A DNA stretch of 64,000 nucleotides from Bacteroidetes Order II. bacterium (GTDB taxonomy: Bacteria; Bacteroidota; Rhodothermia; Rhodothermales; UBA2364): positions 310,001 to 374,000 of the forward strand of contig JAEUSQ010000039.1 in NCBI GenBank assembly GCA_016788705.1, in the 5' to 3' direction. Under the pieces are notes generated by a model that saw only the letters and a list, made by a program, of their open reading frames with translations, had not been told where the DNA came from and made no database searches. Positions 1-64,000 of the stretch are shown here, piece after piece (positions within the stretch are counted from its first letter, which is position 1; every line of letters starts with the position of its first letter). The translations under genes and the position numbers were made by a program.

Positions 1-1
1 C

Positions 2-1828
2 ACGCAATATGAAGGGAAATATGTTGAAGATTTTGGGCTTTTGAAAATGGACTTTTTGGGCCTCAAAACCCTTACCATCTTGAACGACGCCCTTCAACTC
101 ATTAAGGAAAATTATGGGAAAGAGGTAGATTTAGACAAGATTCCACTCGACGATCTCAAGACCTTTGAAATGTTTCAGCGGGGCGAAACAGTAGCCATTT
201 TCCAGTTTGAAAGTTCGGGCATGCGTGAGTATATGAAACTCCTTAAACCCACCGACCTCAACGACCTAATCGCCATGAACGCCCTTTATCGGCCAGGCCC
301 GATGGATCTGATCCCCAATTACATCGCCCGAAAACATGGCCGTGAACCCATAGAATATCCGCATCCGATGCTGGAGGAAGTGCTTAAGCCCACCTTTGGC
401 ATTCCGATTTACCAAGAACAGGTCATGCAAATGGCGCAGGTTATGGGTTCTTATACCCTCGGTGGTGCCGATCTTCTTCGCCGTGCGATGGGGAAAAAGA
501 AAAAAGAGGAGATGGATGCCCAGCGGATTACGTTTCTAAAAGGTGCACAAGGCAATCAGGTGGACGAGACGACGGCCAACCAAGTCTTTGACATGATGGA
601 AAAGTTTGCCGGATACGGGTTTAATAAGTCTCATAGTGCGGCCTATTCTGTGGTGGCCTATCAAACAGCTTATTTAAAAGCCAATTATCCCTATGCTTTC
701 TTGGCCGCAGCGATGACCTCGGAAATGGGAGACACCAAAAAATTGGCCATTGTTTTGGAAGAAGCCCGACATCTCGGACTTAAGGTCTTGCCGCCTAATA
801 TCAACCACAGCCAAGCCGCATTTAGTGTGGAAGGCGAGGCCATCCGATTCGGCATGGCAGCCATCAAGGGGGTTGGAACGGGGGCCATAGAAATCATTTG
901 TAATGAACGAAACCAAAACGGACCATTTACTTCGCTCCACGATTTGGTGAAACGGGTGGATTTGAGGCAGGTGAACAAGAAGACCTTAGAAGGCTTGGCC
1001 GCTTCTGGAGCATTAGATGCGTTCGAGGGTCACCGTAAACAATTCATTGCAGCGCTCGACGACGCCATTCGGTTTGCACATCAGGCCCAACTAAACCGCG
1101 CCGCCGGGCAAAATTCGCTTTTCGGGGAATTCAGTGACACGGCTATTGAGCTTACCCCGCAAATGCCTTTTATGGAACCTTGGTCTCGTGGTGAAACGCT
1201 GCGGAACGAACGTGAACTGATTGGGCTTTATGTCTCTGGACATCCGTTGGATGAATACGGCCCGCTTGTTCGAGCCTTTTCGACCGCGTCGTTCAAGGAC
1301 TTAGAAAAGTTAGAGCCGGACCGCGAATACCGCTTTTGTGGCATTATTACCGAGGTACAAAAACGATATGCAAAAAATGGTAAGCCATTTGCTTTTATCA
1401 CCTTAGAAGATTTTGAAGGCGCTGGGGAAATCACCATCTTCTCCAATCAGTTCGAGCGTATTGGCCCACATTTGCTGCCCGACGAACTAGTGATGGCAAC
1501 GGCGAAATTAGAAAAAAGGGAACGTGGGGTCTCGCTGATTGCCAAAGACCTTGTGCCCATGTGGCAAGCCCAAGAACGCTTCATCAAGTCTATCTTGTTG
1601 CGACTGAACCCAGAAGCCGTGCCCGCCGAACACATGCAAAAACTAAAAGAAGTTTGCGACCAAAATAAAGGAGGGACACGACTCTACTTCGACCTGCTCA
1701 ACCCTGTTTCTGGGAGGGCCATTCGGCTTAAAAGCCGTTTGTGTGTTATAGACCCATCACCGGAAGTATTACGCACCATGGAACGTATTTTTGGTGCGGA
1801 AAACGTTGTTCTACAAGGAGAAAGCTAA
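2..1828 (+). CDS. dnaE: DNA polymerase III alpha subunit, C-terminal part (5' end outside window)
   Basis: Catalytic subunit of the replicative DNA polymerase. The reading frame is open from base 2, so the gene enters from the left; about 608 C-terminal residues are visible. The first visible residues (TQYEGKYVEDFGLLKMDFLG) are the usual run into the polymerase fingers. They are followed by PIYQEQVMQ, the GADLLRRAMGKK block and GYGFNKSHSAAYS, all diagnostic of bacterial DnaE. A helix-hairpin-helix region (GMAAIKGVG) follows, then an OB-fold around visible residues 430-520. The stop codon overlaps the next start (TAATG), so it is probably co-transcribed with the Nudix gene. No damage is seen in the visible part. 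DnaE rather than PolC is clear from the domain order. Confidence 0.97.
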   Translation, partial: TQYEGKYVEDFGLLKMDFLGLKTLTILNDALQLIKENYGKEVDLDKIPLDDLKTFEMFQRGETVAIFQFESSGMREYMKLLKPTDLNDLIAMNALYRPGPMDLIPNYIARKHGREPIEYPHPMLEEVLKPTFGIPIYQEQVMQMAQVMGSYTLGGADLLRRAMGKKKKEEMDAQRITFLKGAQGNQVDETTANQVFDMMEKFAGYGFNKSHSAAYSVVAYQTAYLKANYPYAFLAAAMTSEMGDTKKLAIVLEEARHLGLKVLPPNINHSQAAFSVEGEAIRFGMAAIKGVGTGAIEIICNERNQNGPFTSLHDLVKRVDLRQVNKKTLEGLAASGALDAFEGHRKQFIAALDDAIRFAHQAQLNRAAGQNSLFGEFSDTAIELTPQMPFMEPWSRGETLRNERELIGLYVSGHPLDEYGPLVRAFSTASFKDLEKLEPDREYRFCGIITEVQKRYAKNGKPFAFITLEDFEGAGEITIFSNQFERIGPHLLPDELVMATAKLEKRERGVSLIAKDLVPMWQAQERFIKSILLRLNPEAVPAEHMQKLKEVCDQNKGGTRLYFDLLNPVSGRAIRLKSRLCVIDPSPEVLRTMERIFGAENVVLQGES

Positions 1829-2379
1829 TGGATCAACTACGAGAAACTTTTTTACATCGCGAGGTTTTGGTAGAAGGCAAATTATTGCATGTTTATCGCG
1901 ATACCGTCGCCCTCTCCGACGGCAGCGAGAGCATCCGCGAGTGGATAAATCATCCCGGCGCAGCAGCCGTGGTCCCCCTTTTTGACGATGGAACAACGCT
2001 GCTTATCCGGCAATTTCGTTACCCGCCTCAACAGATATTTATTGAACTCCCTGCCGGAAAATTGGACATACCCGGCGAATCGCCTTTGGATGCCGCCAAA
2101 CGAGAATTGGCAGAAGAAACCGGGCATGATGCACTACAATGGGATTCTCTAGGTGCGTGTTTTCCTGGTATCGGTTATTCAAACGAGATTATCCACCTTT
2201 TTTTGGCCCGCAGCCTCCGTCCTTCAACCATTGCCCCCATTGCTGGTGAGTTTTTGGCCCCTTTTCAAATCCCCTTGACCAAGGCTGTGCATATGGCCTA
2301 TCATGGGGAAATTACCGATGCAAAAACGGCTATAGGGCTATTACGGGCGGCTGCATTCCTTAGGCTGACAGATGGGTAA
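1828..2379 (+). CDS. Nudix hydrolase, ADP-ribose pyrophosphatase-like
   Basis: Predicted cytoplasmic Nudix hydrolase of 183 residues, the usual size of ADP-ribose pyrophosphatases (ADP-ribose to AMP and ribose 5-phosphate). The Nudix box is visible as ELPAGKLDIPG followed by ESPLDAAKRELAEETG, with the metal-binding REL-x-EE-x-G core intact. Between the first Gly and the first Glu there are six residues instead of the canonical five, a small insertion. The upstream IRQFRYP segment is typical of the ADP-ribose branch. The ATG overlaps the dnaE stop by one base, which fixes the start. An earlier in-frame start inside dnaE is not credible. The substrate is inferred from family resemblance. Confidence 0.88.
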   Translation: MDQLRETFLHREVLVEGKLLHVYRDTVALSDGSESIREWINHPGAAAVVPLFDDGTTLLIRQFRYPPQQIFIELPAGKLDIPGESPLDAAKRELAEETGHDALQWDSLGACFPGIGYSNEIIHLFLARSLRPSTIAPIAGEFLAPFQIPLTKAVHMAYHGEITDAKTAIGLLRAAAFLRLTDG

Positions 2380-2419
2380 CAGCGCGGTAAGTAGTTTCTC
2401 GCTTCAGCATCTGTTATAA

Positions 2420-2454
2420 AAAAGCCTTGCTTCTGGAAAAGAAACAAGGCTTTT
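2420..2454. terminator. Bidirectional rho-independent terminator between the Nudix gene and tRNA-Phe
   Basis: A perfect 10-bp stem (AAAAGCCTTG with CAAGGCTTTT) surrounds a 15-base loop, with A-rich and T-rich flanks on the two sides. It lies between two convergent transcription units, the Nudix gene on plus and the tRNA on minus, and can serve both. Confidence 0.75.
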
Positions 2455-2458
2455 AGGG

Positions 2459-2531
2459 TGGTCGAGGACGGACTTGAACCGCCGACACAAGGATTTTCAG
2501 TCCTTTGCTCTACCAACTGAGCTACTCGACC
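2459..2531 (-). tRNA. tRNA-Phe (anticodon GAA)
   Basis: On the minus strand a 73-nt cloverleaf can be drawn. The acceptor GGTCGAG pairs with CTCGACC, the D arm contains AGCTCAGTTGGTAGAGC, and the anticodon stem-loop GGACTGAAAATCC carries GAA. The T arm GGCGG-TTCAAGT-CCGTC contains one G-T pair. The discriminator is A and the terminal CCA is not encoded; the genome continues with CCC. The gene is a single copy with no neighbouring tRNA. Confidence 0.97.
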
Positions 2532-2614
2532 ATTTTTGCTTAGGAACAGCAATATAAGAACAATTCCAAACAGTGTCAATCCATTTTACATCTTCACGTT
2601 CATTTGAAACTTGT

Positions 2615-3487
2615 TTAAGCCCGAACGTGTACGCCCCATCCCAATTTCCCCCGCAATGTTGCGAAATAATCATGGCCCTCTAAAATCACCAGATTAAACG
2701 TATGCTTGGCCTCATGTAAAATCAATCGGTTAGAGGAGGCGCCTAAATGTTCCACCTCCCCATCTACCACTAACATATATGGACAATCACTCTCCGGTAT
2801 ATTAAGTTCCAAGACCGCCGTATGGGGTACGACCAATGGCCGCATCGTGAGGGTGTGGGCCGCGAGGGGCGTTAGGGAAAAACAAGCACTTCCAGGTACC
2901 ATAATGGCCCCGCCCGCCGAAAGTGAGTAGGCGGTTGATCCCGTAGGCGTTGCAACGATAAGGCCATCTGCCCAATAATTACACAAATGCACCCCATTAA
3001 TATGGGCATTGATGTTGATCAGAGACGCATCCGGACCTTTGTTGATAACAAACTCATTAAGTGCCCACCGGGGCGTAGTATCTTGGGGCAAGAGCAGTTC
3101 TAACGCCATCCGTGGCATAACTTTATATTGCCCCAGTCGGATTTTTTCGAGGGCAAGTTCAATGTGCGAGACCTCCATATCCGCCAGAAAACCCAATCGT
3201 CCAATATTTACCCCCAAAACGGGCGTACCGTGGGGTGCAATCAGGCGTGCAGTATTGATAATGGTTCCATCCCCCCCAAACGACAACACCATATCGGTCT
3301 CGTGTAGGGACATTGTCGCTACCTGTTCCGCCAATAAAGCCGATATTCTACCACGCTCTACCAATCCTTTTGCCAACGGCTCATACAGTTTAAAGGCCAA
3401 GCGCGATTGTTCAAACCAATCTACAGCCCGCATCACCGGATCCCACAGCAGTTGTTTATTGGTATTTCCTGTAATGCCAAAAGTCAT
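2615..3487 (-). CDS. nadK: NAD kinase
   Basis: Cytoplasmic ATP-NAD kinase, phosphorylating NAD to NADP. The 290-residue length is normal. The hallmark GGDGT motif appears as LSFGGDGTIINTAR near residue 70, and the second motif as ATPTGSTAYSLSAGG near residue 180. NEFVINKG, the conserved Asn-Glu region, lies between them. The C-terminal VVDGE segment of the family is present. The start ATG lies two bases after the stop of the upstream aldehyde dehydrogenase on the same strand, so the two are probably one transcript. All expected motifs are intact. Confidence 0.96.
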   Translation of the reverse strand: MTFGITGNTNKQLLWDPVMRAVDWFEQSRLAFKLYEPLAKGLVERGRISALLAEQVATMSLHETDMVLSFGGDGTIINTARLIAPHGTPVLGVNIGRLGFLADMEVSHIELALEKIRLGQYKVMPRMALELLLPQDTTPRWALNEFVINKGPDASLININAHINGVHLCNYWADGLIVATPTGSTAYSLSAGGAIMVPGSACFSLTPLAAHTLTMRPLVVPHTAVLELNIPESDCPYMLVVDGEVEHLGASSNRLILHEAKHTFNLVILEGHDYFATLRGKLGWGVHVRA

Positions 3488-3489
3488 GA

Positions 3490-4923
3490 TTATCCAGCAA
3501 AAATGTAGGTTGTCTTAACCGTTGTGTAAAATTCTTTCGCATGACTCCCTTGTTCACGTGCGCCATAACTGGACGCTTTTGTCCCGCCAAAGGGCACATG
3601 ATAATCCACCCCAGCGGTAGGAAGGTTAACCATCACCATTCCAGCCTTTGCATGGTGCTTAAAGTGATAGGCATGTTTCAACGAGGTGGTACAAATTCCA
3701 GTGGAAAGGCCAAATGGGGTGTCATTGGCCACATATAAGGCTTCTTCATAGTCTTTCACCCGGATAACACCTGCCACAGGCCCAAAAACCTCTTCCCGAT
3801 TGATCATCATTTCATTCGTCGTTTCTACAAAAAGTGTAGGGGCCAGAAAAAATCCCGGAGTTTTTCGTTGAAGTGTCTGCCCCCCAAAAGCCAAACGAGC
3901 GCCTTCACGAACGGCTTGCTGGATGTAATGAAGGTCTTTTGTCAACTGGGCCTCATCCACAACAGGCCCCATCTCCACGCCCGGCATCCGCGCATCGTCC
4001 ACTTTTAAGGCTGCCAATTTATTTACCATCGCTTCTACAAACCGATCGTGAATCCCTTCAGAAACAATGAGACGGCTCGAAGCCGTACAACGCTGGCCAG
4101 TAGAAAAGAAGGCTCCATTTATGGCGCAAGCAACCGCCGTATCCAAATCGGCATCATCCAAAATCACCAATGGATTTTTGCCACCCATTTCTAATTGTAC
4201 TTTTTTATGAAAGGCCGCACAGGTGGTGGCGATCTCTTTACCCGTGTGAATGCTTCCCGTGAAGGAAATGCCAGCAACATTCGGATGCGCCACCAAAGCC
4301 TTTCCGACAACCGCTCCTTTTCCCATCACCAAATTAAATACACCTTCCGGCACACCCGACTGATGAATAATATCGGCCAAGGCCCATGCACACCCCGGAA
4401 CCAACTCCGCAGGCTTAAAAACAACCGTGTTTCCATATGCCAACGCCGGAGCAATCTTCCAGGCAGGGATCGCAATGGGGAAGTTCCACGGCGTAATAAT
4501 TCCTACTGCCCCTATCGGTTCGCGGGTTATTTCCACCTCGATGCCCGGACGCACAGAGGCCATTTTCTCGCCAGATGGACGCAGGGCCTCTCCGGCAAAG
4601 AACTTAAAAATATGTCCGGCACGGGTGGCTTCTCCAATGCCTTCGGGCAAGGTTTTACCTTCTTCACGGGCAAGGAGATTGCCCAGTTCGTCTTTTCTGG
4701 CCAGAATTTCGGACCCAATTTTATCCAAAAGGTCGAATCGCTGTTGTGGGGTACTTCTCCCCCACGAGGAGGCCGCAACATGCGCTGCCTGTACTGCATC
4801 CTCTATGTCTTCGAGGGTACTGAGGGCATAGTGGTCTATAACGTCATTGGTATCCGACGGGTTAATATTCGCTTGGACTTCGTGGGGAGTACGCCATTCT
4901 CCGGCAATTAAATTCGGCTTCAT
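3490..4923 (-). CDS. Aldehyde dehydrogenase, probably 2-oxoglutarate semialdehyde (2,5-dioxopentanoate) dehydrogenase
   Basis: NAD(P)-dependent aldehyde dehydrogenase of 477 residues, normal length. Visible landmarks are the TPWNFPIAIPAWK substrate/cofactor segment, FTGS of the Rossmann domain, LEMGGKNPLV with the general-base Glu, and the catalytic Cys in FSTGQRCTASSR. It ends with the EVFGPV and PFGG segments. The family converts 2-oxoglutarate semialdehyde, the product of the hydroxyproline or pentose routes, to 2-oxoglutarate. I prefer that substrate because the window also holds a 4-hydroxyproline epimerase, a D-amino-acid/hydroxyproline dehydrogenase and a DapA-like deaminase/lyase. Succinate-semialdehyde or another aldehyde remains possible. 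It is followed two bases later by nadK. Confidence 0.85.
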   Translation of the reverse strand: MKPNLIAGEWRTPHEVQANINPSDTNDVIDHYALSTLEDIEDAVQAAHVAASSWGRSTPQQRFDLLDKIGSEILARKDELGNLLAREEGKTLPEGIGEATRAGHIFKFFAGEALRPSGEKMASVRPGIEVEITREPIGAVGIITPWNFPIAIPAWKIAPALAYGNTVVFKPAELVPGCAWALADIIHQSGVPEGVFNLVMGKGAVVGKALVAHPNVAGISFTGSIHTGKEIATTCAAFHKKVQLEMGGKNPLVILDDADLDTAVACAINGAFFSTGQRCTASSRLIVSEGIHDRFVEAMVNKLAALKVDDARMPGVEMGPVVDEAQLTKDLHYIQQAVREGARLAFGGQTLQRKTPGFFLAPTLFVETTNEMMINREEVFGPVAGVIRVKDYEEALYVANDTPFGLSTGICTTSLKHAYHFKHHAKAGMVMVNLPTAGVDYHVPFGGTKASSYGAREQGSHAKEFYTTVKTTYIFAG

Positions 4924-5454
4924 ACAGCTTTTGAGCGGGTTGGTTGGGTGTGAAAGGCAGAAGATAAGGCGGGAATCTCAAAATTCCGACCCTGCTTTTT
5001 ATGAACTACTATCTGCGCTACCATCTTGGTAGGCTTGTCCATGCAAAAATACAAAATGCAGAAGGCCATACGCTGGGTATCGGTGATCATAAAGCCAATC
5101 CTTGCATAATACCCCTCCCAAAGAACTATTTACTTTCTTTTAGAAAAACATAATTCCTTGCAATTGTGGCCTCTTATACTGAACTTGTTGGGCTTTTTTT
5201 TCAAAGAAATTTATGCCCAAATTTGTTCCGCTTGTGTCTTCTTGCTATTACAAAACAGCAATTATCAAGAAGTTTTTTTATAAAAAATATTTTTGAGATG
5301 AGCACAACCTTCAAATAGGTATTTTTCTATTTTTACTATCAATCTTAAGAATGATTATTAGACATTCGTAGTTTATGTATGGCGAATTCAAATTTTGATA
5401 AAACTAAATTTACGCCGAATTAAAATGAATCAACTTTCCCGAATCTATTTTTCC
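4924..5454. other. Intergenic stretch, AT-rich, no gene recognised
   Basis: The right half (from about 5150) is strongly AT-rich and merges with the dead restriction-modification genes, suggesting it arrived with them. The left part next to the aldehyde dehydrogenase start probably holds that gene's promoter, but no motif is clear enough to call. Short open frames here show no recognisable protein. Confidence 0.5.
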
Positions 5455-6138
5455 TCAATCTTTACAAAATTCATTTGGAAATTCTCTTGTTAATTTGTTT
5501 ATTACTTGCGAATAAGACTTTACAAAATTATCACTCTTTTCTTTAGATCAATGGCCAGTTGGTTCGATTATATCAATATATAATTCTGGAACTCCTGAGA
5601 TAAACTCCCAAAATTTTTGACCGCAATATTTGTAATAATCTCTTTTATCCGGATGATTATCTTTTCCATAACAACAACCATTTATCGCATTTATAATCAA
5701 TTGATAATTACTAGTCCTCAATGTTTTCTTAGCTACCTTGAAATCAGAAATCATTTTTGCTATTTGAGAACTATTACCCCAACTAGGGTCAGACTTGATT
5801 GTGACAATATTTCTAATACCATTTTTATCAAATTATAAATCAATACCTTTTATGCTGGATTTGTATCCACCATAAACTTTGTGGTTAATAGAAATAGCGA
5901 GACCTTCGAGCCAATCTCCAAAAATTGTCTCTTCATTAGACGAAATATGGGCATCTAAGATCCCTCTTATAATTTGCTCTGCCGTCAATACATTTTTAGC
6001 CTTAAAAAGGTAAGGGTTTTTTCGTTGTAAAACTTTTGACAGTTTAAGGCCATCAAGGCTTTGAATACGTTTTTGATGGAAAATACCGATATTTTGTTCA
6101 ATATATTGTGATACTTCATCAAGGTTCAGAGCCTTCAT
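5455..6138 (-). pseudogene. Type II restriction endonuclease, PmeII-like, inactivated by two in-frame stops
   Basis: The minus-strand frame starts at ATG 6138 (MKALNLDEVSQYIEQ) and can be followed for 228 codons to a TGA at 5455. Two stops break it without any frame change: TAA at 5833-5835 just after KGIDL, where a Glu codon is the simplest ancestor, and TGA at 5548-5550 after IIEPTGH. Between and beyond them the frame stays coherent: FDKNGIRNIVTIK, INGCCYGKDNHPDKRDYY, QKFWEFISG, SKEKSDNFVKSY. From memory this resembles the PmeII family of type II endonucleases. The Asp in GIDL and the TIK Lys may be part of a PD-(D/E)xK-type site. It lies 12 bases after the methyltransferase remnant. The sequence is AT-rich, unlike the flanking genes, which suggests transfer. 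As written it cannot give a full-length product. Confidence 0.82.
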
Positions 6139-6150
6139 ATTTTTAAATAT

Positions 6151-7003
6151 TTATAAAAGATATAATTCAACAGGATTTAACTGTTCTTTAACTAACTGGT
6201 AATACGCTGGGATAATTTCAATGCCTATTGCATTTCGTCTCATTCTATTGGCAACAGTAATGGTCGTTCCAGAACCCATAAAAGGGTCTAATACGGTATC
6301 ATGTTCTTTGGTGAATAGCTTGATGAACCATTCAGGAAGTTCTTCAGGGAAAGCAGCACTATGGTTTTTGTTACTGCATTCGGTGGCCAAGTGCAATACA
6401 TTGGTAGGATAAGCCTTTCTCTCTCTAACCAATTAGAAATATTTTTTCCAAATCCACTTCCTACTTTTGAATTGTCGCGAATTTTATCGGTATTAGAGAG
6501 TTTTTTCAATCTTGACTTAGCCCAGTCTCCCATAGGAACCATCACCTTTTCTTGATACATATTAAATTTTCTATTTTTATTAAATTGTAGAAGTCTTTCC
6601 CATGCATCCCTAAAACGATTAGGCCATTTACCGGGGTAGCTATTTTTTTGTGCCAAATAAATTCTTCCATCCAAAGCCAGCCTTGTTTTCTCATTTCTAA
6701 TATAAGTTCCATCACATAAACACTTCTTTCACCATCAACAACTTTTTCTTTGATGTTTAGAACAAAAGTACCAGTTGGTTTAAGAATTCTTAGAAGTTGT
6801 TCAGAAATAGGCAAAAACTATTCAACATATTTATCTGTAAGAATACCTCCATAGGCATTTTTTCTTTGATCAGCATAAGGAGGAGAAATGACTATTAAAT
6901 CTACGGAATTACCAGGTAAAAGGCTCAGTTGTTCTTTGCAATCACCTAAATATAAATTTGTTTTAATTTCTATTTTATTAACGAACTTTAATTGAAAAAA
7001 CAT
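6151..7003 (-). pseudogene. Site-specific DNA methyltransferase of the R-M pair, broken by one stop and two frameshifts
   Basis: Read on the minus strand from ATG 7003. LYLGDCKEQLSLLPGNSVDLIVISPPYAD carries the catalytic SPPY motif, and the AdoMet motif DPFMGSGTT comes near the end. The SPPY-first order indicates a beta-class amino-methyltransferase (N6-adenine or N4-cytosine). Three lesions are visible. (1) TAG at about 6815-6817 after KYVE, probably from a Trp TGG, with the same frame resuming in FLPISEQLLRILKP. (2) A one-base loss in a run of seven A near 6650 moves the frame to SYPGKWPNRFRDAWERLL. (3) Another one-base shift near 6425 moves it to KAYPTNVLHLATECS. With all three repaired the protein would be of ordinary length. 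It is AT-rich and sits immediately upstream of the dead endonuclease. Confidence 0.88.
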
Positions 7004-7200
7004 TCACAAATTTGAATGTACAGAAATTTTAATTCATCATGCATAGTATAAGAAATTAGCACCACTTTGTCAATATTTTTTACCTATGATCGTCGTTCTT
7101 GGACTTTCTATCACAGATGAAGTGGGTTCTAATGGTTCTCTCATTTTATGGGCACTACATTTGGGTACAAGCAACAATGACCTACTAAACGGAGAATACC

Positions 7201-7752
7201 ATGAAAAAGAAGCTAAGTTGGGTACTAATGACAGTTTTAAGTATTTTTTTATTGATGCAGCTCATCCCCATTGACCGAGAAAACCCTCCTATAACGTTAG
7301 ACATGCCTGCGCCCAAACCCGTTAAGGACATCCTAAAACGGTCTTGTTACGATTGTCATTCTAACGAGACCGAATGGCCTTGGTACAGTTACCTTGCACC
7401 TGTAAAGTTCATGATTCGTCATCATGTAAATGAGGGAAGAAGTAAGGTTAATTTTTCCACATGGGATCAGCCGCAAGGGGAAGAAAAAGCAGAGGTTCCA
7501 GAGGAAATTATAGAAGTGATAGAAAAAGGCGAAATGCCCACTTGGGATTATATTTTAATGCATCCAGAAGCAAAGCTAAGTGCTAAGGATGTGGCAGTCT
7601 TAAAGGAATGGGCGGCTACGGTTGGCAAAGGAGGCGAAACAGGAGATGTGCGCGGTGATGAAACTGTTCCAGATGCTAAACCTGCACTAACAAGCTCTAA
7701 AGACACTACTTTGGTGCAAAAGACCAAAGATACCGACGATGATGACAACTAA
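7201..7752 (+). CDS. Haem-binding domain protein (Haem_bd-like), exported
   Basis: A 183-residue protein starting MKKKLSWVLMTVLSIFLLMQ, a signal peptide or N-terminal membrane anchor. A single c-type haem motif follows in SCYDCHSNETEWPWYSYLAP (residues about 57-75), as in the Haem_bd domain family. An Asp/Glu/Thr-rich tail ends in DDDDN. It is probably a periplasmic, membrane-anchored monohaem protein; the redox partner is unknown. The region after the motif (KGEMPTWDYILMHPEAKLS) matches the family pattern in which Met and His lie near the haem. The stop is directly followed by the stop of the convergent sensor kinase with no gap, and no separate terminator is evident. Confidence 0.85.
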   Translation: MKKKLSWVLMTVLSIFLLMQLIPIDRENPPITLDMPAPKPVKDILKRSCYDCHSNETEWPWYSYLAPVKFMIRHHVNEGRSKVNFSTWDQPQGEEKAEVPEEIIEVIEKGEMPTWDYILMHPEAKLSAKDVAVLKEWAATVGKGGETGDVRGDETVPDAKPALTSSKDTTLVQKTKDTDDDDN

Positions 7753-9153
7753 TTATGGTGCTTTAGGCGATTGAAAGTACAGGGTAACGGTTGTACTTTT
7801 GTTGGGTATGGATGAGACCGACCATTGGGCATGGTGTTTCTGAGCAATTTTATTGACCAAAGCCATGCCCAGTCCACTTCCGGGAATGCCCTTAGCACTC
7901 ATGCTTTTAGCACGAAAAAAGCGTTTCCCCACATGCGGGACGTCTTCCGGTCGAATACCCAAACCTGTATCGCGAACCAGGAGCACGGGCGGATCGTAAT
8001 CCAAGCGTACTTCTATGGTCCCACTTTCCGTATATTTTTGTGCATTGTCTAAAATATTTTCTACCATTCGTTTTAGTAATTCGTTATCCCCTACCACTTG
8101 TACATCGGGTTGAATATCCATTTTTAGGACAATCTTCCGATCTTTTAAGAGGGATTCTATATCTAAAGTGGCATCCAAAACAATTTTAGAAAGATCGCAA
8201 CAATCTCGGAGCGTTTCATCGGCGGTATGTTCCAGCCGTGCCAGCTCTAAAAGGCTCCGCACCATATCGCGCATCGCACCCAGTTCTACATGAAGACTTT
8301 TCAGGGTTTCTCGGTAGTGTTCAGCCGTTCGTTCGCGCCGGAGGGCCACTTCTACGGCCCCCACTAAGGCGGTTATGGGCGTTTGCAATTCGTGTGCGGC
8401 ATGGGCAGTAAAGGCTTCCATTTCATCGAAGTTTTTCTGGAGGCGACTCAGCAAATCGTTCAATGTTTCAGTGAGTTGAAGCGTTTCTACGTCGGCTCCT
8501 GGAAACGAAGGGATTCGATAATCTCGTGTATGAAGAGAGATTTTTTGTGCTGCATCCGAGATAATTTCAACCGATTCGGTGGCCCGATGGGCCAGTTTCT
8601 TCAACAAAAACCACCAGACGATCATTGCCACCAAAACAATAACGGCTAAACCTATCAACCCCAGGCCATAAATATGGCTTCGATCCACTTCATATTGCCC
8701 GATCTGGATATACCCAATCAACCGACGATCAGGATCATAAATCCCCCGCGTTAAAAAAAGCATCCGGTATCCGGTACGATTATCGGTGAAAAAGCCATCT
8801 TTCTTTACCAAAGAACGGGGATATTTCCGGAGAATATCTACATTGTCGGAAGCAAACAACAAGGTACCATCAAGACGGAATAATTGCACAAATTGCGGAT
8901 TCTGGCGTGGATGCGCATGTGTATGGTGCGGCTCCGTCCAGTGGTATCTCGGCGGCACTACCCGACCTTCGAACTGTATGGCTGCCGATATTTCGGCCAA
9001 TTCATCTTCTAAAACGCGGCGATCGGAGAAATGAAACGTTGCGACAATGCTTCCAGCGGTCAAAACAAAAATGAATAACAACGTTCCCAAAAATGTAGGA
9101 AGTAGGGTTTTGACGAGCCGTGTTCGGAAGTGTAATGGTTTTTTGGAAGGCAT
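7753..9153 (-). CDS. Membrane sensor histidine kinase
   Basis: A 466-residue kinase. The first membrane segment lies at residues about 13-38 and the periplasmic sensor at about 40-165. The second membrane segment is GLGLIGLAVIVLVAMIVWWFLL. A HAMP-like linker follows, then the dimerisation H-box FTAHAAHELQTPIT with the phospho-accepting His. The N-box is DNELLKRMVENILDNAQKYT and the G-boxes are DTGLGI and GSGLGMALV. The sensor domain carries a His-rich run (YHWTEPHHTHAHP, about residues 70-82) that could bind a metal ion. It lies six bases downstream of the response regulator gene, so both are made together. The layout resembles CusS/heavy-metal sensors, but the ligand cannot be read from sequence. 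Confidence 0.93.
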   Translation of the reverse strand: MPSKKPLHFRTRLVKTLLPTFLGTLLFIFVLTAGSIVATFHFSDRRVLEDELAEISAAIQFEGRVVPPRYHWTEPHHTHAHPRQNPQFVQLFRLDGTLLFASDNVDILRKYPRSLVKKDGFFTDNRTGYRMLFLTRGIYDPDRRLIGYIQIGQYEVDRSHIYGLGLIGLAVIVLVAMIVWWFLLKKLAHRATESVEIISDAAQKISLHTRDYRIPSFPGADVETLQLTETLNDLLSRLQKNFDEMEAFTAHAAHELQTPITALVGAVEVALRRERTAEHYRETLKSLHVELGAMRDMVRSLLELARLEHTADETLRDCCDLSKIVLDATLDIESLLKDRKIVLKMDIQPDVQVVGDNELLKRMVENILDNAQKYTESGTIEVRLDYDPPVLLVRDTGLGIRPEDVPHVGKRFFRAKSMSAKGIPGSGLGMALVNKIAQKHHAQWSVSSIPNKSTTVTLYFQSPKAP

Positions 9154-9159
9154 CTCTCT

Positions 9160-9837
9160 TTAGTCCGGATTAAAACGATACCCAACCCCACGAACCGATA
9201 CAATGGCCCCGGTACAGCCAACCGTTTGCAGTGCTTTACGCAGGTATCGAATATAAACTTCTACCACATTTGTATTGGGTTCAAAAGGCATTTGCCAGAC
9301 CTCGCGGTAGAGGGTTTCGCGGGGAATATTTTGGCCCGCATGGGTGATGAAAAAGTGCAACAAGTCGAATTCGCGGGGGGTAAGGTTAATAACTTCGTTT
9401 TTATAAGTACAGGTGTGTGAATATGGATCTATGGTGAAATGCCCAGCCTGCATTTTGGTATCCCCTTGTTGTGTAGAGCGCCGATAGAGGGCTTCTAAGC
9501 GGGCAATTAACTCATCAAATGCAAAAGGTTTGGGCAAATAATCATCTGCCCCTGCACGTAAGCCTGCCACACGGTTTTCGATGGCGTCTAAGGCGGTAAG
9601 CATCAAAACTGGTTGTAAAGGGCGGATTTTACGTACTTCCCGGCACACGGTTAGGCCGTCAATGTCTGGCAAACGTAGGTCTAAAATTAGTATATCGTAT
9701 TGTTTATTGGCTATTTGCTGAAGGGTTGAAGCGCCATGTGTGTGCCACTCCACATCGTGGCCTTCTTCTTTTAGGCCTTGTAGAATGAATTTGGCAATTT
9801 TAGGCTCGTCTTCGCATAGCAAAAGGTGCATTTTCAT
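9160..9837 (-). CDS. OmpR/PhoB-family response regulator
   Basis: A 225-residue two-domain regulator. The receiver domain has the acidic pair in LLCEDEPKIAK, the phosphorylated Asp in YDILILDLRLPDIDG, the conserved Thr in MLTALDA and Lys in YLPKPFAFDEL. A winged-helix DNA-binding domain follows (LTPREFDLLHFF, NVVEVYIRYLRKAL, SVRGVGYRF). It precedes and is co-directional with the histidine kinase, six bases apart, and is its likely partner. ATG at 9837 or at 9831 (third codon) are equally plausible starts, since the family usually begins MxxLLVEDE. The target genes are unknown; the convergent haem-binding gene is only a guess. Confidence 0.95.
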   Translation of the reverse strand: MKMHLLLCEDEPKIAKFILQGLKEEGHDVEWHTHGASTLQQIANKQYDILILDLRLPDIDGLTVCREVRKIRPLQPVLMLTALDAIENRVAGLRAGADDYLPKPFAFDELIARLEALYRRSTQQGDTKMQAGHFTIDPYSHTCTYKNEVINLTPREFDLLHFFITHAGQNIPRETLYREVWQMPFEPNTNVVEVYIRYLRKALQTVGCTGAIVSVRGVGYRFNPD

Positions 9838-10069
9838 GTGGTATCCATTGGGGTGCTAATGTGGCTTTTTAGCATATGGACGCCCTGTTCAAAAACATAG
9901 CGCCGCGCATTATTCGGTTTAGTCATGTAAAAATACGTTTCGGTCTGGGTATTGATGACTGCACTTTTATAAGGCAGCGTGTTTATGTTGATTGTGGTTA
10001 TAGAGACCATTGATGCAGCCACCAAACCATTAGGCCACAAAAATGTGACCTAATTGATGTCATAACCTT

Positions 10070-10975
10070 TTAGCAATCTGGCCGATTTTCGAGCGCTTTC
10101 CGGACGATGGCTTCCACCTGTTTGCGTTCGGTTTCTGGCATAGGCAAACGTGGTTCCCGAACCAAGGCATCGTTTTCTTTACCAGAAACCAAGGCTTCGG
10201 TAAACTTGATGTAATGCACAAAACGTGGGGTCACATCAAGATCTAACAGAGGACGAAACCAGCGATAAAGGGCGACCGCTTCTTGTACCCGTCCGGCCAT
10301 TGCATGTTCATAAATGGCCACGGTTTCTTTGGGAAAAGCACAAACAAGCCCGGCCACCCAACCAATGGCCCCCGCCAACAGGCTTTCGAGGGCGATATTG
10401 TCCACACCAGTAAAAATCTGGAAGCGATTGCCGCACTGGTTTAGAACGTCGGTAACGCGGCGCACGTTGTCGGAGGATTCTTTTAGGGCGACCAATTGCG
10501 GAACCTCGGCCAATTCGGCAAACATAGCAGGGGTTACATCCACTTTATATGCCACCGGATTGTTGTACACCATAATGGGAACGGATGCGGCTTTCCCTAC
10601 AGTTTTAAAGTGATGCATGGTTTCGTGGGCTTCTGCCGGATAGCGCATTGGTGGCAATACCATAAATCCATTCGCACCTAATTTTGTGCCCGCGTCCATA
10701 AACTGAATCACGGCTTTTGTGGTTGTTTCCGCCACGCCTGAAAGCACCGGAATGCGGCCATCGGCCACACGAAGCGCAATTTTAAGGGTCTCTAATTTTT
10801 CCTCGGTGGTCAGGCTGGCATTTTCGCCCAATGAGCCATTTACGATAATGCCATGTACGCCAGCAGCCATTTGTTCGGCGAAATGCTGTTCCATACGGGC
10901 TATATCTAACGAAAAATCAAGGGTAAACTTGGTGGTTACGGCAGAAAAAACGCCCTGCCACGGGGTTCCATTCAT
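10070..10975 (-). CDS. DapA-family lyase/deaminase, probably 1-pyrroline-4-hydroxy-2-carboxylate deaminase
   Basis: A TIM-barrel aldolase of 301 residues in the DHDPS/NAL superfamily. The GSLGENASLTTEEK segment, YNNP with the catalytic Tyr, and the Schiff-base Lys in LVALKESSDNVRR are visible. Members of this subfamily deaminate the cyclic imine of D-hydroxyproline to 2-oxoglutarate semialdehyde. I favour this over DapA or N-acetylneuraminate lyase because the other three enzymes of hydroxyproline catabolism are in the window (aldehyde dehydrogenase at 3490, dehydrogenase at 21473, epimerase at 22745). It lies 11 bases after the amidohydrolase gene on the same strand. The reaction assignment is by context; the superfamily is certain. 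Confidence 0.82.
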   Translation of the reverse strand: MNGTPWQGVFSAVTTKFTLDFSLDIARMEQHFAEQMAAGVHGIIVNGSLGENASLTTEEKLETLKIALRVADGRIPVLSGVAETTTKAVIQFMDAGTKLGANGFMVLPPMRYPAEAHETMHHFKTVGKAASVPIMVYNNPVAYKVDVTPAMFAELAEVPQLVALKESSDNVRRVTDVLNQCGNRFQIFTGVDNIALESLLAGAIGWVAGLVCAFPKETVAIYEHAMAGRVQEAVALYRWFRPLLDLDVTPRFVHYIKFTEALVSGKENDALVREPRLPMPETERKQVEAIVRKALENRPDC

Positions 10976-10986
10976 GAGGATATAAA

Positions 10987-12270
10987 TTAAGGTTTAGGGG
11001 TTACTGAAAGGTACACTTTACCACCTTTCATGACGAATGTAATTTTTCTAAGGGCTGAAATCTGTTGGGTAGGGTCTCCTGAAACGGCAATCAGATCGGC
11101 CCATAAGCCCGGTTTTATGCTGCCCAGTTCTTTTTCCAATCCAAATATTTCCGCGTTTCCGGAAGTTGCACTGATCAAGACATCCAAGGACGACATTCCA
11201 TACTCGACCATCAATTCCATTTCTTTGACATTCTCACCGTGCGAAAACACGCCTACGTCGCTTCCCATACAGATAGGGACTTTTTGGCGGAGGGCACTTT
11301 TAAAACTTTCCTTTTTGGCTTTTACACGAGGCGGATCCGGTTCTTGGCCTTTTTTCCAACCGGAATACTGAGCAAGGGCCTCTACAGCCGCCAAGGTGGG
11401 GCACAGTGCAACATGGTTATCGGCCATGTATCGGAAAACATTTTCGGTTCCAGCATCCCCATGTTCAATGGTTTGTACCCCCGCTTCGATGGCCCGCCGC
11501 ATTCCTTCCTCGGTAGCCGCGTGAGCGGACACCCTTCTTCCCGCACCCGAAGCCGTTGTAACAATATAACGCCACTCTTCCGAAGTAAACGTCGGTTTTG
11601 CTTCTCCACGCAGCCCCCATCGGTAGTCGGCATAAATTTTGATCCATTCCGCGCCCCTGCCTATCTGGTCCCGAACAACTTGTATCAACCGCTGGCCATC
11701 GGCCTCTTCCGCCCCTTGTGGCACGTCATAGGCAAACCCCGTCCGTTTTGGGGCATAGGAACCTGTTGCAATAATGGCTTTTGAAGCAATGATAAGTCTG
11801 GGACCCGCGATAATTCCTTTTTCAAGGGCTTGTTTAAGCCCCCAATCCGCATATCCAGCCCCCTCCGTCCCCAAGTCTCTTAGCGTGGTAAATCCGGCCA
11901 ATAAACTCGCTTTCAAGTGGTTGGTTGCCCGAGCTACCCGCTCCGCTTCGGTCTCGTTCAGCACTTGTTCATTCCACGTGGTTTCGTTATAGGGATGGAG
12001 CAATACGTGGCTGTGACCCTCAATTAATCCGGGCAACAAGGTTTGGTTAGGTAAAGAAATTTGCTGTGTCTCTTTATCAATTTCAAGCTCCGCAATGGGG
12101 CCAACTCCCACAATACGATCTTCTTTTATCAAGACTCCCCAGCCCTTACGAATCATGCTATGACCATCAAACAACTGGTCTGGAAATAACAAGATGGACT
12201 GTGCCTGTGCAGGAAGCACGAGGGCTAACATAAAAATGAAGCATACAAAAATTCGGTTTACCATGCGCAT
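10987..12270 (-). CDS. Secreted metal-dependent amidohydrolase (imidazolonepropionase/prolidase-like)
   Basis: A 427-residue protein. The N-terminal signal peptide (FVCFIFMLALVLPAQAQ) has a probable cleavage after AQA. Amidohydrolase landmarks are LLPGLIEGHSHVLLHP with the first metal ligands, the carbamylated-Lys candidate in EWIKIYAD, VSAHAATEEGM, TIEHGD, and MGSDVGVFSHGEN with the catalytic Asp. It ends with IKPGLWADLIAVSGDP. Related enzymes of this branch cleave Xaa-Pro or acyl dipeptides, which would suit a hydroxyproline-using cell, but the substrate is not shown by sequence. The second ATG two codons downstream (12264) is an equally good start. It is followed at 11 bases by the DapA-family gene, probably one transcript. 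Confidence 0.88.
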   Translation of the reverse strand: MRMVNRIFVCFIFMLALVLPAQAQSILLFPDQLFDGHSMIRKGWGVLIKEDRIVGVGPIAELEIDKETQQISLPNQTLLPGLIEGHSHVLLHPYNETTWNEQVLNETEAERVARATNHLKASLLAGFTTLRDLGTEGAGYADWGLKQALEKGIIAGPRLIIASKAIIATGSYAPKRTGFAYDVPQGAEEADGQRLIQVVRDQIGRGAEWIKIYADYRWGLRGEAKPTFTSEEWRYIVTTASGAGRRVSAHAATEEGMRRAIEAGVQTIEHGDAGTENVFRYMADNHVALCPTLAAVEALAQYSGWKKGQEPDPPRVKAKKESFKSALRQKVPICMGSDVGVFSHGENVKEMELMVEYGMSSLDVLISATSGNAEIFGLEKELGSIKPGLWADLIAVSGDPTQQISALRKITFVMKGGKVYLSVTPKP

Positions 12271-13114
12271 TCGGTCCAGTCAAATGGGTTGGAGTGAGCC
12301 AGCAAAATACAACAGACAACCGCATAAAGCCAATGAAGGGTGTTTTCTCTATGGATTACCTAATCATTTTAAAAAAGCAAGCGTTTTTTTACGATAACCG
12401 CTTAAGAAATGAAGATGGTTCTCGTTTATCGCCTACCCTCTTTTCACAAGACACGACAAAAAATCAAGATAAACCATGCCTGAATAAACGTTTCATATCC
12501 ACCAGTGCGGTTCTTTTGGGATAGATAAACAAACAAGCTCTTGGTCATGACTTTTTTTGAAGGAAGAAAAATACTATTGTATTCTTCATTTAAAATCACA
12601 AAAAATCTAAGTACATGACAAAAAATATATACCTACTATTTTTACAGACTATATGAAAATATTTATCTAAAAGACCGCCTACATCCGGAAGCATACAAAA
12701 AAACCGGCACATCGTCCGGCTTTCTTGTATTCCCTTTTCCCATTATTCCTCAAACTTCTTTTTCCGGGTAGCCCAACCCGTTGGTGGTGGGTGGGTGGTG
12801 ACTTAGTGGTCGTGTGGTTTGGTATTGGGGGCTGATTCCTGCGGGAAGTTCGTAGTATCTTGTCCCATCGGAATCAACTTTCGGTGAGAAGTTCCAAAAA
12901 CCAGCCCACTCCCGCTCGTTTACTTCGATGAACCCCGTCCAACTTTCGATAAATTATCCATTAACTACGATTAACTATAAAATAACTACCGGCTCCAAGG
13001 CTATCACTATGCCACAAGACCAATGACGTAGGGCTATTCGGATGTAAAGGGGATTTCTCTACAGCCCAGAAACGGACGGCATACAAAAAACGACTCGGTG
13101 GACAAATACCGGAA
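12271..13114. other. Non-coding stretch upstream of the repeats; no gene recognised
   Basis: Nothing protein-like is recognised on either strand. Part (about 12540-12690) is AT-rich. A weak CCGG-armed hairpin at 12704-12719 is flanked by an A-run, which would act as a T-run on the minus strand. Around 12780-12830 there is a G/T-rich low-complexity stretch on plus. The left end should carry the promoter of the amidohydrolase. Confidence 0.45.
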
Positions 13115-13739
13115 GGCGTTGCGCGGAGGGGAGTTCCCCGCTTGAAAAGGGGCGTAGCCCTGACCTCTTCGTAGGAAACAAGGAATCAAGAAACGAAAAA
13201 GGGGCGTAGCCCTGCAATCTTCGTAAGAAACAAGGAACCATGACACGAAAAAGGGGCGTAGCCCTGACCTCTTATATCCAATCACCACCCTTTGAAAAGA
13301 CCCACACGCAACCGGACAAAAACCTTCGGCGCGACGAAACTTCCCGACGTTGCGCGGGGGATGTACCTTCTGTTGAGACGCAACCTAAAAAAGGAGCGTA
13401 GCCCTGACCTCTTCGTAGGAAACAAGGAATCAAGAAACGAAAAAGGGGCGTAGCCCTGACCTCTTATATCCAATCACCACCCTTTGAAAAGAACCGCACG
13501 CAACCAGACAAAAACCTTCGGCGTGGCGAAGCATCACGAAGGCGTTGCGCGGAGGGGAGTTCCCCGCTTGAAAAGGGGCGTAGCCATTTTTTGTAGGAAC
13601 CACGAAACCAAACCACGTAGAACGGAAATCTTATATCCAATCACCACCCTTTGAAAAGACCCACACGCAACCGGACAAAAACCTTCGGCGTGGCGAAGCA
13701 TCACGAAGGCGTTGCGCGGAGGGGAGTAGTTCCCCGCAC
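13115..13739. repeat. Tandem and nested direct repeats left of the CRISPR array
   Basis: At least three repeated elements are interleaved. Element a starts CTTATATCCAATCACCACCC at 13271, 13463 and 13630 and continues through CCTTCGGCG. Element b reads GGCGTTGCGCGGAGGGGAGT and occurs at 13115, 13541 and 13708, with a weaker copy near 13350. Element c is the phrase GGGGCGTAGCC with flanking AAAA, seen near 13149, 13200, 13252, 13394 (variant), 13444 and 13575. In two places c is followed by a shared CTCTTCGTAGGAAACAAGGA tail. Together they form larger units spaced 192 and 167 bases apart. Open frames on the minus strand simply translate the repeats (GLRPF-type peptides) and are not taken as genes. 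Function unknown. Confidence 0.9.
13708..13739. repeat. Hybrid of repeat element b and the CRISPR repeat end (degenerate terminal repeat)
   Basis: This copy of element b differs from the copies at 13115 and 13541, which read GGGGAGTTCCCCGCTTG. Here it reads GGGGAGTAGTTCCCCGCAC, and the last 16 bases (13724-13739) equal the 3' end of the CRISPR repeat. It is followed by 40 bases and then the first full repeat, so it is placed where a degenerate terminal repeat would lie. Confidence 0.75.
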
Positions 13740-13779
13740 GCAAAACTAAGGTTTGAAGCCTTGAATAAAGAGGCCATAA

Positions 13780-14820
13780 GTTTTGATCTCTTCACTCAGA
13801 GTAGTTCCCCGCACGCTTTATGAGACATCTTCTTTGGTCTGGAGACTCTAGTTTTGATCTCTTCACTCAGAGTAGTTCCCCGCACCTTTTAACGCCAAAA
13901 TCCAGAAATACAGCGACGGAAGTTTTGATCTCTTCACTCAGAGTAGTTCCCCGCACAAGTCGCTGGAAAAGAACTTTGCCGCGAGGTAGGAATGTTTTGA
14001 TCTCTTCACTCAGAGTTGTTCCCCGCACCTGCAGAAAATGTTTATGAAACTTTTGTTGAAAGAGAGTTTTGATCTCTTCACTCAGAGTTGTTCCCCGCAC
14101 GCAACAGGTCTTACAACTACCTGGTACGCATTTGGAGTATTGTTTTGATCTCTTCACTCAGAGTTGTTCCCCGCACGAATGCATGAACTTTACTGTAAAC
14201 TATAAAACATATGTTTTGATCTCTTCACTCAGAGTAGTTCCCCGCACACCTTGGAAGTTTCTGGATGGGGAGGAATAAACGGACAGTTTTGATCTCTTCA
14301 CTCAGAGTAGTTCCCCGCACTCTGTGTGAAAACCCTTTCGCCGAGATTCATACTAAGTTTTGATCTCTTCACTCAGAGTAGTTCCCCGCACCGGGTATAC
14401 GTACAGTCGACGTTGCGACTGCATAAGGATGTTTTGATCTCTTCACTCAGAGTAGTTCCCCGCACAAGTTTCAAAAAAAATGTCATAGTCTCTCGACGAT
14501 TTAGGTTTTGATCTCTTCACTCAGAGTAGTTCCCCGCACCAGTTGAGCGACGGTTCCGAGCTGCCAGTGACAGAGATGTTTTGATCTCTTCACTCAGAGT
14601 AGTTCCCCGCACTTTGATCGCCAATCCTAAAGTTTTCATCCTAAGTTTTGATCTCTTCACTCAGAGTAGTTCCCCGCACGTTTTGACTGGGTGCGATTCT
14701 AGCACACCTCAAGGTTTTGATCTCTTCACTCAGAGTAGTTCCCCGCACGCGTAAAAGCTTTCATGAAAGCCCTAATAACACAACCGTTTTGATCTCTTCA
14801 CTCAGAGTAGTTCCCCGCAC
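13780..14820 (-). CRISPR. CRISPR array, 15 repeats of 35 bp and 14 spacers; no cas genes in window
   Basis: Repeats begin GTTTTGATC and end GTTCCCCGCAC on the plus strand. Starts are 13780, 13851, 13922, 13994, 14066, 14142, 14213, 14286, 14357, 14431, 14505, 14578, 14645, 14714 and 14786. Spacers are 36, 36, 37, 37, 41, 36, 38, 36, 39, 39, 38, 32, 34 and 37 bases and are all different. Repeats 4-6 share one change (GAGTTGTT for GAGTAGTT); the others are identical. I place transcription on the minus strand. There the repeat ends ...ATCAAAAC, the usual kind of 3' end, the degenerate copy lies at the left, and the AT-rich leader-like sequence lies at the right. Uneven spacer length argues against type I-E or II and is compatible with type III or some type I systems. 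No cas gene is seen in the 64 kb. Confidence 0.97.
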
Positions 14821-15105
14821 AGTAGGCAAAAAATCCCATTAAAAAACAAGCACTTACGGGGAAGAATGGACGAATCAACAAAAAAAGTACGGGGAACCGT
14901 CCGGAAAGTACAAAAAAAGCCCCCAAAGATGCAAGAAACGGCTTTAAAAAACAAGTACTTAATTGGTACGGACGAATGTAAAATGGCCTAAGTACTTATT
15001 TTTTAAAGACAATCCTTTATTTTCAGAAATGACATTTTCGATTCGTCCATTCGCACCAAATCTATGCACCACACCAATGCATTCCAACACCCAACATTTT
15101 TGCAA
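14821..15105 (-). promoter_or_regulatory. Putative CRISPR leader with repeated and inverted 18-base elements
   Basis: AT-rich, gene-free stretch abutting the undamaged right end of the array. The element TTAAAAAACAAGTACTTA occurs at 14944-14961, with one change at 14839-14856, and inverted with one change at 14989-15006. A separate 13-base exact inverted pair (GAATGGACGAATC) lies at 14864-14876 and 15040-15052. Leaders carry the promoter and integrase signals for arrays; that role here is inferred from position and base content only. Confidence 0.5.
14942..15008. repeat. Inverted repeat, 20-base arms with one mismatch
   Basis: Arm 14942-14961 (CTTTAAAAAACAAGTACTTA) pairs with 14989-15008 across a 27-base loop. 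It could form a hairpin or be a palindromic binding site. It lacks the GC-rich stem of a terminator. Confidence 0.8.
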
Positions 15106-15106
15106 C

Positions 15107-15139
15107 AAAAAAGCGGCCCCATCTGGAGCCGCCGTAAAA
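15107..15139 (-). terminator. Rho-independent terminator of glmS
   Basis: Read on minus: GCGGCTCC, loop AGAT, GGGGCCGC (8-bp stem with one G-T pair), then a run of T's. It lies just downstream of the glmS stop. Confidence 0.88.
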
Positions 15140-15156
15140 AAATCGGTACACGATCA

Positions 15157-16989
15157 TCATTCCACCGTCACACTTTTGGCCAGATTCCTTGGTTGATCCA
15201 CATTACACCCGCGTAGCACCGCCACATGATAGCTCAGGAGTTGGAGCGGGATCACGGTCAGGAGCGGCATCAGAAAGTCCACGGTATGGGGTACATGAAA
15301 GACCTTTTCGCAGAGGCGGTCTAAGTCTTGATTGCCTTCATCGGTAATGGCCACGATCGAGCCTTTACGTGCGCGGATTTCCTCCACATTCGAGACCACT
15401 TTGTCATAAATGGCATCTCGGTTGGCAATCATAACCACAGGCATAAACTCATCAATGAGCGCAATCGGGCCATGCTTCATTTCGGCAGCGGGATACCCTT
15501 CTGCATGGATATAGCTGATTTCTTTGAGTTTAAGTGCGCCTTCCAAAGCAACGGGAAAGTGGTATCCACGGCCCATGTAAAGAAAATTGGAGGCATAGCG
15601 ATACATGGGTGCCAGTGCCCGAATGTCCTCATTGAGTTTCAGCACCTCGGTCACTTTTTCGGGGATTTCCGCCAATTCTTGTAGATAAGTGGTCATTTCG
15701 GCATCGGTGATGGTGCGGCCCTGTCCCATCCGGAGGGCAATCATCGTCAGTACCGTCACCTGCGCGGTAAATGCTTTGGTAGAGGCAACGCCAATTTCCG
15801 GCCCGGCATGAAGGTACACCCCGGCATCGGTTTCGCGGGCAATGGTAGAACCCACGGCATTACAAATCCCCAATGTAAGCGCTCCTCGGCTTTTGGCTTC
15901 ACGAACCGCAGCCAAGGTATCGGCGGTTTCACCACTTTGCGAAATCACCATCACCACATCGTCTTTAGAAAGAATCGGGTTGCGGTACCGAAACTCACTG
16001 GCATATTCTACCTCCACCGGAATACCCGCCAGCGACTCTAGGAGATATTCTCCCACCAAACCGGCGTGCCAAGAGGTGCCACATGCCGCAATGACAATGC
16101 GTTTAGCGGCCAAAAGGCGATCCATCACATCCACCAATCCACCTAATTGGATCATGTTCTCTTCCAAACGAATCCGCCCCCGCAAGCAATTCCGGATAGA
16201 TTCGGGTTGTTCCATGATCTCTTTCAGCATAAAATGGTCGTATCCGCTTTTCTCGATGGCTTCCAGTTCCATTTCCAGTTCATGCACCTCCGGTTTGAGT
16301 AATTGGTTGTCTAAAGTTTTGATTTCAAACCCACTTCTGCGTACCGTAAGCACATCTCCATCGTTCAGATAAACGACCTGCTTGGTATATTCGACCAATG
16401 GCGAGGCATCTGAAGCCAAAAAATACTCTCCCTCTCCAATCCCTAAAATCAACGGGCTACCATTTCGGGCGGCGATCAAGAGGTCTGGGTCTTCATGAGA
16501 GATCAGCACAATCCCATAGGTTCCTTCCACCTGCGTTAGGGCTTGCATCAGCGCGGTATCTAAGGAAAGATGCGTGGTATTTTTGACATCTTCAATCAAC
16601 TTCACCAATACTTCGGTATCGGTCTGGCTCGTAAATTGATAGCCTTTCCGGATCAATTTTTCGCGTAGTGCCGCATAATTTTCGATAATTCCATTATGCA
16701 CCATTGCAAATTGCAGATTTCCCGCCATGTGTGGGTGTGCGTTCACGTCATCGGGTGCGCCGTGCGTGGCCCATCGGGTATGACCAATACCTAATTGACC
16801 AGTCACCGGATTTTCTGCAATCAGTTTGGCCAATTCTTTGACCTTGCCTTTTTTCTTGCGCACATGAAGCGCGCCATTCACCACTGCAATCCCGGCCGAG
16901 TCGTAGCCGCGGTATTCTAGGCGTTGAAGGCCGTTTAACAAAATAGGGGTTGCCTCACGAGGGCCGATATAACCTACGATTCCACACAT
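15157..16989 (-). CDS. glmS: Glutamine--fructose-6-phosphate aminotransferase (isomerizing)
   Basis: Makes glucosamine 6-phosphate from fructose 6-phosphate and glutamine, the first step to UDP-GlcNAc for peptidoglycan and lipid A. The 610-residue length is standard. It begins MCGIVGYIG with the N-terminal nucleophile Cys2 of the glutaminase domain. RLEYRGYDSAG, GHTRWATHG and HNGIIENY follow. Two SIS sugar-isomerase domains come next (ACGTSWHAG, SQSGETADTLAA, GRGYHFPVALEGALKLKEISY, EMKHGPIAL), and the C-terminus reads NVDQPRNLAKSVTVE. It has its own terminator and an intergenic gap on both sides, so it is probably monocistronic. No riboswitch or ribozyme-like leader is apparent in the ~200 bases upstream. 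Confidence 0.98.
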   Translation of the reverse strand: MCGIVGYIGPREATPILLNGLQRLEYRGYDSAGIAVVNGALHVRKKKGKVKELAKLIAENPVTGQLGIGHTRWATHGAPDDVNAHPHMAGNLQFAMVHNGIIENYAALREKLIRKGYQFTSQTDTEVLVKLIEDVKNTTHLSLDTALMQALTQVEGTYGIVLISHEDPDLLIAARNGSPLILGIGEGEYFLASDASPLVEYTKQVVYLNDGDVLTVRRSGFEIKTLDNQLLKPEVHELEMELEAIEKSGYDHFMLKEIMEQPESIRNCLRGRIRLEENMIQLGGLVDVMDRLLAAKRIVIAACGTSWHAGLVGEYLLESLAGIPVEVEYASEFRYRNPILSKDDVVMVISQSGETADTLAAVREAKSRGALTLGICNAVGSTIARETDAGVYLHAGPEIGVASTKAFTAQVTVLTMIALRMGQGRTITDAEMTTYLQELAEIPEKVTEVLKLNEDIRALAPMYRYASNFLYMGRGYHFPVALEGALKLKEISYIHAEGYPAAEMKHGPIALIDEFMPVVMIANRDAIYDKVVSNVEEIRARKGSIVAITDEGNQDLDRLCEKVFHVPHTVDFLMPLLTVIPLQLLSYHVAVLRGCNVDQPRNLAKSVTVE

Positions 16990-17152
16990 ATACGTATAAC
17001 AATTTAGGATTTACAAGAATTTAAAACAGTTTGTAAAGGATAAAGGGAATGGAGGTGTGTGCAGCGTGGCACAAAGGAAAATTGCTTCAGAAACGGTTTT
17101 GGATAAGCAGAAAGATACAAGACTTCAACGTCAAAAGCAAATAATAAAGCCA

Positions 17153-17179
17153 GCGCCCTTTCCTCCTTAGAAAAAGCGC
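17153..17179 (-). terminator. Probable terminator downstream of DAHP synthase
   Basis: On minus, GCGCTTTTTC pairs with GAAAGGGCGC (10 bp including two G-T pairs) around TAAGGAG, followed by TGGCTTTATTATTT. It lies 14 bases after the DAHP synthase stop. Confidence 0.6.
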
Positions 17180-17192
17180 CGGGAGATCTTTT

Positions 17193-18227
17193 TTACGCCG
17201 CTAAGGCTGGCTCGGGGAGTGTACGTCCAACAATTTGGGCAATCATCCGCAATTCCTGCATCATTTCACGGAACTGATTAAAATAGAGTGATTGCGGGCC
17301 GTCACTCTTCGCTGTTGGTGGGTCTGGATGGATTTCAATCATCAACCCGTCGGCCCCTACCGCAACACCTGCACGAGCGAGCGGTGCCACCTTATCACGA
17401 ATGCCCACACCATGACTGGGATCTACGATGATGGGTAAATGGCTTTTTTGCTTAATCACTGGAACCGCCGAAAGGTCTAATGTATTGCGGGTATAGGTCT
17501 CGAAAGTACGAATTCCGCGTTCGCAGAACATGACGTGTGGATTTCCATTGGCGATGACATATTCCGCGCTCATGATCCATTCTTCAAACGTCGAAGAAAG
17601 TCCTCGTTTCAGAAAGATGGGCTTATCCACCTTTCCCAATTCACGCAGCATGGAGAAGTTTTGCATGTTTCGGGCACCAATTTGCAAAATGTCTGCATAT
17701 GTGGCAACAATTTCGATTTGGTTAATTTCCATGACCTCGGTAATCACCTTGAGTCCATGACGATCGGCGGCCTCGCGCATCATCTTAAGACCAGGAACGC
17801 CCAACCCTTGAAATGCGTAGGGAGAAGAACGTGGCTTATAGGCCCCACCGCGTAAAACTTGTGCGCCCGTTGCCGCAACCACAGCGGCGGAAGCTTCTAT
17901 TTGCTCCTCACTTTCTATAGAACAAGGCCCAGCCATGATAATCAATTCATCACCACCAACCGAAAGGCCATCCACGTCTATCACTGTATTCTCCTTCTTC
18001 CAAGTTCGGCTGGCAAACTTATAAGGCGTAGTGACCCGATAGACATCGGAGACACCCTCTAAAACCTTGATATGCCGGATGTCGAAATCCGGTTTTACGC
18101 CAATGGCGCCTAAGACTGTTTGACGAACTCCGGTAGAACGGTGAACATCAAATCCATAGCCATTAAGTTTCCCGATCACCTCTTCTACTTGTCGTTCCGG
18201 GGCATCGGCGTTCATGATTACGACCAT
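17193..18227 (-). CDS. aroF: 3-deoxy-7-phosphoheptulonate (DAHP) synthase, type I-beta with N-terminal regulatory domain
   Basis: First enzyme of the shikimate pathway, condensing phosphoenolpyruvate and erythrose 4-phosphate. The protein has 344 residues. The N-terminal ~85 residues ([21 protein letters not shown]) form the ferredoxin-like regulatory domain typical of the Thermotoga-type enzyme. The TIM-barrel catalytic domain follows, with [52 protein letters not shown] and [11 protein letters not shown], which include the metal and substrate ligands. The N-terminal domain suggests feedback control by an aromatic amino acid; which one cannot be told. A 111-base gap separates it from lptB upstream, so it may have its own promoter. 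Gene symbols vary in this family. Confidence 0.95.
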
Positions 18228-18338
18228 GATTTCCTTGTTTGTAAAATGTATTATTGGAGTAAACAGGGATTGCTAAAACATAATACAATGCAGGCAACCC
18301 ACGAAACAAACCCTATCCGGGTTGAAAACGCTTTTATC

Positions 18339-19130
18339 TTATAAGCGATACCGTTCGAGCGAAAAATTCTCACCAAGATAACTTTTCCGTACTTCTTCGT
18401 CTGCCGCCAACGTTTCGGCTGTTCCATGTCGCAGGATTTTTCCTTTATAGAGGATGTACGTCACATCGCAAATAGCCAATGTTTCATGCACGTTATGATC
18501 CGAAATCACCATGCCGATGTTCCGGGTTTTGAGGTGAGCCACAATGCGTTGAATGTCTTCCACGGCAATTGGATCCACACCAGCGAATGGCTCGTCCAAG
18601 AGCAAGAATTTCGGTTGGGTGGCCAATGCCCGCGCAATTTCGCAACGCCGTCGCTCCCCACCGGAAAGCATGTACCCTTTCGACTTGCGGATGCGGGCAA
18701 TCCCAAATTCCTCCATCAGCTGTTCAATACGCTGGTTTCGTTCTTTTTTGGAGATGGGTTGATATTCCAAGACCGCCTTCAGGTTGTCTTCCACCGAAAG
18801 TTGTTGAAACACTGAGGCTTCCTGGGCGAGGTAGCCAATCCCTAACCTTGCCCGTTTAAACATGGGAAGTTTGGTAATTTTCCGATCGTTTATGAGTACA
18901 TCGCCTTGGTCTGGGGTCACCATACCACACATCATCAAGAAAGTGGTTGTTTTTCCTGCGCCATTGGGGCCAAGCAGCCCCACAATTTGCCCTTGCTGCA
19001 CCTCCACATCCACCTGATCCACGACGGCTCGGCGACGATAGCGTTTTACCAGCCCCCGTGTATGCAGCACAGCAGGACGCAGCAGCCCCGATTCAACGGT
19101 TTCGGTGTTTGGTTGTTGTTCGTTTTCCAC
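18339..19130 (-). CDS. lptB: LPS export ABC transporter ATP-binding protein LptB
   Basis: Cytoplasmic ATPase that drives lipopolysaccharide extraction from the inner membrane with LptF/G. Visible are the Walker A GPNGAGKTT, Q-loop GYLAQEASVF, signature LSGGERRRCEIARAL, Walker B FLLLDEPFAGVDP and the His switch ISDHNV. The open frame extends upstream to 19235, but that part lies inside the OstA-like gene and reads as basic junk. I choose the GTG at 19130 (VENEQQPNTETVES), giving 264 residues. This leaves an N-terminal tail of about 20 residues before the ABC fold and a 38-base overlap with the upstream gene. A start still further downstream is possible. Overlap implies translational coupling with the OstA-like gene. 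Confidence 0.93.
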   Translation of the reverse strand: MENEQQPNTETVESGLLRPAVLHTRGLVKRYRRRAVVDQVDVEVQQGQIVGLLGPNGAGKTTTFLMMCGMVTPDQGDVLINDRKITKLPMFKRARLGIGYLAQEASVFQQLSVEDNLKAVLEYQPISKKERNQRIEQLMEEFGIARIRKSKGYMLSGGERRRCEIARALATQPKFLLLDEPFAGVDPIAVEDIQRIVAHLKTRNIGMVISDHNVHETLAICDVTYILYKGKILRHGTAETLAADEEVRKSYLGENFSLERYRL

Positions 19131-20886
19131 GTGGCTTTTCAGGCGTTTGTGATACAGGATTCGGTATAACGGTTTCGACCTGTTTGCGTTCCGGCGGCAA
19201 GTTGATCCGTTTTCGGATCCACCTCCATTGCTCATCCGTTACCGGAAATTCCTTGTATTGAGGGCGTTTATCTGGTTGCCAGTTAAAACCATTTAGTTGA
19301 AAGTTTTCTGGGATGATCTCGGCGTCATAAATTACACCATCAGGCTTTAAGGCATCCAAAGTTTTAATATTTTCTTTTTCAAAAGTCAAGTAAAGTTGGT
19401 CTGATTTTAGCTGAATACCTTGTGATAATTTTTTTTGATCATTTTTACTAAAATATAAAGCTTCTGCTTGTGGAAAAATAGTGACCGAACGTAAGGTATC
19501 TTGTTCAAAAAAACCAAATAATTTTTTTCCTCTTAGTTGATTTATTTTATTCAGAACAGAATCCATTTGCGCAACAAATGCATTCCCAAAAACGGATAAC
19601 GAATCCGGCTTTCCGTCTTTTAATACCATCCGAAGGGTATCACCGGAAATTTGGTTTTGCCGAGACCACACCAAAGGGGCGCCAAACAATTGGATCTCTT
19701 CTCTAAAATCGGGTTCTCGATTCCATTTAGTGTATCGGCTTGAGTCGGAACGTGCGGCAAAAGTCCCTTGGCGCATCCTAGTTTGACCCCGAATGACCAT
19801 ATGTTGGTAACCTTCCTCTGGCTCATTCACTTCCAATATCCGTGCAGCCAACAATAGCGTATCCAACACGGCTGTATCTTCTTTTGTAGGCTTTAGCCGG
19901 ACCACCAATGGGTTTCCACGAAGTACCGAGGATTTGGAGGCATTGTTGTGGTATAAAGAGCCACCAAACAAAAAGGTTCTTGCTGGTTGTACCGTTTCAG
20001 TGGCTTTCCGGGCCATTTTTTTTTCGTATCGCTCTAATTTAATTTTCCCACGCGCAAAAGAAATATCGGTCTTACGGTTATGTGTCACGGAATCGGCTTG
20101 TAGAAAAAAATCGGGGTGTTGGAGTTCCACATTTCCATAAAAAAAGGCTTCTTGTAACTCACGATAATATACACCTTTGGTGGCTGTTAGCACCATTTTA
20201 TCGTCCATCAAGCGGACATTTCCTTCAAACTCGCCCCATTTATAGGTAGTATTGTATGAACCTTTGGTGGCCGTAAGAATTGTTTTTCCATCCACTAATT
20301 TCACGTCCCCCTCAAAATTCCCCCATTTATCTTGATTAGAAAAACGGCCCCGTCGAGCGGTGATGACGGCCGTACTGTCTATGATACGGGCGCCAGTGGT
20401 AAAATGTACCAATTTCGTTTGGGCATCATACTCGCCGGCTGTTGTAAAAATGCGGGTTTGACCATTGGAAACACGGATATTTCCAGATGCTTTGGCTTGC
20501 TTATTAAGTGTATTATATACAATTTGATCGGCAGTGAGGGTGTCACCATTTTGTACCATCCAAACCTTTCCACGCAGGGTAATTAGATTACTATCAAACC
20601 GTTCCACCACTTCTTGGGCACGAAGCAAGGTATTTTCCTGTCGGAGCGAGACGTTACCCCGTAGGGTTCGGGAGGTGGTAGTACCAATGGTTTGGTCTGC
20701 ATTCAGGATATCCACCAATTTGCCAATGGGGCCACTTCGGGTTTGTGTGGTATCTGTCGTCGCTACCGCATTGGGTGTGGGATTTGGCCTGATCTGTGCC
20801 AGCACCCACGATTCCGGTAGCACTACCCCAACAAGCAGCCATCCAGACAAAAAAAACACCCCCGGCCAACATTTGTTTTTCTTCAT
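19093..20886 (-). CDS. OstA/LptA-like periplasmic LPS-transport protein
   Basis: A 597-residue exported protein. The signal peptide MKKNKCWPGVFFLSGWLLVGVVLP leads to a likely cleavage before QIRPNPT. Residues about 60-300 are stacked OstA-type beta repeats: RTLRGNVSLRQENTLLRAQ, ITLRGKVWMVQNGDTLTADQ, NFEGDVKLVDGKTILTATKG, EFEGNVRLMDDKMVLTATKG and YGNVELQHPDFFLQADSV. This is the beta-jellyroll bridge used to carry lipopolysaccharide across the periplasm. It is much longer than proteobacterial LptA (~185 residues); long OstA-like proteins are usual in Bacteroidota. It overlaps lptC by four bases (ATGA) and lptB at its end, forming an Lpt operon. Whether it acts as LptA alone cannot be told. Confidence 0.9.
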   Translation of the reverse strand: MKKNKCWPGVFFLSGWLLVGVVLPESWVLAQIRPNPTPNAVATTDTTQTRSGPIGKLVDILNADQTIGTTTSRTLRGNVSLRQENTLLRAQEVVERFDSNLITLRGKVWMVQNGDTLTADQIVYNTLNKQAKASGNIRVSNGQTRIFTTAGEYDAQTKLVHFTTGARIIDSTAVITARRGRFSNQDKWGNFEGDVKLVDGKTILTATKGSYNTTYKWGEFEGNVRLMDDKMVLTATKGVYYRELQEAFFYGNVELQHPDFFLQADSVTHNRKTDISFARGKIKLERYEKKMARKATETVQPARTFLFGGSLYHNNASKSSVLRGNPLVVRLKPTKEDTAVLDTLLLAARILEVNEPEEGYQHMVIRGQTRMRQGTFAARSDSSRYTKWNREPDFREEIQLFGAPLVWSRQNQISGDTLRMVLKDGKPDSLSVFGNAFVAQMDSVLNKINQLRGKKLFGFFEQDTLRSVTIFPQAEALYFSKNDQKKLSQGIQLKSDQLYLTFEKENIKTLDALKPDGVIYDAEIIPENFQLNGFNWQPDKRPQYKEFPVTDEQWRWIRKRINLPPERKQVETVIPNPVSQTPEKPRGKRTTTKHRNR

Positions 20887-21467
20887 AATCCGCTTATCCT
20901 TACCTGTCCGGTGAGTTTTCGGGCGCTGTAATTGGTCATACTTTCATCCGTCACCAAGTCATAGACCTGCAATTGTTCTTGATCCGAAATCATCCGAACC
21001 AATCCTTTTGCAGAGAGTTTTCGGGTTGCGTTGTCCCAGATAAGGTGCTCGGCCTGAAGGCGTCGGCCTGTTGCTGTTTCCACCTGCACGTTCCCAGTCG
21101 CTGTAAGGTGCAACGTTGCTTCCTCGAACCGGAGTTTGTCCATACTGATGTTGGCGGAAGGCTTTCCCGATGGATCGAAAAGGGCCACCCGCACGGGTTT
21201 TTTGGATTTCCCAACTCCCAATAACGCAAAAACAGAATCCCCCCGCTCGAAGCGTGCCATACTTCCTGCTTGTACCCGCAGTTTAGGCTTTCCATCTTCC
21301 AAGATTTCTAAAGAAACATTTTCTATTTCTTGGGTGGGCTTACGTGGATCCGGCAACTGGGGTTTAGTGGTGTCTATGTCGGAAAAACGACAACCGGCAA
21401 TCACCACCAAGAAATATAATTTACCATAACGGAGATAGGTTTTATTTTCTGACAAAGGGAATTTCAT
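20883..21467 (-). CDS. lptC: LPS export protein LptC, lipoprotein-like
   Basis: Small periplasmic protein of 194 residues that links the inner-membrane LptBFG complex to the periplasmic bridge. The N-terminus is a hydrophobic segment ending in VVIAGC, a lipobox. The beta-jellyroll part contains ENVSLEILEDGKPKLRVQAG, LRFEEATLHLTATGNVQVETATGRRLQAEHLIWD and VRMISDQEQLQVYDLVTDESM, a typical LptC pattern. The ATG is followed at the other end by a four-base overlap with the OstA-like gene. It starts only five bases after the stop of the oxidoreductase gene, so the Lpt genes share a transcript with hydroxyproline catabolism genes. Confidence 0.88.
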   Translation of the reverse strand: MKFPLSENKTYLRYGKLYFLVVIAGCRFSDIDTTKPQLPDPRKPTQEIENVSLEILEDGKPKLRVQAGSMARFERGDSVFALLGVGKSKKPVRVALFDPSGKPSANISMDKLRFEEATLHLTATGNVQVETATGRRLQAEHLIWDNATRKLSAKGLVRMISDQEQLQVYDLVTDESMTNYSARKLTGQVRISGL

Positions 21468-21472
21468 ACATT

Positions 21473-22717
21473 TTAAAATCGTTCAGGGGCAAAGGGCAAA
21501 GGGTCCATAAATGGCGTTTTCCCACTGATTAAATCAGAGATTATTTTTCCGGTTCCTGTGGCAGTGGTTACGCCAATCATCGCATGGCCTGTGGCCACCA
21601 ACACATTCGGGAAGGCCTTCAACGGCCCCACCAAGGGCATTCCATCCGGTGAACAAGGTCGTAAACCCATCCAAGAAGTAGCCTGTTGTACTGCCATGGC
21701 ATCATAATTGGTTAGGTATTCCTGTGCGGCGTTTTTAATGGCCTGTACCCTCCGATGGTTTACGGAGAGGTCCATTCCGGTCAGTTCCATCGTCCCAGCA
21801 TACCGGATTTCGTTCCCAAAAGGCGTAATGGCCACACTTCGCTCGCTTAACAAGATGGGCATTCGGGTTAAGGTCCCCGTTTGAGGCAGGGTAATGCTAT
21901 AACCTTTTCCGGGTTGAATTGGTAGTTTAATCTTGAGCGCCTGATTTACTTCTTGCGACCAAGCCCCCATTGCGAGCACTACATAATCCGCTTCAAATTG
22001 TTGATGTGTGGTTTGAACCTTTTTAATTTCTTTTTTGCCCAATTCAAAACCATTTACCGTTGCCTTTTCTATTATTCTTCCCCCATTTGCGCGGACATAT
22101 TCGGCTAAATGCACCATCAACTTGGCGGGATTTAGGTGCGAATCAATTTTAAAAAAGGCCCCACCCTTCAGGTCTCTACGGAGGGTGGGCTCCATTGTAC
22201 ACATTTCCTCCAAATCCAAAACCCGTGCCTCCATACCAACCTTTTGTACCGCTTCCACTTCATGAATGCAGGATTTTAGACCCGCATCTGTTTTCGCCGC
22301 AAAAATTAGGCTTTTTTCCTCGAACCCCACCCTATCTCCCAAAGCCTGGTTCAATACTTTAAACAGATGTAGGCTCTCTTCGCATAGTGTACCTAATATT
22401 GGCATACAGCGGTTTACATGTGCTTTGGTTGCATACGAACGAAACGCCCATAGCCACCGAAACAATTCGATCTCTATACGGGGCTTGATATAGAAAGGAC
22501 TTTCGGGGTCTAACATCCACTTTAGACCCTTACGAATCACACCCGGCGCGGCGAGTGGAACTACATGGCTGGGCGTTACCCATCCTGCATTTGCCCAGGA
22601 ACTGCCTTTTCCCACTTCCGCTTTTTCGAGAACCGTCACATCATGGCCTTCCTGCAAGGCATAATAGGCCGTACATAAGCCAATGACTCCTCCGCCAATG
22701 ATAACAACTTTAGACAT
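21473..22717 (-). CDS. FAD-dependent D-amino-acid dehydrogenase, probably D-hydroxyproline dehydrogenase
   Basis: A DAO-fold flavoenzyme of 414 residues. The N-terminal dinucleotide-binding motif VVIIGGGVIGLCTAYYALQEG is followed by the FAD-ribose acidic end of strand 2 (VTVLEK). NAGWVTPSHVVPLAAPG is typical of the DadA branch, and the C-terminal MIGVTTATGTGKIISDLI closes the FAD domain. DadA-like enzymes oxidise D-amino acids at the membrane or with a quinone. Here the upstream neighbour is a 4-hydroxyproline epimerase 27 bases away, so the substrate is probably cis-4-hydroxy-D-proline. The product would be the cyclic imine handled by the DapA-family enzyme at 10070. General D-amino-acid oxidation is the alternative. 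Confidence 0.87.
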   Translation of the reverse strand: MSKVVIIGGGVIGLCTAYYALQEGHDVTVLEKAEVGKGSSWANAGWVTPSHVVPLAAPGVIRKGLKWMLDPESPFYIKPRIEIELFRWLWAFRSYATKAHVNRCMPILGTLCEESLHLFKVLNQALGDRVGFEEKSLIFAAKTDAGLKSCIHEVEAVQKVGMEARVLDLEEMCTMEPTLRRDLKGGAFFKIDSHLNPAKLMVHLAEYVRANGGRIIEKATVNGFELGKKEIKKVQTTHQQFEADYVVLAMGAWSQEVNQALKIKLPIQPGKGYSITLPQTGTLTRMPILLSERSVAITPFGNEIRYAGTMELTGMDLSVNHRRVQAIKNAAQEYLTNYDAMAVQQATSWMGLRPCSPDGMPLVGPLKAFPNVLVATGHAMIGVTTATGTGKIISDLISGKTPFMDPLPFAPERF

Positions 22718-22744
22718 AAACAGTTGTTTTTATTGAAAATATGT

Positions 22745-23746
22745 TTAGCCTACCGAAAATCCAAAAGCATAAGGATCGTCATCCGGATCAATGGTAATGG
22801 TATTCCATCCGGTAATTTTGGCCCACCCTTCTATACTCGGAATAATGGCTTTAAACGGCCCCACTTCGGTCTCGGATTCCACCCTGCCTATAAAAAGGCT
22901 TCCAATAATGCTTTCATGTACAAAGCGATCCCCCACTGCCAGTTTCCCTTTTGCCGCCCATTGTGCTATACGTGCCGAAGTACCCGTTCCACACGGCGAG
23001 CGGTCTATGGCTTTATCTCCATAAAAAACGGCATTGCGTGCGTGTGCTTCAGGATTCGTCGGTTCACCCGTCCATTGAACATGCCCCAGTCCTGAAATGC
23101 GCGGATCGGTCGGGTGAACAAAGGTATATTTTTGGTTAAGTGCTGTTCTTAGCAGTGGACTAAACCGCAACACATCTGCCGCAGTAAACGCGCCAAGACC
23201 GGGAAAGTGGGCTTGTGGCTCTACGATCGCATAAAAATTCCCCCCATAGGCCACATCGCATGTGATGGTACCTAAGCCTGGAACATCGGCTTCGAGGTTG
23301 GGGGCATACAAAAAAGAAGGAACATTAATGATCCTAACAGAACGTACTTTACCGTTAGATAACGTGTAATGGGCCTCTACCTTTCCGGCAGGCGTCTCGA
23401 TGCGCAATAAACCCGGGGTTTTTGGTGTTACCAAGCCTTTTTCGATGATCACCGTGACGGTTCCAATGGTTCCATGACCACACATGGGCAGACAACCACT
23501 GGTTTCGATAAACAAAATTCCTATATCTCGGTTGGGATCTGCGGGGGGATATAAAATGGAGCCAGACATCATATCATGACCACGCGGTTCAAACATCAAC
23601 CCCTTCCGAATCCAGTCGTAGCGGGCCAAAAAATCCAACCGACGCTCGGCCATGGTCTCGCCCGCCAAAAATGGGCCACCACCCGCCACTACCCGTACCG
23701 GATTGCCACACGTATGGGCATCAATACAAAAAAAAGTTGAAACCAT
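22745..23746 (-). CDS. 4-hydroxyproline 2-epimerase (proline racemase family)
   Basis: Interconverts trans-4-hydroxy-L-proline and cis-4-hydroxy-D-proline, the first step of hydroxyproline catabolism. The 333-residue length is usual. Both acid/base cysteines are present: LPMCGHGTIG near residue 90 and SPCGTGTSARIAQWAAKGKL near residue 240. A Cys/Cys pair marks racemases and epimerases, while the dehydratase branch has Thr in place of one. I place the start at ATG 23746 (MVSTFFCIDAHTCGNPVRVV), which matches the family N-terminus, rather than at the TTG five codons earlier. It is the first gene of a minus-strand run with the dehydrogenase and the Lpt genes. Proline racemase activity is a less likely alternative. 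Confidence 0.9.
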   Translation of the reverse strand: MVSTFFCIDAHTCGNPVRVVAGGGPFLAGETMAERRLDFLARYDWIRKGLMFEPRGHDMMSGSILYPPADPNRDIGILFIETSGCLPMCGHGTIGTVTVIIEKGLVTPKTPGLLRIETPAGKVEAHYTLSNGKVRSVRIINVPSFLYAPNLEADVPGLGTITCDVAYGGNFYAIVEPQAHFPGLGAFTAADVLRFSPLLRTALNQKYTFVHPTDPRISGLGHVQWTGEPTNPEAHARNAVFYGDKAIDRSPCGTGTSARIAQWAAKGKLAVGDRFVHESIIGSLFIGRVESETEVGPFKAIIPSIEGWAKITGWNTITIDPDDDPYAFGFSVG

Positions 23747-23983
23747 GTCAGCAATTTCCAATTACACGTATCAAAAGGGATCTTGTTTTTTAGTTTTTTT
23801 ATTGCTAAATTTACAGACCCTTAAATTAGATCATCGGTGCATAAAATCAAAATCTCTTTCTGACCAATGCCTTTAACGACCATTTCCTTTCAGTAAGATC
23901 GTCCATTATCCACCACGCATACCAAACAGACCTCTTTTTTTACCAGCATTAAATAACCCCCCAAACAATAACTTCCAAAACAC

Positions 23984-24634
23984 ATGAACACAAACATGAA
24001 CGTAAGCCTGACATTTCGTCGGATGCTATCCCTCTTTATACCGGTTTTTTTGGGACTTACCTCCAATGGCTGCGACTTCCTCGCTGAAAAATTGGGCGTG
24101 GATTATGTAACCGTACCCATGGATAAGTTCGCTACGGACTTGCCCGTTGCAAATGGTTCTATTGGATACTCCTCCGGCGAAGTCAATCTTGGGAGCGTGA
24201 CCCTGCCTAAAGTGTTTGAAGCCGATGAAATCCGCATAGCAACCGACCAATTGGTCTTTACCGAAACGACCGATACGCTGGGCAAAACCGCTGCCCAAAA
24301 TGGAAAGGTACGTATAACTATCAATATTCAGGGGTATTGCGCTGGACAAGCCACCTTGACCATTACCAATAGTGTGGTCTCTGCCATATCGTCAAACCCT
24401 ATTCCCATTGGTCAATGCGCACAACTCGCAAGCTATCACGCCGCCCTCCCCGCTTCTGTAAAAGCACTCTTGGCAACCGATTACCTCACCTTAACAACAG
24501 CTAAAATCCGTGAAGCCATTAATACGGCCATTCGCGCCCTTAAGGTTAAAGGAACGGTCACTGTAGAGGTAGTAGAAGGGACGATCCGAGGAAAATTCAC
24601 CCTGAAAAAGGCGGATGTTCACTTGGATTTCTAA
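23984..24634 (+). CDS. Putative lipoprotein, paralogue of the gene at 25193
   Basis: A 216-residue protein of unknown function. The N-terminus MNTNMNVSLTFRRMLSLFIPVFLGLTSNGCDF is a signal sequence with a Cys at the end of the hydrophobic stretch, compatible with lipidation although SNGC is not a textbook lipobox. The mature part is beta-rich with three segments recognisably shared with the gene at 25193: CDFxAxKLGVD near the start, a VNLGSVTLPKVFEADEI-type segment, and a Gly-Lys-rich final strand ending in aromatic-hydrophobic residues. It starts a plus-strand unit divergent from the epimerase, and a terminator follows. I recognise no family. Confidence 0.75.
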   Translation: MNTNMNVSLTFRRMLSLFIPVFLGLTSNGCDFLAEKLGVDYVTVPMDKFATDLPVANGSIGYSSGEVNLGSVTLPKVFEADEIRIATDQLVFTETTDTLGKTAAQNGKVRITINIQGYCAGQATLTITNSVVSAISSNPIPIGQCAQLASYHAALPASVKALLATDYLTLTTAKIREAINTAIRALKVKGTVTVEVVEGTIRGKFTLKKADVHLDF

Positions 24635-24657
24635 AGTCGAGTAATGCGTTTAGTTTA

Positions 24658-24686
24658 GGGGTGTTATCACGAGCACCCCTTTTTTG
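24658..24686 (+). terminator. Terminator after the first lipoprotein gene
   Basis: GGGGTG pairs with CACCCC around a 10-base loop, followed by seven T's. Confidence 0.85.
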
Positions 24687-25192
24687 CCTTGTATAATAAA
24701 ATAGCTACCTAAAAGGTGTTTCGCAGCCTATCATAAATTCGGACATACGCTTTGGAGGTATTTCTGGTCAAACAGGCCAAAGTGACGTTTCTCCATTTTC
24801 CTTTTAACCCCTTGATGCACCGCGACAATGCAAGGATACATCGTGCTTAGGTTAGTAACGTTTTTTTCTCGCCAGATTGTAAGTGCGCGATTTGATTATT
24901 AAGACCATCTTGCATAGGCACCGAAAGCCGATCTTCTGTAACCATCCGAACCAAACTTTCACAGGTATTGAACTCCTTACAAAAAAACAGACCCTATTAA
25001 ATAATTTAATATTGTACAACCCAATCTACGCCTTATATTCAATCCGATTTATCATTATTTTTTCTTTCAATTCATCTTATGCCTTAAAAGACCCCACCGC
25101 CTATAGATCTTCATCCATTTATCAACACCGAAGTAAATAGCAATCGTCTTTTTACTATATAAACAACCCATAATTTTTAACTTTTGAGACAC
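24687..25192 (+). other. Spacer between the two lipoprotein paralogues; no gene recognised
   Basis: AT-rich in its right half. The frame from 24883 has no protein-like features. The promoter of the second lipoprotein should lie in the last ~100 bases; an AT-rich TACTATATAAAC at about 25153 is a weak candidate. Confidence 0.4.
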
Positions 25193-25864
25193 ATGAACAC
25201 AACTTTGAACGTAAACCTTGCGTTACGTCGGATGGTATCCCTCGTTGCTTTGGCATTCTTTGCATTCACCTCCAATGGTTGCGACTTCATTGCTTCTAAG
25301 CTTGGAGTGGATGAGGTAGATGTCCCTACCAGCTCATTTGCCAGTTCGGTTAATCTTGTCCCCGACCAAACTACTTTGGTTGAAGGAAAGGTAAATTTGA
25401 GCAGTGTAAAACTACCTGACATATTTGATGTGGACGAAGTCATCCTCTCTCCAGATTACTTCACCTTTACCCCCTCCGCCGCAAGTGCTTTAGGAAAAAC
25501 ATCGGCAAGTGGACAAATTATTCTGCTTCTTTTGGTGAACAACCTTCCAGTTGCATATGCAACGATTACCATTAAGGACGACAAGGTCACAGACATTACC
25601 CCAAAAGAGTTAAAACTTACAGCAAAGGTACTAAAGGCCCAAGTGGATGCAATGATTGCTAAAACTCCAGAGCCAAACAGAACGAAACTAGGAAACGCAA
25701 TAAAAGCTAGTGGATGGGAGACGTTGACTTTAGCGCAAGTCGTGGCTGCGATTAATCAGGCGGTTAAGTCTGCAGAACCTACTGTAAGTGTTGCGCTCCT
25801 ACCCAATTCTACTATAACAGGAAAATTGAATGTGAGTAAACTTAGGTTCGGTTTAAAATTCTAA
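25193..25864 (+). CDS. Putative lipoprotein, paralogue of the gene at 23984
   Basis: A 223-residue protein starting at ATG 25193 (MNTTLNVNLALRRM), aligned with the start of its paralogue; the ATG three codons upstream is less likely. The signal sequence ends FAFTSNGCDFIASKLGVD, nearly the same as in the other copy, with a putative lipidated Cys. Shared segments are VNLSSVKLPDIFDVDEV and the last strand ITGKLNVSKLRFGLKF. The centre is diverged. The two genes are separated by 558 bases and each has its own terminator, so this is an old tandem duplication. Probable envelope lipoprotein; function unknown. Confidence 0.75.
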   Translation: MNTTLNVNLALRRMVSLVALAFFAFTSNGCDFIASKLGVDEVDVPTSSFASSVNLVPDQTTLVEGKVNLSSVKLPDIFDVDEVILSPDYFTFTPSAASALGKTSASGQIILLLLVNNLPVAYATITIKDDKVTDITPKELKLTAKVLKAQVDAMIAKTPEPNRTKLGNAIKASGWETLTLAQVVAAINQAVKSAEPTVSVALLPNSTITGKLNVSKLRFGLKF

Positions 25865-25889
25865 GGGTAGTGTTTAAAAGATTAATAGA

Positions 25890-25920
25890 GGGTTGTGTTT
25901 TTTTGCGCAACCCTTTTTTT
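25890..25920 (+). terminator. Terminator after the second lipoprotein gene
   Basis: GGGTTG pairs with CAACCC around a T-rich loop, followed by seven T's. Confidence 0.82.
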
Positions 25921-26132
25921 ATGTACAGACGAATCCTCGTTGATCTATCCAACAATCAATCGTTCCTTGCCTATCTTTTAAAGAAGACTTATGGCAAAAA
26001 ATGTGTAGGGGCTGCCGCTCATTTTGTCATCGTCTCAAGAACGCTTGCCCTTTCCTATACGCTTTTTTTGGCTTATCTTGGTTAGACAGGCCAAATTGGC
26101 TTTATCCTTATTCTTTACAAACCGTTTTTTCT

Positions 26133-27617
26133 ATGAACACTACCCAAGATACGTCGTTCTTTGGGCATCCACGCGGCTTAGCGACGTTGTTTTTCACCGA
26201 GATGTGGGAGCGATTCAGCTATTACGGCGGTCGTGCCCTGCTTATTTTATACATGACCGATCAATTGGTAAATGGCGGACTTGGCTTCACGGTAGCCGAT
26301 GCAGGAGCCATTTATGGACTTTATACCGCCTCGGTATATCTAACCAACCTACCCGGTGGCTGGATTTCGGACAAGTTCTTGGGTGCGCGAAATGCCGTTT
26401 TTTATGGGGGTATTATTATCGCCCTTGGAAACGTGTTGCTGGCATTTCCGGGACTTGGCTTTTTCTATGGCGGATTGGCATTGATTGCATTGGGAACGGG
26501 CTTGCTTAAGCCCAATGTGAGCACGATGGTTGGTTCGTTGTATGACAAAACAGACAACCGCCGAGATGCCGGATTTTCAATCTTCTATATGGGAATCAAT
26601 TTAGGTGCCTTCTTAGCCCCATTGATTGCCGGATACATTGGAGAGACGATCAATTGGCGTTATGGCTTCTTGGCCGTAGCTGTGGGGATGTGTATCGGCT
26701 TGGTGCAATACAAAATGGGAGACAAACACCTTGGGACTGTAGGGCACTTTATCCCACCCTCCACCAGCGAAGAAGCCGCTAAACAAAGGAAGTCACTTCT
26801 CATGGCCATACTCTTTCTGGCGGCCTCTTTTGCAATTCCTTATTTACTTCATGTTACCGGATCTATTCAGATTACCATTGACTGGATTAAGACCGCCATG
26901 ACCTATGTATTTATTGCAATCCCGATTGTTTATTTCGGATTTTTATTCCTCAGGGGCGGGTTTACGAGCGATGAGAAGAAGCGATTGGCTGCTATTTTTG
27001 TTTTCTTCGTCGCAGCGGCTCTGTTCTGGGGCTCGTTCGAGCAAGCTGGTTCTACCCTCACCCTCTTTGCAGATCGCCACACCAACAACCAAATATTCGG
27101 GCTTCCCTTCCCCACCACTTGGTGGCAATCGGTTAACTCCATCTGGATTATCTCGTTGGCGCCTGTCTTTGCCGCACTCTGGCTGTATTTGAACAAGAAG
27201 AATTTAGAGCCTTCCACCCCGGTTAAGTTTGGATTAGGCTTGTTGTTTGTTGGTCTTAGCTTCCTTTTATTGGTCATTCCAGCCAATGCCATTGTTGCAT
27301 CTTCAGACGTAAAAGTGGGTGTTATGTGGCTGTTGACGGTCTATCTTCTACAAACCATAGGAGAGCTGTGCTTAAGTCCGGTGGGGTTGAGCACCATGAC
27401 GAAATTGGCCCCCGAACGCGTGGTCGGTCAGATGATGGGGGTATGGTTCCTTGGTGCTGCCGTAGGCAATTTTATTGGTGGTAATGTGGGTGGATTATTC
27501 GAGACCTACCCCCTTAACAGCCTATTCTTGGCCGTAGCAGGTACCTCTATTGCCGTTTCGGTGGTGATGTTTGCTTTAGTACCGTGGGTGAAGAAGTTGA
27601 TGGGCGATGTAAAATAA
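26133..27617 (+). CDS. POT/PTR-family proton-dependent peptide transporter
   Basis: Inner-membrane di/tripeptide:proton symporter of 494 residues, normal length. The frame is open from 26001, but the first 44 codons are not protein-like. ATG 26133 (MNTTQDTSFFGHPRGLATLF) gives the usual N-terminus. The family's ExxER motif on helix 1 is seen in EMWERFSYYGGRALL. The PTR signature GGWISDKFLGARNAVFYGG and GTGLLKPNVSTMVGSLY follow, then DAGFSIFYMGINLGAFLAP and the second-half motif ELCLSPVGLSTMTKLAP. About 12-14 hydrophobic helices are visible. It could import peptides for the hydroxyproline route, but that link is inferred. Confidence 0.95.
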   Translation: MNTTQDTSFFGHPRGLATLFFTEMWERFSYYGGRALLILYMTDQLVNGGLGFTVADAGAIYGLYTASVYLTNLPGGWISDKFLGARNAVFYGGIIIALGNVLLAFPGLGFFYGGLALIALGTGLLKPNVSTMVGSLYDKTDNRRDAGFSIFYMGINLGAFLAPLIAGYIGETINWRYGFLAVAVGMCIGLVQYKMGDKHLGTVGHFIPPSTSEEAAKQRKSLLMAILFLAASFAIPYLLHVTGSIQITIDWIKTAMTYVFIAIPIVYFGFLFLRGGFTSDEKKRLAAIFVFFVAAALFWGSFEQAGSTLTLFADRHTNNQIFGLPFPTTWWQSVNSIWIISLAPVFAALWLYLNKKNLEPSTPVKFGLGLLFVGLSFLLLVIPANAIVASSDVKVGVMWLLTVYLLQTIGELCLSPVGLSTMTKLAPERVVGQMMGVWFLGAAVGNFIGGNVGGLFETYPLNSLFLAVAGTSIAVSVVMFALVPWVKKLMGDVK

Positions 27618-27660
27618 TATCTTCAAGAATCAGACTTGCGATTTTAGGATTTGCAACATA

Positions 27661-27694
27661 ATGGCGTAACTTCCGTTCTTGGGGGTTGCGCCAT
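27661..27694 (+). terminator. Hairpin between the peptide transporter and dut
   Basis: ATGGCGTAAC pairs with GTTGCGCCAT (10 bp, one G-T) around 14 bases. The following T content is weak, so it may be a terminator or simply a structured leader of dut. Confidence 0.45.
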
Positions 27695-27732
27695 TTGTGT
27701 GTCGCTCCGTATTCAAAACCAACGTTGTTGTT

Positions 27733-28179
27733 ATGGTTATACCCATTGAAATAACTCCAAACGGGTTAGACTTGCCGCTGCCCCGATATGCAACCTCTAA
27801 GAGTGCTGGAATGGATCTTTTGGCTGCTATACCCGCCGAAGAACCTGTTATATTAAAACCGGGTGAGCGTGGTTTAATCCCTTCTGGCTTAAAAATAGCC
27901 CTTCCGGATGGTTACGAAGCACAAATTCGCCCCAGAAGTGGTTTGGCTTTTAGGTTTGGCGTCACCATCTTGAACGCTCCGGGTACCATAGATGCCGATT
28001 TTCGGGGCGAGGTAAAAGTGCTACTCATCAATTTTGGTAAAGAGCCTTTTATTATTCATCGTGGAGACCGGATCGCCCAAATGGTTATTGCCCCCTATTC
28101 CGTCGCTTCTTGGCAGTTTGTTTCACCGTTGGACGAAACACCTCGTGGCGAGGGTGGATTCGGCCATACGGGTATATAA
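27733..28179 (+). CDS. dut: Deoxyuridine 5'-triphosphate nucleotidohydrolase (dUTPase)
   Basis: Hydrolyses dUTP to dUMP, keeping uracil out of DNA and feeding thymidylate synthesis. All five motifs of the trimeric family are present in 148 residues: [42 protein letters not shown] and [10 protein letters not shown]. The start is ATG 27733 ([11 protein letters not shown]); an upstream extension of the frame is not protein-like. It begins a closely packed plus-strand group with the CDP-alcohol transferase (18 bases away), MscS and FtsY genes. Confidence 0.97.
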
Positions 28180-28197
28180 CATAATCGGATTCAACAA

Positions 28198-29178
28198 ATG
28201 GAAGAATCTGTTAAACAATTGGATTTAGGCCGTTTTTGGACGGCTCCGAATATATTGAGCATCAGTCGTGCGGTGGTGGTAATCCCTATTATGTACCTCA
28301 TCATGACACAAGGACCCATTTCTTGGCTGGCGGGATGTGTGTTATGGGGCATCGCATCCGATTGGTTAGACGGTCAGGTGGCCCGTTGGACGAATACGGT
28401 ATCCGGCTGGGGAAAGGTATTGGATCCCTTGGCCGATAAAGTGGCCGCGATTGGGATTGTTTTTGCATTGGTTTGGGTGGGTGCCGTACCTCTCTGGTTA
28501 ATGGTGATTGTGGCTGCAAGAGACCTCCTCATTGTTTCGGGGGGTATTTTGTTATCCCGAAAAATTGGCGAAGTGGCAATGAGCATTTGGACAGGGAAAG
28601 TAGCGGTTACGGTTCTCTCACTTATGGTGCTTTCGGCGATTCTGAAGGTACATCCGGCCATCACCCTCATCTATACCCAAACCGCCGCTGCGCTTTTCAT
28701 CTATTCCTTTTTCCTGTATGCGCTTCGGGTATGGGGCTATGTCCGAACGGGAAAAGATGCCACCTTCGGCCAACTATTGGATGCATACGCCAACGAAATT
28801 ACAGTGGCTTTGCTTGCAACCTTTATGTACCTAAGCCCAGCCCAACAGTTTGAGGCCCTTTTACCTGCCTTCATGTGGCTCTCTTGGGCCTGTGTAATGA
28901 CCTGCATTTTGTTTGGTTGGAATGCGTTTAAAAGAAGGCAGCGGATATTTTACCCCAATGTTTTACATCTTCCCGTAGCAACAACTTTTTTGTATGCACT
29001 ATACCTGATGTTAGAGCCTGATGCAGAAGTAGTACGATACGGCCAATGGCTTATTTTGGGCTTGATGGCCTATGCCTACTTTCTTTTTATCATTGCTTCT
29101 TTTTGGCGCTATAAGCCCTTAGAGTATATTCAAAAAACAGTCCCTCCCACACAAGAACCCTCCACCAAACATGATTGA
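28198..29178 (+). CDS. CDP-alcohol phosphatidyltransferase
   Basis: Integral membrane enzyme of phospholipid synthesis. The family signature DG-x2-AR-x8-G-x3-D-x3-D is exact: WLDGQVARWTNTVSGWGKVLDPLADK at residues about 60-85. PgsA-type enzymes are about 180-200 residues. This one has 326, with the extra length in a C-terminal half of several more hydrophobic helices (from about residue 200). So either phosphatidylglycerophosphate synthase with an extension or another transferase of the family is possible. It overlaps the next gene by eight bases, implying coupled translation. Confidence 0.88.
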   Translation: MEESVKQLDLGRFWTAPNILSISRAVVVIPIMYLIMTQGPISWLAGCVLWGIASDWLDGQVARWTNTVSGWGKVLDPLADKVAAIGIVFALVWVGAVPLWLMVIVAARDLLIVSGGILLSRKIGEVAMSIWTGKVAVTVLSLMVLSAILKVHPAITLIYTQTAAALFIYSFFLYALRVWGYVRTGKDATFGQLLDAYANEITVALLATFMYLSPAQQFEALLPAFMWLSWACVMTCILFGWNAFKRRQRIFYPNVLHLPVATTFLYALYLMLEPDAEVVRYGQWLILGLMAYAYFLFIIASFWRYKPLEYIQKTVPPTQEPSTKHD

Positions 29179-30022
29179 GTGGTTTCGTATAAATATTTCT
29201 GGCGACCATGCCGAGGAATTACTGATTTCAATGGCCATTCTGGTCGTTGGTTGGGTGATCCGTAAATTGACAGGTGAGGTTTTGATTCGTAAGATCGAAG
29301 ACCCACACCATCGGTTCACCATCAACCGTCGTGTGGGCCGAAGCCTAGCAATTGCCACATTGGTGCTGGTGGTGGCCATCTGGTTTCCAAACCTGAAAGA
29401 AATTGTGGCGATCCTGTCCCTTTTTGGTGCGGGTTTGGCCATCGTCAACCGAGAAGTGATCCTAAGTATGGTGGCATGGCTACACATCATTACCCGCCAA
29501 CCCTATGGTGTGGGCGACCGTATTGAACTTAATGGTGTTTCTGGAGATGTTATTGACATCAGTTTATTGGTCACCACCATGATGGAAACCCGTGAATGGG
29601 TACAAGGAGACCAAAGCACCGGACGCATTATGCGAATCCCGAATAACTGGGTTTTCCTCTATGCCGTCAAAAACTACACCCAAGGGTTCGAATATATTTG
29701 GAACGAGCTTTCGGTTACGGTTTCTGATAAAAGTGATTGGAATATGGCACGGGAGATCATGATGTCTCTGGCGCAAGAATCATCGTTTATCGTAGAACAT
29801 CAAGTTAAATCCCAACTCAAAACCATGACGCAGGAATACTTGGTTTATTACAGTACGCTTACACCTTTTGTTTATGTTGCTACGAACGAACGTGGCATCC
29901 AGCTAACCCTCCGATATTTATGCAAAGTCCGAAACAGGCGAGGAAGCGAACACGCCATTATGCTTCGTATCTTGGAGGAATTTGCCAAAAACCCGTCCAT
30001 TGAGATGGTATTTTTTAAATAG
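29171..30022 (+). CDS. MscS-family mechanosensitive ion channel
   Basis: Inner-membrane tension-gated channel of 283 residues with two or three N-terminal membrane helices (residues about 15-35, 58-80 and 84-110). The pore-helix region FGAGLAIVNREVILSMVAWLHI leads into the conserved beta domain RQPYGVGDRIELNGVSGDVIDISLLVTTMME, followed by RIMRIPNNWVF. The Ala/Gly-rich pore helix is less regular than in E. coli MscS. The role would be release of solutes on osmotic downshift. It lies between the CDP-alcohol transferase (8-base overlap) and ftsY (19-base gap). Confidence 0.9.
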   Translation: MIEWFRINISGDHAEELLISMAILVVGWVIRKLTGEVLIRKIEDPHHRFTINRRVGRSLAIATLVLVVAIWFPNLKEIVAILSLFGAGLAIVNREVILSMVAWLHIITRQPYGVGDRIELNGVSGDVIDISLLVTTMMETREWVQGDQSTGRIMRIPNNWVFLYAVKNYTQGFEYIWNELSVTVSDKSDWNMAREIMMSLAQESSFIVEHQVKSQLKTMTQEYLVYYSTLTPFVYVATNERGIQLTLRYLCKVRNRRGSEHAIMLRILEEFAKNPSIEMVFFK

Positions 30023-30041
30023 CCTAAACCAATAACCTCCC

Positions 30042-30992
30042 ATGGGATTTTTTGATCGGTTCAAAAAGCGTGATAATGAAAATTTAGAACAAGGCCTGGA
30101 AAAAACCAGAACGTCTTTTCTTGGAAAGCTCAACACCATGATCCGAGGTAAGGACAAGGTGGACGAAGAAGTGTTGGATGAACTCGAAGGTATTTTGGTA
30201 ACCAGCGATGTGGGGGTTAAAACCACCATCGAAATCATCCAAAAAATTGAAGAGCGGGTGGCCCGAGACAAATACGTGAATACTGCCGACCTAAACGGCA
30301 TCATTCGTTCGGAAGTGGCAGAGCTTCTGCTTGGTTCCACCTCCGAACGTCCGGCAGATTTTGAGGCCCCACTTCCCCATAAGCCACATGTCATCATGGT
30401 TGTTGGGGTGAATGGGGTTGGTAAAACTACCTCCATTGGTAAAATGGCTTATCGCTATAAAGAAGCCGGAAAACAAGTCGTTTTGGGCGCTGCAGATACT
30501 TTCCGTGCTGCAGCAACCGAACAGTTGGGGATTTGGGCAGACCGTGTGGGCGTCCCCATCATCAAACAAGGACAGGGCGCAGACCCAGCTGCAGTAGCTT
30601 TTGACACGCTGGCTTCCGCCAAGAAGCAACAGGCAGATGTGGTTCTGATTGATACGGCTGGTCGGCTTCACAACAAAGGTGGCCTGATGGATGAACTCTC
30701 CAAAGTAAAACGGGTGATGGATCGTCAGATACCGGGCGCTCCACACGAGGTGTTGCTGGTTTTAGATGCCTCGGTTGGTCAGAATGCCTTACGTCAAGCC
30801 GAAGAATTTACCAAAAGCGTGGAAGTGACGGGCTTAGTTCTAACCAAGCTTGATGGAACCGCCAAAGGGGGAATTGTCATTTGTATCTCTAACGAGTTTA
30901 ATGTACCGGTGAAGTATATTGGCGTTGGCGAAAAAGTGGAAGACCTTCAGGTTTTTGATAAACGCACTTTTGTCGAAAAGATATTTGTTTAG
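30042..30992 (+). CDS. ftsY: Signal recognition particle receptor FtsY
   Basis: GTPase that docks SRP-bound ribosomes at the membrane. The protein has 316 residues with a short charged N-terminus (MGFFDRFKKRDNENLEQGLE) in place of the long acidic region of E. coli. NG domain motifs are all visible: G1 GVNGVGKTTSIGKMA, the insertion-box AADTFRAAATEQL, DTAGRLHNK, TKLDGTAKGG and the C-terminal GVGEKVEDLQVF. Last gene of the dut-to-ftsY group; no obvious terminator follows. Confidence 0.98.
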   Translation: MGFFDRFKKRDNENLEQGLEKTRTSFLGKLNTMIRGKDKVDEEVLDELEGILVTSDVGVKTTIEIIQKIEERVARDKYVNTADLNGIIRSEVAELLLGSTSERPADFEAPLPHKPHVIMVVGVNGVGKTTSIGKMAYRYKEAGKQVVLGAADTFRAAATEQLGIWADRVGVPIIKQGQGADPAAVAFDTLASAKKQQADVVLIDTAGRLHNKGGLMDELSKVKRVMDRQIPGAPHEVLLVLDASVGQNALRQAEEFTKSVEVTGLVLTKLDGTAKGGIVICISNEFNVPVKYIGVGEKVEDLQVFDKRTFVEKIFV

Positions 30993-31140
30993 GCCTGTCA
31001 GACCCATTCAGCAGGTTAATTCGACGGCTCGACTTTCGCAAAAAACCGTTCTTACACTAGTGACCTCCCTACGGCGCCAAAGTTTGTAATTTCCTTTTGG
31101 AAACGAATCAGCACCTTCCCAATTTTTTCTTGGTGGAACC

Positions 31141-32490
31141 ATGATGAGAATACTTTCGCTTCGAAACGCCTTATTGTTTGTGTTACTGGCGCCAGTACTT
31201 GCCGTTACCAGTACCGCACAAAGTGTTCCGGAATTTGATGTGGACTACGTGAGTACGCGAACAAATCGTACAGACCGAACTAAGGTAGATTTTTTTACCA
31301 AAATCGCGTTGAACCAGCTCAAATTTCTGAGTCGCAGCGGACAATTTGTGGGGCAATACGAAGTCACAACAGAGGTTTTTGAAACCAATAGCAAAGGACA
31401 GGCCATACGGAAGGTTCTGAGCAATAATTGGGACCGAACTGTGCAAATTAAAAACTACGCAGAAACGCAAAGTGATCAGATATTTGATTTGACCACCAAC
31501 TCATTGGAGCTACAGCCGGGTAGCATGATGGGGCAAGTGACCATCGAAGACAAAAATTCTGGCAAAACCTTTGTCCGCGAATTTGCTTTATTGGTTCGCG
31601 GATTTGGTGCAGAAAACAAACCTGTCACCATGAGTGATCTCTCGTTGGTAGATGACTACAGCCCGAACCGCACCAACTTTACGCCTAATGTTTCAAACAC
31701 ATTGGGCAGCGACCGGAGCGAAGCCATTTTTTACTTCGACGTATTTGCGAAAGAATCCATTTCTTTAACCGTTTCGTATAGCGTGCAACAACTCAAAAAC
31801 TCTGCCCGCCGTCCTTCGGTTCGCAATCTTTTGAATTTCCGTCCAGATGGATCCAACTTAGAAACCGTAGGTGTGGCCAACTGGAATTCCAAACCACTCC
31901 GAGTGAAACCTGGTGAAAATTCGGGTGTAGTGAATATCCCTTTGAAAGACCTTAAAGCCGGGGCATATCAAATAAATGTGTTATTAAAAGGTGAAAAAGG
32001 CGAGACTTATGATGCTGCCGCCAAAGTCTTCCATATCCAATGGATGGGCTTAGATCAACAACTGAATGATATAGATCGTGCGATTTCCCAACTACGTTAT
32101 ATTGCCAAAGAAAACGAAATTTCTCAGATCCGTAGCCAACCTACGCCTGCCAAACGGGCCGACATGTTTATGGATTTCTGGCGAAAGCGCGATCCAACGC
32201 CCGGTACCAAACGGAACGAGGCGATGGAAGAGTATTATTACCGAATTTTCCATGTAAACCGAAATTTTGGACGTTTTAATGATGGATGGCAGACCGACCA
32301 AGGCGAGGTGTATGTCCGATTTGGAGAACCCACGTTCATTCAAAAACACCCATACAATTTTGGATCTGCCCAAGCATACGAAGTTTGGTACTATGAAAAC
32401 ATCGGAAAAAAATTTATTTTTATAGATAAATCCGGTGTAGGAGACTATAAATTACTAAGACCTATATGGGATGAGCGGAATCGGATGTAA
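31141..32490 (+). CDS. GWxTD-domain secreted protein
   Basis: A 449-residue exported protein. The signal peptide (MMRILSLRNALLFVLLAPVLAVTSTAQS) is followed by a beta-rich part of about 280 residues. A C-terminal domain has FWRKRDPTPGTKRNEAMEEYY and the naming motif in NDGWQTDQGEVYVRFGEP. GWxTD proteins are widespread in Bacteroidota, Rhodothermota and related phyla. Their role is not established. The second ATG (31144) is an equally good start. A terminator follows at 32535, so it is probably its own unit. Confidence 0.9.
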   Translation: MMRILSLRNALLFVLLAPVLAVTSTAQSVPEFDVDYVSTRTNRTDRTKVDFFTKIALNQLKFLSRSGQFVGQYEVTTEVFETNSKGQAIRKVLSNNWDRTVQIKNYAETQSDQIFDLTTNSLELQPGSMMGQVTIEDKNSGKTFVREFALLVRGFGAENKPVTMSDLSLVDDYSPNRTNFTPNVSNTLGSDRSEAIFYFDVFAKESISLTVSYSVQQLKNSARRPSVRNLLNFRPDGSNLETVGVANWNSKPLRVKPGENSGVVNIPLKDLKAGAYQINVLLKGEKGETYDAAAKVFHIQWMGLDQQLNDIDRAISQLRYIAKENEISQIRSQPTPAKRADMFMDFWRKRDPTPGTKRNEAMEEYYYRIFHVNRNFGRFNDGWQTDQGEVYVRFGEPTFIQKHPYNFGSAQAYEVWYYENIGKKFIFIDKSGVGDYKLLRPIWDERNRM

Positions 32491-32534
32491 TAATGGCTGA
32501 GTTATATCCGTATTTTGGTCAACTCATTTCGGAG

Positions 32535-32576
32535 AAAGGGCGCTGGTGCTCCAGTTGGGCACGGGGGCCCTTTTTT
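32535..32576 (+). terminator. Terminator after the GWxTD gene
   Basis: AAAGGGC pairs with GCCCTTT around a 25-base G/C-rich loop, followed by T's. Confidence 0.65.
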
Positions 32577-32770
32577 AATTTTGAGAGAACCAAGCTGCAC
32601 AAAGATTGGAACAAACCTTCACACCATGCTGTAATCAAACGAAACGGGTTTCAGCACCATCCAAAAACCAAATAAGCAGTTAGCCTTTTTTCTTTGTCAA
32701 CAAAAGGTTATCTTCTATTGAAGATTAGATGTGTTCCTTCACTACCCTCTTTTAACAAACCCAATTAAAT

Positions 32771-34282
32771 ATGTTACGCGTACCGAATATGCGCAGCATG
32801 ATGGTTTACTCCATCATCGCCCTCTTCTTGGCTACTTCCTTTTCATTTGCCCAGACGACACCAAAGACCGTTGACAAAAACATCATCCGGTTGAATATCC
32901 TACAAATAAATGACGTCTATGAATTGGCTCCCATCAGCGGTTATGGCGGTTTGGCGCGGGTTGCGGGCCTAAAAAAGCAATTGCGTGCCCAGAATGGAAA
33001 TACATTACTGATGATTGCGGGTGATTTTTTCAGCCCTTCAGCACTTGGAACGGCAAAAGTGAATGACGAGAGACTCATGGGCAAACAAATTGTGGCCACG
33101 TTCAACACCATAGGATTGGATTATGCCACCTTTGGGAACCACGAATTTGACATTACCGAGGAGCAATTCAAAGCCCGGATGTCTGAGTCGAAGTTTAATT
33201 GGGTATCCTCGAACGTTACAAACCAGAACCTGCAACCATTCCCCAAAGTCCCCACTTCGCAAATCATTCGGATACAAAATCAATTTGGCCGCATGATGAA
33301 AGTAGGTCTTTTTGGTGTAACGATAGATAGCAATAAAAAGCCATACGTAGCCTACCAAGACTATATGGAGAAGGCACAGGAACAAGTGGCCATTCTCCGA
33401 CCCCAAGTGGATGTTTTGATTGCACTTACGCATCTTGATATAGCCGATGACATTCGTTTGGCCGAAACCCTTCCTCAGATAGACCTCATCATGGGCGGGC
33501 ACGAGCATGAAAACATACTAGTACGGCGTGGATTGGATCTTACCCCGATTGCGAAGGCCGACGCCAATGCCCGTTCTGCTTATGTACACCGAATCACCTA
33601 CAACCGAGCCACAAAAAAACTTTCTATAAGTCATGAACTCAAAATCTTAGATGCTTCTATTCCGAGTGATCCAGCTACTGAGTTGGAAGTCAATAAATGG
33701 ATTGAAGCAGGATTTGCAGGATTCCGGGCAGAAGGCTTCGAGCCGCAGCGCACGGTTGTCACCACCAATGAATCTTTGGATGGCCGCGAGGTTTCTGTAC
33801 GGAACTATCCGGGCACCATGGGTACCAGAATTGCCGATGCCATGCGTGCGGTGGTTCCAAACGCAGATTGTGCCTTATTGAATGGCGGCTCCATTCGGAT
33901 TGACGACGTTGTGAATCCAGGACCATTGGTGGAATACGACATCATCCGTATCCTGCCTTTTGGAGGACAAGTGCTTTCCAATACCATGAAGGGGGGCCTA
34001 CTTAAAAAAGTTCTCCTGCAAGGCTTGGCCAATAAAGGGAAAGGAGGATTTCTGCATCATAGTGGCATTACCCGCGACGGTGAAAACTGGTTGATCAATG
34101 GTTCGCCTTTAGAGGAAAATAAAACCTATACTGTTGCCATGTCGGACTTTTTAGTATCTGGGCGTGAAACGGGCTTGGATTATCTGAAAGAAGGAAATCC
34201 AGACTTAAAAATTGGTGCCAAACATGGTGACATCCGTTTGGCCTTGATTAGCGAATTAAAACGGGTTTACGGACAAAATTGA
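32771..34282 (+). CDS. Secreted 5'-nucleotidase/2',3'-cyclic phosphodiesterase family protein
   Basis: A periplasmic or secreted metallophosphoesterase of 503 residues. The signal peptide ends SFSFAQ. The calcineurin-like domain has LNILQINDVYEL (DxN/D variant), MIAGDFFSPS, FGNHEFDI and LIALTHLDIADD/LIMGGHEHEN, which supply the two-metal site. The C-terminal 5'-nucleotidase domain includes NGGSIRIDD and PFGGQV, the nucleoside-binding part. Its likely role is recovery of phosphate and nucleosides from extracellular nucleotides. The first metal motif is IND where many relatives have NDxH; here the His is absent (INDVYE), a deviation worth noting. It has its own terminator. Confidence 0.9.
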   Translation: MLRVPNMRSMMVYSIIALFLATSFSFAQTTPKTVDKNIIRLNILQINDVYELAPISGYGGLARVAGLKKQLRAQNGNTLLMIAGDFFSPSALGTAKVNDERLMGKQIVATFNTIGLDYATFGNHEFDITEEQFKARMSESKFNWVSSNVTNQNLQPFPKVPTSQIIRIQNQFGRMMKVGLFGVTIDSNKKPYVAYQDYMEKAQEQVAILRPQVDVLIALTHLDIADDIRLAETLPQIDLIMGGHEHENILVRRGLDLTPIAKADANARSAYVHRITYNRATKKLSISHELKILDASIPSDPATELEVNKWIEAGFAGFRAEGFEPQRTVVTTNESLDGREVSVRNYPGTMGTRIADAMRAVVPNADCALLNGGSIRIDDVVNPGPLVEYDIIRILPFGGQVLSNTMKGGLLKKVLLQGLANKGKGGFLHHSGITRDGENWLINGSPLEENKTYTVAMSDFLVSGRETGLDYLKEGNPDLKIGAKHGDIRLALISELKRVYGQN

Positions 34283-34306
34283 TGTCGCGTACCTAAGTGA
34301 AAGACG

Positions 34307-34344
34307 AAAAAAGGGCTGCCTCGTGATAGGAGACAGCCCTTTTT
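34307..34344. terminator. Bidirectional terminator between the nucleotidase and the convergent giant gene
   Basis: A-run, GGGCTG-C-CTC, loop, GAG-A-CAGCCC, T-run: a strong stem with one internal mismatch, serving the plus-strand nucleotidase and usable from the minus side. Confidence 0.85.
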
Positions 34345-34573
34345 CAGCTCAGAATACTGCAGAAGCACGGCAGCGGTGGGTTACGTGTTTCCGGAAGGAA
34401 TGGGGCGGTTGGTATTGAGGACGCCTTTTCAGGTTACCTGCCATCCGAAAGAAGAACCAGATCTCCTTCAGACAATTGAAAATTCGTTTATCAACACCTT
34501 TTCCCCGTCCTTTCTTCGATGAACCCCCTCATTTTTTCGACGAAACCGCCTTCTTGTTCGTTAAAACAAGCTA

Positions 34574-37500
34574 TTAGCGCCTCACCACCATTCGCAACGA
34601 TTTCGCAGCCGAAGCCGTTTCCATCCGGACAAAGTATAAGCCATTGGGTAATTTCTCGGTATTTAGCGACAACCGATGCTCCCCAGAATCAAAAAGCGTA
34701 TCATTGGTTATGGTCTTCACTTTTCGGCCCAGCACGTCATATAGTGCGACCCGAATCTGTTCGCTCTGTGCCAACTTGAACGAAATTGTCGCCTGTGCCT
34801 GAACCGGGTTGGGATAGACCGACAAGAGGCCTGTTTCCATCGGAACCTGATCTTCTTCAATTCCAACACTTGAACCTGAAACCGTTACACGAGCATAATG
34901 GGTGCCCCCAACCCCATCTCCAACCACATAAAAGAATTGATCATTGCCGGAAAGTCCCTGATTAAATATATATTGCAAACGCCCATCAGGTTGCCAAATC
35001 AGTTTCCCCTTCTGTGCCCCAAAGACCCCCAAAACCCTTAAGCGGTCAGCATCAGGATCGCGGTCGTTGTCTAATACATTGATCGTATATGAATGATCTT
35101 TTTGGAGTACAAGTACGTCCTCTTTGGCGATTGGGGCGGAATTGGTTACTGGATTAAGGACAAATGCACGGGTCTGGCCATTTAAAAGACCATAGCCCAC
35201 AATGGCTCCGTTCCTATTAACATCTCTCGCCTCCTTCAATACCCATCCCGAATTGGCCGGAATAAGGCTATTGAGGTCGAAGGTTTGGTCATCCAACCAT
35301 AATACCGCTCTTGTACTCAGTGCTGCGGTGGTATAGAATTTTTCCATCCGGCCAGAGAAAGCCACTTGATGTGGATGGATGTCTGGGAGCAAGCGGTCTG
35401 CATGCGTTTTATCAAGAAGTGAACCACTCAACGTGCCAGCACCTACAATCCAACCCATATCATTGATCCCATAAGCTTCCGAGAAGTTACCGGAAAGTGA
35501 GGGTAATGGAACTACGGCATTATCATCCCAGCGAATGGCGCGCACGTTGTCTCCTGCTTGGCTACTACCAACCATCACGTTAAGGTTGTTGATGCGGTAG
35601 GCCCGGCTGTCTCCGGCAAAAACCGTAGTATTACGAAACGCTTGGGCTGCACCTGCGCCATCATAGACCAAACCCGCCACCACACCTGCCAAATTAATAT
35701 CAAAAGCTTCACTTTGGGGCTTTTCACCAAAGTTGTGTATGTTTTCCATTTTTCCCGCAAAGGTGAAGGCCTGCATATGATTATTGTTATCAAACGAAGC
35801 GCCTACGACTTTACCGTCGTTCGAAACTGCATTTCCGATGCTAAATCCACCTCCCAAATGACCCAAAAACTGGATGGGCGCCAATGGGTCGGATGCACGC
35901 CATAAGAAAGCTTCATCTGTACCTCCGGGAGCACGCATAAATCCGGTGACGATACCCGTTTCGCTAAGCCCCAAAGCCTGGCCCACCGAATTTCCTAACA
36001 GCGTCATACCTTTGCTATTCCAAAAGAAAGCCCTGTCTTGACCTATTGCATTTTTCGTAACCCCAATAATTTCGCCTGCATCATTGATTCCCCATGCACG
36101 GGCGGCATTTCCAAGCGATTGTACTTCTGTTAATCGGTAGGTAATGGCTTGTACCTGAACCTGAACACGGGCAGAAGCGGTTCCTCCTTTGCCGTCTGAA
36201 ATCGTGTATTCAAATTCATCGGTTCCCATAAACCCCCGATTGGGTACATAGGTAATGGTTTCATTTGAATTGACTGTAGCCACACCATTTAGCGGCAATA
36301 GACCGCTCAACGACACCGAAAGTTGGTCCCCGTCCAAATCTTGGTCATTTTGTAAGACCATAATGGTTACAGGCAGGTTCATGTTGGTGGCGGCGGCATC
36401 GTTTATGGCAAGGGGTACACGGTTCGGATTACGTCTTATGGTTAAGGTAACTGTTACCAGATCCGAGAACGCGCCAACTGCATCTTGCGCACGATACGTA
36501 AAACTGGCCTCTCCAAAAAAGCCGGGGGCGGGTACAAACTGGAGCGCTCCGTTTGCGGAAAGCGACAGGGTTCCCGAAGATGTTGTATTCACCAACCGTG
36601 CAGCAAGTGCATCCCCATCTGTATCTACGTCATTCCCTAATACACCGGGGGCGGGAATATTGATGAAGGTGGCAAACCCCGCCTCGAAGGCATCCGAGAA
36701 GGCAACTGGCGGATCATTAACAGGTTTAACCTCTACAGAAACCGTTACAGGTAGCGAAACCAAATGGCCAGTATCCCGAACGCGGTATCTAAACTGATCG
36801 AATCCATTAAAATCCTTGCTGGGCATATAACGGATTTCATTATTGACCACTTCCGCACCTCCATGATTCGGCAGGGTATCCAACAATATGGTCAAGGGAT
36901 CATCATCTGGGTCTGTATCGTTCCGCAATACTGGAATCAGAACGGCTTCATCTTCCAAGGTTTGTACTTGGTCTGCGCTGGCAATCGGTGCAGCATTGGC
37001 ATTCTCAATGTTAATCGTCACTTTGGCCGTATTCGACTTCCCACCGAAGGGATCTAAGGCTGCATAGGTAAATACTTCTTCGCCAATAATATTGCGGTTA
37101 GGGGTATAAACCAGTTGCCCTTGCCCATTGGTGGACAATATCCCTTTTGAGGGTTGCAGCATGACACCAACCGAAAGAGGGTCTCCGTCTGCATCTCGAT
37201 CATTCGACAACAGATTAAGTACCACCGAAGCATTTTTACTGGTTGTTGCAACATCATCTACAGCAATAGGCGGATCATTAACAGGTGTTACCGTAACTTG
37301 AATGCTTGCATGATTAGACTTCAGGCCCGCAGGATCAACCGCGACATAGCCAAACGAATCGAGTCCGTTAAAATCTGGCTTGGGTGTATAACGCAACAAG
37401 CCATTTTGAAGTCGTGACACCGAGCCATTTATTGGCTGCGTAAAAGAATCTATCTGTAGTACATCCCCATTGGGATCACGGTCATTGGTCAAGACATTGA

Positions 37501-40500
37501 TGTCCACTGCTTGGTCTTCCGACGTACCCAATTGGTCGTCGAAAGCAATAGGTGGGCGGTTGGGATTCTGCCCGATATCTATCGTAACGGTAACTGGTGT
37601 GGAGGTAGCACCTGCCGCATCTCGTGCGCGATAGGTAAACGTTACCTCCCCCGAAAAGTCTTTGGCAGGCGTGTAGGTAAAGCCACCGTTTTCTTGCAAC
37701 ACCAAGTCGCCCGTTACGGGTTTGTTTTCTACGATTGCCACCAATTTATCGCCCACATCTGGATCACTATCATTTTCCAATACACCCGGAGCCGTTACGG
37801 TCAGCGCTTTGTTAAATGCTGTATTATAGGTATCGTCCATCCCTTTCGGTGGATCGTTTACCGGACGAACGAGGATAGTAACACGTGCTATGCCCGATCT
37901 GGCTCCTGCGGCATCCTGAACCATATAGGTAAAGAAGTCTTGGCCATTGAAATTCAGATTGGGTTGATACCGGAGTATCCCATTGGGCAAAAGGCTTACT
38001 GTTCCATTACCTGGATTGGTAAAGTTTGCAACGATCAAAGCATCATTTTGATCGGTATCCACATCGTTAGATAAAACAGCAATATTGATGGCCACGTCTT
38101 CATCGGTAGTGACTTCGTCATTGACCGCATTTGGAGGATCGTTGACGGCACGGACCGTGATGCGCACAATACCGACATTGGATAAATTTCCAGCCACATC
38201 CCTCGCTTGATAGGTAAATTGATCCGTACCATTAAAATCCGTATTTCCAATGTACCTCAGCGCACCCTGCTGATCAAGCAAAAGCCCATTTTGTGGCTGA
38301 GTTAGTACTATAACCGTTAAAAGGTCATTCTCTGGATCTGTATCATTTGCCAAAAGGTTTAGCGTGACAAACGTGTCCTCATTGACTACCACCTCATCAT
38401 TCACGGCTATAGGCGCACGGTTTTGCGCTGCCTGTACCTGAATGTTCACCGTAGCGGTGTTGGATCGCGCCCCACTTGCATCTTGCGCCTGATAGGTGAA
38501 AGTAACTGTTCCAAAAAATCCGACTGGAGCCGAATAGCTAAAGCCTCCGTCAGTCCGGAGTACTGCACTTCCAGTGGTGGTGTTGGATACCAAAATGGCC
38601 GTAAGTGATTCTTGCTCTACGTCCGAGTCGTTGTCAAGAACACCCGCAGCCGCCACCTCCAATGTCGTCCCTGCCGTCGCTTGATAGGCGTCGTTAGTGG
38701 CAACGGGTGGGTCATTTACTGGATTGACAGTAATGGTGACAAGAACGATTGCCGAAGTTGCACCGGACGGATCTATGGCGCGGTACGTAAACCGATCGGT
38801 TCCGAAGAAGTTTAGGTTGGGTATATACACCCTATTGTTTTGTGGATCAACGCTCAACGTTCCATTTCCGGGTGGCGACATCACCTCTACCGTTAGCAGG
38901 TCGCCATCTACATCGGAGTCGTTTTGGAGCAAGTTTAACAAAACCTGTGTGTCTTCGTTGGTGGTATAGAGGTCAGCAACGGCTACAGGTGGATCGTTTA
39001 CTGGACGAATGGTGATGGAAACGGTTGCCACATTCGAGAGCGCACCCAACGGATCTTTGGCACGATAAGTAAACGTATCCAACCCATTGAAGTCTTTATT
39101 GGGTGTATAAACCCATTGCCCTTGTTGATTGGTGGATAAGGTTCCTTTGGTTGGTGGGCTGACCAATTCTACCGTTAAGGGGTCTTGATTGGGGTCACTA
39201 TCATTTGCCAGCACATTCAACGTTATCGCAACATCTTCGTCTGTGCTCAATTCATCGTTTGTCGCAATGGGTGGGCGATTGGGATTGGAACCGACCGAGA
39301 CCAAAACCTGTGTGGTAGCAGAACGCGCATTCGAGGGGTCTTTGGCTTGATATGTAAACGATACATCGCCCGAAAATCCCGTTGCTGGCGTATAGGTAAA
39401 TCCGCCATTTGCTTGCAAGGCCAACGTTCCTGATGTGACCGTAGTGATCAAAACGGCCTCAAGTGCGTCCCCATCCACATCATTGTCATTCCCCAAAACA
39501 CCCGGTACAGCGACATTTAAAGTAGTATTAAAGTTGGTTTGATACGCATTGGCATTCGCTATTGGTGGATCGTTTACCGGACGAATGGTGATAGAAACCT
39601 TTACGGCCACAGAACGTGCGCCCTCGGTGTCTTGCACCAAATACATGAATTCATCGGTTCCGTGATAATTGGGATTCGGTTTATATATCCGCTGGCCTTG
39701 TTGGTCGAAGTTGAATGTACCATTTTGGGGTTCGGATGTAATCACAACCGTCAACGCTCCGCCTTCTATATCCGAATCGTTCTCCAACAAATTCAGCAAA
39801 ATGGAGATATCTTCATCGGTGGTATATTGGTCTGCAAGGGCTATTGGTGGATCGTTTACGGGTGTCACCGTGAGGCTGACCGTTGCCGTATTGGAGCCTG
39901 CCTGCGAAGGGTCTTTGGCTTGGTAGGTGAAGCTATCGGAGCCATTAAAATTTTTGTTTGGCGCATAAGTTAAGACGCCATTTACAACCGTAAGCGTGCC
40001 ATTTTTAGGATTGGTGATGGGTTGAGCCGTAAGCAGATCGTCATCAATATCCTTGTCATTGCCTGTTAAGTCTAAGGCCACAGGTGTATCTTCTGGCGTG
40101 GTTACTTGATCATTCTCGGCAACAGGCGCATCATTCACCGGACGAATGGAAAGGGTTACGGTTGCGGTATTAGATTTTGCGCCTTGTGGGTCGGTGATCG
40201 AGTACGTAAAACTATCGTTGCCATTCAGGTCTTTATTGGGTGTATAAACCCAAATGCCTTCCTGATTGGGGGCGACGCTTCCTTTTGTTGGCGAGGTTTC
40301 GATCTTGACCAATGCGTCTGAGAAGGTGTAATTTTTGTCGGGGTCTTCATCGTTCGAGGTCAAAGCCAACGAAACCGCCACGTCTTCATCGGTCTGATAC
40401 GTGTCATTATTCGCAACCGGAGGATCGTTTACTGGACTTACGGTAATGGTTACGGTCACGGTTGCCGAAACGGCACCTGAAGGGTCTTTTGCTCGATAGG

Positions 40501-43500
40501 TAAATTGATCAACCCCATGAAAGTTTGTATTGGGCAGGTAGAATCGTTGTCCTTCTTGATCCAGAAAAACCCGTCCATTGCTGGGCTGGTCCACCAGTTC
40601 CACTGTCAGCACATCGCCATCCACGTCTAAGTCGTTTTCGAGCAGATTTAGCAATACCTGCGTATCTTCGTTGGTAACATACTGATCGGCGGTGGCGGTG
40701 GGTGCATCATTTATCGGACGAACAGTAATGCTAACAGCGGCCTCGTTGGAGTTTGCACCGGATGGATCTTTTGCAATGTAGGTGAAAGAGTCTGTGCCGT
40801 TAAAGTCTTTTTTGGGCGTATAGACCAATTGTTGCTGCTGATTAAAAGAAAGGGTTCCATTTTTGGATTGTGTAAAACTCGCAATCGTAATGGGGTCTTG
40901 GTTTGGATCGGTATCGTTGGCTGTAAGGCTGAGTATGGTAGGGGTATCCTCATCGGCGACAACCTGATCAGGAAAGGCAACGGGGGGCTGGTTGGGATTT
41001 TGCCCAACACTCACAACAACCTCTACCACGTTGGAACCAACGCCCGATGGATCCCGCGCAAAATATCCAAACACCACATCCCCCGTAAAGTCTTTAGCCG
41101 GATCGAAGGTAAAACTCCCGTCTTCAAGTAGGGTCAGTACCCCCGAAGCTGGATTGGTCTCCCGTATTGCGACCAAGGTTTCGCCATCGGGGTCGCTGTC
41201 ATTTTTCAAAACTCCCGGTGCTTCCACAATAAGTTGTTTGTTAAACTCGGTTTGGTATCGGTCCGACTTCGCAACGGGTGCATCATTTACTGCATTGATT
41301 TTAATAAAAACCGTTGCTAAATTGGATAAGGCTCCTGCGGGGTCTTTTGCTTGGTAGGTAAATTGGTCTTGTCCGAAGAAGTTCAGATTAGGCGTATAAC
41401 TATATTGTTGTGTTTGTTGCGAAAAAGACAATGTGCCACTCTGGGGTTGTGTGACAACCTGAACCGTGAGCGGGTCGTTGTCTAAGTCCGAGTCGTTTTT
41501 TAACAAATCTAACGTTATTGGGGTATCTTCATTGGTAGAAACGCCATCGTCTTTCGCAACGGGTGCATCGTTAATGGGGTTTATGGTGATGGCTACGGTA
41601 GCAAAGGCCGAAATCGCGCCACGAGCATCCTTGATATTGTAGGTAAAAGAATCCGACCCAAAAAAATTGGCATTAGGTACATAAACCAATTGCTGTTGTT
41701 GGTTCACAACAAAAGTACCATTTTGGGGATTTGTTCTTTCGTTTAGGGAAAAGGTGTCTTGGTCTGGATCGGTATCGTTGGTCAGCAATTGCAACAGCGG
41801 GAACGAGGTGTCTTCGTTAATGACCATTTGGTCGTTATTCGCAACGGGTGGGGCATTGGCAGGAGCGGATGAATCTATCCTTAGGAAAACCGTTCCTGCA
41901 TTTTGGTTAACGCTCCAAGTCTTGCCTTCTCCCAAGGTGGGCAAGGTATAGGTAGGCTTATTATTAATCAGGTTCGTGGCTTCGATAATGGTAAAAACCC
42001 GTCCCACAGGCTCATTGGCAACAGATCCATCCACGTCTATGACTTCCACCGTTCCCGATAAATCAAACGTCCCACTCACTTTCAACAAGTCTTGTTGGTT
42101 ATTGGCAAGATCAATCCAAAGATTTGTATTTTTGATCGTACCAGTAGCATTTTGTGGAGTAATCGTAAGGGTTCCAAATTTATTATAACCCCCATCATTA
42201 CCGGGAGAGATTTGCCCTAAGTTGGAATGCGTACCAGAAAGAATCAATTCTTGAGACCCAGCGATCGCACCGTCTATGGTATTTGATAAGTTTCCTGAAA
42301 TTTCTAAACTTCCGGTTGCCATCACCAACCGCCCTAAGTTGTCAAAATTTGTACCAATCAAGTTGGAAGCGGCAACAGATGCCCTCTTAGATAAAGCCTG
42401 ATTAATAGGGGAAGCAGTCGTGTTCTCAATAATAAACCAATCTCCATTATTACCGATCCGGTGCGCTTTGCCGTTTTCGCCTTCAATGATTGTTCTTTCT
42501 TGGCTTACGCTTGACGTGTTTTGAATCTCGCCATCCGATAAGATCACCTGAGTACCTGTATTGAAATATGCAGTGCCGCTATTTGTCCATTTGCTTTTGT
42601 TTTCAATACGAAGAATGGCATTGACGTAACTTTCGCCCATTGTTTGAAGTTGTACCCCATTGCCCAGCATATTCGTGGGTGTATCCGTTTCTCCGCTTAA
42701 AAAATTAGTCAATATCTGAACTTCTACTCCTCCGCCTAACAGTCGCCCTGACCTTAAATGCAAATTTTGTGTTAACAAGGATTTATCAATTAAAAGACTT
42801 GCTTCATTAACCGCTGTCTCGTTGGTAAATGTGGCTGTTTTTAAACGGACATTTGCATTTTCGCCAATAATTAGGTTGCCAATATTGATATTTGCGGTGG
42901 CCTCCACGGATGCAGAAGCGCCGGAAAACCGCATTGTTCCACCAATCGCAATAGAGGTATTTTGCTTGGCTTGGGTTTTATTGTGTGTCCCTCCCGGCTC
43001 AAAGACGGTAAAATCCCAGTTGCCGTTTACAAATTCATAATTCCCCTTTCCTGAAAAAGACGCATAGGAAGTGATGCTGTGTTTTTCGTGTGCAGCAACA
43101 AGAAGAAGTGTCCCCCCTTCCTCCACGTGAACACCTGTATTGGAAAACCAGAAAAAGGGATTACCGGGGTTTTCGCTCATTTGCAGGGTAAGCAAACCTG
43201 CTTCCACGAGAATGTCCCCAAACGTCAGCACGCCCGTTAAGTCAACCGAAGCACTACCTGTTTTGGTTAAACGTCCCGAAATATTAATGGTTGTGATGGG
43301 TTCTACAGAAGGATTTGCTTGAAAACGAATACTTTGGTCGCCTGAAAAATAGATTGAGCGGTCTCCGAAATAGGTGGTAATACTCCCACCTTCCGTCCAG
43401 ACGGTCATGGGGCGGTTCACTGGAGCCGTTACGGCAAGGTCGCCTTGATAAAACAAATAAGACTTAACCAACGTGAGTTCTTCACCAGACATTTCACTTG

Positions 43501-43900
43501 CACCAAAAACCGAAACATTGGCGTTATCCAACTTGCCACCATTCCATATAAAACCATCACCTACCGAGTAAAAGCCCCCTTGTATTGTTCCATTTTGGAA
43601 TCGAAGTTTCTGAACCTGTACCGAGGAAGTGGTTGTGAGTAAGATAGCGGGCGAATTGACCGTGAGTTCATTCAGCGAAACAAAATCATTTTCGCCCACA
43701 TGAACGTTTATGTTTCCTTTTTGTAAATCCAGAATGGCCGAGTCTCCTTCTTTAGGAACTCCTATTGGACTCCAGTTTTCAGGATTCCCCCACGCACTTC
43801 CCGACTTACCCGTCCAGGTATAACTGGTTTGTGCACTTAAGGGAGGCGGTATCACAAAGGACAATAAGCCCAATACCCAACAAAATAAGAATGGTCTCAT
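34574..43900 (-). CDS. Giant secreted protein: 21 cadherin/VCBS-like modules, HAF-type repeats, T9SS sorting domain
   Basis: A 3108-residue protein. The signal peptide (LFCWVLGLLSFVIPPPLSAQ) is followed by a beta-helix-like region of about 650 residues (TSYTWTGKSGSAWGNPENW is typical of autotransporter-like adhesins). Twenty tandem ~95-residue modules run from about residue 682 to 2583, each of the pattern PVNDxPVAxxD, TNEDT, NDxDxDGD, YTPNxxFxGxDxFTY, and ATVxITV. Next comes a ~390-residue region of HAF-type repeats (AWGINDAGEIIG, AYGINDMGWIVG). One more module follows (APIAKEDVLVLQ). A C-terminal sorting domain (LSVYPNPVQAQ, YDVLGRKVKTI, GLYFVRME) marks export by the type IX system and anchoring at the surface. 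Many Asp residues in the modules suggest calcium binding. Probably an adhesin or surface-layer protein; no ligand can be named. Confidence 0.93.
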   Translation of the reverse strand: MRPFLFCWVLGLLSFVIPPPLSAQTSYTWTGKSGSAWGNPENWSPIGVPKEGDSAILDLQKGNINVHVGENDFVSLNELTVNSPAILLTTTSSVQVQKLRFQNGTIQGGFYSVGDGFIWNGGKLDNANVSVFGASEMSGEELTLVKSYLFYQGDLAVTAPVNRPMTVWTEGGSITTYFGDRSIYFSGDQSIRFQANPSVEPITTINISGRLTKTGSASVDLTGVLTFGDILVEAGLLTLQMSENPGNPFFWFSNTGVHVEEGGTLLLVAAHEKHSITSYASFSGKGNYEFVNGNWDFTVFEPGGTHNKTQAKQNTSIAIGGTMRFSGASASVEATANINIGNLIIGENANVRLKTATFTNETAVNEASLLIDKSLLTQNLHLRSGRLLGGGVEVQILTNFLSGETDTPTNMLGNGVQLQTMGESYVNAILRIENKSKWTNSGTAYFNTGTQVILSDGEIQNTSSVSQERTIIEGENGKAHRIGNNGDWFIIENTTASPINQALSKRASVAASNLIGTNFDNLGRLVMATGSLEISGNLSNTIDGAIAGSQELILSGTHSNLGQISPGNDGGYNKFGTLTITPQNATGTIKNTNLWIDLANNQQDLLKVSGTFDLSGTVEVIDVDGSVANEPVGRVFTIIEATNLINNKPTYTLPTLGEGKTWSVNQNAGTVFLRIDSSAPANAPPVANNDQMVINEDTSFPLLQLLTNDTDPDQDTFSLNERTNPQNGTFVVNQQQQLVYVPNANFFGSDSFTYNIKDARGAISAFATVAITINPINDAPVAKDDGVSTNEDTPITLDLLKNDSDLDNDPLTVQVVTQPQSGTLSFSQQTQQYSYTPNLNFFGQDQFTYQAKDPAGALSNLATVFIKINAVNDAPVAKSDRYQTEFNKQLIVEAPGVLKNDSDPDGETLVAIRETNPASGVLTLLEDGSFTFDPAKDFTGDVVFGYFARDPSGVGSNVVEVVVSVGQNPNQPPVAFPDQVVADEDTPTILSLTANDTDPNQDPITIASFTQSKNGTLSFNQQQQLVYTPKKDFNGTDSFTYIAKDPSGANSNEAAVSITVRPINDAPTATADQYVTNEDTQVLLNLLENDLDVDGDVLTVELVDQPSNGRVFLDQEGQRFYLPNTNFHGVDQFTYRAKDPSGAVSATVTVTITVSPVNDPPVANNDTYQTDEDVAVSLALTSNDEDPDKNYTFSDALVKIETSPTKGSVAPNQEGIWVYTPNKDLNGNDSFTYSITDPQGAKSNTATVTLSIRPVNDAPVAENDQVTTPEDTPVALDLTGNDKDIDDDLLTAQPITNPKNGTLTVVNGVLTYAPNKNFNGSDSFTYQAKDPSQAGSNTATVSLTVTPVNDPPIALADQYTTDEDISILLNLLENDSDIEGGALTVVITSEPQNGTFNFDQQGQRIYKPNPNYHGTDEFMYLVQDTEGARSVAVKVSITIRPVNDPPIANANAYQTNFNTTLNVAVPGVLGNDNDVDGDALEAVLITTVTSGTLALQANGGFTYTPATGFSGDVSFTYQAKDPSNARSATTQVLVSVGSNPNRPPIATNDELSTDEDVAITLNVLANDSDPNQDPLTVELVSPPTKGTLSTNQQGQWVYTPNKDFNGLDTFTYRAKDPLGALSNVATVSITIRPVNDPPVAVADLYTTNEDTQVLLNLLQNDSDVDGDLLTVEVMSPPGNGTLSVDPQNNRVYIPNLNFFGTDRFTYRAIDPSGATSAIVLVTITVNPVNDPPVATNDAYQATAGTTLEVAAAGVLDNDSDVEQESLTAILVSNTTTGSAVLRTDGGFSYSAPVGFFGTVTFTYQAQDASGARSNTATVNIQVQAAQNRAPIAVNDEVVVNEDTFVTLNLLANDTDPENDLLTVIVLTQPQNGLLLDQQGALRYIGNTDFNGTDQFTYQARDVAGNLSNVGIVRITVRAVNDPPNAVNDEVTTDEDVAINIAVLSNDVDTDQNDALIVANFTNPGNGTVSLLPNGILRYQPNLNFNGQDFFTYMVQDAAGARSGIARVTILVRPVNDPPKGMDDTYNTAFNKALTVTAPGVLENDSDPDVGDKLVAIVENKPVTGDLVLQENGGFTYTPAKDFSGEVTFTYRARDAAGATSTPVTVTIDIGQNPNRPPIAFDDQLGTSEDQAVDINVLTNDRDPNGDVLQIDSFTQPINGSVSRLQNGLLRYTPKPDFNGLDSFGYVAVDPAGLKSNHASIQVTVTPVNDPPIAVDDVATTSKNASVVLNLLSNDRDADGDPLSVGVMLQPSKGILSTNGQGQLVYTPNRNIIGEEVFTYAALDPFGGKSNTAKVTINIENANAAPIASADQVQTLEDEAVLIPVLRNDTDPDDDPLTILLDTLPNHGGAEVVNNEIRYMPSKDFNGFDQFRYRVRDTGHLVSLPVTVSVEVKPVNDPPVAFSDAFEAGFATFINIPAPGVLGNDVDTDGDALAARLVNTTSSGTLSLSANGALQFVPAPGFFGEASFTYRAQDAVGAFSDLVTVTLTIRRNPNRVPLAINDAAATNMNLPVTIMVLQNDQDLDGDQLSVSLSGLLPLNGVATVNSNETITYVPNRGFMGTDEFEYTISDGKGGTASARVQVQVQAITYRLTEVQSLGNAARAWGINDAGEIIGVTKNAIGQDRAFFWNSKGMTLLGNSVGQALGLSETGIVTGFMRAPGGTDEAFLWRASDPLAPIQFLGHLGGGFSIGNAVSNDGKVVGASFDNNNHMQAFTFAGKMENIHNFGEKPQSEAFDINLAGVVAGLVYDGAGAAQAFRNTTVFAGDSRAYRINNLNVMVGSSQAGDNVRAIRWDDNAVVPLPSLSGNFSEAYGINDMGWIVGAGTLSGSLLDKTHADRLLPDIHPHQVAFSGRMEKFYTTAALSTRAVLWLDDQTFDLNSLIPANSGWVLKEARDVNRNGAIVGYGLLNGQTRAFVLNPVTNSAPIAKEDVLVLQKDHSYTINVLDNDRDPDADRLRVLGVFGAQKGKLIWQPDGRLQYIFNQGLSGNDQFFYVVGDGVGGTHYARVTVSGSSVGIEEDQVPMETGLLSVYPNPVQAQATISFKLAQSEQIRVALYDVLGRKVKTITNDTLFDSGEHRLSLNTEKLPNGLYFVRMETASAAKSLRMVVRR
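36150..41860 (-). repeat. Twenty tandem protein modules within the giant gene, with six-module period
   Basis: Coding repeat of about 285 bases per module. Modules 3, 9, 15 and 19 are of a variant type (FN...VLxNDxDxDG in place of NEDT...) and each is followed by a linker of the form NPNQ/R before the next module. Modules 3, 9 and 15 are exactly six apart. Confidence 0.85.
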
Positions 43901-44318
43901 AACGAGAATCGTAATAACGGAAGTAAAAAGAGCAGCTTATCTATGCAAAAAGGTAATCAAGAATACCTTTTATGATTTTGTACGGTTTCGACAGGTCTCT
44001 AGTATGATTCGCTCAGTGCGGAATATAAGATATTTTTTTTCTCCCGAAGTGTACTTTTGTTCCATTGTTTTTTTAAATTGCATCCGGTAAATTTAATGAT
44101 GTCCCTCTGCACAAGGGATATTTTCAAACGACAAAGCCGATCTATTAGCCATTCGGCAAGACATCTAAGTGCTGAAATTACTGTGCTTTAAGCACCCTAA
44201 AATAAAACCCAGCCAACTCGGAAACACTTTATTTTCCAAGTGGCTTGGCCAACTTCCGCTCTTCTGATATGTCCTTACCACTTTTAGGTTTTCGGACAAA
44301 AACCAAAAATTATTGCAC
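43901..44318. other. Divergent intergenic region between the two giant genes
   Basis: 418 bases with no gene recognised. It must hold the promoters of both giant genes, on minus and plus. An A/T-rich segment is seen at about 44020-44050, but no motif is clear enough to call. Confidence 0.5.
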
Positions 44319-47300
44319 ATGGTGAAATCCACCCTCCGTCATTGGTCAGGACTTCTTTTTTTGGTATTTACCAGTCTTGCCTCCGGCATCCTCCCGACCT
44401 ATGGTCAGGGAACTGCTCGTATTACCATATCCGGCGTTCCTTCTGTTCTCCAAACGCCGTATTTAGCTGAGTTACAACGCGACTATCAGGCAGGGCGTTT
44501 CCCCGTTCAGTTTGTTTATAGTCATGCGTCGCGGCAACCTGGAACCTTCCGTTTCGCCTTATCTCTATCGCTTGATGGGCAGGAACTGGTTTCCGAGATT
44601 TCTCAGGAGGTTACTATTCGGCCTGGTGTTTACACCTATCGGACCTTTCGGGATGCACCGGAAATTTTATTCCCGGACCTTGCAAGTTTGATAAGAAAAT
44701 TACCATCCGATCTTCAAACCCGCATTAATCAAACCGGATTATTGCCAGAGGGCCGTTACGAATTGACCTTAGAGGCGCTTTCAACCGATCCAGAGCAATT
44801 TGTGGTTGCACCACCAGCTTCTGTTTTCTTTACGGTTTCGTTCCCAGAAGCACCCGTGCTGCTTTCCCCGTCCGATGAAGCCATTGTCTCGCAGGCCCAA
44901 CCCATTTTCACATGGCTACCCGTTTTGGGGCCCTCCCGCCAAACGATTGAATATCAGGTACGTTTAGTAGAAATTTTACCAGGACAAACCACCGATGAAG
45001 CGTTTCGGGGCAATCGCGCCCAACTTGAATCGGCCTTCCAACGAGGAACCACTTTTGTATATGGCCGAGATCTACTGCCTTTAGAAACGGGAAAACGTTA
45101 CGCATGGAATGTTAAGGCACGAACGGTTTCCGGTACGCCGATTGCCCAAGATGGCCAAAGTGAAATCTACACCTTTTCGTTTGGTGCTAGCGCTGCACCA
45201 GACGATTTGATCGCCCAATTACGACAAATTGTTTTAGAACCTGGACTGGCAACCCTGACGGGGCTAACCGATTTAATTGTAACAGATGAGGGAACGAACT
45301 GGCTGCTAAACGGGCCTGCCACCTTAAATCTAACAGCCCCCTCCTCTGAAGTGATAACCGTTAACATAGAAAACATTCGCCTCCAAAAAGGCTCATTAGA
45401 TGTTCCCGTTTTACAAGCAGGTTCGGTGACCGCACGCCCGGCGCCAGATTCCGGCTTCTTGAGGGGGGCTTCTGGCGGACTGGTAGAGGTGCGCCTTCTA
45501 CGTTGGGAATTCGGACGTGGGTTTATGGCCGAAGGCGCGCTCCGGCTCCCCAATGGCAACCTCACACCTGCGGTGGGTAGTCTGCGGTTTTCGCGGAGTG
45601 GATTTTCCGGTGAAATACTTGCCGAATCCGGTAACAGCCCCATTTTAACCTTAGGTAATCCAAGTCAGCAATTGATCCTTAACCGCATTCGCGCCCGATT
45701 TCCCGAAAGCCAGTTAAGCGGCTCTGGTCGCTTCAGTTTAAACGGAACCACTTGTTCGTTAGATGAAGTCTTGTTTACTGGCGGAATGCAAGATCTATTG
45801 CTTGATTGTGCCTTAAATCAAGCAATTCAGGCTGTCCCTGGGTCAGATTTGGTGCAATTACAACTAAATCGCCTTCAAGGTCGTCTCCGTGTTGACACAG
45901 GTACTGGCCGTATGACCCCTGAACTTACGGTAAATGGTCAATTCGCGATTCATGTTTCGGAAGGACGTTGTGCTGCGGGGTTGAACGCAGACCTTACAGA
46001 AAGCGGCTGGAGTATCCGAGACCTTTCGCCAACCTGTGATTTGCCTTCATTGCCACTAGGGTTGTTTGACCTCAGCTTGAGTAATTTGCGCATTCCATTT
46101 TTGGGCTTCGATACGGCGCGTAACCGTTGGGACTTTGCCATAGACATAGACGGGCAACTGACAGGTGGAATTTTAGGTAGAGTTCGACTTCCACGCATAG
46201 CTGGTATCAGGCTTACGCCAGAGGGTTTTTCGTTTCCCAGTACGGTTTTGACTGCTCCGGATTTGACTAATCTACCTGAATTAAATTTTGGTGCACTAAA
46301 AGGGCAATTGACGGCACTAAGAGTACCCGTTTTTACGCTCAATGCGTTTGATCTTACGTCTGCGGCGTGGCAGCCTGTGTTGATGGATTTTGCCTTCCGG
46401 CTGGCAGACGATCTCCCATTACCCGCATGTTTACAGACACCACGGTTTAATGTCCGCGATTTTCGGTTTACGAGTAGTTCATTTAGCATGGATCTGGGTA
46501 ACCTAACGCCATCCGGTTGTGAGCTACCGCTGGGAATTGCTACTTTGCGGGTAAATCAATTGGGGGGACAACTGGAAGCAGTTCTATCCGGTGGACGCCT
46601 TAGTGTCAGTCCCAATTTATCGCTCGGTGGGTCGCTAAGGTTCGGATCACCCTTCACCTGTGGCGGTGTCGAGGAAACCTTCTTGCCCGCAAACCTTGCT
46701 ATTGATCCGCTTGGAAGATTGGTGGGCAACATTGCAAACGTTATACCCACATGCCCCCTTAACTTTGGGTTTGGAAGTGGTAGTTTGCGTGCTGCAAACT
46801 TGATATTGGGCAATTTAGGAGGCACTCAAACCGCCCGTTTAGAAGCAAATACTGGATTAGACCTTAACCTATTTGGACAAAACAACATAAACGCCAATGG
46901 TTCATTCAGTTTAGACTTGATCACAGGACGGTTCTCTACCTATAATTTCAACCTCCTCTCTGGCCTTAATCTACCTTTCCCTTCATCGGAAAACCCATTT
47001 TTCACCTTCCGTTTAAGTAGCGGATTGAGCCTGAGCCAATCTGGTTTACGCATCACCGGAACCCATGCGATCCAAATTGGGGCAGACAACATCCCCGTCC
47101 GGTTTGACCGAGGGCTTTTTAACCTGAACTCGTTCCGATTTACCGAAGGTATTGCCCAAATTGGCGGATCGGGTTCGGCTTTTCAGTTGGTCTATCTATT
47201 AAACGAAGGCCGCTTCACCACGTTTTCGGCCTCGGCCACCCTACCGAGCCAAAACCTTTTTGCAATTCGGGTAGAATCTGTAAACCTCACGCCAAGCGGG

Positions 47301-50300
47301 CTTGCGTTTTCGGGTAATACAACCGGACAACTCCGGTTTGGGGGTGAGTCTTTTGGGACGGATCGGTTGCAGTTGCGTTTTACGGACTTTACACTCGGGA
47401 CGAGTCCCATAGCCGTTTCCCGTGGCCAACTCGGCTTTTTTGTGGACGGTAGCCAGATTGCAACGTTTGATGCAACTGGATTTCGTTTGGAACCGGGCGG
47501 ACTTTTGGCGGCTCTCCCCTTGCCAGCACAACTACCTTTGCCACGTACCGACTTGGCATTTTTGCGGCTTCGCACCTCCGAAGGTGCTCCATTGCTCATC
47601 GCCACCGAAGATTTAGGCGGTGGACGTTTACGATTATTTACGCGCCCCGGAAGTCCGATTCAATTGGTTTTGGCGGGATTAAATGATGGTGGCACGCCTC
47701 CTTCGATTGGCGCCTCCTTCGATCTGGTGGTGAACAATGGCGACTTTGCCGTGCAAGAAGTCCGCTCGTTTAATGTTGCCACCTCGGCAGAGGTAAACCG
47801 TGCCTTGTTCGGAAGTTCACCACTACAACTTACCCGTTTTGTGCTTGCGGGTGCTGGTTCAGGCTTAGCGCTTCATGCAGATGTACAAATGGCCTTGCCA
47901 TCCGATCTCTCTTCCGGTCCATTGGTGGTTCGGAATTTGCGCCTAAGTGAACGGGGGTTCGAGGAAGCAGACGTTTCTGCCACGATCAACCTTCCCGACC
48001 GAACAACAGGTACGCTTCGTGGTCGTCTCTCGGCCAATGGCACGGGTTTAAGTGGCTTTTTGGGATTAGAACAGGCTTTTACCCTTGGTAGCAACCCGCT
48101 TCAGGTGGCTCTTTCCGGGTTACGGCTCCAGTTCCCATCTGTTCAGCTTACGGGAAGCGGCGCACTTACGCTGTTTGGCGGACGGCAAGCATGTAGCATC
48201 ACCGATTTGGTGGTGGGCGGTACAGGAGGAATGAGTACCATTGATTGTCGGATAGACGAAGCCATTCCATTGGTTCCGGGTAGCGCCCTTGCTACGTTAA
48301 ATCTTGGGAGCATTACGGGACGATTGGGCTATGCGGGTGGAAGATTCACGCACGATCTTTTGTTCACTTCACAATTGGGTTTACAAGTGAGCAATGGTCC
48401 TCGGTGTGGAACAAATCTTAACCTTCGCTTTACCCACACCTCTGGTCTTACCGCCTCCGAGTTCCGACCCGATTGCTCCGAGACACCACGTCTGAACTTG
48501 GGGGCATTGGAGGCACTTATGGCCAATTTGCGTGTCCCTTCTTTGGAATTTAACCCAACCACAGGGCGCTTCGACTTTGAAATCCAAACCGACCTGCAAT
48601 TGGCAGGCTCCCTATTGGGTACACAGGGATTACCAACCTTGCCCGGTATCCGAATTCGTCCTAATGGCATTACCTTCCCCGATGTCAACTTTAATTCCGC
48701 CCAACTATCGGGATTGCGTCCGTTTGACCTTGGGGGCATTCAAGCCCGTGTCAGCAGCTTCAGCATGCGTGGCTTCACCTTCGATTGGTTTGGCCGCCCC
48801 CCCGACTCGCCCGGTAATTGGGATGCCCAAGTGGGACTTAACATCGGGCTGGGCAATATCTCCGAGGTTCCTCGCTGTTTACAAACCACTTCTTTCCCGC
48901 TTAGCCTTAATATATCTGGTAGCCGCTTAAGTGCCACCTTGCCTGTTCAGACGTTACGGGATTGTAGCTTGCCACTGGGGCCAGCCTCCTTAGAGCTGAC
49001 AGGCATTGGCGGTAGTTTCACCGCCGGATTTGAGTCAGGGCGATACAACTTTGCACCCATCTTTTCGCTCAATGGCAATCTGCGCCTCTCCGATGCCTTC
49101 ACCTGTACGGCTGCCACCACGATGCCACTCGGAACAGCCGCATTAAATCTCTTGCCAAATGGCTTGGTTTTAGGCAACGTAACCGCCAATATCCCAGAAA
49201 CCTGTTCTTTACAATTTGGCCCCTTCCAGGCATCCGCCGGACGGACCACGCTCTCCTTGGGCCGCTCCGGAGACAACCAAACCGCCACCTTAGATGGTAT
49301 CGCACGCCTCACCATTGGCGATAGCGCACCCTTCGATGGAACCTATAACCTCAATTTATTCACCGGACGACTCAACACCTATCGGTTTGCCCTGAGTGCC
49401 CCATTTGTCTTGGCCGTTCCGCCCGAAAGCCCCGTTTTCCGGTTCAATATCACATCTGGTGAACTCTCCGAAGATGGACTTAACATCAATGGAATCAACA
49501 CTTTAGATGTTGGTGGTTCTCAGATTCGGACTACATTCGATAATGTCGGGCTGAATCTCTCCACATTGGCCATCGAGAACGGCCAAATACAGATTGAGGC
49601 CGGGATGGGCTTAGAGGCCGGGATTGGTTCTGGTGGTTCTCTCCGGTTCAATGCCGTCAATGCCACCCAACCGCCTGCTGCCAATCCGGGACTTATGTTG
49701 CGTCTTGGTTCTACGATTACCATAGACCGAACAGGGCTGAGCCTTGGTGGACGCGGTTCGGCTGCCCTCAATTACCGACCAGAAGGCGGCGAAACCCTCA
49801 ACCTGCCCCGTTTAGAGGTGGACTTTGGTTCTGGTTTTTCTTTCAACTTCAGCCCCTTTGCTATTGGGTCGGGCCGCGCCAATCTTTTGGACGGAACCAC
49901 CATTATGGGGTATATAGACCGTTCCGGCCTTCAAGTTAACCCCGGATATGTGGTCAGCCGTTTATTACCGGAACGCTTGCCCCTGCCTTCCGAAACCGTT
50001 GCATATTTACAATTGCGCAGAGGTGGAACACCTTTGGTTGAGACCACAACCGAGCCGGGTGGTCGGGTAAGATTGGCCATTAGACGTGGCGAAACGGTCA
50101 ATTTGGTCTTTCCGGCAATGGCACGCGGTGGCCGCACGCCGGAAGTTCCGGTCACATTTACCGATGTAGTCTTTGATCCGGCTTTGATGCAAATTACGGG
50201 TGGTAGTATCTCGGCGGATGTTTCTGGATTAACCGATTTCATCCTCCCCGATCAATTTCCGTTACAACTGCGCAACATATTGTATGGTGAACGGACGATA

Positions 50301-53300
50301 TCGGGACGAACCGTGCGCGGGCTTTTCCTGACGGGCAATCTGCGGATGCTGGCCCAAAATTGGAGTGGAGACTGCCCAGCGGCCTTCCAAGTATTAGAAA
50401 CCGGACGACTCTCTGGAAACCTCGCCTGTACAGGCATCAACCAAAACATCCCCCTTCCCGGTGTTGATAATTTTGCCTCACTTCGCATAACAGGTGTAAA
50501 TGGCTCGTTAGATTTGGCGCTGCCGGGTGTAGCGACGGGTGGAACAACGGTTAATTTTGGCTTAGATGGCCAGATCAACTTGAATAGTAGCGGGCGCGAA
50601 ATGGGCCGTTTAGGGTTTACGGCCAGCCTAAACAACGGTGTCTTCACCCTTAACACCACTGCCGATGGAAACCAACCCGGTGGATTGCCCCGATTGGACT
50701 TTGGCGCTTTTGGGATGGGCATTACCCATTTGCGAGACCTGAGCCTAAGCATAAGTGGTGGCGCTTTACGATTTGGACTCGGTGCAGACCTCGACTTCCG
50801 CGTAAGAATGCCGGACGGCACCTTTGTCACGATTCCGGCCAATGGCGCATATTTTGGAACCGATGGATTCCGCCTGCCTTCCATCCAATTAGCCGGACGC
50901 ACCTTGGCAGACTTGGGTATTGCTCCGATTACACTTGGCCCCATACAAATCCAACCTACGCAAATTCGGATACCTTCGCTCAACCTGAGCGGCCTTACAG
51001 CACTTGGTACAGACCTGCTTGCACAACTCATTCCTTCTTTCGACCTCAACTTCCGAATGCCCTCTGTTTCGGGACTTTCCCGCGACCTCGCCACAACCGA
51101 TATTTCCTTCAACAATGTCACCTTCCGTAATGGTATTTTTACTGGGACTTTAGGTGGCTTCGATTTACCCGGAAGCGGCTTGGTGGTTCCTTTCGGGACG
51201 GATGCGGGTCTTCGGGTTCGGCAAATAACCGCTCGCTTCTTCGATGATACTGGACGACAAGGCGTAGATGTGCGTTTCAATGGCGGTTTACAATTCCCAT
51301 CCGCTTTTGGGGATACCCGCTCTTGCTCTGCCACGCTCTCGGCGGCACTCTCTTCAACTGGCGATATTGCGGCTACGGCTTCGGGCATTGCTCCTTGTGG
51401 CAGCCTCACCTTTGGCCCGCTCAGTTTACGGTTCACACGCTCAGACTTGGCCCTGACGCTCGGTAGCACAACCGCTGCCACCTTAGACGGAACCGCCGAG
51501 GCCACCTTGCGCACGCCCGATGGACAAGTTTTGAACGCAACGGGGGATTTGGGGATTAACCTTGTAAACGGAAGCCTGACCCGAAGCAACATCCTCTTAA
51601 ACGGCCCCTTTGTTTGGCAAATTCCTTCCGATCGTGCCTTGCTTTCCTTTACCATAAACAGCGCACGGCTCAATACAACCGGACTCACCTTCGACGGAGC
51701 CGGACAATTGGATGTGCCCGGTGCGCCTGTGGGGGTTCGGTTTAATGCCGCACAATTTGGTTTTGATGGCCGGATGAACGGTGGAAGCGTGACCTTTAAT
51801 GCAGGGTTTGGCTTCGACATTCCTTTAGGCGAGGGAACCAATTGGCGATTGGTGGCCGCCAATGCAGCAGATGCGGCAGGTAATTTCTTCCGCCTTAATT
51901 TGCCAACGGGTCTTAGCCTTGATCCAACTGGATTATTGGTAAATGGCACGGCTTCCGCCCGGATCAATTACGGAACCCAACGGTTTACAGAAGGCCAACT
52001 AAGTCTTAACTTTGCGGGCTTCCGGCTCGGCTTTACGCCTTTTGGCGTAAACGATGGGCGGGTGGATTTAAACGCCCAGGATGGTGGCAGGACTGTTCGC
52101 ATTGCCTACTTCGACCGAGATGGTTTCCACCCCGATAACCTCTTGGCCGCACTTCCACTTCCGGCACGGCTCCCCCTTCCAGATGCACAACTCGCGTATT
52201 TACAACTCCGTGACTCCGGTGGCGCTTTGCTCATCGAAACAGCAGACGAGGGCGGCGGTCGGATGGCTGTCAGAACCCGTCCGGGCGCACCCATCAATTT
52301 TGTCATTCCGGCGCTTCGGGGTGCCAGTCCTTCCGATCCAACCCTACCTGTACAATTTGAATTTGTACTCAATACAGGGGATTTCACCGTTCGCGAAGTG
52401 CGGAGTTTTGTAGCCAATGGCGCACCCGTTTTAAATGCCGCACTATTCGGAGCCGGAAGCCCCATCGCTCTCCAACGGTTCGACCTGACAGGTAATGGAG
52501 CCGGTTTGGCACTCTTGGCCGACCTGAACATCACCCTTCCTACTGCCGTTTCTGCGGATCCACTCTCGTTACGGGGCATTCGCATCAGCCAACGTGGATT
52601 TGAAGAAGCCACCATCAATACCACCCTCAACATGCCCGGAGGCGGTGGTCCTGCCAATGTGACGGGTTTATTGAGGGGTGGCCTAGGTGGACTAACGGGA
52701 GAACTTCTGGCGCGTGCCGATGGTGTCCGGCCTATCCTCCGCATTGGGTCTCAACCCATTGAGGCTGCCCTTACGGAATTACGCATACAATTCCCCGATG
52801 TACGCATTTCTGGAAATGGCGGGGTTTCCCTCATGAATGGGACACCCACATGCGCCATCAACAACTTCACCCTTTCCGGCGAAACCAACAACCTCAACTT
52901 CTCCTGTTCGCTCGGTCAACGCCTTCAGCTGGTTCCGGGGAGTCCCTTGGCCACGCTTGGCGTTGCCTCCCTTTCCGGCGACCTCACGTTTAACGCCCGC
53001 ACCAGCGCCTTTGGGTATAACCTAAATGCCTCCGGAGACTTGGCCATGCAGGTAGAAGGCATGGCGGCTTGTGGGGCATCATTAGACCTAAGCATCTCCA
53101 ATACCTCCGGTTTTTCGGCGCGAAACGTCCGCCCCAACTGTAGCGGAACCCCTCAATTAAATCTGGGCTTCCTAAACATGGGTTTCCGTAACCTACACCT
53201 GCCCACCCTCACCTTTAACCCCATTTCGGGGCGGTTCTCGTTTGAACTTGCGATGGATGCCAACCTCACCGTCCCAACCTTCAACAACCTACAATTTCCC

Positions 53301-56300
53301 CAGCTACCCATCCGACTTACCGAATCTGGTATCCGATTTAATCCCTTTAATTATAACGAAACCGATTTATCCGGTTTGGGTGGGTTTAATCTCGGATTTG
53401 CCCAGGCACGTATAACAGGGCTTCGTTTGGCCACGCCCTTTACCTTCAACTGGTTTGCACACGACAGCAATACTGCTGGAAACTGGGATTTTGCCTTCGA
53501 CCTGCGCATGAATTTGCCAAGTGGTCCAGAATTTCCGGCCTGCCTCCAAACCTCGGCCATTAACCTGAACAATTTACGGTTCTCCGGTGCGGGTGTCAGT
53601 TTCAACTCTGCCATTTCAGCCATCGGAAGCGGCGGCTGTAACATCCCCATGGGGCCAGCCACCTTGAACGTCACCGAACTGAGCGCGCAACTTAGTGGCA
53701 GTTTTAACAACCGCTCCTTTAATCTTGCACCAATAGTTCAGGTTGCCGGTGGTATCAACCTTGGTGCACCCTTTACTTGTTCAGGACCTCCTTCGCCTCT
53801 AAGTTTGGGGACCACCCGCCTGAGTATTGGCCCGGGCGGCCTGATCCGAGGACGTGTAGAAAATCTTGCCCCCTCCTGTCCGCTCCAATTTGGTACCTAT
53901 GCCGCATCCGTAAGCCGCGCAAACCTAATTTTCGACGTTATGGGTGGTCGTCAGAATGTATTGTTTGATGGTGGTGCATCGTTAACGTTTGCCCCAGGCC
54001 AATCAGTAAGCGGAACGTTTGAATTAGACGTAACCAATGCACGATTCAATCGCTATTCCTTCAACTTAGACAATCCATTCGATTGGGCCGTACCTGCCAC
54101 CAATCCCGTTTTCACCTTCCGCATCAATCGCGCACGGTTAGACCAAGATGGATTGCTGATTGACGGGCGCAACAACCTACGGTTTGGCGATGGCGCACAA
54201 CTGGGTGTCACGTTTGATCAGTTTTTATTCAATTTAGACAACGCCTCGATCTCCTCCGGAAGCATCACGTTTGATACCGCCTTTTCACTTCAAGCAGGTA
54301 TTAACGAGACCACAAATCAACTTGCTTTCTCTGCGGCTGCGCTCAATGCACCCCTAACGCTAAGTCCGGGTGCGATGTTAAAACTGACCGGAGCCATCCG
54401 AATAGACCGTACCGGATTGGGCGTAGCGGGTAGCACCGATGCCGCACTACGTTACCGAGATTGGAACTTAACAGGTCTCGGTCTAACGTACTCCAGCGAT
54501 TTCCGACTGGCATTTAGTCCATTTGGCATAACTGCCGGAAACATGACCATCAACCATAACGGCTCGCGGGTAGCGACCATTTCTTCTACCGGAATTGCGA
54601 TTGACCCCGCTTTTGTCCTTTCGGTTTTGCCAGATCGTTTGCCCGTTCCACATGTAGATGTTGCTTATTTAGAACTTCGGCGTAGTGGCCGCTTGATAGT
54701 GGACATGACAACACTCCCCAGTGGCAACCTCCGTATCAACACCCAACCCGGACAAACCGTAAACATGGTGATTCCGGCCTTGCGCGGTTCTGGTTCGGCT
54801 CCTTCCTTGGCGGTCACCTTTAGTAATTTCGAAATTGACCCACGTGACTTTCGGGTCGTAGGGGGTTATTTCTCGGTTCGGACTGCCGATGTTTCGCGAA
54901 TCATTTTGCCCGCCAACTTCCCGCTCCAACTCACAGAAATCGGGTATGGGATCCAAAATTATGAAGGTTCGCCCTTGGCAGCCCTTTTCCTAACGGGTAC
55001 GGTTCGGCTCTTCGAGAACAATGTTCCGGCATGTAACCTCACCACGTATATCCAAATGGATGGACGACTACGTGGGAATGCGGGTTGTAGGGGAATGGAT
55101 GCCAATATACCCTTGGTTGGTTCCTCTAACTTGGCATCGTTGCAAATCAGAGAGGTTCTGGGAAGCATTGATGTACCTTTAACAGGCGGTTCTCCCAGTT
55201 TTTCTTTAGATGTAAACGCCGGATTTCGTATCCGTACCCGAGACGAAGTGGGTGCGCCAATTGCCGCCGAGTTGGATGTGCAAGCCCAACTAAGTGAAAC
55301 CGGCTTCCGGCTTACAGGTTCTATGCCTCGGGCTTTGTCCTCGCCTCCAACCATAGACATGGGCATTATGGCGATGGGCATTAACCGGATTTCGAGCCTT
55401 ACGATGGCCTATGCCGCCGGACGTTTCTCCTTCCGAGCGGGTTTGGACATTCGGATGCGCTTTGGCTTAGAAGAAGGACGGCGCGTAGAATTGCCGTCGT
55501 ATAACATCGAAATATCGGATGCAGGACTTCATTTTGCCGCGATAGACCTGCATAGTGGCTCCACGCCTCCGCTAAACTTAGATCCTTTTGCGCTCGGCCC
55601 CGTTGCGATAGACCTCTTGGCCTTCCGTATGTCGCCGATGACCGTGGACTTTTTCTCGGGACGATTCTCTGGTTTTAACCCCCGCTTCGACCTCGAAATC
55701 ACCTTACCCGGCTTCCGTGCTACGGCTCCAGAATTGGCAAATGCTCGTATTACGCTCAATAATGCCGGACTACAAGAGGGTAACTTGGTCGGAACCATCG
55801 TTCCTTATATTCCAGACGGTGGTCTCCTACGCATTCCAATGGGTGGTAGCGTGCGGATAAATGTTACCCGAATTGAGGGTAGCCTCCTGAATAACAGCGG
55901 CACACAAGGCTTCAACTTCCAACTAACCACCGAATTAGAATACCCCAACCTAAGCGGTTCCGGTCCGGCCTGTAGAAATCCCATCAATCTTGGCTTTAAT
56001 GGCACCACCTTTACGGCAAATGCCAGCCTTGCCCCATGTGGCTCCCTGAACTTCGATCCTGTAACCCTCCGGTTTACTTCTGCAAACTTGGATTTGGCGT
56101 TTGGCGCAACCCCGCGCGCCGAGTTCCGAGGTAGCGCTGAAGCCTCCATCCGCCGCGACGGAATGGGACCGGCTACTGCAACCGGAACACTTGGCCTAAA
56201 CCTGCTGACAGGCGAGGTTTTTGATGCCAATATCTCCGTAACGGGGCCTTTTACGTGGTCTTTGCCCTCCCGTGAGCCTGTCTTTTCCTTTACCGTCAAT

Positions 56301-59300
56301 AGCGCCAGCCTAAACCAAGATGGCATCACGTTTAATGGCGCGGGCAACTTGCGGGTCGGTACGGGTTCTATTGGAGTGAGTTTTAACAATCCGCACTTCC
56401 GCTTCCGAGACATGGCGCTTACAAGTGGGAACATCACCTTGGATGCCGCGATTGCCTTCGATATTGGACTTGGCGGCGGTAGCTCGGCCTTCCAGTTGGT
56501 GTCTCCTGCCACACCTGTGCCTTCGGGTAATTTCTTCCGGCTCGGCCTGCCCAGTAGTCTGCGATTGGATGCAACGGGCATGACGATTAGTGGAGCAGCA
56601 ACCGCACAACTCCGCTTCGGGACCCGTCCAGAAGACTTCTATAACAGTCTGAGCCTCAACTTTGTAGGCTTCACCATGAACTACGCGCCCGTTTCCGTAA
56701 CGGATGGCCGGGCCGACATTATGCTTGCTACGGGCGGAACGACCACCCGCTTGGCGTACTTCGACCGTGATGGTTTTCATCCTGACAACATCGCTGGTAT
56801 CTTGCCCATTCCGGCACGTCTTGGCTTGCCGAACCAAGACGTGGCCTACCTGCAATTGCGTTCCGGCCCCTCCAATTCCGACCCATTGCTGATCCAAACA
56901 CAGGATATGGGAAGCGGACGACTCCGCATTTACACCCGTCCAGCGCAACCCATTCAGGTGGTTTTTGCCGGATTTTCGGGCGCTCCAAGTGCGGGCGTAG
57001 AATTAGATATGACCCTCAACACGTCCGATTTCTCGGTGGTGAGTGTTGGCACGTTTAATGTCACCATTACCGAACAACTCAACCAAGCCTTGTTTGGCAA
57101 CTTCCCTGTTGCTATTACGGCACTTGGATTTAGCGGTTCTGGTTCTGGCTTGGTCTTCCAAGCAAGCGCCCGCATCAACCTACCGGAAAGCCTCTCGCGG
57201 TTGCCCTTGAACGTGGAAAACCTGCGAATTACTTCTTCGGGGTTTGAAAGTGCCACAGTACGAATTGGAACGTACTCCGCCAGTTATCAACCAGGCTGCG
57301 AAAGTACACCCGTCCAGCAAGCAAGTTTCAGCGACGGCGCAGTTGTTATTGCCGCTTGTGGTATCGAAATGGTCTTGGGTTCTTCCGGTATTTCCGCACT
57401 CCGGTTTAGTGGCCAATTGGGTGGAACCTTCCTCCAAAACAATGCGGGTGCGGCCACAAGAATGCACCTAACAGGCGAAGTGGCCAGTGGAAACTGGAGT
57501 TTTGTGGCTTCTGGATCGCATTTACCTTCGTCTCGGATTAACCTCGGCTTCGCCACCCTCGAACCGACGCGCTTAGCCCTAACCGCCAATGCCACCGAGT
57601 TTGCCGTAACCTTTGATGGAACCTTCCGGCTTCCCAGTATCGGAACCGATTTTGCCATCTCTGTAACAGGGCTTAAAGTAGGAACAACTGGTGTTAGCAT
57701 CACTTCTGCCGTCATGACCACGCCACAAACGTTCAATCTATTCAACAACTCGTTGGTCATGAACGTAAACCGCCTGGCACTACTGGGGCCAAGTGGTGGT
57801 TCGCCATTCCGTGTTCAAATGAGTGGCGCGATGAACTTTATGGGGCAAACGGGCATCAGTTTCACCGATTTCACCATTGGTACGGATGGATCCGTATCAT
57901 TGGGTAGCGGAGACGTGAATTTCTTGGCTGGTCGTCCGATCAACATCATAGACCAAGTATTTGTCCTAAGCGAGTTGCGATTGGGGTACGTTTCTGGTTC
58001 CTTCACCTTGCGGGCTAATGGAAACGTGACCCTTCCCGCGCCCATGTCCGCGTCTTCTGCCGTCTCGGTGGCGATGACCGTTAACCCCACAACCGGAGCC
58101 GTTACGATCCCTCCAACCACCGTTTCCTTTACGTTAGATGCCACCGGACGACGGAATGGTAGCCCACTTGAGCTTACCCTCGGCAGTTTTGCCACCATCG
58201 AACCAACGGGTGTTCAACTCACCATAGATTGGCAACGACCCGCACAAACCACCTTCTATGCTTCGGGTAATGTGTATGTGCAAAACGACAATGCCAAGAT
58301 CATCGAATTTGGACGACCCACCGACCTTACTAACCAGTATGGCATCCGCGTAACGTTTGGCGGAAGCGTGAACTGGCAATTGACCAACACCCCTTCTTTT
58401 ACTTTCGATACCGACTTCTTTTCCATCCAGATTGGGGCTTCGATGCCCACCACATCTGGCGGCTGGCAACTGGTGATCAACGGCGTGGCAGGACTCAAAA
58501 TTCCGGGAGTGGGTGGGGCAAAAGTTGGTTTTGCGGATCTGACCATTGATCGAACAGGCATTGTAAACCCCGGACGATTTACGGGCGAATTTGAAGCCCA
58601 ACTCATGGGAATTGCGACCCTAAGACTCGGTTCGTTCACCAATGGGACAGGCAATCTAACGTACAGTTGCGAAGGCCCAGGTTCTACACCACAAAATCCA
58701 GTTGTACAAGATTGCACCGTGGACACCCAATCCTACATGCTCTTCAATGGGGTACAACTCTCGCTTGGAAGCACCTTTAGCGGCGGCGTAGATCAAGTGA
58801 TGTACTACATTCCACGTGCAGGCGGCATTTATTTGCGGATCAAAAACTTTAATGTCAGTTTGAATGGTGTGGGGAGCCTGACGGCTCATATGGAGTTCAC
58901 CCAATCCAACGGCGATTTTCTCCTACGGGCAGCAGGCGGTGGAACCATTACGAGTCTCGGTGGCAGTGGCGGTGTTGGATTTGCTTTTATGGGTAAATTT
59001 GCCAACAAAGGCGGTCAACTTAGTTTTGGAATGTTTGCCTATATCAGTGTTCCCATTCCACTTTACCCCGGTATTGTTACGCTCACAGGTGTGGGAGCCG
59101 GCTTCTTCTATCGTCCTGAAAACGAAGACATCCGCATTGTCACCAATATCATCAACTTCACCCCGATGCGCCCGCTCCCATCGGTCGAGGGCATGACCTT
59201 TGCCATGTTGCTCGCCGCCGATGCCGGATTCGTCGGTACGCATCCCGTATATGCGGTTTCCGTTCGCACCTTGTTTATGTTTGCCGCAGGTGGGCCGGGA

Positions 59301-62300
59301 GGCGCTTGGGCCATCTCCATCAATGCACGTGGAACGGTTTTTGGTCAATCACAGGAGCGGCTTAATATTGGCTTTTTCCTGAACTTAGAGTATTCCCCAA
59401 CCCGCTTCTCTATGGCGGGAGGCGTAGAGGTGGTGGTTAATTATCCGAGTATCGTGACTGGGCGTGCTGAAGTGAACTTTAGCGTGATCAAGGCTGGAAG
59501 TGCCGAAACCGTATGGGCCATTAATGGTAGTATCAATGACTTCCGTATCATTTCTATCATCACCGTAAATGGACGATTTGTTGTCACCAACAATGGCTTC
59601 CTATTCGACCTCTCTGCACGCGGCGGTTTTAACTTCTGGATCGTAGCCGTGAACACCAGTTTTGATCTCTCCGTCTGGTGGAACAAACCGCGTGATGCCT
59701 TTGGAGCATATGTCCGCATGGGAATCGAAGCCTCGGTTCTGGGGGGGCTTGCTTCCCTGAGTGCCAGTGCAGAAGGTGCCTTTATTCGAGAAGGCCCTAA
59801 TTACCTGATTTATGCCGCCGCAAGTGGACGCGTGAAGGTCATTTTTGTATTTGAAGGCACGATCCGACTCTGGATTGCCTGCCGAAATGGGTCGTGGGAT
59901 GGTGGCATGGGTTCCGACGAACGGTATCGCCAGATGATAGAGGATGCCCGTAACCAAGCCGCCGAAATGGAGCAAGCTGCCGATGAAGCCGCAGGTGCCC
60001 TCCAACAAGCCCAAAATGCCCCACAGGTCTTTGCCCTTTCCGAAGCAGAGCTAACTGCCGCAGGCTCTCTCCTACAATCCTACCCACAATCGTGGCGTGC
60101 GGCTTTTGCAACCTATGCCGTCAACCGAGAGCGCGACTTCTATAATGTGGTGAACACAACCTTCCCCGGAACCAATCTGGCATTCCCGACGGTATATCAA
60201 CAAGTGGTGGACAATGTGATTGAAGCAAACCGCGCTACCGCCTCTCTTTCTGCCAGCCGTACCCAGATGACCATAAACCTGGGTCGTGTGACGGCTCAGG
60301 CACCTGCCGTCATTACCCGCCTTCAAGGTGCGGTATCCGAAGCCATCGAATGGGAAAATGAAGTCAATGAATTGGATGTGGCTTTGCGTAATCCGATTCA
60401 AAACCTACGTGCCAACTGGTCTGGCGACACGCCACCTAACTTTGATATTGACCAAAGCGCCGAAGACCAAAATGCCCAACGAATGAACGATTTCCGGGCC
60501 GCAGTCGCTGCTCTGGACCAACAATACCAAGAATCCATCGCTGCTGTTACCGCCAATATCAACAAAATTGATGATGTCATGCGGGGCCAAACCTCTGTGG
60601 ATATACAAGCCGTAGCACCAGCCGTAACATGGCGTTCATCGGCCACCAACAAGCAATATAGTGGCATGACGATTGGCAGTTCTTTGGGATACTCCACCAT
60701 GCTGGGCGTCCCAAAAGCAACCCAACCAAACCGCTCTGTTCAGGAAATCAGCCGTGTTTTCCGCGATGCCATGGAATCCGTTCATGCCTTCCATAGCCGA
60801 TACATCTCGTACTCATGGGAAATGATGGATGTATATCGGCGGCGCCTCAATGCCTTAAACAGCATCAGTACGAATGTGGAAAGTGCGATTAATAATGTGA
60901 TGAATACAGCAGTAAACATTCGAATTTTTACCTTTAATTTTTCCGGCCCGTTAAGGCTTATTGCCACCAATCCCATTTTTAACCAAACCCAGTTTAATGC
61001 ACTCAATACCGGAAGCCGTGAATTGGCGTATCAACGTCGTTTACAAATCCTAAAATTATTGTACAAGAACGAAAGTGGTGGCGATACCCGCGCATTAAAC
61101 GAAGCCAATACCTTCCGAACAAGTTTAGACAACAATAATTTGATGTTGAACTTAGAGAATGTTGGCCGAGAAATGTGGGTAACCATGCACCGAAATGGCT
61201 TAAATGAACGCATCAATGCGGTACCAACCGAAGTTGCTGAAAAATTATCCGACTTCAACACCGGATTAACCAACCTCAGAACCCGCTATAACGAATTCTC
61301 TTCGGCCATAGATGAACTCTATGCCGTAAAAGCACGCATGATGACCACCCTCTTTGGAATGTTGGACGAATACATCAACTGGAGAACAACCGTTTTGCGC
61401 ACTACCGACAACACGACTTGGCAAACCCAACGTGCTAATTTTGCCCGACTCATGGAACCACCGGTTATTACAGGGATTTCCTTCTCCTCCAACAAGCCTA
61501 CCGGACAATATTTTAATGACCTTACCTTCACTTGGTCGGCAGCACACCCCAATGGCGTGGCCGAATATGCCTATGCCATAGACAATGCGGGAGGAAATAC
61601 GATTCTTACAGATGAAGCCTTTGTGTCTGTAGGTACAGAAACCACACAACGCCATACGGTGGTAAAACGGAGCGACACAGAAAGCCAACGTACCATTGCC
61701 TTCCGACTGATGGCACGTGGGCCAGGCGGAAATACGGCCATACGCGGGGTTCAGGTACGGGTAAATGTAGGAACAGGAAGCACTTATTCCGGAAGTGGGA
61801 CAACACCGGGAGGAAGCGTCCTCTCTAATGACACGTCGGCACCTGCAATATGGTCTGTTAACCTGACCGATAAGGTACAGACCGAGTCCACCGAGACTTC
61901 ATACTTCTTGAACATAGATCCTATTTCAGGAAGGTCGTTTATGACACCTTATTCTACCACGATCCAACGGATTTGGGTGAATGAAACCGACCGGATTCCG
62001 GTAGATGTGGTGGCTTTAGACTTAGAGTCGGACATTCGTGACATTGAGTATGCCATCGGAACCTCTTCCGGCGGCACGCAAATACGAAACTGGGGAACCA
62101 TGCAAGGGGTTCGTACCCGTTTGGGGGACAATATCGCTACCAAAACCGAAGCCACCATCCGGGGTCTCAATTTGACCTCTGGCAATACCTATTATCTTTC
62201 CGTGCGGGCCGTAAATGGCCAAGGCTTGCGAAGCATTGTTACAACAAAAACCTTCACCGTGGACACAACAAAGCCGACCCGGCCACAAGCACCCTTTGCT

Positions 62301-63458
62301 GCCCGTGTAGAAGGCGGCCTAATCGGTGGTTTCACGCCCCCGCCTCCTACGAATTATGCCCCGATCGGAGCCAATGCAGCCGTTGTTTATGCTTCGCCGC
62401 TAACCAATACCCAGCCCAGCATTGCTACACCATCCTATCCCCTCAACTGGCAAGCCTCCACCGACCCCGCAGCGCCTGGAGCATTGGCTTCCGGTTTACA
62501 GTTCTACCGCTACATCCTAAGTACCAACCGCGATGCAACCGAGGCATCCCTTGCCACACCAGAGGATCAAGTGCGAACCACCACATCGCTTACCGCAGTT
62601 TTGAATAGTGGCCCTCTCACTTTTGTAAATCCATTTTATGCACACATTTGGGCGGTGGACAATGCAGGCAATAATGGTGATGCCCTGACTATCGGGCCTT
62701 TTAGCGCCCCCGACCCATCCGCACCCACCATTCCCATTGTGCGTGCCAAACTTGGAACCAAAGCGGTTTACGTCACCCAAAAATCCGAAGACGCAGAATC
62801 GGGCTTACGTGGTTACCAATTTGCCGTCGGAACCACGCTCGGAAGCACCAACCTCCGTGCTTTCCGAACAGATAACCAACCAGACCTCATCATAAACGAG
62901 GCTCCGCGTTATACACCACCAGGATCAGGCACGACCTTTGCCTTGGGCTACTTCCTCGGAATGAGCGATTCACCCCGTGCCATTACTGCCAATGACTTAT
63001 CGAATGGGGCGAATGTCTATGTACAAGTGCGTGCACTGAATGGGCAAAACATGAAGTCCGCAACGGTTTCCACAGGCCCATTCCGTATAGACACCACCCG
63101 CCCGCAAACGAGTGGCGTAACGGCCACATACAACCGTGATTCAGGAGACTATACCATTACCGTAAACAACATGAACGATGGCGAATCTGGAATTTCTTAT
63201 ATCGAGTATCGCATCGTAAACCCTATTAATGGTGCGGTATTACAAGACTGGACAGCTGGTGCTTGGTGGATAAGTCCATCCTTTGGAACCTTCTCGCGCA
63301 CCATTACCCGAAACCGAACCGCCGATCGCTCCCTCCTAAATGTGGATGTGATGGTAAGAATCGCAAACGGGGTAGGTTTAGAGACCGTCTCTACCGTGCG
63401 CGTCCCCATACCCCAACCCCCAACCTATTATTTTCCACCGGTGGTCTATAGATTTTAA
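44319..63458 (+). CDS. Giant 6379-residue exported protein of alternating long beta-rich units
   Basis: One uninterrupted frame of 19.1 kb. I start at ATG 44319 (MVKSTLRHWSGLLFL...ILPTYGQ, a signal peptide); the TTG two codons upstream is weaker. Residues about 30-300: two beta-sandwich domains of a type common in Bacteroidota surface proteins (VTIRPGVYTYR, LLSPSDEAIVSQAQPIFTW, GKRYAWNVKAR). Residues about 300-4330: long units, each ending in a signature like LPLPxxxLAYLQLR at residues 1072, 1887, 2618, 3441 and 4168. Long units carry four Cys pairs and short units two. About 4330-5190: further beta-rich sequence with aromatic-rich amphipathic strands. About 5199-5700: helical, coiled-coil-like. 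About 5711-6379: four Fn3/Ig-like modules (YAYAID, FAVGTT). No T9SS sorting domain is visible; the end is YYFPPVVYRF. I do not recognise the core. An adhesin, a fibre or an AsmA/TamB-like beta structure are possibilities only. Confidence 0.93.
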   Translation: MVKSTLRHWSGLLFLVFTSLASGILPTYGQGTARITISGVPSVLQTPYLAELQRDYQAGRFPVQFVYSHASRQPGTFRFALSLSLDGQELVSEISQEVTIRPGVYTYRTFRDAPEILFPDLASLIRKLPSDLQTRINQTGLLPEGRYELTLEALSTDPEQFVVAPPASVFFTVSFPEAPVLLSPSDEAIVSQAQPIFTWLPVLGPSRQTIEYQVRLVEILPGQTTDEAFRGNRAQLESAFQRGTTFVYGRDLLPLETGKRYAWNVKARTVSGTPIAQDGQSEIYTFSFGASAAPDDLIAQLRQIVLEPGLATLTGLTDLIVTDEGTNWLLNGPATLNLTAPSSEVITVNIENIRLQKGSLDVPVLQAGSVTARPAPDSGFLRGASGGLVEVRLLRWEFGRGFMAEGALRLPNGNLTPAVGSLRFSRSGFSGEILAESGNSPILTLGNPSQQLILNRIRARFPESQLSGSGRFSLNGTTCSLDEVLFTGGMQDLLLDCALNQAIQAVPGSDLVQLQLNRLQGRLRVDTGTGRMTPELTVNGQFAIHVSEGRCAAGLNADLTESGWSIRDLSPTCDLPSLPLGLFDLSLSNLRIPFLGFDTARNRWDFAIDIDGQLTGGILGRVRLPRIAGIRLTPEGFSFPSTVLTAPDLTNLPELNFGALKGQLTALRVPVFTLNAFDLTSAAWQPVLMDFAFRLADDLPLPACLQTPRFNVRDFRFTSSSFSMDLGNLTPSGCELPLGIATLRVNQLGGQLEAVLSGGRLSVSPNLSLGGSLRFGSPFTCGGVEETFLPANLAIDPLGRLVGNIANVIPTCPLNFGFGSGSLRAANLILGNLGGTQTARLEANTGLDLNLFGQNNINANGSFSLDLITGRFSTYNFNLLSGLNLPFPSSENPFFTFRLSSGLSLSQSGLRITGTHAIQIGADNIPVRFDRGLFNLNSFRFTEGIAQIGGSGSAFQLVYLLNEGRFTTFSASATLPSQNLFAIRVESVNLTPSGLAFSGNTTGQLRFGGESFGTDRLQLRFTDFTLGTSPIAVSRGQLGFFVDGSQIATFDATGFRLEPGGLLAALPLPAQLPLPRTDLAFLRLRTSEGAPLLIATEDLGGGRLRLFTRPGSPIQLVLAGLNDGGTPPSIGASFDLVVNNGDFAVQEVRSFNVATSAEVNRALFGSSPLQLTRFVLAGAGSGLALHADVQMALPSDLSSGPLVVRNLRLSERGFEEADVSATINLPDRTTGTLRGRLSANGTGLSGFLGLEQAFTLGSNPLQVALSGLRLQFPSVQLTGSGALTLFGGRQACSITDLVVGGTGGMSTIDCRIDEAIPLVPGSALATLNLGSITGRLGYAGGRFTHDLLFTSQLGLQVSNGPRCGTNLNLRFTHTSGLTASEFRPDCSETPRLNLGALEALMANLRVPSLEFNPTTGRFDFEIQTDLQLAGSLLGTQGLPTLPGIRIRPNGITFPDVNFNSAQLSGLRPFDLGGIQARVSSFSMRGFTFDWFGRPPDSPGNWDAQVGLNIGLGNISEVPRCLQTTSFPLSLNISGSRLSATLPVQTLRDCSLPLGPASLELTGIGGSFTAGFESGRYNFAPIFSLNGNLRLSDAFTCTAATTMPLGTAALNLLPNGLVLGNVTANIPETCSLQFGPFQASAGRTTLSLGRSGDNQTATLDGIARLTIGDSAPFDGTYNLNLFTGRLNTYRFALSAPFVLAVPPESPVFRFNITSGELSEDGLNINGINTLDVGGSQIRTTFDNVGLNLSTLAIENGQIQIEAGMGLEAGIGSGGSLRFNAVNATQPPAANPGLMLRLGSTITIDRTGLSLGGRGSAALNYRPEGGETLNLPRLEVDFGSGFSFNFSPFAIGSGRANLLDGTTIMGYIDRSGLQVNPGYVVSRLLPERLPLPSETVAYLQLRRGGTPLVETTTEPGGRVRLAIRRGETVNLVFPAMARGGRTPEVPVTFTDVVFDPALMQITGGSISADVSGLTDFILPDQFPLQLRNILYGERTISGRTVRGLFLTGNLRMLAQNWSGDCPAAFQVLETGRLSGNLACTGINQNIPLPGVDNFASLRITGVNGSLDLALPGVATGGTTVNFGLDGQINLNSSGREMGRLGFTASLNNGVFTLNTTADGNQPGGLPRLDFGAFGMGITHLRDLSLSISGGALRFGLGADLDFRVRMPDGTFVTIPANGAYFGTDGFRLPSIQLAGRTLADLGIAPITLGPIQIQPTQIRIPSLNLSGLTALGTDLLAQLIPSFDLNFRMPSVSGLSRDLATTDISFNNVTFRNGIFTGTLGGFDLPGSGLVVPFGTDAGLRVRQITARFFDDTGRQGVDVRFNGGLQFPSAFGDTRSCSATLSAALSSTGDIAATASGIAPCGSLTFGPLSLRFTRSDLALTLGSTTAATLDGTAEATLRTPDGQVLNATGDLGINLVNGSLTRSNILLNGPFVWQIPSDRALLSFTINSARLNTTGLTFDGAGQLDVPGAPVGVRFNAAQFGFDGRMNGGSVTFNAGFGFDIPLGEGTNWRLVAANAADAAGNFFRLNLPTGLSLDPTGLLVNGTASARINYGTQRFTEGQLSLNFAGFRLGFTPFGVNDGRVDLNAQDGGRTVRIAYFDRDGFHPDNLLAALPLPARLPLPDAQLAYLQLRDSGGALLIETADEGGGRMAVRTRPGAPINFVIPALRGASPSDPTLPVQFEFVLNTGDFTVREVRSFVANGAPVLNAALFGAGSPIALQRFDLTGNGAGLALLADLNITLPTAVSADPLSLRGIRISQRGFEEATINTTLNMPGGGGPANVTGLLRGGLGGLTGELLARADGVRPILRIGSQPIEAALTELRIQFPDVRISGNGGVSLMNGTPTCAINNFTLSGETNNLNFSCSLGQRLQLVPGSPLATLGVASLSGDLTFNARTSAFGYNLNASGDLAMQVEGMAACGASLDLSISNTSGFSARNVRPNCSGTPQLNLGFLNMGFRNLHLPTLTFNPISGRFSFELAMDANLTVPTFNNLQFPQLPIRLTESGIRFNPFNYNETDLSGLGGFNLGFAQARITGLRLATPFTFNWFAHDSNTAGNWDFAFDLRMNLPSGPEFPACLQTSAINLNNLRFSGAGVSFNSAISAIGSGGCNIPMGPATLNVTELSAQLSGSFNNRSFNLAPIVQVAGGINLGAPFTCSGPPSPLSLGTTRLSIGPGGLIRGRVENLAPSCPLQFGTYAASVSRANLIFDVMGGRQNVLFDGGASLTFAPGQSVSGTFELDVTNARFNRYSFNLDNPFDWAVPATNPVFTFRINRARLDQDGLLIDGRNNLRFGDGAQLGVTFDQFLFNLDNASISSGSITFDTAFSLQAGINETTNQLAFSAAALNAPLTLSPGAMLKLTGAIRIDRTGLGVAGSTDAALRYRDWNLTGLGLTYSSDFRLAFSPFGITAGNMTINHNGSRVATISSTGIAIDPAFVLSVLPDRLPVPHVDVAYLELRRSGRLIVDMTTLPSGNLRINTQPGQTVNMVIPALRGSGSAPSLAVTFSNFEIDPRDFRVVGGYFSVRTADVSRIILPANFPLQLTEIGYGIQNYEGSPLAALFLTGTVRLFENNVPACNLTTYIQMDGRLRGNAGCRGMDANIPLVGSSNLASLQIREVLGSIDVPLTGGSPSFSLDVNAGFRIRTRDEVGAPIAAELDVQAQLSETGFRLTGSMPRALSSPPTIDMGIMAMGINRISSLTMAYAAGRFSFRAGLDIRMRFGLEEGRRVELPSYNIEISDAGLHFAAIDLHSGSTPPLNLDPFALGPVAIDLLAFRMSPMTVDFFSGRFSGFNPRFDLEITLPGFRATAPELANARITLNNAGLQEGNLVGTIVPYIPDGGLLRIPMGGSVRINVTRIEGSLLNNSGTQGFNFQLTTELEYPNLSGSGPACRNPINLGFNGTTFTANASLAPCGSLNFDPVTLRFTSANLDLAFGATPRAEFRGSAEASIRRDGMGPATATGTLGLNLLTGEVFDANISVTGPFTWSLPSREPVFSFTVNSASLNQDGITFNGAGNLRVGTGSIGVSFNNPHFRFRDMALTSGNITLDAAIAFDIGLGGGSSAFQLVSPATPVPSGNFFRLGLPSSLRLDATGMTISGAATAQLRFGTRPEDFYNSLSLNFVGFTMNYAPVSVTDGRADIMLATGGTTTRLAYFDRDGFHPDNIAGILPIPARLGLPNQDVAYLQLRSGPSNSDPLLIQTQDMGSGRLRIYTRPAQPIQVVFAGFSGAPSAGVELDMTLNTSDFSVVSVGTFNVTITEQLNQALFGNFPVAITALGFSGSGSGLVFQASARINLPESLSRLPLNVENLRITSSGFESATVRIGTYSASYQPGCESTPVQQASFSDGAVVIAACGIEMVLGSSGISALRFSGQLGGTFLQNNAGAATRMHLTGEVASGNWSFVASGSHLPSSRINLGFATLEPTRLALTANATEFAVTFDGTFRLPSIGTDFAISVTGLKVGTTGVSITSAVMTTPQTFNLFNNSLVMNVNRLALLGPSGGSPFRVQMSGAMNFMGQTGISFTDFTIGTDGSVSLGSGDVNFLAGRPINIIDQVFVLSELRLGYVSGSFTLRANGNVTLPAPMSASSAVSVAMTVNPTTGAVTIPPTTVSFTLDATGRRNGSPLELTLGSFATIEPTGVQLTIDWQRPAQTTFYASGNVYVQNDNAKIIEFGRPTDLTNQYGIRVTFGGSVNWQLTNTPSFTFDTDFFSIQIGASMPTTSGGWQLVINGVAGLKIPGVGGAKVGFADLTIDRTGIVNPGRFTGEFEAQLMGIATLRLGSFTNGTGNLTYSCEGPGSTPQNPVVQDCTVDTQSYMLFNGVQLSLGSTFSGGVDQVMYYIPRAGGIYLRIKNFNVSLNGVGSLTAHMEFTQSNGDFLLRAAGGGTITSLGGSGGVGFAFMGKFANKGGQLSFGMFAYISVPIPLYPGIVTLTGVGAGFFYRPENEDIRIVTNIINFTPMRPLPSVEGMTFAMLLAADAGFVGTHPVYAVSVRTLFMFAAGGPGGAWAISINARGTVFGQSQERLNIGFFLNLEYSPTRFSMAGGVEVVVNYPSIVTGRAEVNFSVIKAGSAETVWAINGSINDFRIISIITVNGRFVVTNNGFLFDLSARGGFNFWIVAVNTSFDLSVWWNKPRDAFGAYVRMGIEASVLGGLASLSASAEGAFIREGPNYLIYAAASGRVKVIFVFEGTIRLWIACRNGSWDGGMGSDERYRQMIEDARNQAAEMEQAADEAAGALQQAQNAPQVFALSEAELTAAGSLLQSYPQSWRAAFATYAVNRERDFYNVVNTTFPGTNLAFPTVYQQVVDNVIEANRATASLSASRTQMTINLGRVTAQAPAVITRLQGAVSEAIEWENEVNELDVALRNPIQNLRANWSGDTPPNFDIDQSAEDQNAQRMNDFRAAVAALDQQYQESIAAVTANINKIDDVMRGQTSVDIQAVAPAVTWRSSATNKQYSGMTIGSSLGYSTMLGVPKATQPNRSVQEISRVFRDAMESVHAFHSRYISYSWEMMDVYRRRLNALNSISTNVESAINNVMNTAVNIRIFTFNFSGPLRLIATNPIFNQTQFNALNTGSRELAYQRRLQILKLLYKNESGGDTRALNEANTFRTSLDNNNLMLNLENVGREMWVTMHRNGLNERINAVPTEVAEKLSDFNTGLTNLRTRYNEFSSAIDELYAVKARMMTTLFGMLDEYINWRTTVLRTTDNTTWQTQRANFARLMEPPVITGISFSSNKPTGQYFNDLTFTWSAAHPNGVAEYAYAIDNAGGNTILTDEAFVSVGTETTQRHTVVKRSDTESQRTIAFRLMARGPGGNTAIRGVQVRVNVGTGSTYSGSGTTPGGSVLSNDTSAPAIWSVNLTDKVQTESTETSYFLNIDPISGRSFMTPYSTTIQRIWVNETDRIPVDVVALDLESDIRDIEYAIGTSSGGTQIRNWGTMQGVRTRLGDNIATKTEATIRGLNLTSGNTYYLSVRAVNGQGLRSIVTTKTFTVDTTKPTRPQAPFAARVEGGLIGGFTPPPPTNYAPIGANAAVVYASPLTNTQPSIATPSYPLNWQASTDPAAPGALASGLQFYRYILSTNRDATEASLATPEDQVRTTTSLTAVLNSGPLTFVNPFYAHIWAVDNAGNNGDALTIGPFSAPDPSAPTIPIVRAKLGTKAVYVTQKSEDAESGLRGYQFAVGTTLGSTNLRAFRTDNQPDLIINEAPRYTPPGSGTTFALGYFLGMSDSPRAITANDLSNGANVYVQVRALNGQNMKSATVSTGPFRIDTTRPQTSGVTATYNRDSGDYTITVNNMNDGESGISYIEYRIVNPINGAVLQDWTAGAWWISPSFGTFSRTITRNRTADRSLLNVDVMVRIANGVGLETVSTVRVPIPQPPTYYFPPVVYRF
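47532..56822 (+). repeat. Alternating long/short unit super-repeat inside the giant gene
   Basis: The five unit-end signatures begin at 47532, 49977, 52170, 54639 and 56820. Distances are 815, 731, 823 and 727 codons, so the pattern repeats every 1546-1554 codons (about 4.65 kb). Units 1072-1887 and 2618-3441 are long; 1887-2618 and 3441-4168 are short. A further long unit precedes the first signature and a partial one follows the last. Confidence 0.85.
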
Positions 63459-63520
63459 TTTGTGGGTAAAAAAGAGAACGTCAAAGTGCTCTCACCACGC
63501 AAAAACCTATTAAAAATAAT

Positions 63521-64000
63521 ATGATAGGAAATAAAAGTTTTTTTTGGCTATTGGGCTTATTTATCTTAATAAGTACAACAACCAACACCGTTTGGGCGCA
63601 AGACCCACAGGTCAGAACTTCGGTTAATGCAGATGGACGTGTCTTCATTTACGCAACACAGCCCCCAAAATCTGGACAGGGCTACCATTTTTATCGAAAA
63701 GAGGCCGCAGGAAATGAAGTCCGCCTGAACGGAGCAGAGCCGATTCGGGGTGTACAGTCAGGTATTGAACTCCGCGAGTTACTTGGCCAAGACTATAATT
63801 CGATCCGAGAAACCCTTGGCGAAGATGACCCTACGGCCATGTTATTTCGGTTAAAATCAGATCGAATTAGTGGGAATTTATATGCCTTCTCGTATCCCAC
63901 CGTCGCCATTGCATTGGGACAATTGTGGGTGGATTCTACGGCTACAATGGGACAAACGGTAACGTATCGCCTTGAAACGCTCAATTTATCCAATAAACCC
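63521..64000 (+). CDS. Exported protein, 5' part only (3' end outside window)
   Basis: 160 codons are visible from ATG 63521, 62 bases after the giant gene, and probably co-transcribed with it. The signal peptide MIGNKSFFWLLGLFILISTTTNTVWAQ is followed by DPQVRTSVNADGRVFIYA and YHFYRKEAAGNEVRLNG, which read as a beta-sandwich (Fn3-like) protein. I recognise no family. Its position suggests it works with the giant protein, for example in its export or surface assembly, but nothing in the visible part shows this. Confidence 0.8.
   Translation, partial: MIGNKSFFWLLGLFILISTTTNTVWAQDPQVRTSVNADGRVFIYATQPPKSGQGYHFYRKEAAGNEVRLNGAEPIRGVQSGIELRELLGQDYNSIRETLGEDDPTAMLFRLKSDRISGNLYAFSYPTVAIALGQLWVDSTATMGQTVTYRLETLNLSNKP

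What the first reader, a model, noticed from the sequence alone, without database searches (positions are those of the whole stretch)
13708..13814. CRISPR left end fused to a dispersed repeat
The last copy of element b carries GAGTAGTTCCCCGCAC, identical to the last 16 bases of the CRISPR repeat. Its sister copies have only GAGTTCCCCGC followed by TTG. A 40-base spacer-like piece then leads to the first full repeat. This looks like recombination at the short GAGT/GTTCCCCGC homology, trimming the old end of the array.
Basis: partly seen in the sequence, partly recalled or inferred. Interest (0 to 1): 0.55.

Follow-up and report, generated by a model that had tools for sequence, protein, structure and literature searches.

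The report
Trimmed old end of orphan CRISPR
The oldest end of a bacterial immune-memory (CRISPR) array that has lost its partner genes has been cut off inside its last repeat and joined to a neighbouring repeated DNA element; this is a clear but ordinary scar, most likely of a deletion.

Summary
13724-13739 is identical to the last 16 bases of the 35-nt repeat. A 40-nt piece follows (the 14 other spacers are 32-41 nt), then the first full repeat, all in register. The leader, 89% identical to those of a congener, is on the right (14821-~15066). The array is therefore read on the minus strand, and 13724-13779 is its old (trailer) end: a terminal repeat that has lost its 3' 19 nt, plus its spacer. 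The crossover must lie in GAGT (4 nt); using the longer shared AGTTCCCCGC would have left a different junction.

In congener G002 the same site beside glmS holds array, complete Cmr/CorA/NrN/RT-Cas1 type III-B locus, array; both arrays end there in full repeats. Sister genome G001 has an element-b relative at this site and no CRISPR. The window's genome keeps the array, but no Cas10, CorA or RT-Cas1 was found, so the array is an orphan. Best reading: a short-homology deletion joined element b to the array, removing its distal part. It may also have removed the cas genes, which is unproved.

Terminal repeats truncated at the 3' end and orphan arrays are both described in print. Interest is low to moderate.

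The parts
13616..13727 (+). Last copy of element b (112 nt), cut at GAGT
   Evidence: 93% identical to 13449-13560; last 54 nt exact
13724..13727 (.). GAGT shared by element b and the CRISPR repeat: the crossover
   Evidence: sequence comparison
13724..13739 (-). Truncated terminal repeat (5' 16 nt in crRNA sense)
   Evidence: exact match to the repeat end
13740..13779 (-). Terminal (oldest) spacer, 40 nt
   Evidence: in register, length within 32-41; unique in 21 genomes at up to 3 mismatches
13780..14820 (-). CRISPR array: 15 full 35-nt repeats and 14 spacers
14821..15066 (-). Leader
   Evidence: 219 of 245 aligned positions identical to the leader of G002 arrays; right border approximate
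13112..13141 (+). Sister end of element b with the usual continuation GAGTTCCCCGCTTG
13449..13567 (+). Sister copy of element b with the usual continuation
13257..13368 (+). Sister copy of element b with another end (GGGGGATGTACC)
   Evidence: 81% over 112 nt; sequence

Best explanation
The array is an orphan of a type III-B (RT-Cas1/CorA-associated) CRISPR system at a conserved site downstream of glmS. Its old end was removed by an illegitimate, short-homology deletion. One breakpoint lay in the GAGT of the last element-b copy, the other in the GAGT of a CRISPR repeat. Everything between was lost: at least the 3' 19 nt of that repeat and whatever lay further from the leader. The surviving 16 nt now form a truncated terminal repeat. 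Shown: the junction, its register, the leader side, the missing repeat half, no cognate cas genes found. Inferred: that it was a deletion, and its mechanism (replication slippage or end joining at GAGT, perhaps helped by the nearby shared 10-mer AGTTCCCCGC).
For: Exact 16-nt repeat end in register with a spacer-sized piece. Abrupt change from element b (54 nt exact to a sister) to repeat. Leader on the far side, conserved with G002. Other half of the repeat not found to the left. Both G002 arrays end in full repeats. 4-nt microhomology at the break: 1.6% of breakpoint pairs do as well; shared 10-mer beside it: 10 of 2000 simulations. No CorA, Cas10 or RT-Cas1 found in the window's genome.
Against: No relative with the state before the deletion is held. 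Four bases of microhomology alone can be chance. The canonical element end does not fold better than shuffles (z 0.36). G000 and G002 share no spacer, so the lost part cannot be reconstructed.
Confidence: 0.8

Rival explanations
1. The terminal repeat was already degenerate, and the element-b tract came to lie beside it by its own insertion or amplification; no array was deleted in that event.
For: Terminal repeats often lack or vary in their 3' end (PMC8047081). The b tract is amplified here.
Against: Element b stops exactly inside bases shared with the repeat. No remnant of the other repeat half left of it. G001, without CRISPR, has an element-b relative at the same place, so the element need not have come to the array.
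Confidence: 0.12
2. Element b gained an AGT duplication by slippage and resembles the repeat by chance.
For: Element b and the repeat share AGTTCCCCGC anyway; a 3-nt duplication would give 14 of the 16 bases.
Against: The last two bases AC also match; the next 40 nt are spacer-sized and in register and do not continue as the sisters do.
Confidence: 0.03
3. Assembly artefact joining two repeats.
For: Both sides are repeats; the assembly has 66 contigs.
Against: All 19-, 21-, 25- and 31-mers across the join are unique in the window, so a false join would rest on an overlap of 16 nt or so. The join lies inside a 376-kb contig.
Confidence: 0.04

Closest known systems
Terminal (trailer-end) CRISPR repeat with truncated 3' end (PMC8047081, section 7)
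   Same: Last repeat, far from the leader, keeps its 5' part and has lost its 3' part
   Different: Here the partner of the junction is identified: a local repeat element sharing bases with the CRISPR repeat
Orphan CRISPR array lacking cas genes, such as CRISPR2 of Enterococcus faecalis (PMC5491264, start of abstract)
   Same: Array and leader kept, cognate cas genes missing
   Different: Type III-B repeat; the full locus survives at the same site in a congener; no complete cognate set in trans was found
CorA/NrN-associated type III-B (Cmr) system with RT-Cas1 (PMC10600005, passages)
   Same: G002 carries Cmr1-6, Cas10b, CorA, DHH/NrN-like, RT-Cas1, Cas2 and Cas6 between arrays with almost the same repeat and leader
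   Different: The window's genome has only the array

Membership tests
CRISPR array | Identical repeats separated by unique spacers of similar length | tested here: met
   15 repeats of 35 nt, spacers 32-41 nt
CRISPR array | Leader next to the newest end | tested here: met
   Right flank conserved with the G002 leaders, 89.4%
Truncated terminal repeat | Partial repeat at the end far from the leader, 3' part missing in crRNA sense, in register | tested here: met
   13724-13739, then a 40-nt spacer-sized piece
Orphan array | No cognate cas genes in the genome | tested here: met
   No Cas10, no CorA, single Cas1 is of I-B, one RAMP protein, a Cmr1 beside a broken Cas6 near a contig end. The assembly is in 66 contigs, so absence is not absolute.
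CorA/NrN type III-B system | Cmr effector genes, CorA and NrN next to the array | tested here: not met
   Present beside the G002 arrays, not found in G000
Short-homology deletion junction | Microhomology at the join and a relative with the undeleted state | tested here: inconclusive
   4-nt homology met; no undeleted relative held

The most novel reading that the evidence does not exclude
One short-homology deletion between a local repeat element and a CRISPR repeat removed an entire CorA/NrN/RT-Cas1 type III-B locus together with its second array and the distal part of this array (the stretch from first repeat to first repeat is 13.5 kb in G002). The broken terminal repeat would then be the scar of the cas loss, and in sister G001 a separate deletion ending at the same kind of element would have taken everything.
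Probability: 0.3. Interest if true: 0.45.

Novelty: new member of a known kind. Interest (0 to 1): 0.27.

Why it matters
Orphan arrays are known, but how their cas genes went is seldom readable from the sequence (my judgement). Here a three-genome series at one site (full locus, array only, none) with a base-resolved scar gives a testable case of CRISPR loss through short-homology recombination with a neighbouring repeat element. It does not point to a new mechanism.

Tried and rejected
Insertion of element b into a repeat: looked for the other 19 nt at 10001-13723 on both strands with up to 6 mismatches, none. Shared spacers between G000 and G002 arrays: only short chance-level matches, so the arrays cannot be matched spacer by spacer. 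Leader remnant in G001: the stretch between element and terminator is no more like the leader tail than its shuffles (fraction 0.356), so G001 neither shows nor excludes a former array. Protospacers: phage and plasmid collections gave only weak matches (best E 1 and 4), and exact viral-contig scans with pieces of 2 of the 15 spacers gave none. The repeat, exact but for two free positions, in the species-genome collection: 0 matches, with the tool's caveat that near records may be left out; in viral contigs 0. The repeat with up to 3 mismatches in 244 genomes of the class: only G000 and G002. Rfam on 12300-15156: two matches, both below gathering score. The 12 RT-Cas1 loci (35-44% identity in the best segment) were not studied further.

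Full report
What is there. The window carries 15 full copies of a 35-nt repeat at 13780-14820, with 14 spacers of 32-41 nt. To their left, 13724-13739 repeats the last 16 bases of that repeat without a mismatch. The 40 nt between (13740-13779) fit the spacer lengths and occur only here in 21 genomes at up to 3 mismatches. The sequence up to 13727 is element b: 93% identical to 13449-13560 over 112 nt, the last 54 nt exact. In two sisters the element goes on GAGTTCCCCGCTTGAAAAGGGGCG; a third sister (13257-13368) ends otherwise.

Which end it is. The 246 nt right of the array match the G002 leader at 219 of 245 aligned positions (89.4%; 162 of the first 175). For comparison, glmS nearby is 82.7% identical between the two genomes. 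The two G002 leaders are identical to each other over 247 nt. So new spacers entered on the right, the array is read on the minus strand, and 13724-13779 is its oldest end. In crRNA sense the terminal repeat keeps its 5' 16 nt and has lost its 3' 19 nt. The minus-strand repeat ends ATCAAAAC, which looks like a usual crRNA 5' handle (recalled, not tested).

The junction. Element b (GGGGAGT|TCCCC) and the repeat (CAGAGT|AGTTCCCC) share GAGT at the break and, three bases out of step, the 10-mer AGTTCCCCGC. A crossover inside the 10-mer would give GAGTTCCCCGCAC; the observed GAGTAGTTCCCCGCAC needs the crossover in GAGT. Microhomology of 4 or more is reached by 1.6% of breakpoint pairs between 13101-13600 and the array, and the local similarity by 1.2% of 40,000 random pairs. 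A shared word of 10 arises in 10 of 2000 Markov simulations. This is suggestive, not compelling. All 19-, 21-, 25- and 31-mers across the join are unique in the window. Folded as single-stranded DNA, the junction stretch forms a hairpin (-9.8 kcal/mol, z -2.0, 10 of 200 shuffles fold as well), but the canonical sister end does not stand out (z 0.36).

Relatives. Of 99 genomes searched with the intergenic DNA, 3 match (own included), all of this genus. By glmS the window's genome is closer to G001 (88.6%) than to G002 (82.7%); G001-G002 is 81.6%. G002 has, at the same place next to glmS, an array of 8 repeats, then RT-Cas1/Cas2, NrN-like and CorA, Cas10b, Cmr1 and Cmr3-6, and Cas6, then an array of 28 repeats. 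Its repeat differs by one base. Both G002 arrays end in full repeats. G001 has a degenerate element-b relative directly beside the glmS terminator and no CRISPR there. The repeat was found in only 2 of 244 genomes of the class, G000 and G002.

The array is an orphan. The window's genome (66 contigs, 99.9% complete) has one Cas1, belonging to a I-B locus with Cas3, Cas8b, Cas7 and Cas4. No Cas10 palm domain, no CorA relative and only one RAMP protein were found. That one is a Cmr1, 67% identical to a stretch of another type III locus in G002 (C1), beside a Cas6 fragment with stops upstream and a transposase-like ORF (my reading of the sequence) near a contig end.

Interpretation. Deletion by short-homology recombination is the simplest account: abrupt join, shared bases at the join, missing half not found on the far side. 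How much was lost is not known. If the ancestor was built like G002, a break between element b and the array next to glmS would have removed the first array and all cas genes at once (13.5 kb from first repeat to first repeat in G002); the join would then be the scar of the cas loss. The alternative is stepwise loss (first array-array recombination or decay, later a small trim). No held genome separates these.

Known or new. The review PMC8047081 (section 7 read in full; [quoted passage not shown] SpacerPlacer (PMC11472070, passages) reports lower deletion frequency at both ends and favours repeat misalignment as the cause of deletions. Orphan arrays are known (PMC5491264, start of abstract). 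CorA/NrN type III-B systems signal with SAM-AMP (PMC10600005, passages). Four searches, judged by titles and abstract starts only, showed no paper evidently on a junction between a dispersed repeat and a CRISPR repeat; that is a narrow search. I rate it a new example of a known kind.

Noticed in passing
13994-14028, 14066-14100, 14142-14176: Three consecutive inner repeats carry T for A (GAGTTG); repeats on both sides carry A. New repeats copy the leader-end one, so a return to A hints at recombination or off-end insertion inside the array (inference).
   Followed up: no
L065 reverse complement, about 1454-1485 and 17407-17438 (G002): A 32-nt glmS-terminator-like hairpin sequence stands on both sides of the G002 CRISPR-Cas island, as if the island had entered by an event that duplicated the flank.
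   Followed up: partly
14864-14881/15035-15052 and 14933-14961/14989-15017: Nested inverted repeats inside the leader (89% and 83% complementary), in a leader that is more conserved than glmS between G000 and G002.
   Followed up: no
L120:13477-14778 (G000:C18, near the contig end): Remnant of a second type III-B locus: a Cmr1 gene and a broken Cas6 fragment, with a transposase-like ORF downstream.
   Followed up: partly
13145-13267 and loci L025-L034: GGGGCGTAGCCC-type intergenic repeats, dispersed and mosaic in this genome, often near contig ends.
   Followed up: partly

Follow-up and report, generated by a model that had tools for sequence, protein, structure and literature searches.

The window, a stretch of 64,000 nucleotides (G000:C39:310001-374000) from the 4.28-Mb genome of Bacteroidetes Order II. 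bacterium, encodes a 6,379-residue protein that is, judged by its domain order, a genus-level expansion of a standard one-pair layout of about 4,000 residues. It has the N, L, S and C1 regions in the one-pair order and an Fn3 gene downstream. By sequence comparison, this giant is an expanded, toxin-less branch probably related to the TANFOR proteins, with undescribed beta-units. The units L1, L2, S3 and S5 are supported by BLASTP between units, unit order and the unit tree. The parts of the gene and its two neighbours in the window are as follows.

44319-63458, +: whole giant gene from the ATG to the end of the stop codon, no internal stops, 6,379 aa, N-L-L-S-L-S-C1-helical-Fn3 (orthologues of 6,398 and 6,423 aa)
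44319-44405, +: predicted Sec signal peptide, residues 1-29, ending in TYGQ before GTAR, read from the sequence
44406-44825, +: N1, putative divergent TANFOR-like domain, residues 30-169 (hhalign against TIGR02542-hit sequences)
44826-45206, +: N2, Ig/Fn3-like domain, residues 170-296, FxWxPV...YAWxVxAR (weak Ig/Fn3 matches)
45216-47573, +: unit L1, residues 300-1085
47532-47573, +: unit-end signature 1, residues 1072-1085
47574-50018, +: unit L2, residues 1086-1900
50019-52211, +: unit S3, residues 1901-2631
52212-54680, +: unit L4, residues 2632-3454, predicted continuous amphipathic beta-meander with 8 conserved Cys
54681-56861, +: unit S5, residues 3455-4181
49977-50018, 52170-52211, 54639-54680 and 56820-56861, +: unit-end signatures 2-5
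56862-60008, +: C1, conserved beta-core, residues 4182-5230, the best-conserved region
58704-59885, +: C1b, residues 4796-5189, 22 predicted strands with one hydrophobic face, barrel- or groove-like
60009-62018, +: helical region, residues 5231-5900 (helices predicted from about residue 5201)
62019-63455, +: Ig/Fn3-like tail, residues 5901-6379, in which no T9SS C-terminal domain or toxin domain was recognised
63521-64000, +: Fn3 partner gene, about 678 aa, running off the window and completed in L010, where it ends at 1557
34574-43900, -: tandem-95 protein, 3,108 aa (NF012211), with a T9SS type A tail (TIGR04183, E 8e-10)

Two classes of long units and their history

Five unit-end signatures start at residues 1072, 1887, 2618, 3441 and 4168, and their spacings of 815, 731, 823 and 727 residues are exactly those given in the original prediction. 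Text of the REVRSF / NVTITEQLNQALFG type follows signatures 1, 3 and 5, and text of the ILPxxFPLQL type follows signatures 2 and 4, as had been quoted there. In the AlphaFold prediction, the signature forms a strand-poor turn between units (model residues 899-960). When the units were cut at the signatures and compared by BLASTP, L2 and L4 showed 38% identity over 831 columns (E 2e-170), L1 was 33% identical to L4 (E 2e-85) and 32% identical to L2 (E 1e-79), and S3 and S5 shared 37% identity over 743 columns (E 2e-140). Every L-S pair was also aligned, with 26-28% identity over 528-844 columns (E 4e-20 to 9e-38). The homology reaches far past the signature and covers the whole length of the units, which excludes chance and rules out a resemblance confined to the signature, the outcome that the original prediction had warned of. 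A sixth copy of the start of an L unit opens the C1 region (residues 4182-4314); it is 46% identical to that of L2 (E 9e-31).

In a tree of 41 units, a 100/100 branch divides the L from the S units; one G160 unit ending at 1940 was scored as L, yet is second in order and groups with S. Two interleaved unit classes had been proposed for the giant, and by this tree L and S are paralogous classes of ancient origin. Within the genus, the three L units and the two S units cluster among themselves (support 84/66 to 98/90), indicating that the extra L and S units probably arose through duplication within its own lineage. On the tree, the L/S divergence is ancient and the expansion of units is younger. 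The giant also illustrates modular lengthening in steps of whole units of about 800 residues, drawn from two old classes, a scale that is unusual for the evolution of repeats.

Full-length orthologues were found in two congeners, one of them Bacteroidetes bacterium UBA2364. Their L4 units are 94% and 91% identical to that of the window, and the unit order in these two other assemblies is identical to that of the window giant. For the closest pair, the overall dN/dS was 0.064 at an unsaturated dS of 0.61, and that of C1 was 0.023, which indicates purifying selection. An assembly or frame artefact is ruled out by the low dN/dS and by the recurrence of this layout in two further assemblies. A more distant relative was found in Roseithermus sacchariphilus (order Rhodothermales).

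The genome of the window carries a second gene of the family, which encodes 4,068 aa with one L and one S unit in the order N-L-S-C1-helical-Fn3, and relatives from other families have the same one-pair layout. From this distribution, the ancestral protein is a chain of about 4,000 aa with the order N-L-S-C1-helical-Fn3. The search for homologues suggested with the original prediction detected L units in 42 of the 245 Rhodothermia genomes and in other Bacteroidota; the N-L-S-C1 order is also present in genomes of other Bacteroidota classes (G251, G427, G445 and G471). The alternation of long units first described in the giant is real, but other members of the family share the L-S pair, which is standard in the one-pair layout across Rhodothermia and beyond. 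Among 245 genomes of the class and 335 of the phylum, as far as draft contigs allow, the L-L-S-L-S layout was confined to this genus. In the same genomes, no further ORF exceeded 4,527 aa, a count limited by the draft contigs.

The barrel, the Fn3 partner and the N-terminal module

The giant is not an isolated protein: the family belongs to a barrel-giant-Fn3 gene set, and the N-terminus of the giant is probably a distant relative of TANFOR. The one-pair loci contain, in order, a barrel gene of about 590 aa, the giant gene and a gene for an Fn3 protein of about 680 aa, often with a TPR protein next, and the barrel-giant-Fn3 order was observed in all one-pair Rhodothermia loci covered on both sides. 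The Fn3 domain of the window's partner was found in its full-length orthologue, and in a tree this partner is the sister of the paralogue's Fn3 partner (98/97). The set was not found in the literature searched, and a literature search on bacterial giant proteins with a beta-groove gave nothing on this L/S giant family.

The protein of about 590 aa has a signal peptide, a beta pattern and a C-terminal RF, and from these sequence features we infer that it is an outer-membrane beta-barrel. The barrels scanned matched no Pfam or NCBIfam family, PorP_SprF included. A profile of the barrel matched 166 of 394 Bacteroidota genomes, and a model of the N module matched 106 of the 394, with its matches outside Rhodothermia lying in large ORFs. 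Outside Rhodothermia, 71 of the 84 N matches had a barrel less than 20 kb away, in every case on the same strand, and 50 of the 84 had one within 3 kb. The N module was also fused to the barrel in six single ORFs of 863-1,027 aa, which hint more than anything else that the N module may act at the barrel:

L176:8639-11485, -: N-barrel fusion, 949 aa
L177:5303-7891, +: N-barrel fusion, 863 aa
L178:7690-10452, +: N-barrel fusion, 921 aa
L179:1126-3819, -: N-barrel fusion, 898 aa
L180:3518-6136, +: N-barrel fusion, 873 aa
L181:2324-5404, +: N-barrel fusion, 1,027 aa

In the contig stretches covered, no barrel gene lies beside the expanded giant, either in the window or in the flanks of the G001 and G002 orthologues. 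A solitary fourth barrel with no giant adjoining was detected elsewhere in the window's genome (L174:8866-10644, +, which is G000:C50:41976-43643) and is present in both congeners too. As a guess, this barrel is a candidate partner of the window giant in trans. Its placement in the barrel tree is unsettled, and we rejected it as a proven partner. A single stop was observed inside the barrel profile match in G001:C34:26013-27746, G365:C44, G471:C1 and G028:C10; these cases could reflect pseudogenes, edge effects or errors in the assemblies. In G002, a Phage_GPD/VgrG-like spike gene (L043:2-1561, -) lies immediately downstream of the one-pair set.

The tandem-95 neighbour (34574-43900) contains about 21 repeat stretches and HAF repeats, and it lies divergent to the giant. 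Similar divergent genes adjoin the set in G008 and G013 (L037 and L038).

At the N-terminus, the 140 or so residues that follow the signal peptide aligned with TANFOR stretches by hhalign with probability 84 and E 8e-6. TIGR02542 itself, with its 67-bit cut-off, matched neither the window protein nor its genome, none of 30 genomes gave a match above the cut-off, and a direct search found nothing in Rhodothermia. In other Bacteroidota, weak TIGR02542 matches and N-model matches fall in the same ORFs. On these alignments N1 is likely, though not proven, to be a distant relative of TANFOR. Jana et al. 2020 (PMC7073777) described TANFOR proteins as polymorphic toxins, guessed that they are exported by T9SS and reported Fn3 genes beside them; nowhere does the text of that paper use the word barrel. 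A barrel partner of TANFOR-related giants has apparently been undescribed so far. At one of the loci where TIGR02542 and N-model matches overlap, an N-module protein of 1,729 aa (L156:11916-17102, +) carries a colicin/pyocin DNase (PF21431, E 3.9e-41) as its C-terminal domain, and a gene of the barrel family lies about 600 bp downstream of it.

Predicted fold of the units

The original prediction did not recognise the core domain, and database searches bear this out. L, S and C1 were covered by no Pfam or NCBIfam match and gave no meaningful PDB sequence match with profiles of 17-19 rows, so a known repeat family, which the prediction had named as its other possible outcome, was rejected. The AlphaFold model proposed with it was run on residues 2532-3731 (35 sequences, pLDDT 77.9) and was a nearly all-beta amphipathic meander, but its pTM was 0.41 and no global fold match came out of it. 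The model of C1 (residues 4168-5290, 32 sequences) had a pLDDT of 76.6 and a pTM of 0.45. In C1b, most of the predicted strands have 12-14 residues, and helices follow them. The alternation of hydrophobic and polar strand faces in L and C1b exceeded that of all 2,000 shuffles. We read the L/S units and C1 of these models as one long amphipathic beta-meander. The L units have eight near-invariant cysteines, which fits an oxidising, extracytoplasmic location.

Foldseek found no global fold match for the L or C1 models. For C1, the likeness to LptD, ApoB100 and ushers was that of a meander only (TM-scores 0.12-0.17, rmsd above 20 A). The matches of the L4 model to DDB1 (TM 0.06) and ApoB100 (probability at most 0.6) were not meaningful, and tail-fibre matches of C1 in a viral library (TM 0.11-0.14) were not used. 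In the helical region, a WXG100-like match at about residues 5347-5391 was marginal (E 0.006) and below the cut-off.

Proposed role of the giant

We give about an even chance to the explanation that the giant is an exported envelope protein, probably a surface-displayed beta-rod, whose N domain is secured to a cognate barrel. It would be exported by Sec to the periplasm through its signal peptide, and would then pass to the surface, probably through the T9SS translocon and/or aided by its cognate barrel. A T9SS passage is made plausible by SprA, detected in 30 of 30 genomes tested (TIGR04189 match of 1,602 bits in the window's genome), and by the T9SS cargo that adjoins the giant. The N module would dock on the barrel, which would be its shuttle or anchor. 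The L/S units would make up a long amphipathic beta-rod or sheet, stabilised by disulfides, which holds the C1-helical-Fn3 end at a distance from the cell and whose length is set by the number of units, extra units lengthening the rod. In the window genus, an unlinked barrel, either the solitary one or that of the paralogue, may serve the giant in trans. Adhesion or contact would be the likelier role, because relatives of the set can end in a DNase toxin and the window giant does not.

We infer the surface location, barrel binding and function of the giant from several features. The signal peptide, the L-unit cysteines, the conserved N-L-S-C1 layout, the barrel linkage and the N-barrel fusions count for a barrel-docked rod, and further support is given by the N1-TANFOR match, the DNase relative beside a barrel, SprA, the amphipathic strands, the solitary barrel and the published parallel of T9SS type B cargo with cognate barrels. 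Counting against it, no T9SS C-terminal sorting domain of type A (TIGR04183) or type B (TIGR04131) was found in the giant with NCBIfam at E<=1, the barrel belongs to no family, no barrel lies beside the window giant, and the AlphaFold pTM reached just 0.41-0.45.

It is unlikely that the giant is instead a long surface adhesin or stalk which leaves by an ordinary route, namely T9SS with an unrecognised C-terminal domain, and that the barrel linkage reflects some other joint function of the neighbourhood. The Ig/Fn3 tail, the adjoining tandem-95 T9SS cargo, the T9SS in the genome and the missing barrel adjacency in this genus would all fit such an adhesin, whereas the barrels that share a strand with 71 of 84 N matches, together with the N-barrel fusions, argue for a direct relation between N module and barrel.

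A periplasmic or trans-envelope lipid conduit, with an AsmA/TamB/VPS13-like groove and the barrel as its outer-membrane end, appears quite improbable. The strand alternation beyond shuffles would suit a groove, and the best loose fold neighbours of C1, LptD and ApoB100, are lipid-handling beta-meanders; at such TM-scores and rmsd, however, only the meander is shared. The giant, which resembles AsmA/TamB/VPS13 proteins and ApoB100/LptD in its very long predicted amphipathic beta-meander, differs from them in having no sequence match (no AsmA, TamB or VPS13 family profile, Pfam included, matched it), no global fold match and no inner-membrane anchor, as no inner-membrane helix was seen in the sequence besides the signal peptide. 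Five units of about 800 residues, if extended, would also far exceed the periplasm, and a relative from the same gene set has a toxin at its C-terminus.

A polymorphic toxin with a toxin domain too divergent to be recognised, its activity lying in the helical/Fn3 end or in a protein encoded downstream, would account for the TANFOR relation of N1, the Fn3 neighbour of the kind noted by Jana et al. 2020 and the relative with a C-terminal DNase, but is very unlikely, as eight one-pair or expanded members contain nothing but Ig/Fn3 traces in their last 1,100 aa, the tail has homologues in G008, G013 and G002b and is thereby conserved rather than polymorphic, and no toxin domain was recognised in the C-terminus of the giant and no toxin or immunity gene downstream, where the gene is Fn3.

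The barrel-docked rod may be one case of something wider. We propose, tentatively and at somewhat less than an even chance, that the barrel, the N-module giant and the Fn3 protein form a dedicated export or surface-anchoring system of Bacteroidota, in which each cargo is directed to its own barrel by an N-terminal TANFOR/Fn3 module instead of a signal at the C-terminus. The cargo would range from DNase toxins to multi-unit beta-rods such as the window giant, and rod length would be tuned by duplicating whole L/S units. The exit route of TANFOR proteins was unknown in 2020, with T9SS as a guess, and the barrel, the Fn3 genes, the N-barrel fusions and L/S/C1 now provide testable components.

Three known systems resemble the set in part. 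Like TANFOR polymorphic toxins, the giant is a very large Bacteroidota protein with a Sec signal and an N-terminal TANFOR-like domain, it has an Fn3 gene (from 63521) and a T9SS substrate (34574-43900) as neighbours, and a relative from the same set ends in a DNase; unlike them, it has no TIGR02542 match and no recognised toxin or immunity protein, and it has L/S/C1 units. T9SS type B cargo has a cognate PorP/SprF barrel, usually the product of an adjacent gene, and orphan cargo proteins make common use of a distant barrel (PMC9143113, PMC12618676). The set resembles such cargo (SprB-SprF) in joining a giant exported protein to its own cognate barrel gene, and the window genus would resemble the orphans served by an unlinked barrel, a pairing that is a guess here. 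In contrast to type B cargo, the giant has no type A or B C-terminal domain, and the barrel, at about 590 aa, is not PorP_SprF by Pfam or NCBIfam. With CdiA/CdiB two-partner secretion, the set shares a beta-rich giant stick, an outer-membrane barrel and, in some relatives, a toxin tip. The predicted long antiparallel meander is unlike a known beta-helix repeat, and Pfam gave no match to a two-partner-secretion domain in the giant or the barrel, nor to POTRA/Omp85 in the barrel.

Two further giants of barrel-linked sets were observed in the window's genome, of 2,105 aa (L089:6052-12366, +) and about 3,700 aa (L090:8901-20000, +), and in neither could L/S units be recognised. Barrel-linked giants of a shorter class, of about 2,000 aa, are present in other genera as well.
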